64,000 nucleotides of DNA from Pirellulales bacterium (GTDB lineage Bacteria; Planctomycetota; Planctomycetia; Pirellulales; JALHPA01): NCBI GenBank assembly GCA_033762255.1, contig JANRLT010000066.1, forward strand, positions 1 to 64,000, given 5' to 3'. Positions 1-64,000 of this stretch are shown here, piece by piece. A program made the position numbers and the translations under genes. Positions within the stretch are counted from its first letter, which is position 1. Each line of letters opens with the position of its first letter. Under the pieces are notes generated by a model, which saw only the letters and a program-made list of their open reading frames with translations, was not told the origin of the DNA and searched no databases.

Positions 1-2
1 CC

Positions 3-1487
3 TACCTCGAGGGGCCGGTGACCAAACTCTCTGGCGGCTGGCAAACCCGCGTCAAGCTGGCGGCGCTCCTTTTGCACGAGCCAAATTTGCTGCTGTTGGA
101 CGAACCGACCAACTTTTTAGACCTGCGGACGCAGATTTTGCTGGAACATTTTCTCAGAAATTATGACGAGGCCTGTCTGGTTGTCTCGCACGATCGGGCG
201 TTTCTGGGGGCGGTCTGTGGGCACACGCTCGACCTCAGCCGGGGCAAGTTGACGATGTTTCCCGGCAAAATTGACGCCTTTTTGCAGTATCAACAGGAAC
301 GGCTGGAGCACGACCTGCGGACCAATGCCGCCGTATTGGCCAAAAAGCGACAGCTCGAGGAATTCATCGCCAAGAATAAAGCCCGCGCCAGCACGGCCAC
401 GCGGGCCAGGTCTAAAAGCAAACAACTAGAAAAGCTCGAACTGACCGACATCGCGGCGGATGAGCCGACCGCCCGCATTCGCGCGCCGCAGGTCGAACCA
501 CGCAAGGGACCGGCCCTGCGCTGCCGCAATCTGGCCATGGGCTATGCCGAACGACAAATTGCCAGCGGGATCGACCTGGATATCGAGCATGGGTCGCGGG
601 CGGCGATCGTCGGCGATAATGGCCAGGGAAAAACTACGTTTCTGCGGACGATTGTGGACTCCCTGCCGCCGCTGGCGGGAGAGGTCCGTTGGGGCTATGG
701 CTGCGCGGTGGGTATTTACGCCCAGCATGTTTACACCAGCCTGCCGGACAAGCAAACGGTGCTGGAGTATCTGGAATACAACGCCGCGGCGGGGACCAAA
801 TCGCAAGAGATTTTGGACCTGGCGGGGGCGCTCTTGTTTCGCGGTGAAGCGGTCAAGAAACGAATTTCGGTTTTATCCGGGGGGGAACGGGCCAGGCTGT
901 GTCTGGCGGGATTGTTACTCAGTCAGTACAACGTGCTGATCCTGGACGAACCGGGCAACCACTTGGATGTGGACACGATCGAGGCGCTGGCGGAAGCGCT
1001 GCTTAACTACCAGGGGACGGTCATTTTTACCAGCCACGACCGGCACTTTATGAAGCGCGTGGCGACCTGCATTGTCGAAGTGCGTGACGGGCAGGTGACC
1101 AACTACCGCGGCGATTATGAAGCGTACTTGTATTCCGTGAATCAAGAGATTGAGGAAGGGGAACGGGAGCAAGCCAGCGGCATGTCCAAAGCGCCGCGCG
1201 ACGTAAAGTCCACCGGTACGGAAAAACCCAAGCCAACGCCGGTAACCGTAAAGGCCAAGCCCGTTCGCCGCAACGAGCGCGAGATTCGCAAGGAGCTAGC
1301 CACGGTGGAACGGGCCGTGGCCAGCCTGGATACGCGTAAAAAGCAAGCCAACGCGCAGCTTTTGCAGGCGACCGATCCCGCCGACGCGCTCCGCCTGCAT
1401 AACGAAGTGGTGGAGTTGGCGACCCAGTTAGAAGAGATGGAAAACCGCTGGTGCATTTTGCAAGAGGAATTAAACGAGGGAGAGTGA
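3..1487 (+). CDS. ABC-F family ATPase (Uup/EttA-like), 5' end outside window
   Basis: Soluble ABC-F proteins carry two ATPase domains and no membrane domain, and most act at the ribosome on stalled translation. The window opens inside the first ATPase domain, whose Walker A is therefore missing. The frame is open from base 3, so the GTG at 18 is not the real start. Visible in order: signature LSGGW, Walker B with DEPTNFLD, the H-loop VVSHDR, then a basic helical linker rich in Lys and Arg (the usual tRNA-facing segment). The second domain has Walker A GDNGQGKTT, signature LSGGERARL, Walker B ending DEPGNHLD, and H-loop TSHDRHF. A charged coiled-coil tail of about 80 residues follows, as in Uup. 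About 490 residues are present of a usual 600-650. The second Walker B has Gly where DEPTNHLD normally has Thr. The family call is firm; the subfamily is not. Confidence 0.93.
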   Translation, partial: YLEGPVTKLSGGWQTRVKLAALLLHEPNLLLLDEPTNFLDLRTQILLEHFLRNYDEACLVVSHDRAFLGAVCGHTLDLSRGKLTMFPGKIDAFLQYQQERLEHDLRTNAAVLAKKRQLEEFIAKNKARASTATRARSKSKQLEKLELTDIAADEPTARIRAPQVEPRKGPALRCRNLAMGYAERQIASGIDLDIEHGSRAAIVGDNGQGKTTFLRTIVDSLPPLAGEVRWGYGCAVGIYAQHVYTSLPDKQTVLEYLEYNAAAGTKSQEILDLAGALLFRGEAVKKRISVLSGGERARLCLAGLLLSQYNVLILDEPGNHLDVDTIEALAEALLNYQGTVIFTSHDRHFMKRVATCIVEVRDGQVTNYRGDYEAYLYSVNQEIEEGEREQASGMSKAPRDVKSTGTEKPKPTPVTVKAKPVRRNEREIRKELATVERAVASLDTRKKQANAQLLQATDPADALRLHNEVVELATQLEEMENRWCILQEELNEGE

Positions 1488-1561
1488 AGCTAGCGGCTAT
1501 CCCTCCCCGCCGACAAGCTGAAGCGCATTTGTCCGCCGAAATGTCCGCGTACTTATTCTTT

Positions 1562-3436
1562 TCAGGCCACGATCATCAGTTGGATCGACTCGGGTAGATA
1601 TTGGGCCACGGCTTGAATGGTGTCTCCCTTCATGGCGCGCCACAATCCGCCGCGTAGGGATGTTCCCATCATCAAAACCGACACTCCATGCGTGACCGCC
1701 ATATCCAAGATCGTATCGGGCAGATCGTGGCTCAAGGCATATAGGCAATAGACAGGCACGTCGTGTTCGGCGGCCATTTCCCGCGCCGCCGCAAACAGGC
1801 GAATCGCGTCCTGATCATCCTCGCCGCGGGTTGGCCCCAGCGGACCCATCGTGGGAACAGCTAAATGCCTGATAAACAACACCAGCAACTCGGCATTTTG
1901 GGCCTTGGCCTGCTTCACGGCGCTCTGCAAGAGCTTGAGGTTGCCGTGGGTGCATACCATGATTCGCGTCCCGGTAGCCTCCACGACATCTGGCTTGGTT
2001 GTGGCCGTCGTTGATGAAGAGGCGGTGGCCGTCGCTGCTGAAGAGGCGGTGGCGGTGGGCAAGGCGGGGACAATGTCGGCTCCGCGGTATGTCAAACGGG
2101 TTTCACCCGCGAATTCCAATTGCGGCGTGGGAATAAAGGTATTCACCGGTTCGAGTAGCCACGCGCCAATGTTTCGATAATTGTGCGCCAAATAGCGCGC
2201 TAACAAACCGACGAGCACTATCGATCCGGCAAACATGAGCGCGTGTGGCTTTTCATAGCCAATCGTGCACCATATCGCAATCATCAAAATCGCCAGCGCC
2301 AACATCGGCCAACGTTCGTATGGCTTTAAATCCAAATTTCGATTCGTGGAGCACGCAGAGAGGTTAATCGCCACCGCTCCCACCACCCCGATGGCGTATA
2401 AATCGGCCAAATGGCTGACATCCGGCACCATGAGGACCGTGACCGCTGGAAAAATGGAGGCCAGTAACAAGCCCAGCACCGGCATGCCCCAGCGATTCAA
2501 GCCGCTAAAGACCAAAGGCAATTCGCGATCATGGGACATCATAAATTGGATGCTGACCAAATCCGTCACGGCGGTATTGACCGCAGAGAGCAGGAGGCAG
2601 GCAAAAATAATCGAGGCCACAGCGGCGAACGTGGGACCGATGTAATATTCCGCCAGAACGCGCAGCATAGTGTCGCGCACCCGTTCCATTCGCTCGGGAT
2701 CGCCCACTCCCAAAATTTCGGGTGGAATCGCTTGCATTGCCACGGTCAAGACCAAATTCAAGACCACAATTTCCAAGAGCACCGGATAAATGGATAATCG
2801 CGCGGTGCGGGTTACCGGCTTTACCATGATGCCCGTCATATTGGCAACGGCTTCCACCCCGGAAATCGCCAAAATCAAGCCGGTAAACTGCGTCCACCAG
2901 TTGGTAAAATTGCCGGTGGGGGGGGTCACTTTCGCATACCCAAACTGCGGCGCGGCGGCGACCGCGATTGCCAGGCTGCAAACAATAGTCGCTATCGCGA
3001 CGAACATCGCCAAGGTTCCCGCTTTGGTCGGGCCAAAAAAATTAATCGCCCCGATCAGCAAAATCCCCCCGGCGGCCCACCATTCCGCATGGGGTAAATG
3101 CAAATAATGAAACGCGTCCAGCGCGGAGAGCGACGCGGTGACGACATAATCCGCGCACAAAAGCAACGCCCCCACCACGCCCAAAAAATGTGAACGTTGA
3201 CGTGCCGCGGAATAGACTCCCCCTCCTTCCGGATAGTGGCGGCAGATTACTTCATAAGCCCACCCCACCCCCACCAGCAGCACGCTCATTGCCAACAAAA
3301 ACCAGATCGACGCGAATTGAGCGGAAAAAAATGCCAGGCCCAGTACATAAAGCCTGCTGGTACCCCAATCGCCAAACAGCATCGGTCCGGCATGATACCA
3401 ATGCAACTGCCGGGGACGTTCGCCGGTATTCAACAT
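1562..3436 (-). CDS. APC-type amino-acid permease fused to a C-terminal universal stress (UspA) domain
   Basis: A polytopic membrane protein of the amino acid-polyamine-organocation type. The first 430 or so residues contain about 12 hydrophobic segments, including the early motif EGGGVYSAARQR and the helix GLILAISGVEAVANMTG, where APC transporters have a conserved Gly/Glu-rich helix. After a linker of Thr/Ala/Ser repeats, the last 135 residues form a UspA fold. It starts at RIMVCTHGN and ends with GTSLRGGLWRAMKGDT, which resembles the UspA nucleotide-binding pattern G-x2-G-x9-G-(S/T). The open frame extends to a TTG at 3502, but ATG 3436 gives MLNTGERPRQ and is preferred. The substrate cannot be told; a cationic or neutral amino acid or polyamine is likely from the family. 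The gene stands alone and is divergent from the HEAT-repeat gene. Fused Usp domains are thought to regulate transport in response to nucleotide or stress state; that is inference here. Confidence 0.85.
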   Translation of the reverse strand: MLNTGERPRQLHWYHAGPMLFGDWGTSRLYVLGLAFFSAQFASIWFLLAMSVLLVGVGWAYEVICRHYPEGGGVYSAARQRSHFLGVVGALLLCADYVVTASLSALDAFHYLHLPHAEWWAAGGILLIGAINFFGPTKAGTLAMFVAIATIVCSLAIAVAAAPQFGYAKVTPPTGNFTNWWTQFTGLILAISGVEAVANMTGIMVKPVTRTARLSIYPVLLEIVVLNLVLTVAMQAIPPEILGVGDPERMERVRDTMLRVLAEYYIGPTFAAVASIIFACLLLSAVNTAVTDLVSIQFMMSHDRELPLVFSGLNRWGMPVLGLLLASIFPAVTVLMVPDVSHLADLYAIGVVGAVAINLSACSTNRNLDLKPYERWPMLALAILMIAIWCTIGYEKPHALMFAGSIVLVGLLARYLAHNYRNIGAWLLEPVNTFIPTPQLEFAGETRLTYRGADIVPALPTATASSAATATASSSTTATTKPDVVEATGTRIMVCTHGNLKLLQSAVKQAKAQNAELLVLFIRHLAVPTMGPLGPTRGEDDQDAIRLFAAAREMAAEHDVPVYCLYALSHDLPDTILDMAVTHGVSVLMMGTSLRGGLWRAMKGDTIQAVAQYLPESIQLMIVA

Positions 3437-3868
3437 GATTAGTAAAGTAATATTCGAAAAAATGTAAGGCAAAAAGCCTTGGCGGATTAAAACGAATAGC
3501 AATCATCCGCTGCCGGATATGATTGTCCCAATTTAACAACTCTTTGATTTTTCGGTGTTAAAACTGTGTTTAAATATCCGTGCTGGGCATTAAAAAAGTG
3601 TAAAGATGTGCTAAATTGCCAAAAAAATACCCGGGGAAGTCTCGGGAATTCACTAACGCGGGTCGCAAATTGACGGTTGTTTGTCCTGTGCAACCCTGAT
3701 CTTCCGCTAAGTCGGTTGGTGTAAGCGGAAAATTTCGCTTGTTTACGCGTGCTTGTAAAATGTGATTGCCTCGATACTTTGGCGGTATTTATAATAAATT
3801 TATTAATCGCGGCGAACATATCCCGCCTACACATCAAACTGATTTGGTGTTTTACACATATTATTGCC
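3437..3868. other. Divergent intergenic region
   Basis: AT-rich spacer between the permease and the HEAT-repeat gene. It holds a small hairpin (AAGGC-AAAAA-GCCTT, about 3466-3480) and the promoter listed at 3766-3795. Nothing else was recognised. Confidence 0.5.
3766..3795 (+). promoter_or_regulatory. Candidate sigma-70 promoter of the HEAT-repeat gene
   Basis: A -35 like TTGCCT (3766-3771), an 18-base spacer and a perfect TATAAT at 3790-3795. It lies about 75 bases upstream of ATG 3869. A start at 3749 would put this promoter inside the coding region, which supports the downstream start. Confidence 0.5.
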
Positions 3869-5137
3869 ATGAGTCCTACCCTTAATCGCTCTTCAACCCA
3901 GCATGCTTCCAGTAACACCCACATCCGCCGCTTGGCGAGGGGATTTACTGCTTTTTTCGCCAGTTGCTGGGCCTTTTTGTTAACTCCCGCCCACGCGGAC
4001 ATTTTTATCCTGGAAAATGACGGCCAGATCGAAGGGGAGTTGGTCAACCAGCCCGCCACACCCCAACAGACCTTGCGCATCCAAACAAAATCGGGCGGAC
4101 TTTTAGAAATCAATAGCGCGCTGGTCAAGCGGCATATTCCCACGTCTCCGGTGGATGACCAATATGAGCAACTCCGGGTGACCGCGGCGGACACCGTGGC
4201 GGGCCAATGGGAATTGGCCGAATGGTGCCGGGTCAAAAATCTAAATAAACAGCGCGAGGTCCATTTACAAAGGGTGATCGAGTTAGACCCCAACCATCGC
4301 GATGCCCGCGTCGCCTTGGGGTACGCCCAGGTGAATGGCCAATGGCAACGTCAAGAGGACAAGATGATCGCTGAAGGTTACGTGCTGTATAAAGGGAAGT
4401 GGCTGCTGCCGCAAGAAATCGAAGTGATCGAACAGGCCCGTCAAAAAGCACTCAAGCAAAAAGAATGGTTCACCACATTAAATAAATTGCGGGCGGACGC
4501 GCTGCGGGGCTCTCCCCCGCAAAAAGCCCAAGAGGCATTACAAAAACTTAAGGAACTCAACGACCCGCACGCGGTTCCCGCCTTATTGCAATCGCTCAAG
4601 ACCGACTCCAATCAGCAAATGCTGGTCCTTTATTTGGAGGCTCTCTCCCGGACCGGCGGCAACGACGCGGTTAAGGTCCTGGTCAATCTGGCCATGGGCG
4701 GAGGAAACGAAAACCTGCGCGATCTGGCGCTGGACTTATTAAAGGCGGGCCACCATCCCCAGGCGGTCGGTTTTTTGGCCACGGAACTGCGCAGTAAGGA
4801 TAATAAGCGGGTCAATCGGGCCGGTTATGCCCTGGGGGAGATCGCTGACCCCGCCGCGGTACCGGTCCTTATCGAGGCACTGATCACCAAACATAAATAC
4901 CAAATCAGTGCCGGCGACAATGGAGCCATTAGCAGCACGTTTTCATCTGGGGGCGGGGGTGGTTTTGGCGTGGGGGGCAAGCCCAAAATCATCGAAGAGC
5001 AAATCCAAAATTTTCAGGTTTTATCGGCCCTTACTAAAATCACCGGCCAAAACGAACTGGAATACAATCAACCCGCGTGGCGCGCCTGGTACGCCGCCAA
5101 TCAAAAAAAACCGGTCATCAGCGGTCGGCGGGATTAA
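3869..5137 (+). CDS. Secreted HEAT-repeat protein
   Basis: A 422-residue protein with an N-terminal signal sequence: a basic stretch HIRRLARG, a hydrophobic core, then cleavage likely after TPAHA. A short beta-rich segment follows (DIFILENDGQIEGEL), a pattern seen in planctomycete exported proteins. Next come a tetratricopeptide-like piece around HLQRVIELDPNHRDARVALGY and the repeated WQRQEDK/KGKWLLPQE motif. The second half has HEAT-like units such as DPHAVPALLQSL and DPAAVPVLIEAL. A Gly-rich patch interrupts the last part. The first ATG of the open frame (3749) would hide the signal peptide behind 40 odd residues, so ATG 3869 was chosen. The role is unknown; HEAT and TPR units usually mediate protein contacts, here presumably in the periplasm. 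Confidence 0.75.
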   Translation: MSPTLNRSSTQHASSNTHIRRLARGFTAFFASCWAFLLTPAHADIFILENDGQIEGELVNQPATPQQTLRIQTKSGGLLEINSALVKRHIPTSPVDDQYEQLRVTAADTVAGQWELAEWCRVKNLNKQREVHLQRVIELDPNHRDARVALGYAQVNGQWQRQEDKMIAEGYVLYKGKWLLPQEIEVIEQARQKALKQKEWFTTLNKLRADALRGSPPQKAQEALQKLKELNDPHAVPALLQSLKTDSNQQMLVLYLEALSRTGGNDAVKVLVNLAMGGGNENLRDLALDLLKAGHHPQAVGFLATELRSKDNKRVNRAGYALGEIADPAAVPVLIEALITKHKYQISAGDNGAISSTFSSGGGGGFGVGGKPKIIEEQIQNFQVLSALTKITGQNELEYNQPAWRAWYAANQKKPVISGRRD

Positions 5138-5262
5138 GGGGACTCTATTGACCGGCACGGCAGTTTTACCGCGCGAATTCTTGACGATTTTTATCGTATA
5201 GATAATTGCCTCTGTTTTTCCATGCTCCCGCGGGTTATTTCTCTGGTAAACGCAAAAACCGT

Positions 5263-5290
5263 TTGAACCTGCCGGTTAAAAGATTATCAT
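5263..5290 (+). promoter_or_regulatory. Possible promoter of the hscC cluster
   Basis: TTGAAC (5263-5268), 16-base spacer, TATCAT (5285-5290). It would leave a leader of roughly 160 bases before ATG 5459. It lies in the 321-base gap after the HEAT gene, where nothing else stands out. This rests on consensus matching only. Confidence 0.3.
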
Positions 5291-5458
5291 AATTAAGTGG
5301 CAATTCTCTATTTTGCTGGCACGATGGGCTTGATTGCCACGGCCAATGGCGGCAGATGCTCATGGAGCCAGCGTGGCTGTGAATATTTTTTGTCGGGTTG
5401 GTGTTTTGCCCCAGGGGCGAGGCATCAACCCCGTGATTTTTTTGAAATTTTCGGAACT

Positions 5459-7198
5459 ATGTCCCCAATTATCGGAATTGACTTGGGCACCACCAATTCC
5501 GCGGTCGCCTACATGGCGCCTGACGGGCCGCGCCTGATCCCCAACGCCGTGGGAGAACGGCTGACCCCTTCGGCCATCGGCTTTGAAGAAGATGGCAGAA
5601 TCTTGGTCGGTCGCGCGGCCAAGGAACTTCAGGTTCTCCATCCCGAGCGGGTCGCTACGGTCTTTAAGCGAAATATGGGGACCGATTGGAAACAGGCTTT
5701 TCCGGGAGGAGAGTTTACTCCTGAAAAGCTATCCAGTTTGGTGCTTCGTTCGCTCAAAGAGGACGCCGAGGCGTTCTTTGGCGAGCCGGTCACCCAGGCC
5801 GTGATCACCGTCCCCGCTTACTTTCATGACAATCAGCGAAAGGCCACCATTAACGCGGGCAAAATCGCCGGGTTGAACGTGCTGCGTATCCTTAACGAAC
5901 CGACGGCCGCGGCCCTGGCCTATGGTTTGCACGCCCAGGGAGACAAAATTATCGTGGTGGTGGACCTGGGGGGCGGTACGTTTGACGTTTCGGTGGTGGA
6001 AGTGTTTGAGGGGGCGCTTGAGGTGCGGGCTTCTGCCGGTGAGAGTATCTTGGGGGGAGAAGACTTTACCCGCACCCTAGCGGCCCGGATTTTGGAGCAG
6101 CGGGGGATGCATTTTGAGCGGGCGGAACTGGAAGCCCCGCGGTTGGTGTCGCGGCTGTTGTGGCTGTGCGAGCAGGCGAAATGCCAACTGAGTAAAGTCC
6201 CCGCGACAACCGTGAAAATTCCTAATTTACAAGGGGAGTTGTCCCCCCAGGCCGAGGAATTTGCCGTAACGCGGGAACAGCTTGACCAATGGACGGAAGG
6301 GTTGTTGGGCAGAATCGAACTGCCGATCCGCCGCGCCCTGGGGGACGCGGGGTTAAATCGCCATCAAGTCGATGAAGTCATCTTTGTCGGCGGGGCGACG
6401 CGCATGCCCATGTTTGCGGAACGGATACGCCGGTTATTTACGGGCGAACCTCATAGCCGCCTGAACCCCGACGAGGTCGTCGCGCTGGGAGCCGCCGTGC
6501 AGGCCGCGCTCATTGCCAATGATGAAAGCGTGGGAGATCTGGTGATGACCGATGTTTCTCCCTTTACATTGGGGATCGAAACATCCAAGGATTTTGGGGG
6601 CAACCTGCGCAAGGGTTATTTCATGCCCATCATCAACCGCAACACTACCATTCCGGTGAGCCGCGTGGAACGGGTGGTGACGGTGCATAACAACCAAACT
6701 AGCATCGTGGTCAAGGTCTACCAGGGGGAACAGCGGCGGGTGGAAAACAACCTATTTTTGGGGGAGTTTTCGGTGGAAAACATCGTTCGCGGGCCCAAGG
6801 GGCAAGAGATCGATATCCGCTTTACCTATGACCTGAATGGCGTGCTGGAGATCGAGGCCACCGTGGTGGCGACGGGCCATAAAGTGACGCACCTGATCAC
6901 CAAACACGCCCGCACGATGACCGAGTTTGAACTGCAATCCGCGATTAACGCCATGCAGGCGCTAAAAATGCATCCCCGGGAAGACGCGCAAAATCGGCTG
7001 CTGCTGCGGCGGGCCGAACGCGTCTATCAAGAACTGTCCCTGCATGGGCGGGAACATCTGACCGCGCTATTGGACGGGTTTGAGGATGCCTTGGATCAAG
7101 GGGATAAAATCATTATCGAACGCTTTCGCGAGGAACTGATCGAGTTTTTGGACCATGTGGATCCAGGAAATTCCGACGAAATTTCCAACTCCGACTAA
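5459..7198 (+). CDS. hscC: HscC-type Hsp70 chaperone
   Basis: A 579-residue Hsp70, shorter than DnaK (about 640) and close to E. coli HscC (about 556). The ATPase domain begins GIDLGTTNSAVAYM and contains FKRNMGTDW, LSSLVLRSLKEDAE, VPAYFHDNQRK, NEPTAAALAYGLH, DLGGGTFDVSVVEV and SAGESILGGEDFT. The linker reads TDVSPFTLGIET, and the substrate domain starts IINRNTTIPVSRVE with VYQGEQRRVENN. Several of these are specific to HscC rather than DnaK. Start: ATG 5459, giving MSPIIGIDLG. The frame is open 54 codons further upstream, but that stretch does not resemble an Hsp70 N-terminus. Two genes follow on the same strand: a membrane protein and a J-like protein. That matches the E. coli arrangement of hscC with two J-proteins (djlB, djlC), but with a different division of domains. 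The substrate is unknown. Confidence 0.92.
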   Translation: MSPIIGIDLGTTNSAVAYMAPDGPRLIPNAVGERLTPSAIGFEEDGRILVGRAAKELQVLHPERVATVFKRNMGTDWKQAFPGGEFTPEKLSSLVLRSLKEDAEAFFGEPVTQAVITVPAYFHDNQRKATINAGKIAGLNVLRILNEPTAAALAYGLHAQGDKIIVVVDLGGGTFDVSVVEVFEGALEVRASAGESILGGEDFTRTLAARILEQRGMHFERAELEAPRLVSRLLWLCEQAKCQLSKVPATTVKIPNLQGELSPQAEEFAVTREQLDQWTEGLLGRIELPIRRALGDAGLNRHQVDEVIFVGGATRMPMFAERIRRLFTGEPHSRLNPDEVVALGAAVQAALIANDESVGDLVMTDVSPFTLGIETSKDFGGNLRKGYFMPIINRNTTIPVSRVERVVTVHNNQTSIVVKVYQGEQRRVENNLFLGEFSVENIVRGPKGQEIDIRFTYDLNGVLEIEATVVATGHKVTHLITKHARTMTEFELQSAINAMQALKMHPREDAQNRLLLRRAERVYQELSLHGREHLTALLDGFEDALDQGDKIIIERFREELIEFLDHVDPGNSDEISNSD

Positions 7199-7287
7199 GG
7201 AATTGAGCAAACTCGTTGTTTACCGCATTTTAGATGATGTCCCTGGGACGGCCCGCGGGAGGGCTTTTTTGCGTTATCGTTTTTTTT

Positions 7288-8565
7288 ATGTCCAGCGCGC
7301 AAACACCATCCGCCCTGACCCCTCCCAGCCGTGTCGCTTGGGCGGAAGGGATTTTTGACACCTATCAGGAAAATTCAAGCGGGAGCCAGCCCGACGATAA
7401 ACCAAATTCCGCTCCGGGGCCACTGCGGGACAAGGGACGGCTGTTGGGATTATTGCGGGAAGAAGATTTTGTCCCGCCGCTGGCGCTCCTGCAGGCGGCG
7501 GAGACGTTAGGCGTGTTGCCCGGAGAAAAATTGTCGCGGCGGGGATCCTGGTACGAGGCCGACTGCGATATCTATGAGCTAGAGTTGGAAAGCAAATTGG
7601 CCGAACTAGTGGATCGGTTATGTGCGGATTACTTTTTGTTGACTCCGGCCAATCGGCAGGCTCGCTTTAATGAGTTAATGGCCGCCGGCGAAAAATTTCC
7701 CCGCGTTCGCGCGCGGTTATTGACCTTGCTCGAGGGACTGCAATACGAGCCGCAAAGCCCCAAGTACCTGACAGCCTTTGAGGCGACCGCCCAGGGGTAC
7801 ATACAAGAAATTTATCCGCTTCCCCCACGGGAACGCGCGGTGCGCCGCCGGGCCGCGGCACGTAAAATCGCAACGGAAGCGGTGTCAAATACTAAAAAGT
7901 ATATCCAAGAAATCCGCCAGGCGGTGGCCAAGTTGACTCCCCGCCAGCCAGCGTTACAGCAGTGGACGACCACGCTGTTATCCGGCATGCAAGCCGATAA
8001 AGTGCCGCGAGGTTCCGACACGGTACAGTTGGCGGTCCCCTCGCGAAATTCTCTGCCGGACAAGCCCGTTGACCAAGCCACCAGCAAAATGCCCTGGTAT
8101 GTCCTGCCAATTATTGTGGCGGCTATTATCATGGGCGTGGGGCGGGGAATTACCGACACTTCGCGGAAAGTCCCCCCACAACGAAATTCCACCCAAAACA
8201 GTCGTTACACCGTCCGTGAAGGCGTCCAACTGGATCCGCAATACCCGCCGCTGGATGTGGAAATGCCCGAGCAGCCGATGGATAGCTCGGCTGAAGAATT
8301 GCAGCGCTATCAGGCCGAATTAGAACAGCGCGTCAATGAAGCAGTAAAACGTGCCGCCGAACTGCGCAAATCCCTGAACAGTGAAAAACAGCGTCCCCCA
8401 TTTGATGACGAGTTACCGGAAACCCCCGCTGATTCGACAAATTCCCCATCTGGCACAGATACTCCAGCAGACCCACTGGATAATCCATTTGATTCACCCG
8501 TTTCACCCCCCACCGACGAGAGTCCCTCGCCTACACCGCCAGCGCTTAAGAATCCATTTGAATAG
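7288..8565 (+). CDS. HscC-associated membrane protein of unknown function
   Basis: No recognised domain. The 425-residue product has a helical N-terminal half of about 250 residues, rich in Leu, Arg and Glu (for example LAELVDRLCADYFLLTPANRQ). One clear transmembrane segment lies around residues 265-285 (WYVLPIIVAAIIMGVG). After it comes a charged helix (EELQRYQAELEQRVNEAVKR) and a tail rich in Pro, Asp and Ser ending in ALKNPFE. The start is uncertain: ATG 7288 is used; ATG 7234 in frame would add 18 residues with a hydrophobic stretch. The gene lies 89 bases after hscC and 137 before the J-like gene, all on the same strand, so a shared role in the Hsp70 system is inferred. In E. coli the HscC partner J-proteins have their own membrane anchor; here the anchor may be supplied by this separate protein. 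Confidence 0.7.
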   Translation: MSSAQTPSALTPPSRVAWAEGIFDTYQENSSGSQPDDKPNSAPGPLRDKGRLLGLLREEDFVPPLALLQAAETLGVLPGEKLSRRGSWYEADCDIYELELESKLAELVDRLCADYFLLTPANRQARFNELMAAGEKFPRVRARLLTLLEGLQYEPQSPKYLTAFEATAQGYIQEIYPLPPRERAVRRRAAARKIATEAVSNTKKYIQEIRQAVAKLTPRQPALQQWTTTLLSGMQADKVPRGSDTVQLAVPSRNSLPDKPVDQATSKMPWYVLPIIVAAIIMGVGRGITDTSRKVPPQRNSTQNSRYTVREGVQLDPQYPPLDVEMPEQPMDSSAEELQRYQAELEQRVNEAVKRAAELRKSLNSEKQRPPFDDELPETPADSTNSPSGTDTPADPLDNPFDSPVSPPTDESPSPTPPALKNPFE

Positions 8566-8702
8566 CATGGACGGGGGCCGGAGTTGATCTTTGAATGGTT
8601 TTGGGGATAATCCGCCAAAAAAGCCTGTTTACTACTGGATGTCATCCCGGAATCATGATTTTTTTAACCAAGCATTTATCTTAAAACAATCTTTTATCAA
8701 CC

Positions 8703-10361
8703 ATGACCCCCGATTTGCCAGAAGATCTCTCGGCTTGGCCGAGTCAACCTGACAAATTGTTGGGTATTACCGACCAGACCACGGCCACGGAGCTAAAGCG
8801 GCGTTATACCTCGCTCATCCGCAAGTTCAAGCCCGAGCGTTTTCCCGATCATTTTCGCCGGATTCGCGAGGCCTACGAACAAAGCTTGCCCATGATCCAG
8901 TGGCGCGATCAGCGCCGTCAATATGCTCCTCCGGTTGTTTCTTCTCCCGGCACTCCCCCGGAATCTCGAGCTGGCGGAGAAGATGCCGCGGCGTCAGCCA
9001 CTCCTCTTTCAGCTATTGCGCCGACCGAACCTAGCGAGGTTTTAAACCCGGACGAGGCCAATGATAAGATACCCGGGGCGACTGGGGCTAAAACGGCGGC
9101 TGAATCGCCTGCGACACAGGATTCCGGGTTAGACGCACGGAATACTTTACCCCCGGCAAATCCCCTTGCGGCCGAAATGGCCCCAACCGCCGATCGCGAA
9201 TCAATTTTAGCGACTCCCCGCGCGCCAGCGGCCTCGCCTTGGCTCAATCCCGGCGACGCCGGTTGGGAAGACGGCCTGGAGCAAGTATGGAACCAGGCAC
9301 GCCGGGGAGATGTCGCGGGAGCTTACCACCGGCTCTGCCAGTGGGAAAGTCGCCACCGGGGAAATGGACCGCTTTGTACGCGGCTGTATTGGTTATTGTC
9401 CATCCATCCTGAACTAGATAAGAATCGGGAACCACTGGAGTGGTTAATTGCGGCGCTCCGCGCCAACGGCCTAAGCGGAGCCAATTGGGAGTTATACCGT
9501 CGCGAGCTAGAACGCAGACCAGCGGAGATCGGGACCCCGCGCTGCGAGGAAATCTGGCAGTTTGCGGCCACGCCGGGGGCCTTGGCCAGTTTTGCCCATT
9601 GGCGGTGGAGCGCCGCCGTGTCGCTAAACAATATTGAGATCATCATTAATGATTTAGACCGGCTGTATACCGTCCTGGCGGCCGATCACGCTGATTTGTG
9701 GGCACAGTTATTGATGCGGGGAGTGGGCATCATGGCCTGGAGGACGGAGGATTCAGCGCGGCATGCCAGCGAGGTGTGCTTTGCTGAATTAGAAAAACTG
9801 GGGGATTTGTATCATCGTCAGTCGGATTTATTTGAAGAGCTGGATTGGTTGCGGACTGTCTTGCCCGCCTGGCAAAAACTGCGCCATGCGGAGTTTCCCC
9901 CGGCACTGGTCGATTTTTTGGCTTCGTGCTGGTATCTCGAACCGCATCTGCTGGAACAATTGGCGCTACGGCATTTTCAGCAAATGTTGGCCTACACGGA
10001 TAACACGCTTGCGCTGTTTGATAATTTGAACTACATCGCGCCCGAAACCATCCACCTGCTGCGGCGGGCCTTGCGGTCCTGTGATCGCTTTGGCGGAGAG
10101 CGCCCCGCGCCGGAAGATAGTGATTATTTACTCGATCTGTTCGCGGCCCATTTTAAGGATCATGCGCGGATCAATTATGCGGCGTGCCGGCGATGGATAT
10201 TAAACTTTTGCCTGCATGAGCGGGTTGGTCCGCAGGATTTGGCGACGTTGCTGATGTGCGACGCCAATCCCCCCGGTTGGCTCGTGGAATTGGCCGATCA
10301 ATTGAGCCAGGACCATTCCCTAAACTATCTGTACTTGATCCATGTGGTTTTGGCGGATTGA
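8703..10361 (+). CDS. J-domain-like HscC partner with degenerate HPD motif
   Basis: A 552-residue protein whose first 70 residues read like the core of a DnaJ J-domain: LLGITDQTTATELKRRY (helices I-II), then IRKFKPERFPDHFRRIREAYE (loop and helix III) with one turn missing. The place of the invariant HPD triad is taken by KPE. A low-complexity Ala/Pro/Glu segment follows (residues about 75-170). The remaining 370 residues are helical, with Trp and Leu pairs like TPR- or Sel1-like solenoids, but no repeat is assigned. No transmembrane segment is seen. It is the third gene of the hscC group. E. coli DjlB and DjlC have the same layout of J-domain then long helical region. Loss of the His of HPD normally abolishes ATPase stimulation, so this may be a J-like docking protein. 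Confidence 0.72.
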   Translation: MTPDLPEDLSAWPSQPDKLLGITDQTTATELKRRYTSLIRKFKPERFPDHFRRIREAYEQSLPMIQWRDQRRQYAPPVVSSPGTPPESRAGGEDAAASATPLSAIAPTEPSEVLNPDEANDKIPGATGAKTAAESPATQDSGLDARNTLPPANPLAAEMAPTADRESILATPRAPAASPWLNPGDAGWEDGLEQVWNQARRGDVAGAYHRLCQWESRHRGNGPLCTRLYWLLSIHPELDKNREPLEWLIAALRANGLSGANWELYRRELERRPAEIGTPRCEEIWQFAATPGALASFAHWRWSAAVSLNNIEIIINDLDRLYTVLAADHADLWAQLLMRGVGIMAWRTEDSARHASEVCFAELEKLGDLYHRQSDLFEELDWLRTVLPAWQKLRHAEFPPALVDFLASCWYLEPHLLEQLALRHFQQMLAYTDNTLALFDNLNYIAPETIHLLRRALRSCDRFGGERPAPEDSDYLLDLFAAHFKDHARINYAACRRWILNFCLHERVGPQDLATLLMCDANPPGWLVELADQLSQDHSLNYLYLIHVVLAD

Positions 10362-10417
10362 TTTATCTCCCCGCGCTAGCGCGAGGCTATTGGAAACGAC
10401 TAACCAGCCATCCCGTC

Positions 10418-10459
10418 AAAAAAGCAGCGGTTCCAGGATCTTCATCCTGGAACCGCTGT
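10418..10459 (-). terminator. Intrinsic terminator of the giant autotransporter-repeat gene
   Basis: A perfect 15-bp stem (10425-10439 with 10444-10458) and a CTTC loop. Read on the minus strand the stem is followed by C and then six T residues (bases 10423-10418). It lies about 60 bases beyond the stop codon at 10522. On the plus strand there is no T tract, so it serves the minus-strand gene. Confidence 0.85.
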
Positions 10460-10521
10460 TATAAAAGCTATCTGGATTATCGTTTAATTTATCACGGAAA
10501 AAGCCACCGCGGAACGCTTGC

Positions 10522-13500
10522 CTAGGCCTTGCGGCGGCGAGCGGACAAAATGCCCAGGCCGACCGCGGCCAACGAACCCAATACCCAGGTGCTGGGTTCG
10601 GGAATCGCGGTGACCGCGGGGTTGGAAATGGAGAGGGGATTTCCCACGCCCGAGCCAAAATTGCTATCGATCGGCAAATAGTCTGCGGCGGTAACCATTC
10701 CGTCAAAGTCGCCGTCACCCAGCGTCCAACCCCCGGACAAACCGGGAGTGGCGACGCCTAGGTTTGAATCTACGACCACATAATCAGCGCCGTCCACCTG
10801 GCCATCCAGATTATAATCGCCCGGATAAGTAAACCGGACGATCACTTGATTAAACCCGATGCCCAAGTTGGCGTCACCCAGGGTGATGTCATAAAACGGA
10901 TTGCCGACATTGCCAAATTGGCTGTTGGCGTTATCGACCGCGATGAGAATCCGTCCCCCGCCCGAATTATCCACCGTGGTGCTGCCAATCATCGGCACGT
11001 TATTGCCCGGAGCCGAGCCGAACGTGTAATAATTGTCAAGATATTGGGTGATGGTCGCAATCGGATTGGGATCGACGAGGTTGTCGGAATGAAATAACAC
11101 GAGGTCGTTGTCATTTAAGTCGATGTAACTCTCATTGCTCATCAACAAGCCTGGCATCCCGGTCCCTCCATTGAGGGCCGTGTTATTGACAATCATTAGG
11201 CCATTGGCGCCGCCGTCAACTTCCGCGGCGGTCAGTCGGGTAAACTCTCCGGCGTTACCGGGAGCCAGGGAGAGTTTTTGTTGCCGCAACCCGTTGACGG
11301 TCAAGGAATCCGTGCCAGCAATCGTGGTTTGTCCAACCGCCGTTCCGGCACCGGCCCCAGGTCCGCTGACGTGGCCCACCACATGATCACCATTGTTAAC
11401 ATTGAGCGTGCTGGTGCTGGAACTGGTGATCACGCGGGCGGCATTTCCGCCGCTGGTCCCCAGGGCGCTGACATTGCCCGAGAGTTCCAGCGTGCTGCCA
11501 GCCGCGATACCCACGGTGACGCCGGTGCCGACGGTGCTGGTGTTAGGGCCGGTGACTTCCAGTTTGAGCGTGGTGGCGGGGCCAACCTGAACTGCGGCAT
11601 TATTCCCAAAGACCAGATTGGTGCTGACCACCTGATTTGTGGTGTTGCGCAGGGTGCCGTCGATTTTGGTGGTGGAACTGGGATTATTCAAAATGGAAAA
11701 GGCGTTGGCCAGTTCCAAGGTTCCCCCCGCCGCCGCTTGAAATTCGACATTGACAATCGGATTGGTCGGGGCCACCGCCAAATCATAAGTCAGCGTCCCT
11801 TCCGTCACGGCAACGGTGCTCAGCTGGCTGTAGTCCTGCTCGCCCTGCAACACAAGTTTTCCCGCGCCGGACTTAGTAAAGATCCCTTGGTTTTGCAAAA
11901 TCCCCGTGTGGGTCGTCGTGTTGGGGGCACCATCGGTCCTAATGCCGCCCGTTGTTTGCACGCTGATATTGCGGGCCGTTGTGAAACCCGCGGACGTGGC
12001 CAAGCCACCCCCCTGCATGGCAAAGTCGACGGTTCCCGCCCCCAGGGCGCTATCCACCGCCACGCGGACAAAGCCCCCTTGCAGCAGCATATCGTTGACA
12101 AAATCATTCGCCGGGTTCGACAGGGTGAGAGTGCCGCTCCCTTGCTTGATAAAGGTGCCCGTCCCGTGGATCGGTCCGGCAATTTCGCCATCGACACCTG
12201 GCGTGAGGAACGGACGGGCGTTCTCGGAGCCGGGCATAAAGATTTCCCGCAGCGGGTTGAGCACGATATTAGGCGCGTCAAACCGGAACGAGCCAGCCAA
12301 ATTTTCGGAAAATTGCTCCAGGTCGTTGTCGGGGTTGCCCAACGCGGCGTCACTGGTAAAGGCCAGCGTCCCGCGCCAGTTTTGAATCGTCCCCACAAAG
12401 TCATTCAGCGGATTCGTCAACACCAGGGCGTTGCCGTGGTTGCCGCCGGCGGTAGCATCCACAAAGAATCGGGCCCCCGGGCCGCCGCCAGTGATTTTAC
12501 CCGACATCGTCACTTGTACGCCCGTCGGATTGGATGACGTCGGCGTGCCGGTGGTGTTCAAGAAGCTCAAGCGGAATTCGGCGGAGCTAAAGGTAAAGTC
12601 GTTGGTCACGACGTGCGAGGTGTTATTGTCAAAGCGGAATCCGATGGCAGGCAGTGTGTTGGAATTACCAGTGAACAGGTTGGTGCTCATGACCACCGGA
12701 CCAGTGCCAAAACCCGTCGCGGACCGCAACACCCAGCGGGTTTGTTCATTGCCGGTCACGCCACCGGTAAAGGTGTTGTTACCGCCCAATTCAAACGTGC
12801 TGGGCGTGGGGGGGGTAAAGACCAATGAGCCATTCCCGGAGATGTTATTGGGAATCACCAGCGTGCCGCTGCGGTTAAAGTCAATGACCGATCCAGGGGC
12901 CATCGTGACATCACCTGTTCCCAGGCTGCCAGTCGTCCCGCCATTACCCACGGATAGATTCCCGGCATTGATGGTGACCGGACCGGAAATATTGTTATCA
13001 CCCGCCAAGACCCAGGTACCGGGGCCGTTCTTGATGATGGAGACCGGGCCGCCGTTGTCGGACAGTCCCGCGCCAAAGGTGCTAACGTCGGCCACGGTTC
13101 CCCCCAGGGTGATCGTGCGCGGACCCGCTCCCTGCATGACCGCGGGGGTGGTATTGGTCAAAAACAGGGAACTGCCGTTGGCCAGGATGCTGATATTTCC
13201 CGTTCCAATGGTCAGGGCCTTGTTGGAAAAGCTGGGGGAACCGCCCGTGTGAATAAGCGTGACATTTTCCAAAGCCAGGGATGAACCGGCACCCAGGGAA
13301 CTGGCGATTCCGGCGTCGGAAATGGATGTGACCCGCACCGTCCCGCCACTGAGCGAGACCGGCCCGGTAAAGCTGTTGGTGGCGACATTAAGCGTTAGAT
13401 TGCCGCTCCCGGTCTTGGTAAGTCCGCCGACGCCGCCAATGCTGCCACCGACCGAGTCAAACACATAGTTCTTGGTAGTGGCGTTGATGATGGTATTGAG

Positions 13501-15924
13501 CGGATTGACCGAAGCGGTAATTTGCACGTTCGGCGAGGCGGAACCGTTATCGTTAAAAGTAACGGTATCCAAGTCAAAAAACGTATCGAGCGGCATGCCG
13601 GCCGCGGTCAGGTTTTTCCAGACGTTGTTACCGCCGTTATTCAGGTCCCAAATGTTATTGACGGCATCTCCCCGCCATTCCAAATTAGCGGGAGTGCCGG
13701 AGACATTGAGGTTGACCTGATTAGCAATGCTGGTGTCAAAGGTAAAGACCTGACGGGTGACGCCGCCGCCAAACAGCGACAGATTGGCCGCGTTGCCGGT
13801 CAGTGTGCCGCTGTAGGTCAGCAAGGTGTAGGTGCCATTAGCCAAAAACGAGTTAAAGCGATTGACCTGGATGGGGTTGACATTATTCAATGTCAAGTCA
13901 CCCACGACGTTGATTAGATCGTTCACCCCGCCGCCAACGGTTGTCAAATTTGACAAGTCATACTTGAGAGTGGTGCCGTCCAACGTGAGGTTGTTGGCAA
14001 AGGTGGCGGTGCGGACATTGCTGGCTCCGCTGGCACCGATCTCTAATGTGGAACCAGTGAGGGTTACATTGCCGATGACGTCATTGGCGGGAGCTCCCTG
14101 GCGGCCCACCCGCAGGGTGTTCCCCGCGACCAGATTCAGTCCATTGGCCGACACATCCAGTACGCCCCCCGAGTTCACGGTGTAAGCAGTGCTGAGGACG
14201 CCGCCTGTTCCCGCGACGACCAGGGTACCGCCGTTGACCGTGGTGGGACCCGTGTAGCCATTGATCGCGCTGAGGGTCAGCGTGCCGGGGCCGACTTTGG
14301 TCAGGCCGGAGCCGGCGTTGAGGCCGTCTTCCGCGATGGGGCTGGTGATGTTTAACGTCCCCGCGGTCACCCCAATGGACGCGGTGGTCGGACCGGATCC
14401 CTTGGTTAAACCGCCGGTGATGATGTCCCATTTGGTGATGGTGATCGGACCATTGTAGGTGTTGTCACCCGCCAGGTTTTCCAGCGCGCCCGCCGGGGTC
14501 CCACCTAGGCTTGAGCCCATCCCGTCAATCGTCAGCGGCTCATCGGCAAATGTCACCGGCGCCCCGCTCGATTCCAGGGCGACCGTCCCGCCACTGACCA
14601 CATCGGTGCCGCGGACAATGTCACCCATGCCGTTGGCATTGGCAATGATGTATTTGGCTTGGGGATAAACATCAAATTCCTTTGTATGCAGGTTGGCGGC
14701 GGTCACCTTGAGCGAACCGGGGATGTAGGCAAATCCCGGCGTGCCGGGATCAGCGCCATTGGAGCTAAAAAGCGATGTCGGTTCAAAATTGCCACCGGTA
14801 AAATCCTCGATCACCCCCGATAATGTGGCGTTGTTGCCATTCACATTAATGACGGTGTGCTCCCGCAGACCGACCGGATTGGGCAGGTTGACGTTATTTG
14901 CCAAAAAGTGCAGGCCGGATTCTTCCTGGCCAGCGCCGCCGCGGGTCACGTCCAACACCAGTCGGTTCGTCGGATTGCCCAGCGCGCTGCTGGCGGTCAC
15001 GCCCATCATCCCGCGAAACAGCAAAATCTGATCGACGGTAAAGTCATTCGCGGGGTTGCTAAAAATAATCCCCCCCTTGGCAACGCTGTCGGAGTTGCTG
15101 ATCCGCAGGATCATCCCCGAGTGTCCGCCGCTCAGTTTGCCGCCAAAGGTCGGTTCGAGGTTGATGTTGGAGGTAAGTTCAATCTGCGGGCCACTGGCGG
15201 GCAAGGTGACATTATTTGTCATGGTGCCGGTGGCAAAGTTGAGATTGAGCGCATTATAAGCCGCGGCGTCCGGTACCAGCACGATATTGGCGGTTCCCAA
15301 TGCTTGGGGATGCCCCACCCGCAATGATCCAAAACGGTTGTTGTTTGACACAAAACCGGAGGCACGGCTCAGGGAAACGGTCCCCGATAGCGTGCTCGGT
15401 TGGGTGAGAGCGATATTGCCGGCACCGGTCTTGGTAAAGCCGTCTGTTCCTTCCAATGGGACGTTGAGCGTCACTTGGCGGTTGTTATTAACGGTGATCT
15501 GCGGACTGCCCGCCGCGACGTCCAGCGTGAGCTTGCTGGTCGTGGGTGTGCCGGGGTTAATCGTCCAGGTGCGGGTCGAAGCCGCCCCCCCCGGCACCAC
15601 GCCAAAGACCAAGTTGCCAATCGTCCGATCGCCATCCAGGGTGACGCTGGCCGCGGCTCCTAGAGCCGTGCTAAATGTCCCGGTAAATCCCTGGCCGTCG
15701 GCAACGATACCCCCGGTCCAACTAGCGGGATCATTCCAGGAACCCCCTGTGGTCAAGAGCCAACTGCCATCGGCGGCATGAGCTGACATGGGAGAGGAAA
15801 TTTCGGAACCGGCAAATCCCGCCGCCGAGGCCAGGCCCAGCAGCAACGCTTTGCGCCAATTCTTGGCCAAATAAAGTTGCACGGAAGTTTGACCCAATAA
15901 AAAGTTCCAAAATTTTTGATCCAT
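10522..15924 (-). CDS. Giant autotransporter-repeat surface protein with dockerin-like block and PEP-CTERM tail
   Basis: An 1800-residue exported protein. The N-terminus has a signal sequence (ALLLGLASAAGFAGSE, cleavage near SAHAADG) after about 25 residues. The first repeat carries a signature common in these proteins, SWNDPASWTGG. Most of the body is made of beta-strand repeats of the autotransporter-associated type, recognisable by GLTKVGPGTLTLSAINGYTG, TTVNGGTLVVAG, GGLTKTGSGNLTLN and FIKQGSGTLTLSNPANDF. There is no outer-membrane barrel. Near the C-terminus a dockerin-like Ca-binding pair occurs (GDYNLDGQVDGADYVVVD and DGDFDGMVTAADY). The protein ends with PEPSTWVLG, a hydrophobic helix and a basic RRRKA tail: the PEP-CTERM signal read by exosortases. 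It is therefore likely anchored or sorted to the cell surface. A strong terminator follows, and the gene appears monocistronic. Function beyond surface adhesion or architecture is unknown. Confidence 0.88.
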   Translation of the reverse strand: MDQKFWNFLLGQTSVQLYLAKNWRKALLLGLASAAGFAGSEISSPMSAHAADGSWLLTTGGSWNDPASWTGGIVADGQGFTGTFSTALGAAASVTLDGDRTIGNLVFGVVPGGAASTRTWTINPGTPTTSKLTLDVAAGSPQITVNNNRQVTLNVPLEGTDGFTKTGAGNIALTQPSTLSGTVSLSRASGFVSNNNRFGSLRVGHPQALGTANIVLVPDAAAYNALNLNFATGTMTNNVTLPASGPQIELTSNINLEPTFGGKLSGGHSGMILRISNSDSVAKGGIIFSNPANDFTVDQILLFRGMMGVTASSALGNPTNRLVLDVTRGGAGQEESGLHFLANNVNLPNPVGLREHTVINVNGNNATLSGVIEDFTGGNFEPTSLFSSNGADPGTPGFAYIPGSLKVTAANLHTKEFDVYPQAKYIIANANGMGDIVRGTDVVSGGTVALESSGAPVTFADEPLTIDGMGSSLGGTPAGALENLAGDNTYNGPITITKWDIITGGLTKGSGPTTASIGVTAGTLNITSPIAEDGLNAGSGLTKVGPGTLTLSAINGYTGPTTVNGGTLVVAGTGGVLSTAYTVNSGGVLDVSANGLNLVAGNTLRVGRQGAPANDVIGNVTLTGSTLEIGASGASNVRTATFANNLTLDGTTLKYDLSNLTTVGGGVNDLINVVGDLTLNNVNPIQVNRFNSFLANGTYTLLTYSGTLTGNAANLSLFGGGVTRQVFTFDTSIANQVNLNVSGTPANLEWRGDAVNNIWDLNNGGNNVWKNLTAAGMPLDTFFDLDTVTFNDNGSASPNVQITASVNPLNTIINATTKNYVFDSVGGSIGGVGGLTKTGSGNLTLNVATNSFTGPVSLSGGTVRVTSISDAGIASSLGAGSSLALENVTLIHTGGSPSFSNKALTIGTGNISILANGSSLFLTNTTPAVMQGAGPRTITLGGTVADVSTFGAGLSDNGGPVSIIKNGPGTWVLAGDNNISGPVTINAGNLSVGNGGTTGSLGTGDVTMAPGSVIDFNRSGTLVIPNNISGNGSLVFTPPTPSTFELGGNNTFTGGVTGNEQTRWVLRSATGFGTGPVVMSTNLFTGNSNTLPAIGFRFDNNTSHVVTNDFTFSSAEFRLSFLNTTGTPTSSNPTGVQVTMSGKITGGGPGARFFVDATAGGNHGNALVLTNPLNDFVGTIQNWRGTLAFTSDAALGNPDNDLEQFSENLAGSFRFDAPNIVLNPLREIFMPGSENARPFLTPGVDGEIAGPIHGTGTFIKQGSGTLTLSNPANDFVNDMLLQGGFVRVAVDSALGAGTVDFAMQGGGLATSAGFTTARNISVQTTGGIRTDGAPNTTTHTGILQNQGIFTKSGAGKLVLQGEQDYSQLSTVAVTEGTLTYDLAVAPTNPIVNVEFQAAAGGTLELANAFSILNNPSSTTKIDGTLRNTTNQVVSTNLVFGNNAAVQVGPATTLKLEVTGPNTSTVGTGVTVGIAAGSTLELSGNVSALGTSGGNAARVITSSSTSTLNVNNGDHVVGHVSGPGAGAGTAVGQTTIAGTDSLTVNGLRQQKLSLAPGNAGEFTRLTAAEVDGGANGLMIVNNTALNGGTGMPGLLMSNESYIDLNDNDLVLFHSDNLVDPNPIATITQYLDNYYTFGSAPGNNVPMIGSTTVDNSGGGRILIAVDNANSQFGNVGNPFYDITLGDANLGIGFNQVIVRFTYPGDYNLDGQVDGADYVVVDSNLGVATPGLSGGWTLGDGDFDGMVTAADYLPIDSNFGSGVGNPLSISNPAVTAIPEPSTWVLGSLAAVGLGILSARRRKA

Positions 15925-16284
15925 GTGGTCCTCAATCGAGAAAGTTGGGCAAAAACAAGTAAATAATCCCGTGACAGCACAATTGCCCGGGAGGCAGTTG
16001 TAAAATCAATCTGTTGCCAGATTGACTAGAGGGTTCAACAACGGTTTGCCCCGTTTGTAACAGTGCAAGGTGTGGTGAATGAATTTTTGTAACAGGACAG
16101 AATATAGGCAGGAATTGTTACAAAATGATTTGGCGGATGTTTGAATTTGCCTAATCGACAATCTTAACGTGGATCAAATAGACTGCTCAAACAATTAAGG
16201 GCAAGTGTATTGCAAAATCAGAGTCTAAATCAAGTATTGTTAGGGAATTGTTAGCTTTACTTTAATGCGTTGTCCAAATAAACA
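15925..16284. other. AT-rich upstream region of the giant gene
   Basis: About 360 bases without a credible gene. It presumably holds the minus-strand promoter of the 1800-residue protein; no convincing -35/-10 pair was found. Confidence 0.4.
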
Positions 16285-16558
16285 TAGCCCGGCTAGCATT
16301 TTATGAAGGCACTCAGCATTATTGGGATAATACCGGATGACGCAACCGCGTTGCGGTAGATTCCCTCACCCCGGCCCTCTCCCAAAGGGAGAGGGAGTAT
16401 TCCCTAGGTAGCCGCTGCGCGGCAACACTGGGCTGAGATTCGTAACCGCGTAGAGGTAGATTCCCTCACTCCAGCCCTCTCCGAGAGGCAGAGGGTATAC
16501 CGCGAAGCGGTTCTGTAACAAAGCCCACGGGTTGGAGGGCAGCGAACAACCCTGGGAA
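16285..16558. repeat. Dispersed repeat R2, copy 1, with two nested palindromes
   Basis: This stretch is clearly similar to 63561-63778. Shared blocks include CTAGCATTTT, CCGGATGACRCAACCGCG, TAGCCGCTGCGCGGCAAC, TACCGCGAAGCGGTTCTG, AGCCCACGGGTTGGAG and AGCGAACAACCCTGGG. Copy 1 has two extra palindromic units that copy 2 lacks, at 16363-16395 (CCCTCTCCCAAAGGGAGAGG core) and 16463-16495 (CCCTCTCC-GAG-AGGCAGAGGG). Both are placed right after GGTAGATT. The palindromes look like REP-type elements. No coding potential is evident. Confidence 0.8.
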
Positions 16559-16597
16559 AATGGCTTGCGATTAAGATTAGGACCGTGAGCGCTTTCG

Positions 16598-17707
16598 TTA
16601 CGGCCTAAAGTCGCTCGTTTGGTCTTTGGCGTTGCGCGTGCCCAGAGCCGAGAAAGTCTTGGGATTAATGGAATTTTGAATTAAATGGACAGAGCTATCG
16701 GCCATCAGGATATGCGCCGCGTCCCCGCCACCGTGGCTGCTACCGTAGCTAAATTCGTATTCCCCCCAGGGGCGGTGTTCCTTGGTCAGACCGATCGGAT
16801 TAGCCGTGGTCCCCCAGACCTCTGACACATCGCGGGTTTCGTCGGCGTCATCTCCACCGATAAACCAGTGGTCTTTTTGGGAGTTTTCCGGGAAGGGGCC
16901 GGGTGTGTTCAGTGGATCTTCACCAGTACCGGGGCGACTAACCCGCGGATCGGGGAGGACCTCGCCCAGGCAGACGGTTTTGGACATTCCATCGTTTATT
17001 TCGCGCACGCGGGTTTTGCTGCCGTTATAAAAAATCCCGTCGGTTTTATTCCAAAAGCGTTGATTTTCCGGTTGGCGACCCACGCGGTGATCATAATCCA
17101 ACTTGATCAAACCCGAGCAATTGGCCACGTAGCTTGCCGGGACGCGGCGCAGGACCGTCCAACTGGCTTCGGATATATTAAGATAATTTTGCTCAATGGC
17201 CATCGAGGGACAACGAAATAAGTTGATGATTTTTTCGCACGCGGCCACGTTACGCTGGGTGGGATCGGGTGACCCCAGCGTGGCACTGGGATAACCAATA
17301 CCCTGGGACGCCCAATTGGCCCCCTCGCTTGATTGAACCTGACTGGCAAAAACCAAGGCTTTAAATGTGGGATTTTCCTCGATATAGGGGAGGATATATG
17401 CGCTCCAATGCGCCCCGTAGCCATGATTGGATTCCAGGTTCATGTTTCGCTCCGCCCCGGGAGGAAACATTTTATTGGCATCCAAATAATTATGGACAGC
17501 AATGCCTAGGTTTTTGATGTTGTTTTGACAGGTGGTGCGGCGAGCGGCCTCGCGGGCAAGCTGCACCGCGGGAAGCAGTAGCGCCACCAAAATGCCAATG
17601 ATGGCAATCACGACCAGTAGCTCCACCAGGGTAAAGCCCCGGCGCATGCTGGCCGTTGAGGGGAAATATCCGGGGAATAGTCGGTAGGCAAAGCTGGACC
17701 TGCTCAT
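16598..17707 (-). CDS. DUF1559 prepilin-type N-terminal methylation protein
   Basis: A 369-residue member of the DUF1559 family, which is heavily expanded in planctomycetes. It has the type IV pilin-like leader [20 protein letters not shown], cut by a prepilin peptidase before the Phe and forming the hydrophobic N-terminal helix. After it come [20 protein letters not shown] and [11 protein letters not shown], hallmarks of the family. The C-terminal motif is [22 protein letters not shown] 17707 was chosen because AGGAA sits 8 bases before it on the minus strand; ATG 17647 would give the leader nearer to the N-terminus but has no such site. The gene lies 11 bases after the lipoprotein gene, so the two form a transcription unit, a pairing common in planctomycetes. 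The exact role is unknown; pseudopilin-like assembly with a type II-like system is inferred. Confidence 0.92.
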
Positions 17708-17718
17708 GCGGAAAGTTC

Positions 17719-18255
17719 CTATTTCTTGGATTTGAGTTGAAATGTGAATTTTCCCCCGGTCCGATCCACCACGACTTTTTCGGGCGTGGTTTTATCCTTG
17801 GTGTATTCCTCTAACAGTTTTTGCCGTCCCCCGGGCACTTCATCCGGCTTTTTGTTGGGGGGAAGCGTGTTCCCCGCTCCGTCCACATACCAAAAAAAGA
17901 GGACTTTGTAATTTCCCGCGGGAAGGCCAGCTTCACCTTTGCTATAAGTGACGGAAAAATTTCCCCCCGCCTGGGAAACACAAGCCCCGTATTTAGGATC
18001 TCCCGCGGTGTAATCGATGTCCTCGACAAACATCATCTGCACCCCTTCCGCCGGTTTGCCATCGACCAGGACCTGCCCCGTGACCGTGGCCGGGGGGGCT
18101 TCGCCGCAACCAGACACCGCCAGAATTAAGCAAAAAGACGCAAAAATCGCCAACCAATTTCCATTGCTGGCGCGGGTTGACAAGCCCTGCCGGGAAAAAT
18201 GATCATCCTGCTCGCCCAAAACCGATGGGGAGTTGCTAAGGGAGTGTTGAAACAT
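17719..18255 (-). CDS. Carboxypeptidase-regulatory-like lipoprotein paired with DUF1559
   Basis: A small exported protein with a hydrophobic segment ending in a lipobox, LAVSGCGE; the Cys would be lipidated. The mature part is a transthyretin/carboxypeptidase-regulatory-like beta sandwich: [20 protein letters not shown], a classic strand pair, followed by [21 protein letters not shown]. It ends in a Lys-rich tail. Such proteins almost always accompany DUF1559 genes in planctomycetes. The start is uncertain: ATG 18255 gives about 35 residues before the hydrophobic core, which is long for a signal peptide. A TTG further in, giving [10 protein letters not shown], is a possible alternative. No Shine-Dalgarno site is obvious before 18255. 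Confidence 0.8.
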
Positions 18256-18400
18256 GCCATTTGTTATAAAAACAGAGAGCCGTTTTACACAAGCAAGAAA
18301 AACCAAAATCCAGCTTTTTCATCATTTGCTAACAATTTTGGCTCCGCTCTGGGGGCGGAGTCTTTTCCCAAATTGCCGGAATTACCCGCTGGAAATGAAT

Positions 18401-21400
18401 TTATTCCAGAATCATATTGGACGCAAAGAACTGTTCGCGGGCGCTTTTGGATAAGCGTTGGCGGGAATTTGTCGCTTGTGGTGTATGCCATAACAGACCG
18501 GCGGCTTGATCCGTGGCAAGACTATTATCCGACAATAAGAGTTCGCCGTTGAAATCCGAAACGTCGTCTCCCAGGCTGGCCAAGATCTCACCCAGGGAAA
18601 GCGGATTACCCACTCCCGCGTTAAGATTGCTGTCGATCGCCACGTAATCGCTGGTAGTGACCATGCCGTCAAAGTCGCTATCCCCCAGGATCCAGCCGCC
18701 GACACCACCGGGAGTGGCTAAGCCTAAGTTTGCGTCAATCACCACATAGTCGCCGCCGTTGACCTGGCCATCCAGGTTCATATCGCCGGGATACGTAAAC
18801 CGAACAATAATCTGGTTAAAGCCCGTCCCCGCGCCGCTGTCACCCAAGATTAAGTCATAAAAGGGCGCGGCGATGTCGCCAAAATTGGCAATGGCGTTGT
18901 CCACGGGGACCAGCACCCGGGTGCCGCCGCTATCCTGGACGGTGGTGCTGCCGATGACCGGCACTCCGGTTCCCCCGGCAAAAAACTGATCCACCGCCGC
19001 GGTGATCGTCGCCAGGGGATTTGTCCCCAGGGGATCATAAAACAACACCAAATCATTATCGTTGAGATCCAGCGTGCTGTTGTTTCCCAACGTCAAGACC
19101 CCCGCAACCACGACCAGTCCCGTGGCTCCGCCGTCAGGTTGGACAACCAAACGGGTGGGCGTGGCTTCGGTTCCCGGGTCCAAAGTTAAGTTGTTGGCAC
19201 GGAGTCCGGCCACGGTAAGGGTTTTTTCGGCATTGACCAGAACATTTTTTGACCCGGCCAACGTAAGCGGCCCGGCAAGCGCGACCACGCCATCAATACT
19301 GACGGCGCTGGTCCCATCCCCCGGATTGAGGGTGGTCGCCGCGGCGGTCAGGTTGTCCCGTAGGATGATCCCGCTGGCGGCGGACAGATTGATCGTGCCG
19401 GTCGGGCCAACATCCAGCGTGGCCCCCAGGTTTTGACTGATGGTGTCAAAGCCACTGGCCTGCAAGTTGCCCCCCACGACCGAAAGCAAACCATTAAAAA
19501 CCAGCGTATCCCCCGCGTCCCCGCCCCCCGTCACCGTGAGGCCGTGGCCTAACGGGCCCAGTGTGACCGTATCGGGGTTATCGCCCGTGGCGATCGTTAG
19601 CGAGGCGACCGTGCCGGCGGGGCCGGTCACGGTGTTGGTCCCGCCGCCGGTCCAACCCGCCGCCATCGCGGCGTTGGTCAGGATAATCACCTGGGCATTG
19701 TCCGTAAGCTGGTATTCGGCGCCAGCGTTTATTAGGGCTAGGGACAGGGTGTTGGCCACTCCCGCACGACCGGTAAAGGTGATGAGGCCGTTGTCAAAAT
19801 CCAGATTAGGAGCGAGGGTGGTATTGGGGTTAATCGTGACGGTGATCGTGGCGATGTTTGACGTGGCGTTGGCCGAGTCCGTGATCTGAAAGGTAAAGCT
19901 GTCGCCGCCGGATTCGCCGGGAAGCGGGGTGTACGTGTATGCCCCGGTGGCGGGATCGGTGATGTTCACGGTCCCTTTGGTCCCCTGCGCGACGATGGCG
20001 TACGTCAGGCTAGAACTATCGACATCATTACCGGTCAGCGCGCCGTTAAATGGCGTCTCATAGTCGGTGGTGAGCACGCCGTCATTGGCGACGGGAGAGT
20101 CGTTGATGGGGGAGATATTGACCGTGACGGTGGCCACCGTGGAAAGTCCCCCCTCGTCATCGGTGATTTGAAAGGTAAAGCTGTCGGGCCCGGCGGCGTC
20201 AGGCAGGGGAGTATAAGTAAACGCGCCGGTGGCGGGATCCACCACAACCACCGTTCCCAGGGTCCCCTGGTCCACCACGGCATAAGTCAAGGTCGCGCTA
20301 TCGATATCGCTACCAGTGAGCATGCCGTTAAAGACGGTGTCCTCTGTCGGCGCGATGCTTTGATTATTGGCCACGGGGGGATCGTTGACCGGGGTAATGG
20401 TCACGCTGACCGTGGCGGTGTTGGAGACGGCGTTTAGGTCGTCCGTGATCTTAAAAGTAAAACTATCGCTGCCGGTGGCGTTGGCAAAGGGCGTATAACG
20501 AAAACTGCCGCTTGCGGGATTTACCACCGTAAAGAATCCCTTGGTCCCCTGCCCCACCACCGAATACGTCAAATCGATGCTATCGGGATCGCTGCCGGTG
20601 AGAATGCCATTAAATTCGCCATCCTCCGCGACGGTAAGGGTCCGATTATTAGCCTGCGGCGCGTCGTTAATGGGGGTAATGTTAATGGTAACGACGCCAG
20701 GCGCGCTATTGGCCGTTCCATCAAAGGCGAAATATGTAAACGTATCGGTCCCGGTGGCATTGGCGTCGGGAATGTAGGTAAAGCTGCCGTTTGCGTTTAG
20801 CGTGACGTCCCCTTTGGTGGGCTGGGCGTTCAGCGTGGCGGTCAGGGTGTTGCCGTTGACATCGATGTCATTGGTTAGCACATTCCCAAGTAAACTGGTG
20901 TCCTCGTTAATGGTAAAGCTTTCGGGATTTGCCCCGGCGGGCACGTTCGGATTAACGATTCGCACATTGGAAAAGTCCGCCCGCCCGGGATTGGTCGCGG
21001 AACCGTTATTCGACGTGTGGGCCAGGCCGACTTGCACGGTGGTCCCCATGGCGATGGTTTGGGAGGTCCCCATTTGGGTCCAGGTTGTGCCATCGGGGGA
21101 ATAAAAGGCGGTGAACACATTTCCCACGCGCGTGAGACGCACCCACTGGGGATCGGTGATGCCCGCGACGGTGGTGCCATTGGCGTTGCCGCCGGTGGTG
21201 GTCCGATACTGAAAGGCCGCGCCGCTATCGCCTGAGATCAGCGCAAACGCGTACTGCGAGTTGATGCCGGTGGTGGAGCGGATCATAACGCCCGCCTTGG
21301 CCCAGGCGGCCACATTTTCCACGTTGTCCACGCGGGCGATAATGCTGACATCCCCGCTGACCGTCAATCGCGTAAAGCGAAAGTTGTCGGTGGTGCCCCA

Positions 21401-24301
21401 GACATCATTACTGCCGATGTAATCCGAATAAACACCGTTCAGGTAATGGACCTGACCGGGAAAAGGCGCGGTCCCGATGTCCGTGCTGGTCCAGGGAAGC
21501 GGCAGGGAATTGCCATTGGTGACCACGGCCAGATCCTTTGGCGAACCTAAAATCGCGCCGCTCATGCCGCGCACGCGATACACATATTTCGTAAACAGGT
21601 TTAAGCCCGTATCGTTGTAGGTCAAGACATTGGCCGCCGGACTAGCGATGGTGGTAAAGTTGACTCCATCGGTCGAGCGTTCCAGTCGATACCCGGTCTC
21701 GCCCGTCAAATCCGACCAGTTCAGCGTGACCGAGGTTGTGGTCTTGGCGGAACTGGTAAAGGTGGCCACCGCGGGAAGCGGGGTCTGGGTGCTAACCACG
21801 GTGGAAGTGGCAGCATCCCCCAGGGAATCCAGAGTGACGATGCGGTAATAGTAGGTTAGCGTCCCCGAGAGCCCGGTGTTGGTATAACTGGGGATTTGGG
21901 CCGCTAGGTTGGCGATGGTGCTCCAGGTGGTCCCATTTGTCGAGCGTTCGACGCGGTAGCCGGTCTCTCCCGCAACTTCCCGCCAGTCCAGGATCAGGCT
22001 GGTTGTGGTCCAGGTGGAAACGGTAAAATTGGTCACCGCCCCCGCGCGGGTAGTCGCGCTCACGACCGCACTGGGGGCGGAAACGGTCGAGTTTTCATTG
22101 GCGCGAATGCGATAAAAGTGCATTAACGCGCTGGTGCGGCCGGTATCGGTAAAGGTGGTGGTGTTGGCCGCGACCGTCCCCGCCGTGACAAAGCTGACGC
22201 CGTCGGTCGAACGCTCGATGGTGTAGCCGGTTTCGCCGGCGCCGTTGGTCCAGCTGAGGCTAACGCTGGTGCTGGTGATGCCGGTCACGGTCAAACCCGT
22301 GGGGGCGGCCAAGGCGTTGAGCGTGGGGAGCGTGTTGGCGTCGCTAATGTTGCCGGTCATGGCCACATCGGTAAAGGTCGCATGGTTGGTCAGGCGATCC
22401 TCATGCGCGGTGGTGGCCAGGCCGATCAGCACCGTCGAGGCCATGCTGGTGGTGTGGGTAGAGACCAGCGTCCAGGGATCGGCGGCGTTGGTTTTGACAA
22501 AGCCGGTAAACGTATTTCCCGAACGCACCAGGCGCACATATCGCTGGGTAAAGGCCCCGCCGTTAGTGGCGGAACTGCCGGAGTTTGCTCCCGCGGTGTC
22601 GCGCCAGGACATTTGCGCGCCATTCGCCGAGGATAACTGCATAAAAACATTCCTGGAATTCGCCGCGGTGGTTTCGCGGATCATAACCCCCGTTTTGGCC
22701 CAGCCATTCGTTGGATCGAGACTGGTGACGCGGGCCTCGATGGATCCATCCCCGGTCAATTTTTGAAAGGCATATTGAAACTCATCCGCCGTCCCCCAAA
22801 TGTCACTCCCCGAACCAGCCACGGTAAAGGTGCTGGTGGTCGGATTGTAATGGGAATATCCGGCGTGCCCCACGCCGCCGATATCCTGGTTGGCCCAATT
22901 GGCCGATTGGGTGGAGAGGGCGTTTGCCACCGCGATATTATAGGTTCCGACATCGCCGTAGTTTCCCGCGCTACTGACAAACGCATAATACGTTCCCGCG
23001 GGCAGGGTCACCGTGACGGTCTGGTTATTAAAGACAGGACTGTTGCCTATGGCCAATAAGGCGTTGGCGGCATTGCGAATTTCCAGCTTGGCGTCCAAGC
23101 CGCTGGGGTAATCCATCCCCACATTGATCGTGTAATTGCCGCCGGTGGAGGTAAAGGAAAACGCATCCACGTCGGCCAGGCGCTCGATGATCCCGCTTTT
23201 GATCTGGTAACCGCCGCTGCTAGTTAGCGCGCTGGCGGTGGCAATCGTCCCGCCATAATCATCCGCGCGATAACCATCCCCGCCATAATTATCCAAATCA
23301 GCAGCGATCACCGCCAAATCATCCTGCAGGGTGCTGGGGGAGCCAGACGGGTGTCCCAGCCACCATTTCTTGACCAATCCCGCGTAATCCACACCCATGA
23401 TCGCGCCGTGATAATCGTCCTGCGCGCCGCGATATTCGGCTACTTTCTGGGCATTAGCGTCATAAGTGGATTGATGCGACAAGCCAAAGTTATGCCCCAC
23501 TTCATGAGCGATGCCCGATTGCCGCGTTCGCGCGTCGCCGCTTTGGTTAAATGATTCGACCTCACTGTTGGGAAAAACATTGACGTAACTATAGCCGCCG
23601 CTGATATTGTTTCCCGAAATGTGCCAAGCCTTGGGCCGCGCTGCGGTATAGACGGTGGTCACGTTCACATTGAACATGGCGAAATAGTTGGAAATATGCC
23701 GCCAGGCCTCGGCAATTTCCTTTTGTTCGTTAACGCTAAAGGTCGCCGGGTTGCCATCGGTGTCATAGGCGGTCGTGGCACTGCCGGTATCCCCGTCAAA
23801 GTCCAGATAAATATCCGCCGGGGCGCTGGCAAAGCTGTTTAAAATGGGCAGGCCAGCCGCGGTGACGGCATAGGTAATCGGAACGCCCAGCCATTGAAAC
23901 CCGCCAAAGCCCGCGCTTTGTCCTTCGGGGGGTTCATCATGATCATGCCCGGCATGATTCTGAGGACCGGCCAAACAGGTGGTTAATTCACATGAACTAA
24001 TTACCGTGGAAGAGCCTTCCACCGTGGCGTCCTTTAACCAGGTGTTGGGAATCTCGCGGGGGGCATAATTGGCGATGGTAGAGTTAGCAACGTTGCCGTT
24101 GACAGAGAGCGACTCTAATTCGACATTTCCCGCGTGCTCCGCGCATAGGGCAATCCGCGGTTCTAATAACTCACACAACGCCAAGCGGGAGCGCCGCAGT
24201 TGATTCTGCTGACCGCGGGACGATTTGTCCCGTTGACCGCGAGCAGACTTTCGTGTAGTGCCAAAAAATGAATGCAGTTGCTTGATGTTCCGCCAACTCA
24301 T
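18401..24301 (-). CDS. Giant LEPR / metzincin / fibronectin / cadherin-like surface protein with dockerin-like C-terminus
   Basis: A 1966-residue protein. The N-terminus is basic with the planctomycete motif LEPRIAL at residues 46-52 in place of a classical signal peptide. A metzincin-type zinc protease site, HEVGHNFGLSH (residues 266-276), is followed by a Met-turn GAIMGVDY. Next come a pre-peptidase-like beta domain (SFTSTGGNYTINVGMDYPSG), two concanavalin-like domains (GWAKTGVMIRETT and AWAKAGVMIRSTT), fibronectin type III units (TGYTIERSTDGVSF, TGYRVERSTNGTTW) and four to five cadherin-like units (NEDTSLLGNVLTNDIDVNGN, ATGSDSFTFKITDD). The end has a dockerin-like pair (GDMNLDGQVNGGDYVVID, DSDFDGMVTTSDYVAID). 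About 200 residues there match the end of the 1800-residue protein, but there is no PEP-CTERM tail. It is likely a secreted protease/adhesin. Confidence 0.88.
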   Translation of the reverse strand: MSWRNIKQLHSFFGTTRKSARGQRDKSSRGQQNQLRRSRLALCELLEPRIALCAEHAGNVELESLSVNGNVANSTIANYAPREIPNTWLKDATVEGSSTVISSCELTTCLAGPQNHAGHDHDEPPEGQSAGFGGFQWLGVPITYAVTAAGLPILNSFASAPADIYLDFDGDTGSATTAYDTDGNPATFSVNEQKEIAEAWRHISNYFAMFNVNVTTVYTAARPKAWHISGNNISGGYSYVNVFPNSEVESFNQSGDARTRQSGIAHEVGHNFGLSHQSTYDANAQKVAEYRGAQDDYHGAIMGVDYAGLVKKWWLGHPSGSPSTLQDDLAVIAADLDNYGGDGYRADDYGGTIATASALTSSGGYQIKSGIIERLADVDAFSFTSTGGNYTINVGMDYPSGLDAKLEIRNAANALLAIGNSPVFNNQTVTVTLPAGTYYAFVSSAGNYGDVGTYNIAVANALSTQSANWANQDIGGVGHAGYSHYNPTTSTFTVAGSGSDIWGTADEFQYAFQKLTGDGSIEARVTSLDPTNGWAKTGVMIRETTAANSRNVFMQLSSANGAQMSWRDTAGANSGSSATNGGAFTQRYVRLVRSGNTFTGFVKTNAADPWTLVSTHTTSMASTVLIGLATTAHEDRLTNHATFTDVAMTGNISDANTLPTLNALAAPTGLTVTGITSTSVSLSWTNGAGETGYTIERSTDGVSFVTAGTVAANTTTFTDTGRTSALMHFYRIRANENSTVSAPSAVVSATTRAGAVTNFTVSTWTTTSLILDWREVAGETGYRVERSTNGTTWSTIANLAAQIPSYTNTGLSGTLTYYYRIVTLDSLGDAATSTVVSTQTPLPAVATFTSSAKTTTSVTLNWSDLTGETGYRLERSTDGVNFTTIASPAANVLTYNDTGLNLFTKYVYRVRGMSGAILGSPKDLAVVTNGNSLPLPWTSTDIGTAPFPGQVHYLNGVYSDYIGSNDVWGTTDNFRFTRLTVSGDVSIIARVDNVENVAAWAKAGVMIRSTTGINSQYAFALISGDSGAAFQYRTTTGGNANGTTVAGITDPQWVRLTRVGNVFTAFYSPDGTTWTQMGTSQTIAMGTTVQVGLAHTSNNGSATNPGRADFSNVRIVNPNVPAGANPESFTINEDTSLLGNVLTNDIDVNGNTLTATLNAQPTKGDVTLNANGSFTYIPDANATGTDTFTYFAFDGTANSAPGVVTINITPINDAPQANNRTLTVAEDGEFNGILTGSDPDSIDLTYSVVGQGTKGFFTVVNPASGSFRYTPFANATGSDSFTFKITDDLNAVSNTATVSVTITPVNDPPVANNQSIAPTEDTVFNGMLTGSDIDSATLTYAVVDQGTLGTVVVVDPATGAFTYTPLPDAAGPDSFTFQITDDEGGLSTVATVTVNISPINDSPVANDGVLTTDYETPFNGALTGNDVDSSSLTYAIVAQGTKGTVNITDPATGAYTYTPLPGESGGDSFTFQITDSANATSNIATITVTINPNTTLAPNLDFDNGLITFTGRAGVANTLSLALINAGAEYQLTDNAQVIILTNAAMAAGWTGGGTNTVTGPAGTVASLTIATGDNPDTVTLGPLGHGLTVTGGGDAGDTLVFNGLLSVVGGNLQASGFDTISQNLGATLDVGPTGTINLSAASGIILRDNLTAAATTLNPGDGTSAVSIDGVVALAGPLTLAGSKNVLVNAEKTLTVAGLRANNLTLDPGTEATPTRLVVQPDGGATGLVVVAGVLTLGNNSTLDLNDNDLVLFYDPLGTNPLATITAAVDQFFAGGTGVPVIGSTTVQDSGGTRVLVPVDNAIANFGDIAAPFYDLILGDSGAGTGFNQIIVRFTYPGDMNLDGQVNGGDYVVIDANLGLATPGGVGGWILGDSDFDGMVTTSDYVAIDSNLNAGVGNPLSLGEILASLGDDVSDFNGELLLSDNSLATDQAAGLLWHTPQATNSRQRLSKSAREQFFASNMILE

Positions 24302-24606
24302 GCTCGCGCACTCCCGGATGGTGGGTGTTCACAATGGAATTCCCACGATAGGTTAGAATTCTCTGTTCTTGCCGATTACCAACAGACCGTTGGTACAAAA
24401 CCGGGGCATAGCTCACACCAGGGTTTGTCAGCACGCGCGCCTCACTTACGCGTCATCACAAATTCTTCCCTGCTCTGCCACCGCTCGCCTTCGTTCCTTT
24501 GGCCATTATCAGAACGAATTCAGTTCAGTTTGGCAATCTCAACTGACTGTAACAGTTTGTGAACATTTTGAAATGATTATGTACGGAATCTATTCCACGG
24601 GAAAGA
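24302..24606. other. Intergenic region upstream of the LEPR protein gene
   Basis: About 305 bases between the stop of the Ldh gene and the start of the LEPR gene, both on the minus strand. It probably holds the LEPR gene promoter. No clear consensus or repeat was seen. Confidence 0.4.
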
Positions 24607-25656
24607 TTATTGTGAAAATTCTACGCCTAGATTGCTCGCTAATGTTAGGAGTTGGTTCCAATTTGCCTGGTCTATAGGAATTCCCCGCGCTGTTCGTTCC
24701 CCCAGGCACTGACGTTCTGGATCGCCCGCCAATTGGATCTTTTCCACTCCGGAGGCTAGCGGGGTATTTCGTATGAAATTGAGCAGTTGCGCCACTTCGT
24801 CACGAAAATGCTCCGCGCCGCCTAATGCCGCCGGATCAAAAACCTGCATAAAGACGCAATTTCCATTCTGATTGAGCGGTTGTTCACGAATGCAAACCCC
24901 GCCACTCAACGCTCCGGCAAAGATCTCCACCATCATCCCCAGGGCAAAACCCTTAAACCCCTGTTCGCCCCCCAAGGGCAAAATTGTTCCCGGAGGACTA
25001 CCATAAAGCGTGTTGGGGTCGGTCGTGGGTTGCCCTTGATTGTCTAAAAGCCACCCCGTAGGTACCTGTTGACCGGCAATTTTGCGCAGGCGGACCTTTC
25101 CCTCGGCGGTGGCACTGGTGCCAAAATCCAGGATAAGCGGCCCATTCTCGGCTGGCACGCCAAAAGCTAGCGGGTTTGTCCCCAGTCGCGGGGCGATGCC
25201 TCCCGGAGGCGCCACTCGCCGGGCATGGCCATGTGTATTGACCATTAGCATGCTCACCATCCCCGCTTCCGCCGCTAATTCGCAATATTCCCCTAACCTG
25301 CCAATATGGCTGCTGCGGATCAGTGTTCCCACAGCCACCCCTGTGGTTTTAACCATATCCAAAAGCAAATCTAACAATCTTCTCATTTGAGTTTGGCCGA
25401 AGCCCCAATGACCATCCGCCTGAATGATTGCCGGCTGTTGGCGGATGATTGTAAAGTCTGCCCCGGCAACGACTTCCCGCTTGTTTAGGGCTTCTAGATA
25501 GTAGGGAATACGCATGACTCCATGAGAATCATGACCCCGCAGGTTGGCCTGAACCAAACTATGCGCCACCAGGGAGGCTTCGGCGGCGGATAAGCCCCCG
25601 GCTTGCAAGAGGTTCTGGGCAAAATGGGTTAATTGAGCGGAACTAATTTGAGGCAT
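24607..25656 (-). CDS. Ldh-family NAD(P)-dependent malate/L-lactate/sulfolactate-type dehydrogenase
   Basis: A 349-residue member of the malate/L-lactate dehydrogenase family that does not use a Rossmann fold (MdH/YbiC/ComC type). Conserved stretches are NLRGHDSHGVMRIPYY, SSHIGRLGEYCELAAEAGM, NTHGHARRVAPPGG, LGTNPLAFGVPA and EGKVRLRKIAGQQVPTGW. The region GGEQGFKGFALGMMVEI is the family's cofactor loop. The frame opens at 25686, but ATG 25656 (MPQISSAQL) fits the family's usual N-terminus and has GAGG a few bases on. The substrate is a 2-hydroxy acid; which one cannot be told from sequence. It is divergent from the secretin-N array and not obviously linked to it. Confidence 0.9.
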   Translation of the reverse strand: MPQISSAQLTHFAQNLLQAGGLSAAEASLVAHSLVQANLRGHDSHGVMRIPYYLEALNKREVVAGADFTIIRQQPAIIQADGHWGFGQTQMRRLLDLLLDMVKTTGVAVGTLIRSSHIGRLGEYCELAAEAGMVSMLMVNTHGHARRVAPPGGIAPRLGTNPLAFGVPAENGPLILDFGTSATAEGKVRLRKIAGQQVPTGWLLDNQGQPTTDPNTLYGSPPGTILPLGGEQGFKGFALGMMVEIFAGALSGGVCIREQPLNQNGNCVFMQVFDPAALGGAEHFRDEVAQLLNFIRNTPLASGVEKIQLAGDPERQCLGERTARGIPIDQANWNQLLTLASNLGVEFSQ

Positions 25657-25832
25657 GATGTATCTGAAAAATGCTGGGGCATTCAAAAAACTGTGGGAAT
25701 CCCTATGCCAGAATTAACCTAAAACTAACATGAAAGTCACACCGCCCAGGTGGCTGTAGATAGCAGAGACCTGGAATTTAGAACTTTATAGCAGATGCGA
25801 GACACTATTTACTGACTTGTGACAAAAATAAC

Positions 25833-25862
25833 TTGAGTTCTCCGGCAGGGGCGGGGCATAAT
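25833..25862 (+). promoter_or_regulatory. Candidate promoter of the secretin-N array
   Basis: TTGAGT (25833-25838), an 18-base spacer, and CATAAT (25857-25862), about 40 bases before ATG 25904. Match to the sigma-70 consensus is 4/6 and 5/6. Confidence 0.45.
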
Positions 25863-25903
25863 AATACGTTGCGGTAAACCACACACTTGCAAAGGGAAGA
25901 GGC

Positions 25904-28900
25904 ATGCCACGGGAACTTTTAACACCCGGAACCAAAAGATTATCTTGTCTAACCGGGATTTTGCAGAAATATGCAGTTCCAAGCTGGCGTATATATCTGG
26001 GCTGGCTTATTAATCTGGGCAGGCGGGTTAGCCTAGCCATGGTCGCGGTTGGAATTTTCTATTTCGTAGGTGGCTTTCCACTCTGTGTGGCCCAAGACGT
26101 GGTGCTTACCGAAGGAGCCACTGCTGATGGCAAGGTGATGATAACGCCTGGCAGCGATGTACCCATAGCGGTTACCGCCGAAGCAACCAAAGCCCCCGAA
26201 AACCCTGGCGAGTCAAAACCAGAAGAGGACAAAGAAAAGGGTAAAGAAGGGGAGAAACCAAAACCAGGAGACAAAAGCGCCGCCGACCAGGTGGAATTTA
26301 AAATACTGACCCGGGGAGATGTCAAACCACGGGAAAAGCCGGATGCCAAGGAGTTTGATGTCCGTCCCGATGCCGCGGGGATGGTGCAGTTCAACTTTCG
26401 CAGCCAGCCCTGGCCCGAAGTGTTGGATTGGTTGGCGACAATATCCAACATGAGTTTGGATTGGCAGGAACTGCCTGGGGATTATTTAAATCTGAGCATG
26501 ACGCGTCCCCACAGCGTGGAAACCACGCGCGATTTAATCAACCGGCATCTGTTGGCCCGCGGTTTTACCCTGTTGGAAAATGACGGCGTGTTAAGTGTGG
26601 TCAACCTCAAAAAGCTTAATCCCGCCTTTGTCCCACGGGTGGAACCTGCCGATATCCACAAGTATCAACCCCATAGCTTTATCAAAGTTTCGTTTCCATT
26701 ATCCAGTATGGTTGCGGATGACACCGTGGCCGAGCTAAAACCGCTCCTTAGCCCGCATGGCGTGCTCACCGCGCTAAAAAACACTAATCGCGTCGAAATT
26801 ATTGATACCGCGCTCAACATCCAGCAATTAAGCCAACTCCTCAAGCAAGAACAAACCCCCGCCGTTCAAGAACGCCAAGTTCGCGAGTTTACCATCCGCC
26901 ATGTCCGCGCGGCCGAACTGCGCGAGCAGGTTATGTCGCTGTTGGGCATCGAGGAAAAGAAGAAAAAAGGGGGCGCTATGACCCCGGAAGAGATGGCGAT
27001 GCAGCAACAAGAAATGCAGATGCAAATGCAGATGCAACAGCAACAGCAGCAATCCGGCGGGGCACCGCCCAAAGACAATAAACCCCAGGTGAACTTGGTG
27101 GCAAATATTCGGACCAACAGCCTGTTGGCCCACGCGCCGCCGGACAAAATGGCCATTATTGAACAAGCGGTCAAGCTGCTGGATGTGCCCAATCAAACCA
27201 GTCAAGAGATCTTGGCAAATGCGAACCGCGTCCAGGTCTATCGGCTGGCGACGCTCGATCCCGATGTGGTGGTCAAATCGCTTAACGACCTGGGGGTTTT
27301 AGAGCCGGCCACCAAGCTGCAAATCGACCAGAAAAACAAATCAATCGTGGCCTACGCCTCTATTGTCGATCATTTGACCATTAAAGCGCTCATCACCCGG
27401 TTGGATGGGAGCGGACGTAAGTTTGAGGTGATCACCCTGCGCCGCTTGCCCGCTGATTATGTGGCGGGGACGATCGACTTTATGATGGCGGGCAATAAAG
27501 GGGACGAACAACAACCTCGCCGCCGCAGCTACTTTTTTGACTACTACGGCGATAACCAAAAGGAAAACGACCAGGACAAGGACAAATTTCGCGTCGATGC
27601 CGATATCGAGCATAATCGCCTGCTGATCTGGGCGAATCCCCTGGAACTGGCGGAAGTGGAAAATCTGCTGGTTAAATTAGGCGAAATCTCCGACCGGAAT
27701 CAAATAAATTCCTCGATGCGGGTGATCAATATCCCCGCGGGTTTGGATCGTGATCAATTTTTACGTCAATTACAAAAGACCTGGCCGACGGTTTCGCCCA
27801 ACCCGTTGCAATTGCCTCAAAATGAGCCAACGATTATTCCGCGGGAGGTGGCGCCACCCCCAGCTCCCGCCCCCAAAAATGATCAGCCCTTTAATGGCAA
27901 CCCCGCATTAGAACCACTACCCACGACCTCCACGGGCAACCCCCCCAAGCCCGCCAGTTCCACTCCGTCGTCCGTTCCGGCACCGGAAGTAAACAAGACC
28001 GCCCTGGCCATCCCGTTAAAGGTGTCACCCAGCTTTACGCTCGTGGGAAATGACCGCCCCGCCGTTGCGGCTGAATCCAGCACTTCAGAAGCTTCTGCCC
28101 AGAGCGATGGATCGTTGTCGCCACATGCCAGTGAGGCGGCGGTATCGGTCGCCAACCGCGCGGATGCGTCTTCTTTGCCGCAGATCGCCACGCCACCGGT
28201 CAAGCTTATCTGGGGTTACGATAATCAACTGCTGATTAGCTCCACCGATCCCGCAGCCTTGGATTTGCTCGAAGATTTGATGCTGGACTTGGCTCCTCCC
28301 CGCCCCGACTACAAAATTTTTCAATTGCGGTATGCCAGCTCGTTCTGGGTGGCAAAAAATTTGCAGGATTACTTTAGTGAAAAAGAAGACGACAAGAATA
28401 ATAACGTCCGGCGGGTCTATTTTTATGACAGCGAGGAAAACAAAAAAACCGAGGCCCAGCGCCGCCTGTCCAAACGCCGTCCACTTAAATTTATTGATGA
28501 CCTGGATACCAACACCATTTTGGTCAGCGGCGCCGACCCTGGACAACTGCGGATTATTGAGGAGCTAATCAAAGCCTATGACAAGCCCGATCCGGTGAAT
28601 TCCCAATCCGCCCGCGTCACCACCACCATCCGCCTCCAATACGCCAAGGCGCAAATCGTGGGGGACGCCGTCAAGGATGTTTACCGTGATTTGCTGAGCT
28701 CCAATGACAAGGCCCTCCAAAACGGCGGTGGCCAACAAGAAACCAAACGCCCCCCCGGTGACACCTACATTTTTAACGAGGGGGGAGAAGGGAGTGGCGA
28801 GGAAAAGCGGACCCAAGTGAGCTTTAAGGGGAAACTGTCGATCGGCATCGACGAGTATTCCAATACGCTGCTCATTTCGACGGAGGGGGAAAACCTGATG

Positions 28901-29179
28901 AATGCCGTGCTCAAACTGATCAATTCCCTGGATGAGGCGGCTAAACCGATGCAAACCAGCATGCGCGTCGTCCAGTTAGGCAAGGGAATGGACACCGACG
29001 CCGCCCGACTGGCCCTGATGCGGGCGATTCAGGGTAACAATCCCCGTCGCAACTTTGGCGATAATGAGGAAAACGGGTCTAACCCGGGGGATAATCAAAA
29101 TCGCGGCCGCAATGGCCGACCGGACCAAAACCAAAATCAGCAAAATCAGGGAAATTGGGGTAATGGTGAGGATCGATAA
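25904..29179 (+). CDS. Secretin N-domain protein 1 (no secretin barrel)
   Basis: A 1091-residue exported protein built from secretin N-type modules. ATG 25904 has GGGAAGAGG just before it; an internal ATG at 26039 would give a shorter signal peptide (VAVGIFYFVGGFPLCVAQD). After an acidic/Lys linker, residues about 160-245 look like an N0/STN domain (FNFRSQPWPEVLDWLATISN). Then come repeated NolW-type modules of about 70-90 residues, each ending in a strand such as NSLLAHAPPDKMAIIEQAV, NRLLIWANPLELAEVENLL or NTILVSGADPGQLRIIEELI. One module has an insert of Gln and Met repeats (about 365-385). A Pro/Ser linker splits the protein near 645-765. The C-terminus is Asn/Gln-rich. The beta-barrel domain found in GspD or PulD is absent. 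It may form or extend periplasmic rings around the true secretin encoded downstream. Confidence 0.82.
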   Translation: MPRELLTPGTKRLSCLTGILQKYAVPSWRIYLGWLINLGRRVSLAMVAVGIFYFVGGFPLCVAQDVVLTEGATADGKVMITPGSDVPIAVTAEATKAPENPGESKPEEDKEKGKEGEKPKPGDKSAADQVEFKILTRGDVKPREKPDAKEFDVRPDAAGMVQFNFRSQPWPEVLDWLATISNMSLDWQELPGDYLNLSMTRPHSVETTRDLINRHLLARGFTLLENDGVLSVVNLKKLNPAFVPRVEPADIHKYQPHSFIKVSFPLSSMVADDTVAELKPLLSPHGVLTALKNTNRVEIIDTALNIQQLSQLLKQEQTPAVQERQVREFTIRHVRAAELREQVMSLLGIEEKKKKGGAMTPEEMAMQQQEMQMQMQMQQQQQQSGGAPPKDNKPQVNLVANIRTNSLLAHAPPDKMAIIEQAVKLLDVPNQTSQEILANANRVQVYRLATLDPDVVVKSLNDLGVLEPATKLQIDQKNKSIVAYASIVDHLTIKALITRLDGSGRKFEVITLRRLPADYVAGTIDFMMAGNKGDEQQPRRRSYFFDYYGDNQKENDQDKDKFRVDADIEHNRLLIWANPLELAEVENLLVKLGEISDRNQINSSMRVINIPAGLDRDQFLRQLQKTWPTVSPNPLQLPQNEPTIIPREVAPPPAPAPKNDQPFNGNPALEPLPTTSTGNPPKPASSTPSSVPAPEVNKTALAIPLKVSPSFTLVGNDRPAVAAESSTSEASAQSDGSLSPHASEAAVSVANRADASSLPQIATPPVKLIWGYDNQLLISSTDPAALDLLEDLMLDLAPPRPDYKIFQLRYASSFWVAKNLQDYFSEKEDDKNNNVRRVYFYDSEENKKTEAQRRLSKRRPLKFIDDLDTNTILVSGADPGQLRIIEELIKAYDKPDPVNSQSARVTTTIRLQYAKAQIVGDAVKDVYRDLLSSNDKALQNGGGQQETKRPPGDTYIFNEGGEGSGEEKRTQVSFKGKLSIGIDEYSNTLLISTEGENLMNAVLKLINSLDEAAKPMQTSMRVVQLGKGMDTDAARLALMRAIQGNNPRRNFGDNEENGSNPGDNQNRGRNGRPDQNQNQQNQGNWGNGEDR

Positions 29180-29551
29180 TTTTCGTGCTAGCGAGTGTAA
29201 ATGCGCATGCGTGATAAAAACTGATTGGATTGTGATTTTAAATTGTTTTGGTATATAGGTTTATGGTGTTTTTTGCCATTTAGGCTAAGTGCCTACTTTC
29301 CTAAACGTTATACGGCACATAAGTTGCCCCTGAAAAATTCAGGAATGTCTAGATTTCCGGAACTTATTACAATTTCTGGGGTTATACAAATAATTCCCAG
29401 GGAATTACCCTGGCTGGAATTTCAGCTTTTGTGATTTTGGCGGGAAATTGCAATTTAGCAATTAGAATACAAGCTTGCCGCATCTAGGAAATTGTGCGGT
29501 GCATCAGCTTTGATGATGAATCCTCTTGGATACTCAATACGGATTTTGTAC
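29180..29551. other. Intergenic region with small hairpins
   Basis: About 370 AT-rich bases between secretin-N proteins 1 and 2. Small inverted repeats: CCTGAAAAATTCAGG around 29329 and CCAGGG-AATTA-CCCTGG around 29397. No T-tract terminator is seen. A separate promoter for protein 2 may lie here. Confidence 0.4.
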
Positions 29552-32500
29552 ATGAAGAATAACTTGTTTTTGCCACGAATTTCTCACAGCTTAGTAAATA
29601 TGTGGCTATCGGACCGCTTTTATAGTGGAAAAATTGCAATTTACGCCCTTTATTCCCTTTGCTGCGTTTTGGCTCTGACGGTTGGCACGAGCGGTTTCGC
29701 CGCGGACGCCACTTTCGTGGGCCGGTTGGCGACGGTTGTCCAGCCCGAAGTAGCCCAGCGGTTAAAGCTGAGCGACGAGGTGCGGGCCAAGTTGACGCAA
29801 ATCATTAATGAGCGTGAAGATGCGGTGCAAGAGACTGTCCTTTTAATCCGCAATCTACCCGCCGCCGAACGCGAGGCCCGCCTGGCCCCTTTTCGCGCTG
29901 AATCAGAAAAGCTGGGCTTGGCATTGCTGACGCCCGAACAGCTGGCCATGTTGGATCAGGCGGAATTGGATTTGCGGGGACCCGCCGCCTGGGCCGATCC
30001 CCAGATAGCCGCGCTCCTCAAGTTCACGCCAGAGCAATCGGCACAAATCGAGGCGTTATTAAATGAGCTAAAGGCAACTGGCGGGTCGGTCGGTTCCACC
30101 GCTGCGCAGTCCGCGGTGCGGATCGAATTTGACCGTAAATTGCTGGCATTATTGACCAAAGAGCAGCGGTCCACCTGGGATAAAATGTCTGGCAACGGCG
30201 GGGGAGAAATCCCGCAGAATGCTTCAACCCCGGCTGAGGCGGCCAGTCCCCCCGTAGCTGCGACGAATGCAACGCCGGCGACGAGTCCCGCCAATTCCCC
30301 CATGCCCATGGAATCGAGCGCATCGCCAGGCACGGCGGATAGCCAGAACCTTGCGGGTGAGAGCGCGGCGGGCGACTCAAGCGAAATTAACCCGGGCCGC
30401 AATCGTCGTTTTAATGACCGTGGTCGCGGTCGGGACGATGGCGTGGCACCACCGGAAAATGCCATTGCCCGGGGAGAGAAGCTGCGGTTCAGCTTTCGCT
30501 TTACCCCATGGAAGGATGTGATTGAGTGGTTCGCGGGCCAGGCCGATCTTTCGCTGGTCTCGGATGTTTATCCTCCCGGCACGTTCAATTACCAAGACAC
30601 CAAGTATTATAGTCCGACCGAGGCGTTGGAATTGCTGAACGGCATTTTACAAACCAAGGGTTACGCGCTGTTGCGGCGCGAACGGATGCTCATGGTGATC
30701 AATTTGCAGGATGGCATTCCGCAAAATTTGGTCCCGTTTGTCGATGCCAAGGAATTGGAACAGCGCGCAAATTCCGAGATGGTCAGTACGGTATTTCGGC
30801 TGGAGCGCCTTACCGCCGATGAGGCTTCCAATGAGATCAAGCTGCTCCTAGGCCCGCAAGGCTCGGTCATCAATTTTCCCAAGGCGCGGATGATCTCGGT
30901 CACGGACACCGTGGGCCGGTTAAAAACCATCAGGAGTGTCTTGGATCGCGTGGAAAACCCGGCGGAATTGACGAATGAATCCATTCAGCAACTCCAGCTT
31001 AGCCACTCGGGCGCAAATGAAGCCCTGGCCATGGTCAAGCAGCTATTGAATATTCCCGCTGACCGCAGTTCCAATGCGGATGGCTCGATTCGGCTCCTGG
31101 CCAATCCCGCCGCGAAAACACTGGTTGTCAGCGGCCGGCCCGATGGCATCGCCAAGGTAAAAGAAATTTTGCAGGTGGTTGATCAACCGGGGAATGGCTT
31201 GGGGGGAATAGACGGTTCTCCCCAGCTAGAAATTTACGCCACTGGCTCCGCCGACGGCGAAGCCCTCTTGCGCGTGCTGCAAACGTTGCTCTCGACCTCG
31301 CCGGATGTCCGGCTAGAGATCAATCCGCAAAACGGCAATTTGATCGCCCTGGCCCGTCCCGCCGAGCATGCCACTATTCGGGCCACACTGGACCAAATGC
31401 AAAAGGATTCCCGCAAGATCGAGGTTATCAAACTGCGGATGGTTGATCCCATCGTGGCCAAGGACACTATTGCCCGCTTGTACGAGGGGGCCAGCGGCGG
31501 GAGCGCGCCCTTGATCGAAGCGGAGGGTAATTCCCGGCAACTGATCGTCCGCGCTACCGATGGACAGTTGGCCCAAATCAAGGAAATGCTCAATCAAATG
31601 GGCGAAGGGGATGTCACCGACTCCACCCTGGCCACCGAGGAAAAGCTAAACAATGTGCGGCTAGTCCAGGTGAATCCGCGGATGATCGGCAGCGTGCTGG
31701 GCAAGGTTGAGCAAGTTTGGCCCGCCTTGCACAAAAACCGCATCCGGGTGATCACGCCCGCGAATTCCAGTTTGCCCGCCGGGTCCAGTACGATATACGC
31801 GGGAAGCGGTATCCAGGAACGCCGCGTCTGGCCGTCGGATCCCGCCCCAAGTTCCTCCCCCGGCACAACCCCTTCTCCGTCCGCCGAAAATCCCCAGCGC
31901 ACGCCGAATATCGCCAATCCGCCGGCGGAAACCGCGCCCGATCCCCGTTTACCGCGCTCTCCGCGCGAACCCAGTGTTCCTGGCCCCATCCGCACTGAGA
32001 CCGATTTAAAGCCGACACAATTTCGCGCGACCCCCCAACCGGCGTCGCAACCCTCCGAACAGCGTGGCAACCCCACGGCATTTCAATACGAGGCTCCACG
32101 TTATGAGGCGCCCTCGCTCGTAACAGTCCGGCGGCATCATCCCCCCGCCCAGGTATCTAATTTACCCCGTGCATCCCGCATTTACACAGTGGCACAACTG
32201 TCGACTACGGCCCCCTCTGATCCCGCGGCCAACCCCACGGATCGACCCTTGGACGGTGATCCAGGCCGATCGGCGGAAGATGCGGCGTCCCCGGATCCCA
32301 GCGAACCCCCTCCGGTGATTGTCTCGGTTGGTCCGGCGGGCATCATGATTACTTGCGATGATAAGCAAGCCCTGGATGATTTTGAATCACTCTTAAAGAG
32401 CATGGCCGGACCACAAACGGCCAACCAGCGCGAATTTACAATTTTTTACCTCAAATATGCCAAGGCGCAAGTCACCTCGGAATTGCTGGAGCAGATTTTT

Positions 32501-33514
32501 GCCACGGGAGGATCCTCCTCAAGTGGCGGCGGGGGGGGGCTGTTGGGTAATATAGCCGGCGCCGCCCTGGGGGGCTTTGGCGGGGGGTTGATGGGTGATC
32601 TGATGGGTTTTGGCGGAGGGGGCGGGGATAGCTCACCCACGCTCAAGGCCAGCGGCACGATTTCGATGATTCCGGACGCGCGGCTGAATGCATTGATTGT
32701 TCAGGCAAATCCCACGGACATCGATATGATCGAGCAACTGTTAAAAATCATCGATCAAGAAAGCAGTCCCGAGGAAGTGCAAATTGTTTCCCGTCCTCGC
32801 TTAATCGCCGTGTATTATACCTCCGCCAGCAGCATGGCTGATATTATTCGGGCCCAGTACTCCGACCGGATCACCAGTACGGGGGGGCAACCCCGCCAGC
32901 CTTCGCCCGAGGAGTTCATCCAGGCGTTGCGCGGAGGAAACAATCGCCGCAATAATAACCAGCGGCGGGCCGAGGAAACCTCCAAGATTTCCATCGGTGT
33001 CGATGCGCGGACAAATTCACTCATCGTCACCGCGCCCGAGCCGATTTTTCAAGAGATTAAGGAACTGGTCGCGCAGCTTGACCAAGAAGATAACGGTTCA
33101 AAGGAAGCGATGGCGCTGGTTAGCCTAAAAGGGTATAACTCGCAGACGGTTCAGCAGGCCTTGACCCAAATCATTGGCAGCGAGAACGTCATGACCAACC
33201 AAACCGCCCGTAATACCAACCGCAATAACACGGGCACCGGCGGTGGCGGCAATCAGGGTGGGAACGACTTTCAGCGGCAAGTCCAATTCATGCAGGGGCT
33301 GCAAGGTTTTCAAGGTGGGGGCGGTCGAGGATTTCCCGGCGGCGGTGGCGGCTTTCCCGGCGGCGGTGGCGGCTTCCCCGGTGGGGGTGGCGGCTTTCCT
33401 GGCGGCGGTGGCGGCTTTCCTGGTGGTGGTGGGGGTCGGGGCTTTCCTGGCGGCGGTGGAGGTTTTCCCGGTGGCGGTGGTTTTCCCGGTGGCGGGGGTG
33501 GCCGCGGACGCTAG
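29552..33514 (+). CDS. Secretin N-domain protein 2 with Gly-rich tail (no secretin barrel)
   Basis: About 1320 residues from ATG 29552. That start was chosen because it lies closer to the hydrophobic signal (YALYSLCCVLALTVGTSGFAA) than the first possible start at 29492. The N-terminal 200 residues form a helical region with LKLSDEVRAKLTQIINERED and LLTPEQLAMLDQAE, like periplasmic helical LTXXQ-type proteins. Then comes an N0/STN-like domain (RFSFRFTPWKDVIEWFAGQA, about residue 330 from 29492), followed by several NolW-type modules (KLRMVDPIVAKDTIARLYEG, VSLKGYNSQTVQQALTQII). A 160-residue Pro/Ser/Arg linker lies near the middle, and a final Gly-Phe-Pro repeat tail begins at 33332. The plan parallels protein 1: STN, N-modules, Pro linker, half-module (GIMITCDDKQALDDFESLL), more N-modules. 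No barrel domain. Confidence 0.82.
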   Translation: MKNNLFLPRISHSLVNMWLSDRFYSGKIAIYALYSLCCVLALTVGTSGFAADATFVGRLATVVQPEVAQRLKLSDEVRAKLTQIINEREDAVQETVLLIRNLPAAEREARLAPFRAESEKLGLALLTPEQLAMLDQAELDLRGPAAWADPQIAALLKFTPEQSAQIEALLNELKATGGSVGSTAAQSAVRIEFDRKLLALLTKEQRSTWDKMSGNGGGEIPQNASTPAEAASPPVAATNATPATSPANSPMPMESSASPGTADSQNLAGESAAGDSSEINPGRNRRFNDRGRGRDDGVAPPENAIARGEKLRFSFRFTPWKDVIEWFAGQADLSLVSDVYPPGTFNYQDTKYYSPTEALELLNGILQTKGYALLRRERMLMVINLQDGIPQNLVPFVDAKELEQRANSEMVSTVFRLERLTADEASNEIKLLLGPQGSVINFPKARMISVTDTVGRLKTIRSVLDRVENPAELTNESIQQLQLSHSGANEALAMVKQLLNIPADRSSNADGSIRLLANPAAKTLVVSGRPDGIAKVKEILQVVDQPGNGLGGIDGSPQLEIYATGSADGEALLRVLQTLLSTSPDVRLEINPQNGNLIALARPAEHATIRATLDQMQKDSRKIEVIKLRMVDPIVAKDTIARLYEGASGGSAPLIEAEGNSRQLIVRATDGQLAQIKEMLNQMGEGDVTDSTLATEEKLNNVRLVQVNPRMIGSVLGKVEQVWPALHKNRIRVITPANSSLPAGSSTIYAGSGIQERRVWPSDPAPSSSPGTTPSPSAENPQRTPNIANPPAETAPDPRLPRSPREPSVPGPIRTETDLKPTQFRATPQPASQPSEQRGNPTAFQYEAPRYEAPSLVTVRRHHPPAQVSNLPRASRIYTVAQLSTTAPSDPAANPTDRPLDGDPGRSAEDAASPDPSEPPPVIVSVGPAGIMITCDDKQALDDFESLLKSMAGPQTANQREFTIFYLKYAKAQVTSELLEQIFATGGSSSSGGGGGLLGNIAGAALGGFGGGLMGDLMGFGGGGGDSSPTLKASGTISMIPDARLNALIVQANPTDIDMIEQLLKIIDQESSPEEVQIVSRPRLIAVYYTSASSMADIIRAQYSDRITSTGGQPRQPSPEEFIQALRGGNNRRNNNQRRAEETSKISIGVDARTNSLIVTAPEPIFQEIKELVAQLDQEDNGSKEAMALVSLKGYNSQTVQQALTQIIGSENVMTNQTARNTNRNNTGTGGGGNQGGNDFQRQVQFMQGLQGFQGGGGRGFPGGGGGFPGGGGGFPGGGGGFPGGGGGFPGGGGGRGFPGGGGGFPGGGGFPGGGGGRGR
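33332..33502 (+). repeat. Tandem 21-base Gly-rich coding repeats
   Basis: The 3' end of secretin-N protein 2 repeats a 21-base unit coding for F-P-G-G-G-G-G, with variants containing Arg (GRGFPGG). About eight units follow one another. Unit copies differ at wobble positions (TTTCCCGGC versus TTTCCTGGT), so these are older duplications, not a recent expansion. The repeats may vary in number between strains. Confidence 0.9.
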
Positions 33515-33573
33515 TTATCCTGAATGCTGCTTTGCGGCTTTGTCGCACTTAAAAACCCGTTTGTCGTATTTTA

Positions 33574-33609
33574 CATGACAAACATAAATTCTTGCATGAC
33601 AGACATAAA
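33574..33609. repeat. Short direct repeats 21 bases apart upstream of gspD-like gene
   Basis: CATGACAAACATAAA (33574-33588) and CATGACAGACATAAA (33595-33609) differ at one of 15 positions and are spaced exactly 21 bases apart, two helical turns. This suggests a protein-binding pair, but it is not in the immediate promoter zone of the gene at 34116. Confidence 0.5.
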
Positions 33610-33650
33610 CACGCTGGCCTAAGTTCCTTCGGCAGTCGCTGCTCGGCAAC

Positions 33651-33787
33651 CTAGTGCTTTGTCAAATTTAAAGATTCTAGTTAGGCCAATCAGCCGCTGG
33701 GCGCTAGCTTACATTTTTTTTCCACTACAACCGTGGTCGAGCACACTACGGCTCATTCGAATATAGGAGCGGTTGTCTAAGCTCTAG
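33651..33787. mobile_element. MITE-like element, copy A (degenerate right end)
   Basis: First copy of a short inverted-repeat element. The left end is CTAGTGCTTTGTCAA. The right end is more divergent; its complement begins CTAGAGCTTAGACAA. It shares TTAAAGATTC and ATCAGCCGCTGGGCG with the copies at 43381 and 56062. It carries no gene. Confidence 0.7.
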
Positions 33788-34115
33788 CCCAGCGATTGCA
33801 TTGCAACAAACAACTGAAAAAGTTACCAAACCAAGTTGTCGTTACTGCCGCTTCAATTAAAAGCACTCTTAGTCCTAAAAAAACCGTACTCTTTTAGGGG
33901 CACTAGCATGTTGCCAGGGCCAGCCAACATGCCCATGTTAACGTATTTGCACGTCAAAGTTTGGCTAATTTCTCTCATTTACCTGATGATTTTGGTTGAC
34001 TTTTCCGATTATACCAGTGGGATAAATCCGCGCAACGGAACTATCCCGCCAGCCATTGCCGCTTGGCAGGGCTAAGTTGAATGTGCATCGTTTCGCCAAA
34101 GGATGAGGGATACGC

Positions 34116-37100
34116 ATGTTACAGCGCGTGACGGAACACCGACAATTTGCAATAAAATTGTTCATGGGCGTAGCTTGCAGCATCATGGGCTGCATGGTGG
34201 CGTATCGCTTGACGGCGCAGGGGGTGGTCGCACCGCTGACTCCCGCCGCCGAGCTACCGGCTCCCGCCCCTGCCGCCGTAGAGCAACCTATCTTGCAGGC
34301 CTATCCTGTGGGGACCGGGGATCCGCAAGCCATCATCCAAAAAATACAGACCCAGCTTCCCCGCGATGCGAATGTATCCTTGGCGGCGGATGTCCGGACG
34401 GGCCGGGTATTGGTGTTGGCTCCTCCGGGAACGCAACCTCTGGTAGCGCAGCTTATTGGCCAGGCTCAACCTGCTCCGGCGGCTTCCGCCGCGAATGTGG
34501 CAGGTCCCCAACTAGAAAACAATGCCGCGGCAAATCCCGCGGTTGACCCCGCTCCGGGGGTGGCCAGTGCGCCAGCCCCGGCAAATTCCCCTGCGGCGGA
34601 TTTTGGTCCCCGCAGCGAACAAGTGATCAAGCTGCAGCATTTGTCCGGGGCAGAATTTGAGCAAGCCTTGATCACGTTGGTCGCGCGGCAGTTGCCCGTT
34701 TCGACCGATCCCACGAATTCCGTGGCAACCTACACCCTCAGCGGTCGCGGCGGCAATCCCACGCTGGTCAGCGTCAATCGCACTACCGGTCAATTGACTA
34801 TCGCGGGCGCGGATAAGCTGGTGCAGGCCTGGGGGAGGGTTTTTACGGCGCTCGACCGACCCGCGCAGGCCGCTGGCAAGGACGACTCGCGGGTTGTCCC
34901 CATTCGCAATCCCGACGCCCTGGCCAATGGCAGCCTGCAGCGGGCGATGTCGATCATTAGCGAGCAAGTCGCCAATGGGGACCGCGCCGCGCCGCAGGCC
35001 AATCGCTTTGTCAGCATGTTGTTTCAACCGAAGGAACAGCCCGCCGCTAATCCGGCAAATCCCAACAATTCTCCGGATCCCAACGATCCCAACGCCGCAA
35101 ACCCCGCGGCAAACGCCCAAAACCCGGCCAATCCCACCCCGGCCCTGCAGAACCCATTCGCCCAGCCAAATGCCAATCCCGCCACGGCGGAAAATCCCGA
35201 TGACGACCTGAGTTCGGGGTTGATTGGTCCTGTGCGGATTGAATTTATTGAGGGTCTGGATTTGCTGGTCATCACGGGAAATCCGCGCGACGTGGAACGC
35301 GTGCAGCGGATCATTGCCGAAATCGAGGAGCGCAGCAAAGAGACGATCCCCGTGGTTGTGCTGCATCCGCTTAAATTTGTTAGTAGCGACGCCATGGCCA
35401 CCTTGGTCCGTTCGCTATATGACCAGGTGCTTAGCCCGCGGGCCGGGCGGGTCAGTATCACTTCCCTGGTAAAGCCCAACTCGCTCTTATTGATTGGCCG
35501 CAAGGAAAGCATCGAGGAGGTTGTCAAGCTGATCGAAAAGCTGGACCAGCCGGTCGAGCCGAACACCCAGTTCAAGGTTTTTGAGTTAAAGCACACCGCC
35601 GCCACCGAGGTACTGCAAACGGTGCAGTCCTTCTTGGGGGGGACGGCCACCGGCCCGGGGGCCGCGGGACAAACGGGCCAACCCGCCACGACGGCGTCGA
35701 TCACGGGGACCGGGCTGGGAACGCGGGCGGTAGTGACAGCGGATTACCGGACCAACGCGCTGATCGTGCGGGCCAGTCTGCGCGACCTGGAAGAAATCGA
35801 AGCCCTCATCAAGCGGATTGACGTGCAAAGCAGCTCCGCCATCAACGAAGTGCGGGTTTTTAACCTCAAATATTCACTGGCGGAGGAATTGGCCCCCGTG
35901 TTGCAGACGGCGATTAACGGACAGCAGACGCAAAATCGCACACAGCAAAACCAGGGAGGCAATCAAAATCAAGGAGGGGGCAATCCCTTTCAGCAGTTCC
36001 AGCAACAGCCCGGTGGTCAAAACCAGCAAGGAAACCAACAGCAGCAGCGCGCGATTCGTAGCACCATGCTGCAATTCTTTACCATCGATGACGAAGGGAA
36101 GAAACAGCTCAAGTCGGGAATCCTGACCGACGTGCGGATCGTGGCTGACGGACGGAATAATTCATTGCTGGTCACGGCTCCGGCGGAAAGCATGGAACTG
36201 ATTCAAGCCCTGATCAAGGAACTGGATCAGGTCCCCACCGCCGAGGCCCAGATCAAGGTGTTTCAAATTGAAAACGGGGACGCTACCGCCCTGGTGACGA
36301 TGCTGCAAAATTTGTTTGGCATCCAGGCGACCAACACCCAGCGGGGCGGGGCCGCGTTTAATTTTGCCCAAAACACGGGAGACACCTCGGGGGATAATCC
36401 GCTGGTCAATTTGCGATTTTCGGTCGATCAGCGAACCAATAGCATCATCGCCACGGGATCGTCCGGCGATTTGAACGTGGTCGAGGCGATCTTGCTCCGC
36501 CTGGACGAAAGCGACATTCGCCAGCGCAAAAGCACGGTCTATCGGCTAAAAAACGCCCCTGCGCAGGATGTGGCCAACGCGATTACCCAACTCTTGAATA
36601 GCGAACGGCAACTGACCCAGCAGGTCGGGGCAAACCTGGTCAGCGCATTTGAACAAATCGAACGCGAAGTGGTCGTCGTCCCCGAACCGGTCAGCAATAG
36701 CCTGATCATTAGCGCTACCCCGCGTTACTTTGACGAGGTCAAACGGATTGTCGAGGAAATCGACCAGCGTCCCCCCATGGTCATGATTCAGGTCATGATC
36801 GCCGAAGTCGACCTGAACAACTACGACGAATTCGGCGTCGAGGTAGGCGTGCAAGATTCGGTCCTGTTTGACCGGAGCCTGCTGGGAGATCTGGTTACGA
36901 CCACCACGACCACCACGTTTGGCAATCCCGCCACCACGGTCCAGCAGCAAAATGTGTTGGCCGCGACGAATGCCCCCGGCTTTGCTTTTAACAACCAGCA
37001 ACTGGGTAATAGCGGTAGTTCCCAGGCGATCGGCAAATCCTCCACGGTCGGCACGCAGGGTCTTACGAGCTTTAACGTGGGCCGGGTGAATAACGAATTG

Positions 37101-38318
37101 GGTTTTGGCGGGTTGGTGTTATCCGCCAGCAGCGAAAGCCTGAGCTTTCTCTTGCGGGCACTCAGTCAAAAGCGCCGGGTCGAGGTCCTCAGCCGACCGC
37201 AAATCATGACGCTGGATAACCAAGAAGCCTATATCCAGGTTGGGCAGCGCGTCCCCCGGATCAACGCGGTCAACGTGGCCGTCACCGGTCAGCAGACCAA
37301 CTCGATCACTCTGGAAAACGTCGGTCTGATCATGCGGGTGCTCCCCCGGATTAGTCCCGATGGGTTGATTGTGATGTCCATCGCCGCGGAAAAATCCGAA
37401 CTTGGCCCCGAAGCGGACGGCATTCCGATCTTTATTGACAACGCCGGTCAGGTCGTCCGTTCGCCCCGGATCAACACCATTTTGGCGGAAACGGTGGTCA
37501 GCGCGGCGAATGCCCAAACGGTGATCCTCGGGGGGTTGATTGTCAAGAACAAGCAGCAATTCAGCCGCCGGGCCCCGTTCCTGAGCGATATTCCGATCCT
37601 GGGACATTTGTTCCGTTACGATAGCAACATCATGCGGCGGTCGGAGCTATTAATTATCCTGACCCCGCGGGTGGTTCGCACCCAGGCTGATGCCGAACTG
37701 ATCAAGCAGGTCGAAGCGTCGCGCATGAGCTGGTGTCTGGCGGATGTGATCCGCATCAATGGGCCATCGGGACTGCGGGGCCGTAAAGACGAATGGCTAG
37801 ATGCCGAAACCGTGGTGGTCTATCCCGATCTTAACCCCCATGGCGAAAACCAGGTTCTGTTCCCCGACGAATTTTCCCCCGGAGTCATGGGGGGGGAGAC
37901 ACTGCCGCCGGGGGCGGTGCTTAGCCCGGGCAGCGCAGCGGGCGCGGGATCTCCAACCTTGGCACCCGGAACGGTCGTAACGCCCGGGACGGAGTTCGCC
38001 CCCGGAACGATCATTGCCCCTAGTCCGGTACCCGGCCCTGGCGGGGTGATTCTACCGGGTGGAACGCCAGCCGGTGGAAATGGAGTTCAACCACCGACAA
38101 ATGTGCCGCCGCCGGCTCCGGTGCCGGGCGTTCCCCTACCTAACGGGGGAACCTCCCCGACGACACCCCGGGGTACGGGAGTCGTCATCCCGGCTGGTAA
38201 CCCCGCAACTGCCGAATCGAACGGGGCAAAAACCACGACGGCGACGCCGGATGTGCCAGACCCCGCGGGGGAAAAATCCACCGCCAAAAAAGGACTGTTA
38301 CAACTTTGGACACGCTAA
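34116..38318 (+). CDS. gspD: GspD-like secretin with expanded N-domain array
   Basis: A 1400-residue outer-membrane secretin of the type II secretion kind, roughly twice the usual 650-700 residues. GAGGG 9 bases before ATG 34116 supports the start. The N-terminus has a hydrophobic export segment (LFMGVACSIMGCMVAYRL). About seven N-modules follow, for example VRIVADGRNNSLLVTAPAES and FSVDQRTNSIIATGSSGDL, with Gln/Asn-rich spacers. The secretin barrel spans about residues 885-1185: IQVMIAEVDLNNYDEFGVEV, VLSRPQIMTLDNQEAYIQVG, RTRVVSANAQ-like TVILGGLIV, SDIPILGHLFRYD and LLIILTPRVVRT. The last 200 residues are Pro/Gly repeats of the kind PGT-V-PGT. It is the third of three secretin-N genes and the only one able to form the channel. 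No gspE/F genes are in the window. Confidence 0.9.
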   Translation: MLQRVTEHRQFAIKLFMGVACSIMGCMVAYRLTAQGVVAPLTPAAELPAPAPAAVEQPILQAYPVGTGDPQAIIQKIQTQLPRDANVSLAADVRTGRVLVLAPPGTQPLVAQLIGQAQPAPAASAANVAGPQLENNAAANPAVDPAPGVASAPAPANSPAADFGPRSEQVIKLQHLSGAEFEQALITLVARQLPVSTDPTNSVATYTLSGRGGNPTLVSVNRTTGQLTIAGADKLVQAWGRVFTALDRPAQAAGKDDSRVVPIRNPDALANGSLQRAMSIISEQVANGDRAAPQANRFVSMLFQPKEQPAANPANPNNSPDPNDPNAANPAANAQNPANPTPALQNPFAQPNANPATAENPDDDLSSGLIGPVRIEFIEGLDLLVITGNPRDVERVQRIIAEIEERSKETIPVVVLHPLKFVSSDAMATLVRSLYDQVLSPRAGRVSITSLVKPNSLLLIGRKESIEEVVKLIEKLDQPVEPNTQFKVFELKHTAATEVLQTVQSFLGGTATGPGAAGQTGQPATTASITGTGLGTRAVVTADYRTNALIVRASLRDLEEIEALIKRIDVQSSSAINEVRVFNLKYSLAEELAPVLQTAINGQQTQNRTQQNQGGNQNQGGGNPFQQFQQQPGGQNQQGNQQQQRAIRSTMLQFFTIDDEGKKQLKSGILTDVRIVADGRNNSLLVTAPAESMELIQALIKELDQVPTAEAQIKVFQIENGDATALVTMLQNLFGIQATNTQRGGAAFNFAQNTGDTSGDNPLVNLRFSVDQRTNSIIATGSSGDLNVVEAILLRLDESDIRQRKSTVYRLKNAPAQDVANAITQLLNSERQLTQQVGANLVSAFEQIEREVVVVPEPVSNSLIISATPRYFDEVKRIVEEIDQRPPMVMIQVMIAEVDLNNYDEFGVEVGVQDSVLFDRSLLGDLVTTTTTTTFGNPATTVQQQNVLAATNAPGFAFNNQQLGNSGSSQAIGKSSTVGTQGLTSFNVGRVNNELGFGGLVLSASSESLSFLLRALSQKRRVEVLSRPQIMTLDNQEAYIQVGQRVPRINAVNVAVTGQQTNSITLENVGLIMRVLPRISPDGLIVMSIAAEKSELGPEADGIPIFIDNAGQVVRSPRINTILAETVVSAANAQTVILGGLIVKNKQQFSRRAPFLSDIPILGHLFRYDSNIMRRSELLIILTPRVVRTQADAELIKQVEASRMSWCLADVIRINGPSGLRGRKDEWLDAETVVVYPDLNPHGENQVLFPDEFSPGVMGGETLPPGAVLSPGSAAGAGSPTLAPGTVVTPGTEFAPGTIIAPSPVPGPGGVILPGGTPAGGNGVQPPTNVPPPAPVPGVPLPNGGTSPTTPRGTGVVIPAGNPATAESNGAKTTTATPDVPDPAGEKSTAKKGLLQLWTR

Positions 38319-38415
38319 TGCTGACGTGGATGGTCGCAAATTAAGGTAACGCTGCCGCGCTCTGACGGATGGGGGCGCGGGACACGGAAGTACTTTTCCA
38401 ATCCAGGGATGGGCT

Positions 38416-39927
38416 ATGAAGACGCAACATTTTTTTCGCCTGGGCGTGATGCTGGCTTGGGTGGGCTTTTTGGCTGGCACAACCGGCTGCAGTTCGTTTG
38501 ACCTGAGCAAACGAATTCCTTGGGGCGATAGCGATGGCACCCCCCCCATGCGGATCATGGCCGTTTGGACGGATACGATCATGAATTCCCCCGACAAGCC
38601 CGCCATGCGCGGCTTTGGCGGGCGGGTGATGTTTTATGCCCAGGGGGAAGACCCGATCAAGACCTCGGGCACGATGATTGTGTACGCGTTTGACGAAACG
38701 AATCGCGAACCGACCAATGTCACCCCCGACCGCAAGTATGTGTTTCGTAGCGAGGAATTTGCCAAACACTATAGCAAAGGAAGGTTGGGGCACTCGTATA
38801 GCTTTTGGCTGCCGTGGGACGAAGTGGGAGGACTGCAAAAGGAAATTAGCCTGATCGTGCGCTTTATGCCGGACAAGGGGGGCGTCATCGTGGCCGAGCA
38901 GACCAAGCATTTACTCCCGGGGGTCACGGCGGAATTGGCAAAAATTCAGCAGCAAGCTAAGCAAAATCAGTTAGCCCGGATGGCGGCTGGCAATCAATCC
39001 TCTCCCGCCATGCAAAACTGGCCCGGACAACCCGCGCTCATGGGCCAAGCTGGGGTCATGGGCCAACCAGGAGCTATGGGCCAACCCGGCCAGTTACCGC
39101 AATCCGGCACCCCCGGAATGGCCGCTCCTCCGGGACATGATCCGGCAATGCTGCAACCCGCGTATTATGCCCCGGGAACAAACAATCCCGCGTCAAATTA
39201 TGCAACACCAGCCAATTATTTGAGTCCGGCGGGCAATTATTTTGGCCCGCCAAATCCGCAACCACAACCCGTGCAGAACTTGCCGGGTACTCCCGCCGCA
39301 AACATGAAAAAATCACAGACTATGACGATTCCCCTGCGGGGCCAACATTCGTCGCTGGTGCATGTGCCTCAACAGTTAACACAAAATACGGTTGGGCAAT
39401 CAACCGCCGGGAACGCCGCTGGATATGGAGTCAACCCAGGGAATGCGATAGCTACCTACAATCAAACGATTTCCCAGGCCAATCCGATGCAAGGGACCGT
39501 CCAGGGTTATCCCGTGCAAAATAGTACAGCGTTTCAGGCCGGAGGGACGGCGGCCACCAATGTGATTTATGGCGGTAGCGGCACGGCGATGCAAAACAGT
39601 TGGCAAGAATTGGGGGGTCAGCAGGCTCTTACCCCGATGCAGCAGCGAATGCTACAAGCGCAGATGGCCCAGCAAACCGGGGGAGCGGCTTTTCAGCAGC
39701 AATACACGCCTCAAGTCCCCATGAACGGTCCCATGACCCCGCAACCCACGCTGAGCAAGTTCCCGGCGGGGGGAATTCCCCAGAATGGTCAAACTGCTAA
39801 CGGACAGGGGGAACAGGAACCTCCTCCGGCAGGGTCAGGTCATTTTGGACTTTGGAAACGCCGGGTTCCAGGAGGCACAATCTCTCGGCTAAGTCCCGCT
39901 GGCGCTGGTCTTTCACAACGCCCGTGA
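38416..39927 (+). CDS. Lipoprotein with Gln/Pro/Gly-rich C-terminal half
   Basis: A 503-residue protein starting with a lipoprotein signal (LAWVGFLAGTTGCSSFD). The folded part, residues about 30-175, contains RIMAVWTDTIMNSPDKPAMRG, FGGRVMFYAQG and WLPWDEVGGLQKEISLIVRF. It resembles a conserved planctomycete family of unknown function. Then the sequence becomes low complexity, rich in Gln, Pro, Gly, Asn and Met (GQPGAMGQPGQL). Ninety-seven bases separate it from the secretin gene, on the same strand, so a role as an accessory or pilotin-like lipoprotein of the secretin complex is plausible but not shown. The last 43 codons overlap the convergent BON-domain gene. A shift to less typical residues there (LWKRRVPGGTISRLSPAGAG) suggests these codons may be constrained by the opposite gene. 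Confidence 0.78.
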   Translation: MKTQHFFRLGVMLAWVGFLAGTTGCSSFDLSKRIPWGDSDGTPPMRIMAVWTDTIMNSPDKPAMRGFGGRVMFYAQGEDPIKTSGTMIVYAFDETNREPTNVTPDRKYVFRSEEFAKHYSKGRLGHSYSFWLPWDEVGGLQKEISLIVRFMPDKGGVIVAEQTKHLLPGVTAELAKIQQQAKQNQLARMAAGNQSSPAMQNWPGQPALMGQAGVMGQPGAMGQPGQLPQSGTPGMAAPPGHDPAMLQPAYYAPGTNNPASNYATPANYLSPAGNYFGPPNPQPQPVQNLPGTPAANMKKSQTMTIPLRGQHSSLVHVPQQLTQNTVGQSTAGNAAGYGVNPGNAIATYNQTISQANPMQGTVQGYPVQNSTAFQAGGTAATNVIYGGSGTAMQNSWQELGGQQALTPMQQRMLQAQMAQQTGGAAFQQQYTPQVPMNGPMTPQPTLSKFPAGGIPQNGQTANGQGEQEPPPAGSGHFGLWKRRVPGGTISRLSPAGAGLSQRP

Positions 39928-40591
39928 GGATCGCGGTGCGGCCATCCATTTGCACCTGAATATCGCCGCTTAGCCGTGAGAGCGACTTCGTTCGATTCAG
40001 ACGCGTCGAAAGTGTAGTTGTTAGGACCTCGGGCTGGGGAGAAGCGAATTCAAATTGAACGGTGCGGATGGCCCGCACGGTTTTTTTAGACCGGGCGTTT
40101 CCCTGGTTCCCTTGGTTCTGTTGATTCCCTTGATTCATATTGTTCTGCCGGGCCATTCCCTGAAAAGCCGCTTGCTGGGCACCAACCACCGAGCCAAAGA
40201 AATTGGCAAAATCTCCGGAATCCGCCCCCACAAATTGCCGCTGCTGTCCCTGGCGATTCTGGCCTAGGCCCCCATTTTGGCCAAACTGACCCTGTTGCTG
40301 ATTCAGGCCACCTCGTTGAGTTCCGCCAAAGGTGTTATTTGCCCCCCCGGTGCTGCTAGAACCCAAGCTGCGGTTGCCAAAGGCTCCGGATGTTGATCGG
40401 CCCGAACTGGAACCCCCCAGGCCGCTGCTGCCACCGATGCCGCTACTTCCTATGCCGCCACCGCCTATACCACTGCTGCCGATCCCCGACGCACCCCCCC
40501 CGTTGATTGTTCCCCCACTAAATTGAGCAAAGGCCAAATTGTGGAAAGCGAACAGGCCCAGCAGTAGCGAAAGTCGTAGGCAGGTTTGCAT
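39797..40591 (-). CDS. BON-domain protein with Gly/Ser-rich N-terminus
   Basis: About 264 residues from ATG 40591 (MQTCLRLSLLLGLFAF, a signal peptide ending near AFAQF). The next 130 residues are Gly/Ser/Asn/Gln repeats (SGIGSSGIGGGGIGSS). The C-terminal 60 residues form a BON domain: RLSGDIQVQMDGRTAILTGV, then LAERLCLLEPGVSKVQNDL. BON domains occur in periplasmic or outer-membrane proteins (OsmY-like) and bind membranes, and occur in secretin proteins too. The gene converges on the lipoprotein gene and overlaps its 3' end by 131 bases. TTG 40609 is the upstream alternative start. The N-terminal composition matches the low-complexity tails of the neighbouring secretin proteins, hinting at a common complex. 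Confidence 0.8.
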   Translation of the reverse strand: MQTCLRLSLLLGLFAFHNLAFAQFSGGTINGGGASGIGSSGIGGGGIGSSGIGGSSGLGGSSSGRSTSGAFGNRSLGSSSTGGANNTFGGTQRGGLNQQQGQFGQNGGLGQNRQGQQRQFVGADSGDFANFFGSVVGAQQAAFQGMARQNNMNQGNQQNQGNQGNARSKKTVRAIRTVQFEFASPQPEVLTTTLSTRLNRTKSLSRLSGDIQVQMDGRTAILTGVVKDQRQRDLAERLCLLEPGVSKVQNDLTLPEEVPVPPVR

Positions 40592-40996
40592 AGGAAGTAT
40601 TTTTGCCAAACAAAAGCCAATGGGATACGGACAAAGCGGGACACTAAGACTCCGCTATGGATTTAACCAAAAAAATTGGTGTAAGTTTCCCGCATAGACC
40701 CCATCAACGTTAAAAAAAATGGAGGGGCGGCACGGCCCTAGGTATTTTTTCAGCCGGAAACAAACGGTTGCATCATTTTACCGTGGCTAGCCTGGAAGAA
40801 TCCAGGGAATTCTTGGTAGGGAGGGCCGAATAAATGCTACAGGCGTAAAGGTTTATGCCCGTTGATGCCCCAGGTTTGATGGGGAAAATTGCTATTTTTA
40901 TTAAATCATGTGAAACTTTTCCCCGGATTTCAGGTACTACTCCCCTGTCAACGGTTTTTGTAGTAACACGCGATTTCTCATGATTTTAGGATCAAA
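40592..40996. other. Divergent intergenic region
   Basis: About 405 bases between the BON gene and the DUF3352-like gene. The stretch has poly-A runs and short GC hairpins but no recognisable gene, repeat or strong promoter. Confidence 0.4.
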
Positions 40997-42826
40997 ATGT
41001 CCAACATCCTCTCTCATTTACGCAAAATTCTTTTCATCGTAACTCTCTGCGTCGGGGGATGGTCATACGGGGCCGGTCATCTCTGGGCCGCCCGGGCCGA
41101 AAGCACCAAACTGTTGCCCAAAGAGACCTTGGTGTATGTGCGCGTCGCCAATGTGCCAGAATTTGTGAGTCGTTTTCGCGAAACAGGTTTTGCCCGTATG
41201 TTGGCTGACCCGCAAATGCGACCCCTGGTGGAACAGCTTTATGGCAAAGCCCGCGATGCCGTGGAAGAGGTCAAAGATCAAACCGCGCTCGGCCTGGATG
41301 AGATGCTGCAAATTCCCGCCGGAGAGATCGCCTTTGCGGTGATCGCCCGCGCCGAGGGGCAGCCTGTCCCGGTGCTGATTATCGACACGGGCGATAATGT
41401 GGCCAACGCCAAAAAGCTCATGGATAAAATCCGCGAAAACAATCCCGAACCCGATCGTCGCGAGGAACAGATCGAGGGGTATACCGTTATTGTCGATGAA
41501 GTTGCGACAGTGGAAAGGGACGGTACCTTTGTCTTTACCACGGAGGTCGGTGTTTTGGGCGAAATTCTCCGCCAGTGGGAAGGCATCGCCGAGCAAAACC
41601 TACAAAATAACCCCAAATATGGCGCCATCATGCGCTCCTGCCGGGCCAAGGACCAAGACCCCCAATTCACATGGTTTGTTGATCCGATTGGCCTGTTTAA
41701 GGAGTTCTCCAAAGCCAGCTTTTCCGCATCGGCGGCCTTGGCCTTTTTGCCCGCTTTGGGTTTGGATGGATTGCAGGCGATCGGCGGTAGTCTTGCTTTT
41801 TCCGTGGACGAATTTGACACATTGGCCCACATTCACTTGCAACTGGATAATCCCCGAGCGGGGGTGCTCGAGGCCTTGGCCCTAACAGAGGGGGATATGA
41901 AGCCCCAAACCTGGGTGCCGGGCAATGTTTCGGCCTATAACACGATCTATTTTGACGTGCCCGCGGCGTTTCATTCGATAGAGAAACTCGTGGATAGCTT
42001 TCAAGGCGAAGGCCGCGTGGCGGAGGAAATTCAGCGGAATGTGTCGGATAACATCGGGGTGGATGTCATCAAAGAGATTTTGCCCTTATTCAAGGGCCGC
42101 GGTACCTGGATTACTCGCAGGCCTTCGATACCACGGGAAGTCGGGGGAGTGGGAGCCGAGGTCACAAATCAACAGGCGGAAGTGAACATTCGTTTTGGCC
42201 GCGATATGGACCAACTGATCGCGATTGAAGTGACCGATTTGGCACAAGCTCAAAAGTTGTTTGACCAAGTCGTAGCCAAGTTTCACACCGAATTGGGGGA
42301 ACGGATGGAAAAGAAATCGTGGTCGGGCATGGCATATTACCAATTTACGGTACCGAATCAAACATTTGAGCCCGTGGACGAAGAAGATTCCGTCCGCCCG
42401 CAACCGTGCGTCGCCTTTGCACACGATTGTGTGATTGTGTCCAATTATCCTGGTTTAATGAAAACCGTGCTGGGTCGGCAGGACGCGTCGGACACCCTGG
42501 CGGAAAGCCTGGATTACAAGCTGATGTCCAGCAAGCTATTGCGGCAGGTGGGGGACGCCAAAGTAGGGGCTCTCACCTTTGATCGGCCGGAGGAAAGTTT
42601 ACGTTACCTGTGGGAAATTGCCGAACAGCAGCAAACCCGGGAACGGTTAAAGCAAGTCGGCGAAAACAACCGGTTTTTCCGGACCTTGGATGAAGTCATG
42701 GAGCAAAATCCGTTGCCGCCATTTTCGGTCGTGGAAAAATACTTTGCTCCCAGCGGCGGTGTATTGACCAATGATGATTCGGGTTTTCACTATATTGCGT
42801 TTTCACTCAAGCGCAAAACCGAGTAA
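40997..42826 (+). CDS. Large secreted protein, DUF3352-like
   Basis: A 609-residue exported protein with a signal sequence (LFIVTLCVGGWSYGAGHLWAA). The mature part begins LLPKETLVYVRVANVPEF, then reads FVSRFRETGFARMLADPQMRP. This is the standard opening of planctomycete proteins related to DUF3352, in which the cell-wall-facing domain has repeated strand pairs. Other features: PAGEIAFAVIARAEGQPVPV, YNTIYFDVPAAFHSIEKLVD and TWITRRPSIPREVGG. AGGAT five bases before the ATG supports the start. Function is unknown. The next gene is a response regulator on the same strand, 150 bases downstream, so a weak link is possible. Confidence 0.7.
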   Translation: MSNILSHLRKILFIVTLCVGGWSYGAGHLWAARAESTKLLPKETLVYVRVANVPEFVSRFRETGFARMLADPQMRPLVEQLYGKARDAVEEVKDQTALGLDEMLQIPAGEIAFAVIARAEGQPVPVLIIDTGDNVANAKKLMDKIRENNPEPDRREEQIEGYTVIVDEVATVERDGTFVFTTEVGVLGEILRQWEGIAEQNLQNNPKYGAIMRSCRAKDQDPQFTWFVDPIGLFKEFSKASFSASAALAFLPALGLDGLQAIGGSLAFSVDEFDTLAHIHLQLDNPRAGVLEALALTEGDMKPQTWVPGNVSAYNTIYFDVPAAFHSIEKLVDSFQGEGRVAEEIQRNVSDNIGVDVIKEILPLFKGRGTWITRRPSIPREVGGVGAEVTNQQAEVNIRFGRDMDQLIAIEVTDLAQAQKLFDQVVAKFHTELGERMEKKSWSGMAYYQFTVPNQTFEPVDEEDSVRPQPCVAFAHDCVIVSNYPGLMKTVLGRQDASDTLAESLDYKLMSSKLLRQVGDAKVGALTFDRPEESLRYLWEIAEQQQTRERLKQVGENNRFFRTLDEVMEQNPLPPFSVVEKYFAPSGGVLTNDDSGFHYIAFSLKRKTE

Positions 42827-42897
42827 CAACTTGCCAGGGAATAATTGTTAAAACCCTAGTAACACGATCTCTTCACCCTTTGCCGCTTGCATTCGCC

Positions 42898-42915
42898 GTG
42901 GTAAAGCGTTACCAC
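42898..42915. promoter_or_regulatory. Perfect inverted repeat upstream of response regulator
   Basis: GTGGTAA-AGCG-TTACCAC: two perfect 7-base arms, 62 bases before ATG 42977. It has the shape of a dimeric regulator site, and could also form an RNA hairpin between the two genes. No T tract follows. Confidence 0.5.
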
Positions 42916-42976
42916 AGAAGATAGTTGCAGGTGCTGAATTGGACAATTAGCAGGAAATTTTGGGGAATTTTTGGTT

Positions 42977-43372
42977 ATGGATAACACCACTCGGGGTGGT
43001 AAACGCATTTTACTGGTGGATGACGACCAGGAAATCTTGGAATCGATGAAGCTAGCCCTGGAATCCCGCGGCTTTCAGGTCATGATTGCGCGGGATGGCA
43101 ACCACGGATTGGCCCTGGCCGAATCGGAACGCCCGGACCTGCTGATCACCGATATGATGATGCCCAAGCGGAGCGGTTTTTTGGTCTTGGAAAAGCTGCG
43201 CACCAGCGACGACCCCAACCAAAGCGTCATGAAAATCATCATGATCACCGGCAATGAGGGAAATCGGCATAAATCCTATGCGGAAACTCTGGGGGTGGAT
43301 GATTACATTCGCAAACCGTTTGCGATGGAACGGCTGCTGGAAAGCGTGGAAAAACTGCTGGGCGTGGAATAA
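42977..43372 (+). CDS. Single-domain response regulator (CheY-like)
   Basis: A receiver domain of 131 residues with nothing attached. The acidic cluster LLVDDDQ (Asp15-16) binds metal, the phosphoacceptor is Asp59 in LLITDM, Thr91 lies in IMITGNEGN and Lys113 in IRKPF. All key residues are present, so it should be phosphorylated. A TTG at 42971 precedes ATG 42977 in frame; the ATG is preferred. No histidine kinase is in the window, so its partner is elsewhere. Output-less receivers act by protein contacts, for example on motility, on other kinases or in phosphorelays. Confidence 0.92.
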   Translation: MDNTTRGGKRILLVDDDQEILESMKLALESRGFQVMIARDGNHGLALAESERPDLLITDMMMPKRSGFLVLEKLRTSDDPNQSVMKIIMITGNEGNRHKSYAETLGVDDYIRKPFAMERLLESVEKLLGVE

Positions 43373-43380
43373 TTTGCCCC

Positions 43381-43554
43381 CTAGTGCTGTGCCACAGTTA
43401 AAGATTCAGGTTTGGTAGATCAGCCGCTGGGCGTTAGCTCGCGGCTTTTGCCGCTCTGGCCGTGGCTAGCGCCCCCATGGCTCACCCGTAAACGAATTCT
43501 TGACATAGCCCACGAATACTTGTTAGGGCCCACGAATCCTTGATAGGGCACTAG
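43381..43554. mobile_element. MITE-like element, copy B (with internal duplicated right arm)
   Basis: Starts CTAGTGCTGTGCCAC; its right end complements to CTAGTGCCCTATCAA. It is about 40 bases longer than copy C because the right arm repeats a unit of the form CCCACGAATnCTTGnTAGGG. The middle forms a hairpin: GCGTTAGC pairs with GCTAGCGC. It starts 8 bases after the response regulator stop. The rest of the gap to 43745 shows nothing further. Confidence 0.75.
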
Positions 43555-43745
43555 TCTTGGCCTTTTGCTGGCTCCGGGCCATTCTATGAGCAGGCAGGAT
43601 ACGATTTTTATTAGTGCGCAATCCTGGTTTATTTGCTGATCTACCCCGGGACATTTATCGTGAAAATTATTTGAAATTAGACTTGGAAGTATTTATACTA
43701 TGACTATCGCTGAGAAGGATTTTTTTACCGGGGGTAGGGGCGGTC

Positions 43746-45041
43746 ATGGCAAAGAAGTTTTTTGTGCGAATACAGGACCGAATTGCCGGGCCTTTTAGCT
43801 CTATACAAATCAAGGCCGCGGCCCAAGCCGGCAAACTCAAGCCGAACCACGAATTGTCGGAATCTGACGCGGGACCCTGGATGTCGGCTGGCAAAGTCCG
43901 GGGATTATTTGCTGAATTAGACCCGGGGAAAACCCGTCAACCAGCGGTCACTGTCACGGTCAAAGAAGGGGCGACAAAGCTTTCTAGCGCGGCGGTGGCC
44001 GCGTCCCCTCCCCCGCCCTCCGATTCCGCGGAGTCCCGGGATTACTCGGTTTTACCAGAGGAACCCATTATCACCGCCGCTTTGGTCGAGCCAGAGTGGA
44101 ATTTGGGTGAGGTGGATAAGAATGGGCTGTTACCCGGCAGTTCCGGGCCAATCCGCAACGGCTTTGTGGAAAAACACCTAGTCCAGAATGAGCGGGTCCT
44201 GTTTTGGAGCGGCATCTCGCCCGTGATCTTTTTATTGCCGGGTATCTTGTTTATTTGTGCGGCGGTAATTGCGTATCAAACCTTTCAAACAATGGTAACC
44301 GTGGAGAATATCAAGCAAGGAATGTCGCAAATGGAAAGATATTCCGGCCAACCCAGGCAAAACAGTTTAAACCGCGATCCCGCCTTAAGACAGACGCTCA
44401 ATCAACAGACACGGCGACTCGTTATTGTTCTGATCTGCGGGTTATTACTGTTGGCGTCCCCTATTTTGTTGATATTGAACCTGATCCGTTACCTGCAGAC
44501 GGAATATGCTTTGACAAATCTGCGGATAATCATGAAAACCGGCAGTATTACCAGCACGACATTTGCCAAGCCGTATCACCAAATCGCGGGAATCGAGCTT
44601 GTTAAACTCTCCTTGGGAAAATTGTGTGTCTACCCCAGCGGCGAAGCAACTCCTGTCACATTCCCTTGTCTAAAGTCTCCTCAGTTGTTTTGCAAATACG
44701 CGCAACGTCCACACATGCGCACTTTTCAGGAATATGCCTTGGACCCCTCCGCCATCCGCCCGCGACACCCCCTTGCGGGTAGTCCTGGGGGGGGTTCCTC
44801 ATCTTTTTCCTCGCCGACAAGTCAAGCAAAATCCCCCGCGGGGTTTAGCATTAAATCACCGTTCTATTTATTATTTGGCTTCCTTGCAATTTTTATAGGA
44901 GGGGTGTTGTCCCTCTGGGTGTTGCTATTGGCGTTCACGGGTTTGCCGATGGATATCCTGCAAATCGGGACGGCACTAGCCTTTTTTGCAACAATCATAG
45001 CTGTGGGATTTAAATGGCTAAAAAAAGGCTTGGGAAAATAA
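43746..45041 (+). CDS. GYF-like / bacterial PH domain membrane protein
   Basis: A 431-residue protein. Residues 1-60 (FFVRIQDRIAGPFSSIQIK, then GKLKPNHELSES) match the GYF_2/DUF4339 type domain often found in planctomycete and other bacterial membrane proteins. After a linker of Pro/Ser come two transmembrane helices (ISPVIFLLPGILFICAAVIA and VIVLICGLLLLASPILLIL), then a bacterial PH-like (bPH2, YdbS/YdbT type) domain: EYALTNLRIIMKTGSI followed by YHQIAGIELVKLSLGK. A final pair of hydrophobic helices ends the protein (FLAIFIGGVLSLWVLLLAF). The N-terminal domain may bind proline-rich peptides, and the PH-like part may sense lipid or membrane state; both are by analogy. Confidence 0.8.
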   Translation: MAKKFFVRIQDRIAGPFSSIQIKAAAQAGKLKPNHELSESDAGPWMSAGKVRGLFAELDPGKTRQPAVTVTVKEGATKLSSAAVAASPPPPSDSAESRDYSVLPEEPIITAALVEPEWNLGEVDKNGLLPGSSGPIRNGFVEKHLVQNERVLFWSGISPVIFLLPGILFICAAVIAYQTFQTMVTVENIKQGMSQMERYSGQPRQNSLNRDPALRQTLNQQTRRLVIVLICGLLLLASPILLILNLIRYLQTEYALTNLRIIMKTGSITSTTFAKPYHQIAGIELVKLSLGKLCVYPSGEATPVTFPCLKSPQLFCKYAQRPHMRTFQEYALDPSAIRPRHPLAGSPGGGSSSFSSPTSQAKSPAGFSIKSPFYLLFGFLAIFIGGVLSLWVLLLAFTGLPMDILQIGTALAFFATIIAVGFKWLKKGLGK

Positions 45042-45354
45042 TGGCAAGTTAGCAAAAGGTGGCGAAGCTGATCGGGTGAGCCGATATGCCATCAGTCCAA
45101 AACAACAAAGGAAATGGTTTTACAGGGATTTATCCCGTGCAAACAATTTACATCTTTTCCAACTCAAAACGGTACTGTCTGGGACTATCCTAAAAAATTC
45201 GGGGGCGCAGCGCTGGCCGGCAGAAACCCCGGCAATTCCTGTTTTTGCTGGAGATAAAAAAATAAATTGCGTGGCAATTTCGATTTTTTCATGATTATAG
45301 AAATTCTCTATTGCCTCATCTGAACTTTATGGAAATAATTAGATTAGGGAAAGT

Positions 45355-45475
45355 GAGGTGCCGTGAGCAAGCACCTCGGGCCGCAACTGGAACATAGAAG
45401 AGCTTCAGTTGCCAACACGATTGTGCCGCTACGCGACGCACCTCGCAAATTCCGCGCTCTTTCGCAACTCTGCCG
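45355..45475. ncRNA. Candidate structured RNA in the prkA upstream gap (unverified)
   Basis: The 856-base gap between the GYF/PH gene and prkA holds no credible gene. Within it, three hairpins follow one another. First, GAGGTGC (45355-45361) with GCACCTC (45371-45377), a perfect 7-base stem. Next, GCAACTG with CAGTTGC further on, again 7 bases. Third, GTGC-GCAC around GTGCCGCTACGCGACGCAC. Such packing is uncommon for plain spacer and could be a leader or small RNA. No match to 6S, tmRNA, RNase P or SRP RNA was recognised. The rest of the gap is unassigned. Confidence 0.25.
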
Positions 45476-45897
45476 TTCGTGGTCGGATTTTCTCCCCGGC
45501 TGCATTTTTTTAAGTGGCACTCTTGGCACCGGGATTTTCCTGCGCGCTGAGGGCCAAATTTTAAAAATTCCGCCTGGAATTATCTTGCTAACGAATGGTC
45601 CGTGCTATTAGGCGGCCCTAAATTTGCTGGCACGCTTAAGTGAATTTCGGGCTTAAAAATGGCGGGTGGCGGGCGAGTCGGGATGGATGTTGTGGTTGTT
45701 AAGTTTAATGTCGGTTTGCATTTAGCCAGCGTATGCCGGCAGGATGCGGCCAACTGAGCAAGGAAGCCTGAAAACTTGCTTGAACCCTAATTAACGCAGC
45801 ACCCTCCTCAATTTGGCCAAAATAGTCGCCGTTGGCGTTGTGTGAATAAATCTTTCACTCCTTCCCCGATGGCTTTAACCCCCTTGGAGAGATGGCT

Positions 45898-47940
45898 ATG
45901 TCCGCTGGAAAAGGCATCGTCTCGCTCATTGCAGAGCGGCAAGATCTGCACCAGTTTCGCAAGAAACATTGGGTTGGCTCATTTGAGGAATACCTGGACC
46001 TGGTCTCCCAGGATCCCAAAGTGACGCGAAATTCGTTTGAACGGGTGTACGACATGATTATGTCGTACGGGACCAGCACCTACGAAATGGCCCGCGAAAA
46101 GCGCGTCCATTACAATTTTTTTGACGATCCTGAGGAACAAGGGGCGGATGCCGTCTTTGGCCTGGATGAACCCTTGGGCGCGCTGGTCAATGCGTTTAAA
46201 AGCGCCGCGCAGGGTTATGGAATCGAAAAGCGCGTCTTGCTGCTGCACGGTCCAGTCGGCAGCAGCAAAAGCACCATCGCCCGCTTGCTCAAGCGCGGTT
46301 TGGAACGCTATTCGCAAAGCGATGATGGAGCGTTGTATTCGCTCGGCTGGGTGGATCTGGAAAATCGCAGTACGATTCACTGGTGTCCGATGCATGAGGA
46401 ACCGCTGCATTTGGTGCCAGAGCGGTTTCGGCCCGATGTGGAACAAGGATTAAACGCCCAACATGCCGAAGGGGAATACCGGGCCAAGATTCGGGGCGAA
46501 TTATGCCCCTATTGCCGGCACATTTATCATGAGCGGCTGAAATTGTATGACGGAGACTGGACGCGCGTGATCCAGGATGTGCGCGTGCGGCGCGTGATCC
46601 TGAGCGAAAAAGATCGGGTGGGGATTGGGACGTTCCAGCCCAAGGACGAGAAAAACCAGGATTCGACGGAGCTAACCGGGGACATCAATTATCGCAAGAT
46701 CGCCGAATATGGCAGCGATAGCGATCCCCGGGCGTTTAATTTTGATGGTGAATTCAATGTGGCCAACCGCGGGATTATCGAGTTTGTCGAAGTCCTGAAA
46801 TTGGACGTGGCGTTTTTGTACGATTTGCTGGGCGCTTCCCAAGAGCACAAGATTAAACCCAAAAAATTCGCGCAGACAGACATTGACGAGGTAATCCTGG
46901 GTCATACCAACGAGCCGGAATACCGCCGCCTGCAAAACAACGAATTCATGGAGGCGCTCCGCGACCGCACGGTCAAGATTGACATTCCCTACAACACCAC
47001 GTTGGCGGATGAAATCAAGATTTACGAAAAGGACTACAATAGCCGCAAAGTGGCGGGCAAGCATATCGCCCCCCACACCATCGAAATGGCGGCGATGTGG
47101 GCGGTGTTAACCCGGCTGGAACAGCCCAAAAACGCCGGATTGACGCTGCTCCAAAAGCTTAAGTTGTATAACGGCAAAACGCTGCCAGGCTTTACCGAGG
47201 ACAACATTAAGGAACTGCGCGAAGCGGCGATCAGCGAGGGGATGCTGGGAATTTCTCCGCGATATGTGCAGGATAAAATTTCCAATGCGCTGGTCGTCCA
47301 TCCCGAGGCAAAATCCATCAATCCGTTCATGGTGCTCAATGAGCTGGAAAACGGCCTAAAACACCACAGCCTGATCACCCATGAAGAGACCAAACAGACC
47401 TACCGCGAGTTGATCAGCGTGGTGAAGCAGGAATACACCAACATTGTGAAAAACGAGGTGCAGCGGGCGATTGCCGCCGACGAGGACGCGCTGAAGCGGC
47501 TTTGTTCGAATTACATCGACAGCGTGCGGGCCTACACCCAACGGGAAAAAGTTCGCAATAAATTCACGGGCCAACTGGAAGAACCGGATGAACGGCTGAT
47601 GCGCTCGATCGAGGACAAGATTGACATTCCCGACAGCCGCAAGGATGACTTCCGCCGCGAAATCATGAATTACATCGCCGCGTTATTAATGGATGGGCGG
47701 ACATTTGATTACAAGTCGAACGAACGGTTGTACAAGGCGCTCGAACTGAAATTGTTTGAGGATCAAAAGGACACGATCAAGCTGACCAGTCTGGTCAGCA
47801 AGGTGGTGGATGCCGACACCCAGGCCAAGATTGACGTGGTCAAAACGCGATTGATCCGGGACTTTGGCTATGATGACGAAAGCGCGACCGACGTGCTGAA
47901 TTACGTGGCCAGCATTTTTGCCCGGGGAGACGCTAAGTAA
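45898..47940 (+). CDS. prkA: PrkA family serine protein kinase (YeaG-like)
   Basis: A 680-residue PrkA, the AAA-plus kinase that acts with YeaH and SpoVR in stress or nutrient limitation. The N-terminal AAA domain has Walker [13 protein letters not shown]; the region [18 protein letters not shown] carries a CxxC. The following [20 protein letters not shown] and [20 protein letters not shown] are typical of PrkA. The C-terminal kinase-like part includes [19 protein letters not shown]-like [14 protein letters not shown]. Two in-frame ATGs occur at 45892 and 45898. GGAGAG (45886-45891) abuts the first but lies 6 bases before the second, so 45898 was chosen. It is followed by yeaH and spoVR in the classical order, with gaps of 110 and 149 bases. 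Confidence 0.93.
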
Positions 47941-48000
47941 ACAATGATGAATGAAGAATGAAGAATTTTGTGTGTTCCAAATTTTATATGTGACTAGGTG

Positions 48001-48047
48001 TTTCCCTGTTCCCCGTTCCCTGTTCCCTCCCCCCTATCCCCTACCCT
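48001..48047. repeat. Pyrimidine-rich repeat between prkA and yeaH
   Basis: Degenerate units of TTCCCTGTTCCC and TTCCCCG followed by CCCCTATCCCC, on the plus strand directly before the yeaH start codon. No Shine-Dalgarno can be recognised in it. Its effect on yeaH expression, if any, is unknown. Confidence 0.6.
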
Positions 48048-48050
48048 GCC

Positions 48051-49157
48051 ATGGTTCTCAATATTGACAACGATCAACGCCGGTTCAAGCAGATCGTCCA
48101 AGGGAAGGTCCGGGAGAACCTGCGCAAATACATCAACCATGGCGAGATGATCGGGCGCCAAGGGAAGGAATTTGTGAGTATTCCCCTGCCGCAACTGGAT
48201 ATCCCGCATTTTCGCTACGGAAAAAATGGTTCTGGTGGTGTTGGCCAGGGGGCGGGAGAAGTCGGCTCGCCGCTTGGACCAGGTAAGGATGGCGACGCCC
48301 CCGGACCCGCTGGTAGCGAACCGGGGGAACACATCTTGGAGGTGGAGTTATCGCTGGCGGAGTTGGCGCAAATTTTGGGGGACGAATTAGAGTTGCCCCG
48401 GATCGAGCCTAAGGGAAAAGCCAGCCTGGAACAAGAAAAAACCCGCTATACCAGCATCCGCCGGACGGGTCCGGAATCCCTACGCCATTTTAAACGGACG
48501 TATGTCCAGGCGTTGCGACGGCAAATTTCCACGAATACCTATGACTCGGGCAGCCCGCGGGTGATCCCCATTCGCGATGACAAACGTTACCGCGCGTGGC
48601 AGACCGTGCAATTGCCGGAAACCAACGCCGCCATCATTTACGCGATGGATGTTAGCGGCTCGATGACGGACGAACAAAAGCAAATCGTGCGGACCGAGGC
48701 GTTTTGGATTAACACCTGGCTGGCCAGCCAGTATGACGGCATCGTTCACCGCTATGTCATCCATGACGCCGTGGCCAAGGAAGTTGACGAGGAAACCTTT
48801 TACCGCACGCGTGAAAGCGGCGGCACGCGGATTAGCTCCGCCTACAAGGTTATCCATGAAATCATCCGCCAGGATTATCCCGCCAGCGATTGGAATACCT
48901 ACGTCTTTCAATTTAGCGACGGCGATAATTGGGGAGAGGATAATGAAACCAGCATTCGTCTGTTGGGCCAGGAGATTTTGCCCCAGATCAATTTGTTTTG
49001 CTATGGCCAGGTCGAAAGCCCCTATGGCAGCGGCGAGTATATCAAGGCCCTGGCCAAGGTTTTTGGCAATTCCCATGAAAAACTGGTGCTTAGCGAGATC
49101 GAAAACCGGGAAGGCATTTTTGACAGCATCAAGGAATTTTTGGGCAAGGGGCGGTAA
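48051..49157 (+). CDS. yeaH: YeaH/YhbH family protein (DUF444, von Willebrand A-like)
   Basis: A 368-residue DUF444 protein, the companion of PrkA. The N-terminus [19 protein letters not shown] and [14 protein letters not shown] match the family opening. A Gly/Pro-rich loop (residues about 65-95) follows, then [20 protein letters not shown]. The C-terminal half is a vWA fold with MIDAS DVSGSM at about residues 200-205, and [20 protein letters not shown] and [18 protein letters not shown] later. It probably holds a divalent metal. In E. coli YeaG phosphorylates targets and YeaH is required with it; the same is assumed here. Start codon: ATG 48051, directly after a pyrimidine-rich spacer. Confidence 0.93.
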
Positions 49158-49306
49158 TTTGCGACAAAAATGCAAGACAATTATGGTCGCAAATAAATAA
49201 AGAAAGGCAACAGTGAATGCGAGATTATCCATTTCAACTGTTCCAGTAATGATTTTGCAATTTTTGCGGCAATAACACATCAGTTGTGGCTTTTAACGGC
49301 TATATT

Positions 49307-50830
49307 ATGACCAACCACCCATTTTCCCCGTTGCCGGATTATCTGGCCCAGGTGCAAACCCAGATCGAGGGTTATGCCGCTGGTCATGGGCTGGATTTTT
49401 TTCCCACGATTTTTGAGATGGTGGACGCGGACCAACTGCACGAGGTCGCCGCGTATGGCGGCTTTCCCAACCGCTATCCCCATTGGCGGTTTGGCATGGA
49501 GTACGAGCAACTGTGCAAAGGATACACCTACGGCCTGCAAAAAATCTATGAATTGGTCATTAACAATAATCCTTGCTATGCCTATCTGCTAAAGTCCAAC
49601 GCCACCACCGACCAAAAGATGGTGATGGCCCACGTCTTTGGCCATTGCGATTTCTTTAAAAATAACTACTGGTTCAGCCAAACCAGCCGCAAAATGATGG
49701 ATGAAATGGCCAACCACGCCAATCGCGTCCGTCGCTGCCAGGACCGCGTGGGCACAAGCGAAGTGGAAGAGTGGATCGATGCCTGTCTGAGCATCGAGGA
49801 TTTAATTGACATTCACGCCCCGTTTATTAAGCGGCATTCCGATAAATCCCCTCCCCCCACCGTACGCGCCGAACCAGCGCCTGGCGATGCCGCGGAGGAA
49901 GAGTACCGCGCGGGACGATTTGCCGCCAAGGACTACATGGACCAGTACATTAATCCTCCGGAGGTTCTCAAAGCCGAGTCCGACCGCCTGCGCAACGAAC
50001 GGGAAATGGATCGCAGCTTTCCGGAATCTCCGGTGCGGGACGTCATGGGATTTATTTTAGAGCATGCCCCGCTCAAGGGGTGGCAGGCGGAAATTTTGGG
50101 CATTATTCGGGATGAAGCTTATTATTTTAGCCCGCAGGCCCAGACCAAGATTATGAACGAGGGTTGGGCCAGTTATTGGCACAGCACGATCATGACGCAA
50201 CAAGGGTTGGAACCGGCGGATATTATCAACTACGCCGACCATCATTCCGGGACAATGGCCAGCAGCCCGACGCGGTTGAATCCCTACAAGATCGGCATCG
50301 AACTTTTTCGGGATATCGAAGATCGCTGGAATCGGGGTCGCTTTGGCAAGGAATTTGACGAATGCGACGATTATGAGCGCAAACGCCGCTGGAATACCGA
50401 AACCAATCTCGGGCGGCAAAAAATCTTTGAAGTCCGCCGCGTGCATAACGATCTGACGTTTATCGATGAATTTTTGACGCTGGACTTTTGCCGCGAGCAT
50501 AAATTGTTTTCCTTTGGCTATAACCAGGACCACGAAAATTACGAAATCGAGAGCCGGGAATTTCCTAAAATCAAAGAACGGCTGCTGTTCCAATTAACAA
50601 ATTTAGGAAGGCCCATCATCCAGGTGCGCGACGGCAACTACCGCAACCGCGGGGAACTGTATCTCGAGCACAAACATTGCGGCGTGGATTTAAAAATTAG
50701 CTACGCCCGCGATACCTTGGCAAATCTAGAGCGGCTGTGGCGGCGGCCGGTCCACATCGAAACGATCATCGAGGATAAAGTGACCGTGTTTAGCTATGAC
50801 GGCAAAGAACATTTGTCGGAGGCGGCATAA
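49307..50830 (+). CDS. spoVR: SpoVR family protein
   Basis: A 507-residue SpoVR homologue. Typical features: GLDFFPTIFEMVDADQLHEV, YGGFPNRYPHWRFGMEYEQL, and the His-rich piece MVMAHVFGHCDFFKNNYWF. Later come EYFSPQAQTK-like YYFSPQAQTKIMNEGWASYW and GLEPADIINYADHHSG, both conserved in the family. GTG 49286 is open upstream, but ATG 49307 (MTNHPFSPLPDYL) gives the usual N-terminus. It is the last gene of the PrkA-YeaH-SpoVR group. SpoVR is needed for spore cortex formation in Bacillus; in non-spore-formers it acts in stationary-phase or stress responses. Its exact chemistry is not settled. Confidence 0.94.
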   Translation: MTNHPFSPLPDYLAQVQTQIEGYAAGHGLDFFPTIFEMVDADQLHEVAAYGGFPNRYPHWRFGMEYEQLCKGYTYGLQKIYELVINNNPCYAYLLKSNATTDQKMVMAHVFGHCDFFKNNYWFSQTSRKMMDEMANHANRVRRCQDRVGTSEVEEWIDACLSIEDLIDIHAPFIKRHSDKSPPPTVRAEPAPGDAAEEEYRAGRFAAKDYMDQYINPPEVLKAESDRLRNEREMDRSFPESPVRDVMGFILEHAPLKGWQAEILGIIRDEAYYFSPQAQTKIMNEGWASYWHSTIMTQQGLEPADIINYADHHSGTMASSPTRLNPYKIGIELFRDIEDRWNRGRFGKEFDECDDYERKRRWNTETNLGRQKIFEVRRVHNDLTFIDEFLTLDFCREHKLFSFGYNQDHENYEIESREFPKIKERLLFQLTNLGRPIIQVRDGNYRNRGELYLEHKHCGVDLKISYARDTLANLERLWRRPVHIETIIEDKVTVFSYDGKEHLSEAA

Positions 50831-50848
50831 TCGTCAACAAATTTACTC

Positions 50849-50954
50849 CCGCGCGAAAGCGCGGCGGTGCGAAGGCGGCAGCGAACAATCAGCCCGGGTC
50901 AGGATGGCCCGCGGCACGGTCAATGGGTAGTCCCCGGACTACTATTCGCCGTGT
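50849..50954. other. Hairpins downstream of spoVR
   Basis: Two inverted repeats lie just after the stop. The first is CCGCGC-GAAA-GCGCGG (50849-50864), a stem closed by a GNRA tetraloop. The second, 50914-50954, is a 41-base imperfect hairpin: GCACGG with CCGTGT, AAT with ATT, then GTAGTC-CCCG-GACTAC. Neither has a T tract, so they are weak candidates for termination; a structured RNA is possible. The rest of the gap to 51299 shows nothing recognisable. Confidence 0.4.
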
Positions 50955-51299
50955 CAAAATATATGAGAAGGGAATGGCGGCTCGTCTCAATTAGCGGTGT
51001 GGCAACCGCGTGAACCCGGACAACACCAGGGTCATCCTGGATAACCCAGAGCTTAGGACAAGGTTCGCCTACTCTGTGAAATTATTCACTGGGCGGCGAC
51101 CGGGGTTAAGCTTTTCCCTGGTGTGATTTCGCGCATAACCGCAAGTGGATATTTTACCGTTATCCGCGCCTGTTGTGCGTATGATGGAATTGAGGAGAGT
51201 CATTCAACGAGATTTTTGGCATCAATGTTGCAGCCTGTTCCTTCCCCCGGCCGATACAGACCTGTGAGGGCGGGCTGCCTTTCCTGGTAGGGGCGTCCC

Positions 51300-51779
51300 A
51301 TGTTATTACGTCAATCCATTCAGAGTGAATTAGCCAGTTGGCTGTTGCCCCTGGCGTTTCCCCGGACACTCCAAGTGTCGGCGGGACCAGTGCGGTTCCA
51401 AGCGGAGCTGACGGCCGCCGATCAATTGGCGGTCGCGTTTCAAGATTTTTCCGTGACGCTGGATCGACTATCCCGCGCAAATCTGACGGAATTAAAGGCC
51501 GTGGCCGAGTCTCTCTCGCGCAAATTAACATATTTGCTAGAGCCAATCAGCCCCATCGAAGTCGACGCCGACCAATGTCTGGTGCAATTGCGGTCAGTCC
51601 CCCCCCAGCGCGATGAAAACGGTAGCACATATTACGAAATTTTAGTGCGACGAGGGGGCACGCTTTCCTTGGTAAGGTATCACAAAGCCAAGGATGCCCC
51701 CCGCGAGGTAATTCCCGCCCAAGTCACACGGGAAGTTTTTGCCCGGTTGGCGGAGGATTTTGCCAACGCGGCGCCATAA
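51300..51779 (+). CDS. Conserved-looking hypothetical protein
   Basis: Not recognised. A 159-residue protein without signal peptide or membrane segment. The sequence mixes helices (LSRANLTELKAVAESLSRKL) with strands (SPIEVDADQCLVQLRSV, TYYEILVRRGGTLSLVRYHK) and ends with a helix (TREVFARLAEDFAN). TAGGGG shortly before the ATG could be its ribosome site. The codon pattern, a coding frame with no stop for 160 codons and the absence of an alternative gene support a real gene. It converges on the YdjY-domain gene 26 bases away. Confidence 0.6.
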   Translation: MLLRQSIQSELASWLLPLAFPRTLQVSAGPVRFQAELTAADQLAVAFQDFSVTLDRLSRANLTELKAVAESLSRKLTYLLEPISPIEVDADQCLVQLRSVPPQRDENGSTYYEILVRRGGTLSLVRYHKAKDAPREVIPAQVTREVFARLAEDFANAAP

Positions 51780-51805
51780 CATGCCCTCCTATAAAAAGTT
51801 GATCC

Positions 51806-52633
51806 CTAGTTAGATTTTTGATCCCCGGATTTGTTCGGGGCTGGCGGTTTGGGGGCTTCCTTTGGCAGTTTGGGGATCAATCGCATCGTGACTGGCGTTC
51901 CCTTGGCGGGAATTTTTTCGGTCATGGCCTCAAACTGCAGGCCCACGTCGGCCATATCGGTGCTTTTAACCGGCAGGTCCAGCATCGCGCTGCTAAAATT
52001 TGACACGCAAATAAAATCGCCGGCATTGGCCAGATACGTCAGTTTGCCGGTCATTTCATCCTTCCAAAATCCGCTCCCTGCAAAGACCCAAGAGTGTTTC
52101 ATGGGTTTGCCGGTGGCGGTGTCTTTGATCCATTCCTGGGCGCGGATTGTCTGGGTTTTTCCCTCGGAGTCTTTCCAGGAGAGTTCAATTTCGATTTCTG
52201 TGCCGCTGGCGGGGATATATTTGGGATCGTATTTGACAGTGTTACCGGGTTTGGCCCCCAGGGCGATCAAGGCGGCATGGACCGCCTCAGCGGAGGTGCG
52301 GGTCGTCAGGATTGATTCATGCTCTTTGGTTTTGCGCGGGCAGGCAAACATTTCCAGTTGTCCCCGCCGCAAGCAGACGTAACTTTCCAAAATGAGTTGC
52401 TTATTTTCTTTGTCAATCCAGACATCATAGTCTGGGTTCAACCGAATCAACGATTTGTCCCCCTTATCCGCCGCGGGTTTGTCCGGTATGGGGACCGCCT
52501 GGGCGTCGATGGGATCTTCCGGGGGTTCCCCATCTTGGGCCCGGACTAAAGCACTGGTCAATCCTGGCAAGAGCGCCAACCAACAAATTATCAACAACTG
52601 CGGCAGTTTCCGGGCGTAAAGAGGGGACGGCAT
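51806..52633 (-). CDS. YdjY-domain exported protein
   Basis: About 275 residues from ATG 52633 (MPSPLYARKLPQLL, then a signal peptide LIICWLALLPGLTSALV). The frame opens at 52720, but that start would put a long extension before the signal peptide. The mature region DYDVWIDKENKQLILESYVC leads into a beta-rich domain with the strand CLRRGQLEMFACPRKTKEHE, the mark of the YdjY family. Later come HAALIALGAKPGNTV and EIELSWKDSEGKTQ. It ends with a Pro/Lys tail. Function is unknown; the domain is widespread in planctomycete exported proteins. Divergent from the 729-residue gene that follows. Confidence 0.78.
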   Translation of the reverse strand: MPSPLYARKLPQLLIICWLALLPGLTSALVRAQDGEPPEDPIDAQAVPIPDKPAADKGDKSLIRLNPDYDVWIDKENKQLILESYVCLRRGQLEMFACPRKTKEHESILTTRTSAEAVHAALIALGAKPGNTVKYDPKYIPASGTEIEIELSWKDSEGKTQTIRAQEWIKDTATGKPMKHSWVFAGSGFWKDEMTGKLTYLANAGDFICVSNFSSAMLDLPVKSTDMADVGLQFEAMTEKIPAKGTPVTMRLIPKLPKEAPKPPAPNKSGDQKSN

Positions 52634-52820
52634 ACTGAAGTTTCCAATAAAGGGAAATTTTTGACAGGTCGAATGACGCTCATCCACCTGCATGTTAAGA
52701 TAACCAATCCGCCTGAACACTCCAGAGCAAGTTGCGGAATTTCACTTTTTGGTTTTTCGCGGCCGTGACTCTGGCGGAGGCCAAATAATTCCTTTTGAAC
52801 GGATGCAAGAGTACGCTGTT

Positions 52821-55007
52821 ATGTCGCAGTCGGAAGTCAAAACCCGCAAACAAAAAGCCAAGTCCAACTCCACGGTAATGCTGGCCACGGAGACCGCCGT
52901 TAATCCCCAGACGGTGTCCATTAACATCCCCCGTCCCACGGTGGCCGAAATCGCCAATTGGCGAGAGAATCCGCTTTGGTCGGCAAATTGCCCCGGGGAA
53001 CTAGCGGCCATTGACCCACAGTTGCCCCTGCGGCAGCTACATAAGCCCTGGCAAAAATACCTGGAAAAGCGGCGGCGCCCGGATCAGCTCGCACAGTTGC
53101 TGCCACGGGGTAAGCATGCCTTAACTTGGTGCCACAGTTCGCTAGCGCGGTCCCCTTTATCAGAATGGCTGCGGCAACTCGCCAATCAGCGTAAAATAGC
53201 CAAATATGACCAGGCCGAGCGTTCCCTGGCTCCTTTATGGCAATGGTTAGAGGAGGCGGGTGGCTCCCCGGCCATCGCGCCCAATATCACCATCCAGCCG
53301 TTGATAAGTCAGGCCGTGACGGCTTATACGGCCATCGAGTTTGCCTGGTCGCTGCCCAGGCTCTTGGGCGTTTTAGATGCCGAATTGTGGTGGCAGTGCC
53401 TGGCGGCGCTGGTCCGGCTAGCACGGGATGCCGCGGCCTTGCCGTTGGAAGCCGATCCCCTGGCCCAGCAACTCTGGGGAGCGGAGTTACCCCTGACACT
53501 TGGTTATTTGTTGGGAGAATTGGGCGAAATCCAGGCGCTTCGTCCCGCTGGGCGAGCCGCGGTTGAGCGGGCTTTTGATGAACTTTTGGACGGAGCGGGA
53601 ATGCCCCATCAACGGCATTGGGCACATTTTCGACCTTTGGTTGCATGTTGGACCAGGCTGGTCGCGTTGCACCAGGCGGATATCGCCTGTCAGGGCGAGA
53701 GTGAAACAGCAGGCGGATTGGCTTTACTGCCCGATGCCGTAGTGGAAGAATACCCCCATGTTGTCCGGGAACTGCTGCGTACCACTCGCAGGGATGGCTC
53801 CTTGGTTTTGAGCGGGGATCCCGCTGTTGCGGGGTCTGGCCTCTCCGCCCCCCATCATTTGCAGAATGGCCATGCGGATCATGCGCTCCAGAGCGCGCCG
53901 GGTTCAGCTAAACAAAACGATAGACGGGGGGAGCGCGCTAGAGAGGATTTTGGTTTTGAGGACTTGTGTCGGGCGGCTCTGAGCCTGATTCCCGATCCGC
54001 GGGAACTACCGCGGCAGGCAAGTTCTTCGTCGGAGGGGGGAGGTGCACCAGAGAGTCCCGCCGCCACGCCAACGGCCAGCAACGTGGCTACTCCCAATTC
54101 CACCGCCCAGCGACAAACGTCCGAGGATGAACCCGAAGTCCCGCTCCCTCCCCATTGGCCCGCGGTGTATAGCGAATGGTCGCAAGTGGCGATTTTGCGT
54201 CCCACCTGGAAAAAACGCGATCCGCGCGTGGCGATAAAGTTTTTAGGGACAGAAGTCCATGCCGAATTGGCCTGCAGCCGGGATACAATTTGGAGCGGGG
54301 TATGGGATTTTTCGCTGGAGGCCGATGGGGAGCTGTTGCAGCCGACGGGCGAATGGCGCGAAGTCTGCTGGGTGAGTGACGCCGACGTGGATTATTTGGA
54401 AATTGAGATACCGTTTCCCGGTCAAGTCAAAGTCCAACGTCAGATCGCGCTAGCGCGGAAAGATCGTTTTTTGTTTACCGCCGACGCGGTCATCGGCACG
54501 GAGCCTCGCCACTGGCAGTACCGCCAAAAGTTTTTTTTGGATGCGGGTATATCCGCGACGCGTCCTCCCGAAACGCGGGAAATCATGCTTTCCGGGCGTA
54601 AACCCCGCGCGGTCGTGCTCCCCCTGGCATTGTCCGAGTGGCAATCGGAGAAGCGCGGAGGAGCGCTTGTCGAACATAGCGGCGCGCTGGAGCTGATGGG
54701 CACGGGCTATGGCGGCAGCCTGTTTGTGCCGGCTTGGTGGCATTTGGATTGTCTTGCCACCCCCCAAAAGCAACTGGCGGTACCGGTTACTTGGCGGCAA
54801 CTCACCGTCGCCGAAACACGCAAAATTTGCCCCGCTGATGTGGCGGCGGGCTACCGCGTCCAAATTGGCCAACGGCAATGGCTGGTCTATCGCAGTTTGG
54901 GGCGCGTGGCAAATCGGACTTTGCTGGGACATAACCTGAGCAGCGATTTTTTGATCGCCCGCTTTAGCAAAAAAGGCGAAGTCGCCAGCGTTATCGAGGT
55001 CGAATAG
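52821..55007 (+). CDS. Hypothetical protein (heparinase-like beta domain possible)
   Basis: Not recognised with confidence. The 728-residue product has no signal peptide; ATG 52821 (MSQSEVKTRKQKAKS) was chosen over the earlier open start at 52749, which adds 24 unlikely residues. The first half is helical and rich in Trp and Leu (LVALHQADIACQGESETAGG). The second half has beta structure (DYLEIEIPFPGQVKVQRQI, then ARKDRFLFTADAVIGTE) and looks like the C-terminal domain of heparinase II/III-type enzymes. The middle, with EDEPEVPLPPHWPAVY, is a linker. It lies 8 bases before yggS, so the two are in one transcription unit. The relation to YggS is unknown. Confidence 0.6.
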   Translation: MSQSEVKTRKQKAKSNSTVMLATETAVNPQTVSINIPRPTVAEIANWRENPLWSANCPGELAAIDPQLPLRQLHKPWQKYLEKRRRPDQLAQLLPRGKHALTWCHSSLARSPLSEWLRQLANQRKIAKYDQAERSLAPLWQWLEEAGGSPAIAPNITIQPLISQAVTAYTAIEFAWSLPRLLGVLDAELWWQCLAALVRLARDAAALPLEADPLAQQLWGAELPLTLGYLLGELGEIQALRPAGRAAVERAFDELLDGAGMPHQRHWAHFRPLVACWTRLVALHQADIACQGESETAGGLALLPDAVVEEYPHVVRELLRTTRRDGSLVLSGDPAVAGSGLSAPHHLQNGHADHALQSAPGSAKQNDRRGERAREDFGFEDLCRAALSLIPDPRELPRQASSSSEGGGAPESPAATPTASNVATPNSTAQRQTSEDEPEVPLPPHWPAVYSEWSQVAILRPTWKKRDPRVAIKFLGTEVHAELACSRDTIWSGVWDFSLEADGELLQPTGEWREVCWVSDADVDYLEIEIPFPGQVKVQRQIALARKDRFLFTADAVIGTEPRHWQYRQKFFLDAGISATRPPETREIMLSGRKPRAVVLPLALSEWQSEKRGGALVEHSGALELMGTGYGGSLFVPAWWHLDCLATPQKQLAVPVTWRQLTVAETRKICPADVAAGYRVQIGQRQWLVYRSLGRVANRTLLGHNLSSDFLIARFSKKGEVASVIEVE

Positions 55008-55015
55008 TTCCGGCC

Positions 55016-55732
55016 ATGCCGCGCACCATCGCCGAAAACTTGGCCGAGATTCACGCCCGGATGGCTGAGGCGGCCTTGCGCGGAGGTAGGCCCCCGTCGG
55101 CTGTGCGATTGGTCGCCGTTACTAAATACGCGCCGTTGGAGGCCATCGAGGAGTTGTTGGCGGCTGGCTGCCGCGACCTGGGCGAAAGCCGCCCGCAAAG
55201 CCTGTGGGAGCGGGCGCCGCTCTTTCAGGACACATCCCCACCGCCAAATTGGCATTTCATCGGCCAATTACAAACCAATAAAATTGAGCGCACGCTACCA
55301 CTGGTCTCCCTTGTGCATTCCTTGGATCGCTGGAAATTGGCCGAAGCCCTGCAAGCCGCCGCGGCCCGGCAGGGACGAATTTGCCAGGCACTCATCGAAG
55401 TCCGCTTGAGCGATGACCCGGCCAAGCATGGGTTTTGGCCGGAGGAATTGCCCGCATTACTCCCGCGCTTGGCCAACTTACCTCATCTACAAATTCGCGG
55501 GTTAATGGGCATGTCCGGAGTGAATAGCACGGAGGCGGAAATCCGCCGTCAATTTTTGGGGCTGGCCGACTTGCGGGAAATCTTGCAACTCACCGCGCCA
55601 AAAAATATCCAATTAGCCGAGCTATCGCTAGGCATGACCGACGATTATGAAATTGGCATTGAATGCGGCGCTACCCTGGTGCGGATAGGCTCGGGGCTGT
55701 TCGCAGGAACCACCCATGCCCCTCGCGAATAG
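55016..55732 (+). CDS. yggS: YggS family pyridoxal-phosphate homeostasis protein
   Basis: A 238-residue one-domain protein of the alanine racemase fold that binds PLP. The conserved lysine lies in RLVAVTKYAPLEAIEELL, and the other marks are CRDLGESRPQSLWER, NWHFIGQLQTNKIE, GLMGMSGVNSTEAEIRRQF and LSLGMTDDYEIGIECGATL with RIGSGLF. YggS keeps free PLP and cellular amino acid and CoA levels balanced. The start ATG 55016 lies 8 bases after the preceding stop. The next gene (DUF167) begins 30 bases further on; the same two families are often adjacent. Confidence 0.93.
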   Translation: MPRTIAENLAEIHARMAEAALRGGRPPSAVRLVAVTKYAPLEAIEELLAAGCRDLGESRPQSLWERAPLFQDTSPPPNWHFIGQLQTNKIERTLPLVSLVHSLDRWKLAEALQAAAARQGRICQALIEVRLSDDPAKHGFWPEELPALLPRLANLPHLQIRGLMGMSGVNSTEAEIRRQFLGLADLREILQLTAPKNIQLAELSLGMTDDYEIGIECGATLVRIGSGLFAGTTHAPRE

Positions 55733-55762
55733 ATAAATCCATTATCAGCTCAAAAGTATCCC

Positions 55763-56065
55763 ATGGCATTACCGGACATCGAAGAAACGGCCGCGGGCTT
55801 GATTCTACGGGTCAAGGCCCAACCCCGCGGCCGGGCGAACGAAATACGTGGCGTGCACGCGGGGGAATTGCGGGTGTGCGTGACGGCCGTGCCCGAAAAG
55901 GGAGAGGCCAATCGGGCAATTCGGGAACTTTTGTGCGAGCGATTGGGATTGGCCCAGCGGCAATTGGATTTAATCGCGGGCGACACCGCCAACCATAAAA
56001 AGTTTTTGATCACCGGGGTGGGGCTAACGGATCTGCGTGATAAATTGCGGACAGAATTAACCTAG
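55763..56065 (+). CDS. yggU: DUF167/YggU family protein, stop codon from MITE
   Basis: A 100-residue DUF167 protein with the usual motifs GLILRVKAQPRGRANEIRG, ELRVCVTAVPEKGEANRAI and RELLCERLGLAQRQLDLIAG. The stop codon TAG (56063-56065) is the TAG inside CTAG, the first bases of MITE copy C, so the gene's end was set by the insertion. The length, 100, is close to the family norm (about 95-100), so little was lost or gained. Function is unknown; the fold is a small alpha/beta domain. It forms a unit with yggS. Confidence 0.9.
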   Translation: MALPDIEETAAGLILRVKAQPRGRANEIRGVHAGELRVCVTAVPEKGEANRAIRELLCERLGLAQRQLDLIAGDTANHKKFLITGVGLTDLRDKLRTELT

Positions 56066-56195
56066 TGCTGTGTCATAGTTAAAGATTCGAGTTAGGCAAA
56101 TCAGCCGCTGCGCGTTGGCCCACGGTTTTTGCCGCTCCAACCGTGGGCGAGCGCTCTACAGCCCATCCGAAAACGAATCGTTGACAAAGGACTAG
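56062..56195. mobile_element. MITE-like element, copy C (best preserved)
   Basis: A 134-base non-coding element. Its ends are CTAGTGCTGTGTCAT and TTGACAAAGGACTAG, imperfect inverted repeats with CTAG at both ends. The middle contains a hairpin with arms CCCACGGTT and AACCGTGGG. Conserved inner blocks shared with copies A and B: TTAAAGATTC and ATCAGCCGCTGsGCG. It has no open frame of note. CTAG or TA flanks would fit IS630- or IS5-like transposases acting in trans; none is in the window. Confidence 0.8.
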
Positions 56196-56222
56196 CGCAA
56201 CCGGGAGAAAATAATCCCTCAT

Positions 56223-56702
56223 CTAACCATCAAAGCGGATATCCAGAATTTTAAAATTCAGCATCCCTTTGGGAACAGAGATTTCCACTTTTTCCCCGAT
56301 CTTGCGCCCCAAGAAACCCTGGGCGAGGGGGCTGGTGACCAGGATCTTGCCCGTGTCCAAATCTTCCTCCCCCGCGCCAACCAGCGTGAATTCTTCTTCG
56401 TCGTCAAAATCCAAATCCTTGACGCGGATCGTGCAGCCAAAGGAAACTTCATCCTTGGGCAATTTGCTGGTATCGATTATTTGCGCGCGGCTCAGTTTAT
56501 CGCTTAGGAGGTTGATTTTGGCCTGCAACATACCCTGGGTTTCGCGCGCGCCATGGTATTCGGCGTTTTCGCTCAGGTCCCCTTCGCTACGGGCGGCGGC
56601 AATCCGCGCGGCGGCCTTGGGCATTTCGACGTTATTGAGGTGATCCAATTCGGCCTTGAGCTTTTCGTAGCCGGACTTGGTCATGGGGACGGAATCCGTC
56701 AT
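56223..56702 (-). CDS. greA: Transcription elongation factor GreA
   Basis: A 159-residue GreA: N-terminal coiled coil ([20 protein letters not shown], then [19 protein letters not shown]) with the acidic tip residues Asp and Glu that reach the polymerase active site, and a C-terminal FKBP-like domain ([36 protein letters not shown]-like [17 protein letters not shown]). It restarts backtracked RNA polymerase. GAGGAG 8 bases before ATG 56702 supports the start, over GTG/ATG options upstream (56729). A terminator at 56796-56830 separates it from the gene before it, so greA is probably transcribed on its own. Confidence 0.95.
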
Positions 56703-56795
56703 GGCACTCACTCCTCTGGCAATCAGCAATCAGGTGAGGTAGGTCGGTATTATCGCGACTTTTCTAAACTGTGCTATAAGGAAACAAGGTAGCGC

Positions 56796-56830
56796 AAAAA
56801 AACACGGCCTCCGCAAAACAGGGGAGACCG
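56796..56830 (-). terminator. Intrinsic terminator between the zinc-ribbon gene and greA
   Basis: Minus-strand stem CGGTCTCC / GGAGGCCG (56830-56823 with 56812-56805; one G-T pair), a 10-base loop, then TG and seven T residues (56802-56796). It ends the dnaG-rpoD-zinc-ribbon unit. The remaining gap from 56831 to 57016 holds nothing recognised. Confidence 0.75.
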
Positions 56831-57016
56831 AACAGTCTATATTTTGGCGGTTGGAGGCGGGATTGTAAAGATAGCCCCCCTCCCCGTGAAGGTCGCCCCC
56901 GCCTTTATCAGCCAGGTACATTCAAGAATTTTCCCCTTTACGGGATACAACTCGCCGGAAGACCACCCGGCGGAAAGCATGAATGGCAGCAATTTAGCCC
57001 GCGGCCAAACAGGCTG

Positions 57017-57748
57017 CTAGCTGTTTTTTTTGAGGCTGCGTCCCCGATCCTCCGGCAAGTACAGCATCCGCCCGCAGGATTTGCAAAAGACAACTTTATT
57101 TAACAGCAAACTGTTCATGACATTCGCTGTTTGCTGCTGAAAGCATCCCGAGCAACTATCGTTTTCGATTTGGGCCAGGGCATCGGCCCCCTTGGAATGG
57201 ACAATGCGATGATACGGATCGCGGTATTCCTCGGGCAGCGTGGCTTCCGCGGTTTTCAGGTTGGCGTCCACCCGCTGATACTCCGCCTGGAGACCCGGTT
57301 CTTGTTCTTTTACCAGTGATTCCACCTTGGCCAGTTCTTCTTTGGCCTTGACGATATTTTGCTCGGATTCGCCGACCAACCGTTTATGGGTGTCAATTTT
57401 CTCCAAGATTTCCAAAATTTCGTCCTGCAGCACGCTGTTGGCCATTTCACTGGCGGCGATCTGGTCCTTTAATGCCTGGTACTCGCGCGTGGATTGGGCG
57501 GCGTTAAACTTTTTATTTAAATCCAAAATCTTGGCTTCGCCGCTTTTTAGCTGCAGTTGCTTTTGGTCCGCGGCGATGCGGGAGGCTTGTAATTCGTGCT
57601 TGGCCTGTTGCAATTTTTGCTCGGCGGACACGACATTGGCTTGGCGGGCGCGGATCTGCTTTGGTCCCCGTTCCAGCCGCTCGCGCAAATCCGACAACTG
57701 CTGATGGATGCGGTGCAGTTCGTTCAGGACCGAGATTTGAAAGCTCAT
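57017..57748 (-). CDS. Coiled-coil C4 zinc-ribbon protein
   Basis: A 243-residue protein of the COG1579 type. A long coiled coil fills residues 1-180 (SVLNELHRIHQQLSDLRERL, EQKLQQAKHELQASRIAAD). The C-terminal zinc ribbon has CSGC and CKSCG. ATG 57748 (MSFQISVLNELHR) was chosen; the frame opens at 57766. GGAG lies 9 bases upstream. It sits directly after rpoD on the same strand, in a transcription unit with dnaG and rpoD, and ends before a terminator. Members are widespread and have been linked to nucleic acid or ribosome functions, none well established. Confidence 0.85.
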   Translation of the reverse strand: MSFQISVLNELHRIHQQLSDLRERLERGPKQIRARQANVVSAEQKLQQAKHELQASRIAADQKQLQLKSGEAKILDLNKKFNAAQSTREYQALKDQIAASEMANSVLQDEILEILEKIDTHKRLVGESEQNIVKAKEELAKVESLVKEQEPGLQAEYQRVDANLKTAEATLPEEYRDPYHRIVHSKGADALAQIENDSCSGCFQQQTANVMNSLLLNKVVFCKSCGRMLYLPEDRGRSLKKNS

Positions 57749-57929
57749 AGTGCAAAACTCCGGCAAGGACAGATATCTGTACTGTACCGGATTTCACCCT
57801 AAAAGGCGAGTCGGGCGACAAAAACCTGTGATTCCCTCAAGCTTTCCGGCTGCGGTGATCCCCCAGTAAAATTGGGCCGCGCGCGGAATTAACCCACGCG
57901 CGACCCCAAAAAATCACAGGCCATCGCCA

Positions 57930-59645
57930 TTAGGCCGCTTCTTCCAGGGGCAGGCTTAACTCTTCGGCGCGGGGGCCAGGGGAAAAATCCTGCTCCACCA
58001 GACCCGCGTCCAGCGCCAGCGGCAAATGCTTGACAAACCCCTCGAGTTGTTTACAACGCACGGGATGCTGCAACTTCTTGACCGCCTTCGCTTCGATTTG
58101 CCGCACGCGTTCGCGCGTAACGCGAAAGATGCGGCCGACTTCTTCCAATGTATAAGAGTAACCATCCACCAGGCCGTAGCGCAGGCGGATGATTTCCCGC
58201 TCGCGAAAGGTTAGCGTCTTGAGCAGGCCGTCAATTTGTTGGCGCAACACGCTGTTATTGGCCAAGAGCGATGGCGACTGCGTTCCCTGATCTTCGATAA
58301 ATTCCCCAAAGCTGCTGTCTTCGCTCTCGCCCACGGGCCGGTCCAGGCTGACGGGGCTGCGGCCAATATTGAGGACGCGGTAGGTTTCTTCCACGCTGAT
58401 TTCCGCGGCTGCGGCGATCTCCTCGGTGGTTGGTTCCCGTTTTAACCGCTGTTGAAGCATTTTTGCGGTGTTCCGCAATTTACTAAGCACGTCGATCATG
58501 TGCACGGGAATGCGGATGGTACGGGCCTGATCGGCAATGGCCCGCGTGATGGCCTGGCGAATCCACCAGGTGGCATAGGTGCTGAATTTGTAGCCGCGAC
58601 GGTATTCGTACTTATCCACTGCCCGCATCAGACCGGTGTTTCCTTCTTGAATCAGGTCTAAAAATGACAACCCGCGATTGCGGTATTTTTTGGCAATGCT
58701 GACCACCAGCCGCAAATTTCCCTGGGAGAGCGCCCGTTTGGCATTTTCGTAATCGGCAAACTGCTTTTGCAGCGCGGCGCGGCGATTGCGCAGCGAACGG
58801 GGTGATTCCTGGGTCAAGCACATCAAATGGTGCAGTTCCTTGCGCAATAGGCTCAATTGATTGCGCAACAGCGGATTGCCGTGCCAATTTTTGATCCGGT
58901 CGCGCAGATAATCCATCCGCCGCGAGATTTCGTCCAATTGCTTGACCAGCGGCTGCACGCGGCGGGTCCGCAGGCTTAATTCCTCGACCAGCGTCAGGGT
59001 TTTGCGGCGGCGGCGCAAAAACTGCTTGCGGGCTTCTTGTTTTTCCGCGCGGGAAGTGCTCTTGCGCAACTGCTTATTAAAGTCCTGGCGATTGGCCGCC
59101 AACAACTTTTTTAGCGTTTGCAGGTTGTGCGGCATGCGGGCCTGGATTTGTTCCTTGGTCAGTTGCTCGGTCAAGGAAACCTTAATCGTGCGGTCAAAGG
59201 GAAGCTTTCCCTGGTGGACTTTTTCCAGGGTCTCCACGGTCGCCAACAAGGCGTAATTGCACGACAGTACCGATCGGCGAAACCGCTTGCGGGTGACTTC
59301 GATCGTCTTGGCCAGGGAAATTTCTTGATCCCGCGTGAGCAGCGGGATGTCCGCCATCTGGGCCAGATACATGCGAATGGGATCATCGCCCGGTTTGGGA
59401 CCTTTATCCCGGGGAAGGCGCGGCAGAGGTTCCATTTCCGCCACGGGGAGCGATTTTTGCGGCTGGGTGGGATCATCCGTGACCAGATTGATGCCCAACT
59501 CTTCCAGCGAAATCAGCAGATTGTCCAGCTTTTCGGGGGTGACGGCCTCGTCGGGCAGGTATTCGTTGACCTGATCATAGGTCAAAAAACCTTGTGCCTT
59601 GGCGCGGCCGATCAACGCCTGCAGATCATGATCCACATTGCTCAT
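57930..59645 (-). CDS. rpoD: Primary sigma factor RpoD
   Basis: The housekeeping sigma-70, 571 residues. Region 1.1-like N-terminus ([20 protein letters not shown]), region 1.2 ([20 protein letters not shown]), a helical non-conserved insert, region 2 ([57 protein letters not shown]), region 3 ([20 protein letters not shown]) and region 4 with the helix-turn-helix [23 protein letters not shown] 59645 follows AGGAGGG by 7 bases; the GTG before it is not used. It follows dnaG by 150 bases on the same strand, like the dnaG-rpoD order of many bacteria. All promoter-contact residues appear intact. Confidence 0.96.
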
Positions 59646-59795
59646 CACAAAACCCTCCTTGGTTGGTCGCCAGATGACTAACCGTGGTTAGCACGCCTGG
59701 CAAAAATTTGACCATGTTGCATCCTGACAACATGGGGTGGGCCTTTTATCCGGTAATGCACGGGAGCACCCGGACAAACGCCGCAACAATCCGTA

Positions 59796-61661
59796 CTAAC
59801 TGGTTCCTGGTTGGGTATAACCCCGTTTCACGCGTTCTTGCTCCAGCAAGTCGCGTAAAATCGCCAACTGTCCCTCTTCCTGGCCGGCATCCACTCGCAA
59901 TTGCTGCTCCCGCGCTCGTTGGGCCGCGTCAATGCGGTCTTGTTCAAAGCGGGACAACACCGCGTATAACCGCTGCTCGTGCGGCAGCGTCGCCCTGCGG
60001 CTTTGGGAACGTTCATCCAGATCGATCAGCAGATTCTTTAACCGCTCATCCCGGCAGGAAGAAAGCAATTGGCCAAAGTCGGGCGTTAAACCGGCGGCAA
60101 ACGCCTGGAGCAGCAGGCCATAAACCTCGCGCGAGGTGGGATTGCCCAGTTCGGACAAACCGACATGCCGGGCCGCCAGTTCCAGGGCCGCTGGTTTTTC
60201 CAGCAATAATTCCAAAAACTCTAGGTCGCGCGACAACCACTCCCGCAGGGGGACCAGGGGGGATGTGTCGAGGAGCGCGGTATTTTGCGGGTCGAGGGTT
60301 GCGGAGGGAGTCGCCGTCGGATTTTTTGACGCATGTTGGCGGCGCAACTGTTGCAACCGATCGCGCAACTGCTCATCATGCACGCCAAAAGTCTTGGACA
60401 ATTGGGTCAAAATCGCCGCTTCCCGCAGGGCGTTATCCTTGTGCAGGGCGTTAAGTCCCGGCGCGCGGGCAATCACCGACAGCAACTTTTCCACCGCCGC
60501 CGTGGCGCCGTGAATATCATTTTGCCAGTCAATTCCCGCGGTAAATTGTCGCAAGGCGTGTTCAAACGCATCAGGCGCGGACTGCAAGGCCGTGGCAAAC
60601 GCATTGGCCCCATGCTCGATCAAAAAGTCGCACGGGTCTTGTTGATTGGGCAGGGTCAACACCCGCAAATCGATCGGTTCGCTGATAAACAGCTCCAGCA
60701 CCTCATTGGTCCGCTTTTGACCGGCGGCGTCTCCATCCAGCATGAGCACCACCCGCTCGCAGTACCGCCGCAACAACCGCAAGTGATCCGCCCCCAAGGC
60801 CGTCCCCAGGACCGCCACGCAATTTTCGATGCCAAACTGCCACGCCATCAGACAGTCGGTATAACCCTCCATCACAATCGCCGTGCCGGTCTTGGTAATG
60901 GCGTCCTTGGCCACATCCAGCCCGTACAACGTCTTATGTTTGGAGAATAACGCCGTCTCGCGGGTGTTGATGTATTTACCCCCGGCCTTTTCCGCAAATT
61001 GTGGCAAGACCCGCCCCCCAAAGGCGATCGTCCGTCCCTGCGCGTCATGAATGGGAAACAACACCCGCCCGCGAAAAAAATCGTAGTGCCCGTGGGAGCC
61101 TTCGCGACGATTGGCCAGCCCGGTTTTTTCCAGCATCTCCGCCGACCAGCCGCTCCGTTCGGCACGTTTGATCAGCCAATCCCAACTGTCGGGAGAGTAC
61201 CCCAGGTGAAACTTTTCCACCGTTTGTTCGGTCAGGCCCCGTTCGTCCAGATAGTGGCGGGCGGTTTCCCCCTCGGCGGTGTCCTGCAAAAAGCGATGAA
61301 ACTGATCCTCCGCCCAAGCCATCAGTTGCAGCCAGCGTTTGCGTGAATCATCGGGGTTGGCCGGGCCGGGGCGATTGTCCAGCTTGACCCCCGCCCGTTC
61401 CGCCAGTAGTTCCAATGCTTCCCGAAATTCCAGGTTTTCGATCCGCATGACAAAGCTAAAGATATCTCCCCCGATGTCGCAGACCCAGCATTTGAACGAT
61501 TGGCGCGTGGGATTGACCTGCAGGCTGGGGCGAGAGTCGTTATGCCAGGGGCAGAGGGCCTTAAATCCGCGTCCTTCGCGCCGCAAAGGCAAATACGAGC
61601 CAACCAAATCGACAATGTCGATGGCCTGGCGAATTTGATCTTTGGCGTCGAGGGGAAGCAT
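59796..61661 (-). CDS. dnaG: DNA primase DnaG
   Basis: A 621-residue primase that makes RNA primers at the replication fork. The N-terminal zinc ribbon (CHC2) has Cys37, His40, Cys58 and Cys61. The catalytic core follows: GYSPDSWDWLIKRA, RVLFPIHDAQGRTIAFGGRV and the TOPRIM motifs MEGYTDCLMAWQFG and LMLDGDAAGQKR. The C-terminal third (helicase-interaction domain) is helical. Length is slightly above the usual 580-600. It leads the dnaG-rpoD unit; no rpsU lies upstream. Confidence 0.96.
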   Translation of the reverse strand: MLPLDAKDQIRQAIDIVDLVGSYLPLRREGRGFKALCPWHNDSRPSLQVNPTRQSFKCWVCDIGGDIFSFVMRIENLEFREALELLAERAGVKLDNRPGPANPDDSRKRWLQLMAWAEDQFHRFLQDTAEGETARHYLDERGLTEQTVEKFHLGYSPDSWDWLIKRAERSGWSAEMLEKTGLANRREGSHGHYDFFRGRVLFPIHDAQGRTIAFGGRVLPQFAEKAGGKYINTRETALFSKHKTLYGLDVAKDAITKTGTAIVMEGYTDCLMAWQFGIENCVAVLGTALGADHLRLLRRYCERVVLMLDGDAAGQKRTNEVLELFISEPIDLRVLTLPNQQDPCDFLIEHGANAFATALQSAPDAFEHALRQFTAGIDWQNDIHGATAAVEKLLSVIARAPGLNALHKDNALREAAILTQLSKTFGVHDEQLRDRLQQLRRQHASKNPTATPSATLDPQNTALLDTSPLVPLREWLSRDLEFLELLLEKPAALELAARHVGLSELGNPTSREVYGLLLQAFAAGLTPDFGQLLSSCRDERLKNLLIDLDERSQSRRATLPHEQRLYAVLSRFEQDRIDAAQRAREQQLRVDAGQEEGQLAILRDLLEQERVKRGYTQPGTS

Positions 61662-61982
61662 CGGATTCCACCGAGTCGAAAGTAAGGGCCGAATGAAAAG
61701 CTACAAAACCAGTCCCATTTCCTGTTTTACCAAATGTGTCAAGTTGTGCGGAAATTTTTGTAAAAATTGCCCTTGCGACGTTTCAGGGTCGGGGCAATAT
61801 AAAACTCCCCGGGAAATGAGTCAATCTCAGTCGCGAAGGATTGCAAGGGTGGCTAACTGCTTGTGCTGTATGGTGATAAGTGAAATGCCCCGTGTCGCCA
61901 AAAAAGATTTCCGCAACTTTTTTAAAGCTAGCAAAGACATCCCCTGCGGGGATTCATAATTCATGGCCCCTTCTGGTAAAAT

Positions 61983-62009
61983 AGGGACGACCGGCCCCGA
62001 ATCGTCCCT
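61983..62009. promoter_or_regulatory. Inverted repeat upstream of hemQ
   Basis: AGGGACGA (61983-61990) and TCGTCCCT (62002-62009), perfect 8-base arms with an 11-base spacer, 35 bases before the GTG start of hemQ and adjoining TTGACA (62010-62015). A smaller hairpin, ATCCCC-TGC-GGGGAT, lies at 61939-61953. The 383-base gap between dnaG and hemQ presumably has the promoters of both. The site could be an operator or an RNA hairpin. Confidence 0.45.
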
Positions 62010-62044
62010 TTGACATTCCTGTTTTTTTACATAGAAAGCTTTGC

Positions 62045-62881
62045 GTGACTCACCCTACCGCCGATGACGTTACCACCCAGCCCAGCGAGGGGTGGCACTG
62101 CCTGCATCTGTTTTACCGTTGGGACCGCGCGGCGTTGCGGCAACTGAGTGGCGCGGAACTAGCCGCGGGTTCGCGGGAATTTTGCCAGATTTTGGATCCC
62201 GCCGGGCCGCATGCGCCGCTGCGGTTGCAAACGGGCATCACCACCGGGCACAAGGCGGACTGGGGGATCGTTGCCTTGGATCCGGACCCGCTGAAGCTGG
62301 ACGCCATCAAAAACCGCCTGGCACGCAGTCCCCTGGGGCACTGCCTGCAAGCGGTTTATTCGTATGTGTCGCTAACGGAAGTCTCCGAATATGTCCCCAC
62401 GGTGGAACAATACGCCGAGCGGCTGGTGGCGGAAGGAGAAACCGCCGGCAGCCCCGCCTACAACGCCAAGGTAAAGGCCTACGAAAGTCGCGAGGGAATG
62501 ATGCGGCAGCAACGCCTGCAGCCCGATCTACCTCCCTGGACCAATGTCTGTTTTTATCCCATGAACAAATGGCGCGTGCCGGGGGCCAACTGGTACACCC
62601 TCCCTTTTGCCGAACGGGCCAAGCTGATGGCCGAGCATGGGCGGTCGGGGATGGCCTTTGGCGGCAAGGTGACGCAGCTTATCACGGTAGGCATTGGCCT
62701 GGATGATTGGGAATGGGGCGTCACCCTTTGGGCCCGCAATCCGGAATTTTTAAAGCACATTGTGTATAAAATGCGGTTCGACGAAGCGAGTGCCAAATAC
62801 GCCGAATTTGGGCCGTTTTATACGCTGTATCTGGCGCCGCCGGAAAAGATTTGGGAGCACGGCTGTGGCGGCGAGAGGTAG
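62045..62881 (+). CDS. hemQ: HemQ coproheme decarboxylase (chlorite dismutase family)
   Basis: A 278-residue member of the chlorite dismutase fold with the HemQ pattern. The catalytic tyrosine is Tyr171 in FYPMNKWR, and the heme ligand is His198 in MAEHGRSG. NWYTLPFAERAK, GIVALDPDPLKLDAIKNRL and SYVSLTEVSEY also fit. HemQ turns coproheme into heme b using peroxide, the last step of the coproporphyrin-dependent route. The start is GTG 62045. The gene is divergent from dnaG; no other heme genes are in the window, so the pathway is implied only by this gene. Confidence 0.92.
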   Translation: MTHPTADDVTTQPSEGWHCLHLFYRWDRAALRQLSGAELAAGSREFCQILDPAGPHAPLRLQTGITTGHKADWGIVALDPDPLKLDAIKNRLARSPLGHCLQAVYSYVSLTEVSEYVPTVEQYAERLVAEGETAGSPAYNAKVKAYESREGMMRQQRLQPDLPPWTNVCFYPMNKWRVPGANWYTLPFAERAKLMAEHGRSGMAFGGKVTQLITVGIGLDDWEWGVTLWARNPEFLKHIVYKMRFDEASAKYAEFGPFYTLYLAPPEKIWEHGCGGER

Positions 62882-62886
62882 AGGGT

Positions 62887-63362
62887 GTAGGAGGCGACTC
62901 CGTCGCCGAATGCCGCACAAAGCCGCCGATGGTAATGGAGACGGGAGATGAGAGTCGGGAGACGGGAGACGAGAGACGCTGATTAGCCGCGACGCGCAGC
63001 GGAGCGCGGACCTGCGGGACCGGAAAATACATTAGTCACGGAGTAAAGGAGGAGTCACCGAGAGGCACGGAGAAGATTTGTAGGAGGCGACTCCGTCGCC
63101 GAATGCCTTACAAAGCCGCCGATGGTATCGGCGGTGGCATTGGGAAGAAGTAGGTCCCGTCCGCCGGACGGGACACACGCATAGGTAACAAACCCGCCGA
63201 TGGTAATGGAGACGGGAGACGAGAGGCAAGAGACGCTGTTTAGCCGCGACGCGGAGCGGAGCGCGTGGCTGTGGCACCGAATAATACAATTATCACGGAG
63301 TAACGGAGCAGCCACCGAGGGGCACGGAGAAGATCTGTAGGAGGCGTCTCTGACGCCGAACT
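62887..63362. repeat. Mosaic tandem repeats after hemQ
   Basis: Three units begin with GTAGGAGGCGACTCCGTCGC or a close variant: at 62887, 63080 and 63337. Each start forms a hairpin (GGCGACTCCGTCGCC). Unit 2 carries an insert with GTCCCGTCCGCCGGACGGGA, another palindrome. Shared filler text includes GCCGCCGATGGTAATGGAGA and CGGAGTAAAGGAGGAGTCAC-like stretches. There is no credible gene. Units differ in length (about 193 and 257 bases). Confidence 0.8.
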
Positions 63363-63404
63363 GGAATTTGGTTTTTGGTGTCTGGTTTTTGATTTTGCTG
63401 CATA

Positions 63405-63560
63405 TCATCCCGCAGGGATCACAGCCCATAGCGAGTGGTTGAGCGCAGCGATACCACCGGAAAGCGAAACATTTGATGCACTAATCATCCTAAAAGGATG
63501 ACAGCAGGTTGGCGTAAACATATATTGCTTAACAGCAATCTTATACGCTTTCCAGCTAAA
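63405..63560. other. Non-coding palindromic stretch
   Basis: Two hairpins, ATCCC-GCA-GGGAT at about 63408 and CATCC-TAAAA-GGATG around 63487, and a TTGC-TTAACA-GCAA repeat at about 63525. The text GCGCAGCGATACCACCGG looks like another family of dispersed planctomycete repeat. No gene is supported. Confidence 0.4.
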
Positions 63561-63778
63561 TGTAGCGCAGCTAGCATTTTGTGTGGGCACCCAGCATAGA
63601 TCGGTTATTCCGGATGACACAACCGCGTTGCGGTAGGAATTTTTGCTTGCGTATACCCTGGGTAGCCGCTGCGCGGCAACCCAGGGCTGAGTTTCTTAAC
63701 CGCGTTGCGGTAGTTGGGTACCGCGAAGCGGTTCTGGATCATAGCCCACGGGTTGGAGCGCAGCGAACAACCCTGGGT
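63561..63778. repeat. Dispersed repeat R2, copy 2 (without nested palindromes)
   Basis: Second copy of the element described at 16285-16558. It lacks the two REP-like inserts, so it probably shows the ancestral form. It contains CCGCGTTGCGGT twice and the hairpin CCCTGGGTAGCCGC with GCGGCAACCCAGGG. From 63779 to the end of the window nothing else was recognised. Confidence 0.8.
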
Positions 63779-64000
63779 AATAGGGCAACACCAACGACCC
63801 CTACTCCAACGGAGTTGCGTATTCTCTTGGTAGAATGGGTAATAACCGCGCTATGTTTACTTGCGATTGGTATTACAAACAAACCATCAACCCTATGATA
63901 CGTCTTGGAGCAAATGGATCAGCAAATAATGCACAAAACAACAGAATTGTACCCCCGATCATAAGAGCGTGTCTTCAAATAAAGTATTTCCTATCGAGTC

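Follow-up and report, generated by a model that had tools for sequence, protein, structure and literature searches.

The second and third of three consecutive giant genes (p1, p2 and p3) in this planctomycete DNA probably encode, between them, a single outsized GspD, the secretin of a type II secretion system (T2SS), whose ring stack would be made from two polypeptides placed in line. The window, by which we mean the whole 64,000-nucleotide stretch analyzed, comes from contig C66 of a 5.47-Mb assembly that is 97% complete. DNA identity of G242 and G230 with named loci shows its order to be Pirellulales, to which Blastopirellula marina DSM 3645 and Thermoguttaceae also belong. The three genes occupy the same strand (Table 1), and their products of 1091, 1320 and 1400 amino acids agree with the sizes of about 1090, 1320 and 1400 codons given in an earlier note on this DNA. 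Gaps of 372 bp between p1 and p2 and of 601 bp between p2 and p3 make the trio no obvious tight operon, and consensus scans for promoters and terminators that would define a single operon over all three genes gave scores no better than those of shuffled sequences.

Pfam finds six Secretin_N stretches in p1 (E=5.9e-37), six in p2 (E=3.4e-47) and eight in p3 (E=9.8e-79), and matches the secretin channel domain PF00263 in p3 only. The same note had described NolW-type modules in all three proteins and a channel in the third alone, and both observations hold. Such an array is not the local norm, since two other secretins of this genome carry only two and one Secretin_N stretches. The genome also has, outside any secretion operon, an orphan gene (contig C30; L128:8909-12520, minus strand) whose product of 1203 aa matches the secretin domain but not Secretin_N. 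In AlphaFold models, p1 and p2 together add 14 N1-type modules and two N0 domains, which brings the trio to 22 N1-type modules and two N0 domains; the former estimate of at least ten extra modules was too low. A lack of NolW-like folds in p1 and p2 had been named as grounds for giving up the idea, and the opposite was found, as both models contain N-domain folds like those of GspD.

Table 1. Positions of the secretin-related genes, their domains and other genes in the window
Feature	Position	Strand	Description
Surface-type protein	10522-15924	-	giant, 1800 aa
Surface-type protein	18401-24301	-	giant, 1966 aa; metalloprotease-like motif, Ig/FN3-like repeats
p1	25904-29179	+	1091 aa; hydrophobic N-terminus, low-complexity stretch, N0 (residues ~160-234), seven N-modules (~259-1012), low-complexity tail
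p2	29552-33514	+	1320 aa from ATG; helical N-terminal domain, N0, seven N-modules, Gly-rich tail
p2 helical N-terminal domain	29702-30196	+	all-helical in model; distant LTXXQ/Spy-type likeness
p2 N0	30491-30703	+	model residues 264-334; GspD N0 (4jtm) Z 11.5, rmsd 2.5 over 80 residues
p2 seven N-modules	30779-33088	+	AlphaFold model
p2 module-5 insert	~31763-32290	+	long, disordered, Pro-rich (AlphaFold model)
p3	34116-38318	+	1400 aa; GspD-type secretin; eight N-modules, then outer-membrane channel domain
p3 N-module array	34299-36776	+	Secretin_N placements (Pfam)
p3 channel domain PF00263	37158-37679	+	residues 1015-1188; E=3.2e-41 / 9.6e-43
p4	38416-39927	+	lipoprotein; follows p3
BON-like protein	39797-40609	-	Gly-rich, secreted; overlaps the end of p4
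p5	40997-42826	+	609 aa; also downstream of p4 in G234, G238 and G121
PrkA kinase, DUF444, SpoVR cluster	45892-50830	+	downstream of the secretin genes

The assignment of p3 to GspD rests on its C-terminal PF00263 domain together with a score of 369.3 bits against the NCBIfam GspD equivalog TIGR02517, above the cut-off of 351.35. No N0/STN match was found in p3 by Pfam; its first module scores as Secretin_N, and the N0 domain sits on p2. The other two proteins have no channel domain of their own, lacking PF00263 and reaching only 109 bits (p1) and 139 bits (p2) with TIGR02517. Their models predict an N0 fold followed by N1-type modules in each, the arrangement expected of secretin N-domain proteins, and the best PDB matches of both are the N-domains of GspD, PulD and XcpQ.

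For p2, a profile comparison with GspD N1-N2 gives E=1.3e-13, and the structural matches listed from the PDB stop short of the helical domain and the later modules. Model pTM is low (0.34), so that the placement of the modules relative to one another is not predicted. A TTG at 29492, upstream of the ATG, is a possible alternative start and would lengthen p2 to 1340 aa. The helical domain distantly resembles an LTXXQ protein encoded on contig C12 of the same genome (BLAST E=1e-6), which itself matches PF07813 at 3.2e-9. The gene for this LTXXQ/Spy-type protein (L121:18779-19675, minus strand) immediately precedes GspE, and such a gene adjoins GspE in several genomes. In p1, the model comprises N0 and seven beta-alpha-beta-beta-alpha modules, with pLDDT of about 90 in most of them, from an alignment that was thinner and built on p2 paralogues; its N0 superimposes on that of GspD (4jtm) with Z 12.6 and rmsd 1.9 over 79 residues. 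The layout common to p1 and p2, with module 5 split by a long disordered insert in both, makes them architectural twins, at about 20-25% identity.

What the earlier interpretation overlooked is that p2 and p3 are T2SS operon genes. In relatives, p2 stands first and p3 last in a full operon, p2-GspE-F-G-H-I-J-K-L-M-p3, which is followed by the gene for the lipoprotein p4; we read this order in G234 (L096/L097), G048 (L098/L099) and G238 (L100/L101), and in some relatives an LTXXQ protein is encoded between p2 and GspE. A GspE of matching subtype lies within 6 kb downstream of p2 at 25 of the 51 named loci that have room for it. Even in a member of the phylum outside the class (G186), a channel-less N-module protein of 2117 aa with ten Secretin_N stretches (L265:498-8754) directly precedes GspE (61% identity) and GspF.

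In the genome of the window, the GspE-M core is found on contig C12 without an adjoining secretin. It matches T2SSE, T2SSF, T2SSG and T2SSK, and weakly GspH, GspL/PilM and PilO/GspM; the assignments of GspL, GspM, I and J depend on weak matches or on synteny. A T2SS is thus represented by GspE, GspF, pseudopilins including GspK, and GspL/M, components that are linked to p2 and p3 in relatives, and a prepilin peptidase is also present. A search for GspC (PF11356) gave no Pfam match in this 97%-complete genome, and a divergent GspC is possible. The window retains both flanks of the operon, p2 on one side and p3-p4-p5 on the other, as neighbors, and the simplest reading is that the GspE-M core moved out from between them. 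An orphan GspE-M operon would have to be served by a secretin, and the genome offers no other than p3 of the matching type, which counts for p2 and p3 as the secretin of this machine.

The p4 gene follows p3 at every p3 locus read in relatives (G234, G048, G238, G121, G167, G230, G024 and G205), and its product is a candidate pilotin or assembly factor; p5 shows where the ancestral T2SS locus had its 3' flank. Secreted Gly-rich proteins similar in type to the BON-like protein of the window adjoin p4 in G048, G024 and G167. Like the window, G121 has a PrkA-like gene (L104:17791) beyond p3-p4-p5 on the downstream side.

Across the 59 genomes of the class, p2, p3 and a high-identity GspE subtype occur in identical sets, being present in 42 and absent from 17. 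The absences comprise one family of 14 genomes and three genomes of three other families; because they are spread over four families they do not all represent one event, although ancestry still confounds the co-occurrence count. In 13 of the 42 genomes, a single open frame of 2135-3270 aa contains matches to both p2 and p3, with p2 preceding p3. In the G225 fusion, for example, residues 315-686 and 1048-1211 of p2 match residues 146-557 and 784-938, and residues 648-1216 of p3 match residues 1451-2008. The largest secretins we saw are single chains of 3269-3270 aa inside T2SS operons (L108:8748-18554 in G205; L264:566-10375 in G208), with 24 and 21 Secretin_N stretches, respectively, and one channel domain each. 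In a tree of channel domains the fused forms do not group together but make up two clades. One of these clades adjoins a split secretin (support 85/96), and the topology suggests, at moderate support for that branch, repeated fusion or fission of p2 and p3.

The existence of long fused chains could be taken to mean that a single secretin gene has decayed, or been misassembled, into the pieces p1 and p2. We find this scarcely credible, as both frames are intact and begin with hydrophobic N-termini, other genera and families have full-length orthologues at 36-53% identity, and the position of p2 in the operon is conserved. A more serious alternative, which we still consider unlikely, is that p2 (and p1) make rings of their own, which encircle p3 or stand next to it, or else act at the inner membrane as an adaptor ring, taking the place of GspC and recruiting substrate. 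Such a role would accommodate the failure of Pfam to find GspC, the hydrophobic N-termini borne by p2 and p3 each, and the presence in p2 of N0-N3 in GspD order plus an additional helical domain. The fusions, however, place p2 directly N-terminal to p3, which favors in-line stacking with equal copy number.

We therefore prefer the split GspD. From predicted folds, module counts, operon membership, co-occurrence and colinear fusions we infer a hetero-oligomer of p2 and p3, as well as its copy number, serial stacking, tube length and export of substrate; p1, too, would form rings. In GspD the N-domains stack as rings in the periplasm, underneath the channel, with N0 touching the platform of the inner membrane (PMC8134430). 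By analogy, p3 would supply the channel domain in the outer membrane with eight N-module rings below it, and p2, placed in line under p3 because of homology and the colinear fusions, would form the end proximal to the inner membrane, with GspD-like N0-N1-N2-N3 and four further N-modules. The periplasmic neck would then have N0 plus seven plus eight modules, which makes about 16 layers of rings where four are usual, and would be long enough for a wide planctomycete periplasm. Substrates would be driven through this channel by the GspE-F-G-H-I-J-K-L-M machine encoded on C12. Both the fusions of p2 with p3 and the T2SS context agree with the proposal made for the trio, that stacked rings may reach further across the envelope; as a whole, the earlier interpretation is supported in part. 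Speaking against a split GspD are the lack of linkage of p1 elsewhere, the missing Pfam match for GspC, and the location of p2 and p3 here, with 601 bp between them and the core operon elsewhere. As for what might be exported, the two giant surface-type proteins encoded upstream of p1 are possible substrates.

The part of the original proposal that failed is the trio as a conserved unit. Of the named loci, 54 extend 4.5 kb or more upstream of p2, and at none of them is p1 found beside p2. Among the genomes compared the three genes are side by side only in that of the window; in the only other genome of the same family in this comparison p1 is cut by a contig end, which makes adjacency unreadable there. 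We read the p1 locus in ten relatives: in each, p1 is away from p2/p3 and the T2SS operon, and these loci have no T2SS neighbor in common, so a conserved three-gene cassette was rejected. Orthologues of p1 occur in 14 of the 42 genomes with p2 and p3 and in none of those without them. On weak evidence, p1 is a paralogous ring protein that probably adds or substitutes a ring segment; it may also be a regulatory one. In five Pirellulales (L102 of G121, L247 of G220, L248 of G238, L250 of G223 and L251 of G217), a divergent anti-sigma-like gene and a gene resembling those for sigma factors flank p1 and, as read from sequence, may regulate it.

Neck length differs widely among genera, as illustrated by a p2-type protein without a channel in G152 that has 2701 aa and ten Secretin_N stretches (L270:5774-13876). 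It is quite possible, if still short of probable, that these genomes encode the longest secretin known: a hetero-oligomeric T2SS secretin of at least 16 stacked rings (24 with p1, and at least 20 in single-chain forms), with the channel and the neck on proteins that can be separated, so that its length can be changed by fusion, fission or exchange of ring segments such as p1. In Thermus thermophilus, PilQ likewise has extra N-rings, six in number, that span most of a wide periplasm, but it is one chain, serves the type IV pilus and DNA uptake, and has far fewer rings (PMC5745081). The planctomycete periplasm can be greatly enlarged (PMC5394234), and given the Thermus precedent a longer tube would be a sensible adaptation. 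The long neck, whether split over two or three proteins or fused, suggests that the tube serves to span a cell envelope of unusual width.

Planctomycete crateriform structures touch the cytoplasmic membrane, and some bear pili-like fibers (PMC5394234). The trio might be part of this surface complex, instead of or besides being a secretion channel, since craters join the outer and cytoplasmic membranes and bear fibers (PMC5394234), and a very long secretin would bridge both membranes too. This seems very unlikely to us: our data hold no link to craters, the operon is that of a T2SS with short pseudopilins, the genome has several other secretins, and the system is missing from one entire family of the class.

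The proteins resemble GspD (PulD, XcpQ; TIGR02517) in the folds of N0 and the N-modules, in the C-terminal channel and in T2SS operon context. They differ in that GspD carries N0-N3 on one chain, whereas the planctomycete form has about 16 modules on two chains or, when fused, one chain that can reach 3,270 aa. To our knowledge, neck domains on separate proteins are otherwise known only from mitochondrial T2SS relics. There, GspD is accompanied by separate GspDN1-3, so that N-domains are likewise encoded apart from the secretin domain, and contact between GspD and GspDN1 in yeast two-hybrid assays is reported (PMC8134430). The mitochondrial proteins have single or half N-domains and have lost N0 (PMC8134430), whereas those of planctomycetes are large multi-module arrays that keep N0. 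In the open literature on planctomycete secretins and T2SS we found no description of this arrangement; subscription papers were outside that search, so its absence is unproven. Nor did the literature searched contain this combination of features: large N0 arrays that lack a channel, genes belonging to a T2SS operon, and fusion into chains of about 3,270 residues.

If the split GspD is real, many planctomycetes could use it as the channel for exporting folded proteins through an enlargeable periplasm. It would then be a molecular ruler whose setting can be read off the length of the genes, and would show that bacteria, too, can supply the neck domains of a secretin on separate proteins. It would also provide defined genes for testing the nature of planctomycete surface complexes. 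Gene tests of this kind are feasible in Planctopirus limnophila, where three PilQ-like genes have been singly deleted with viability kept (PMC11958385).
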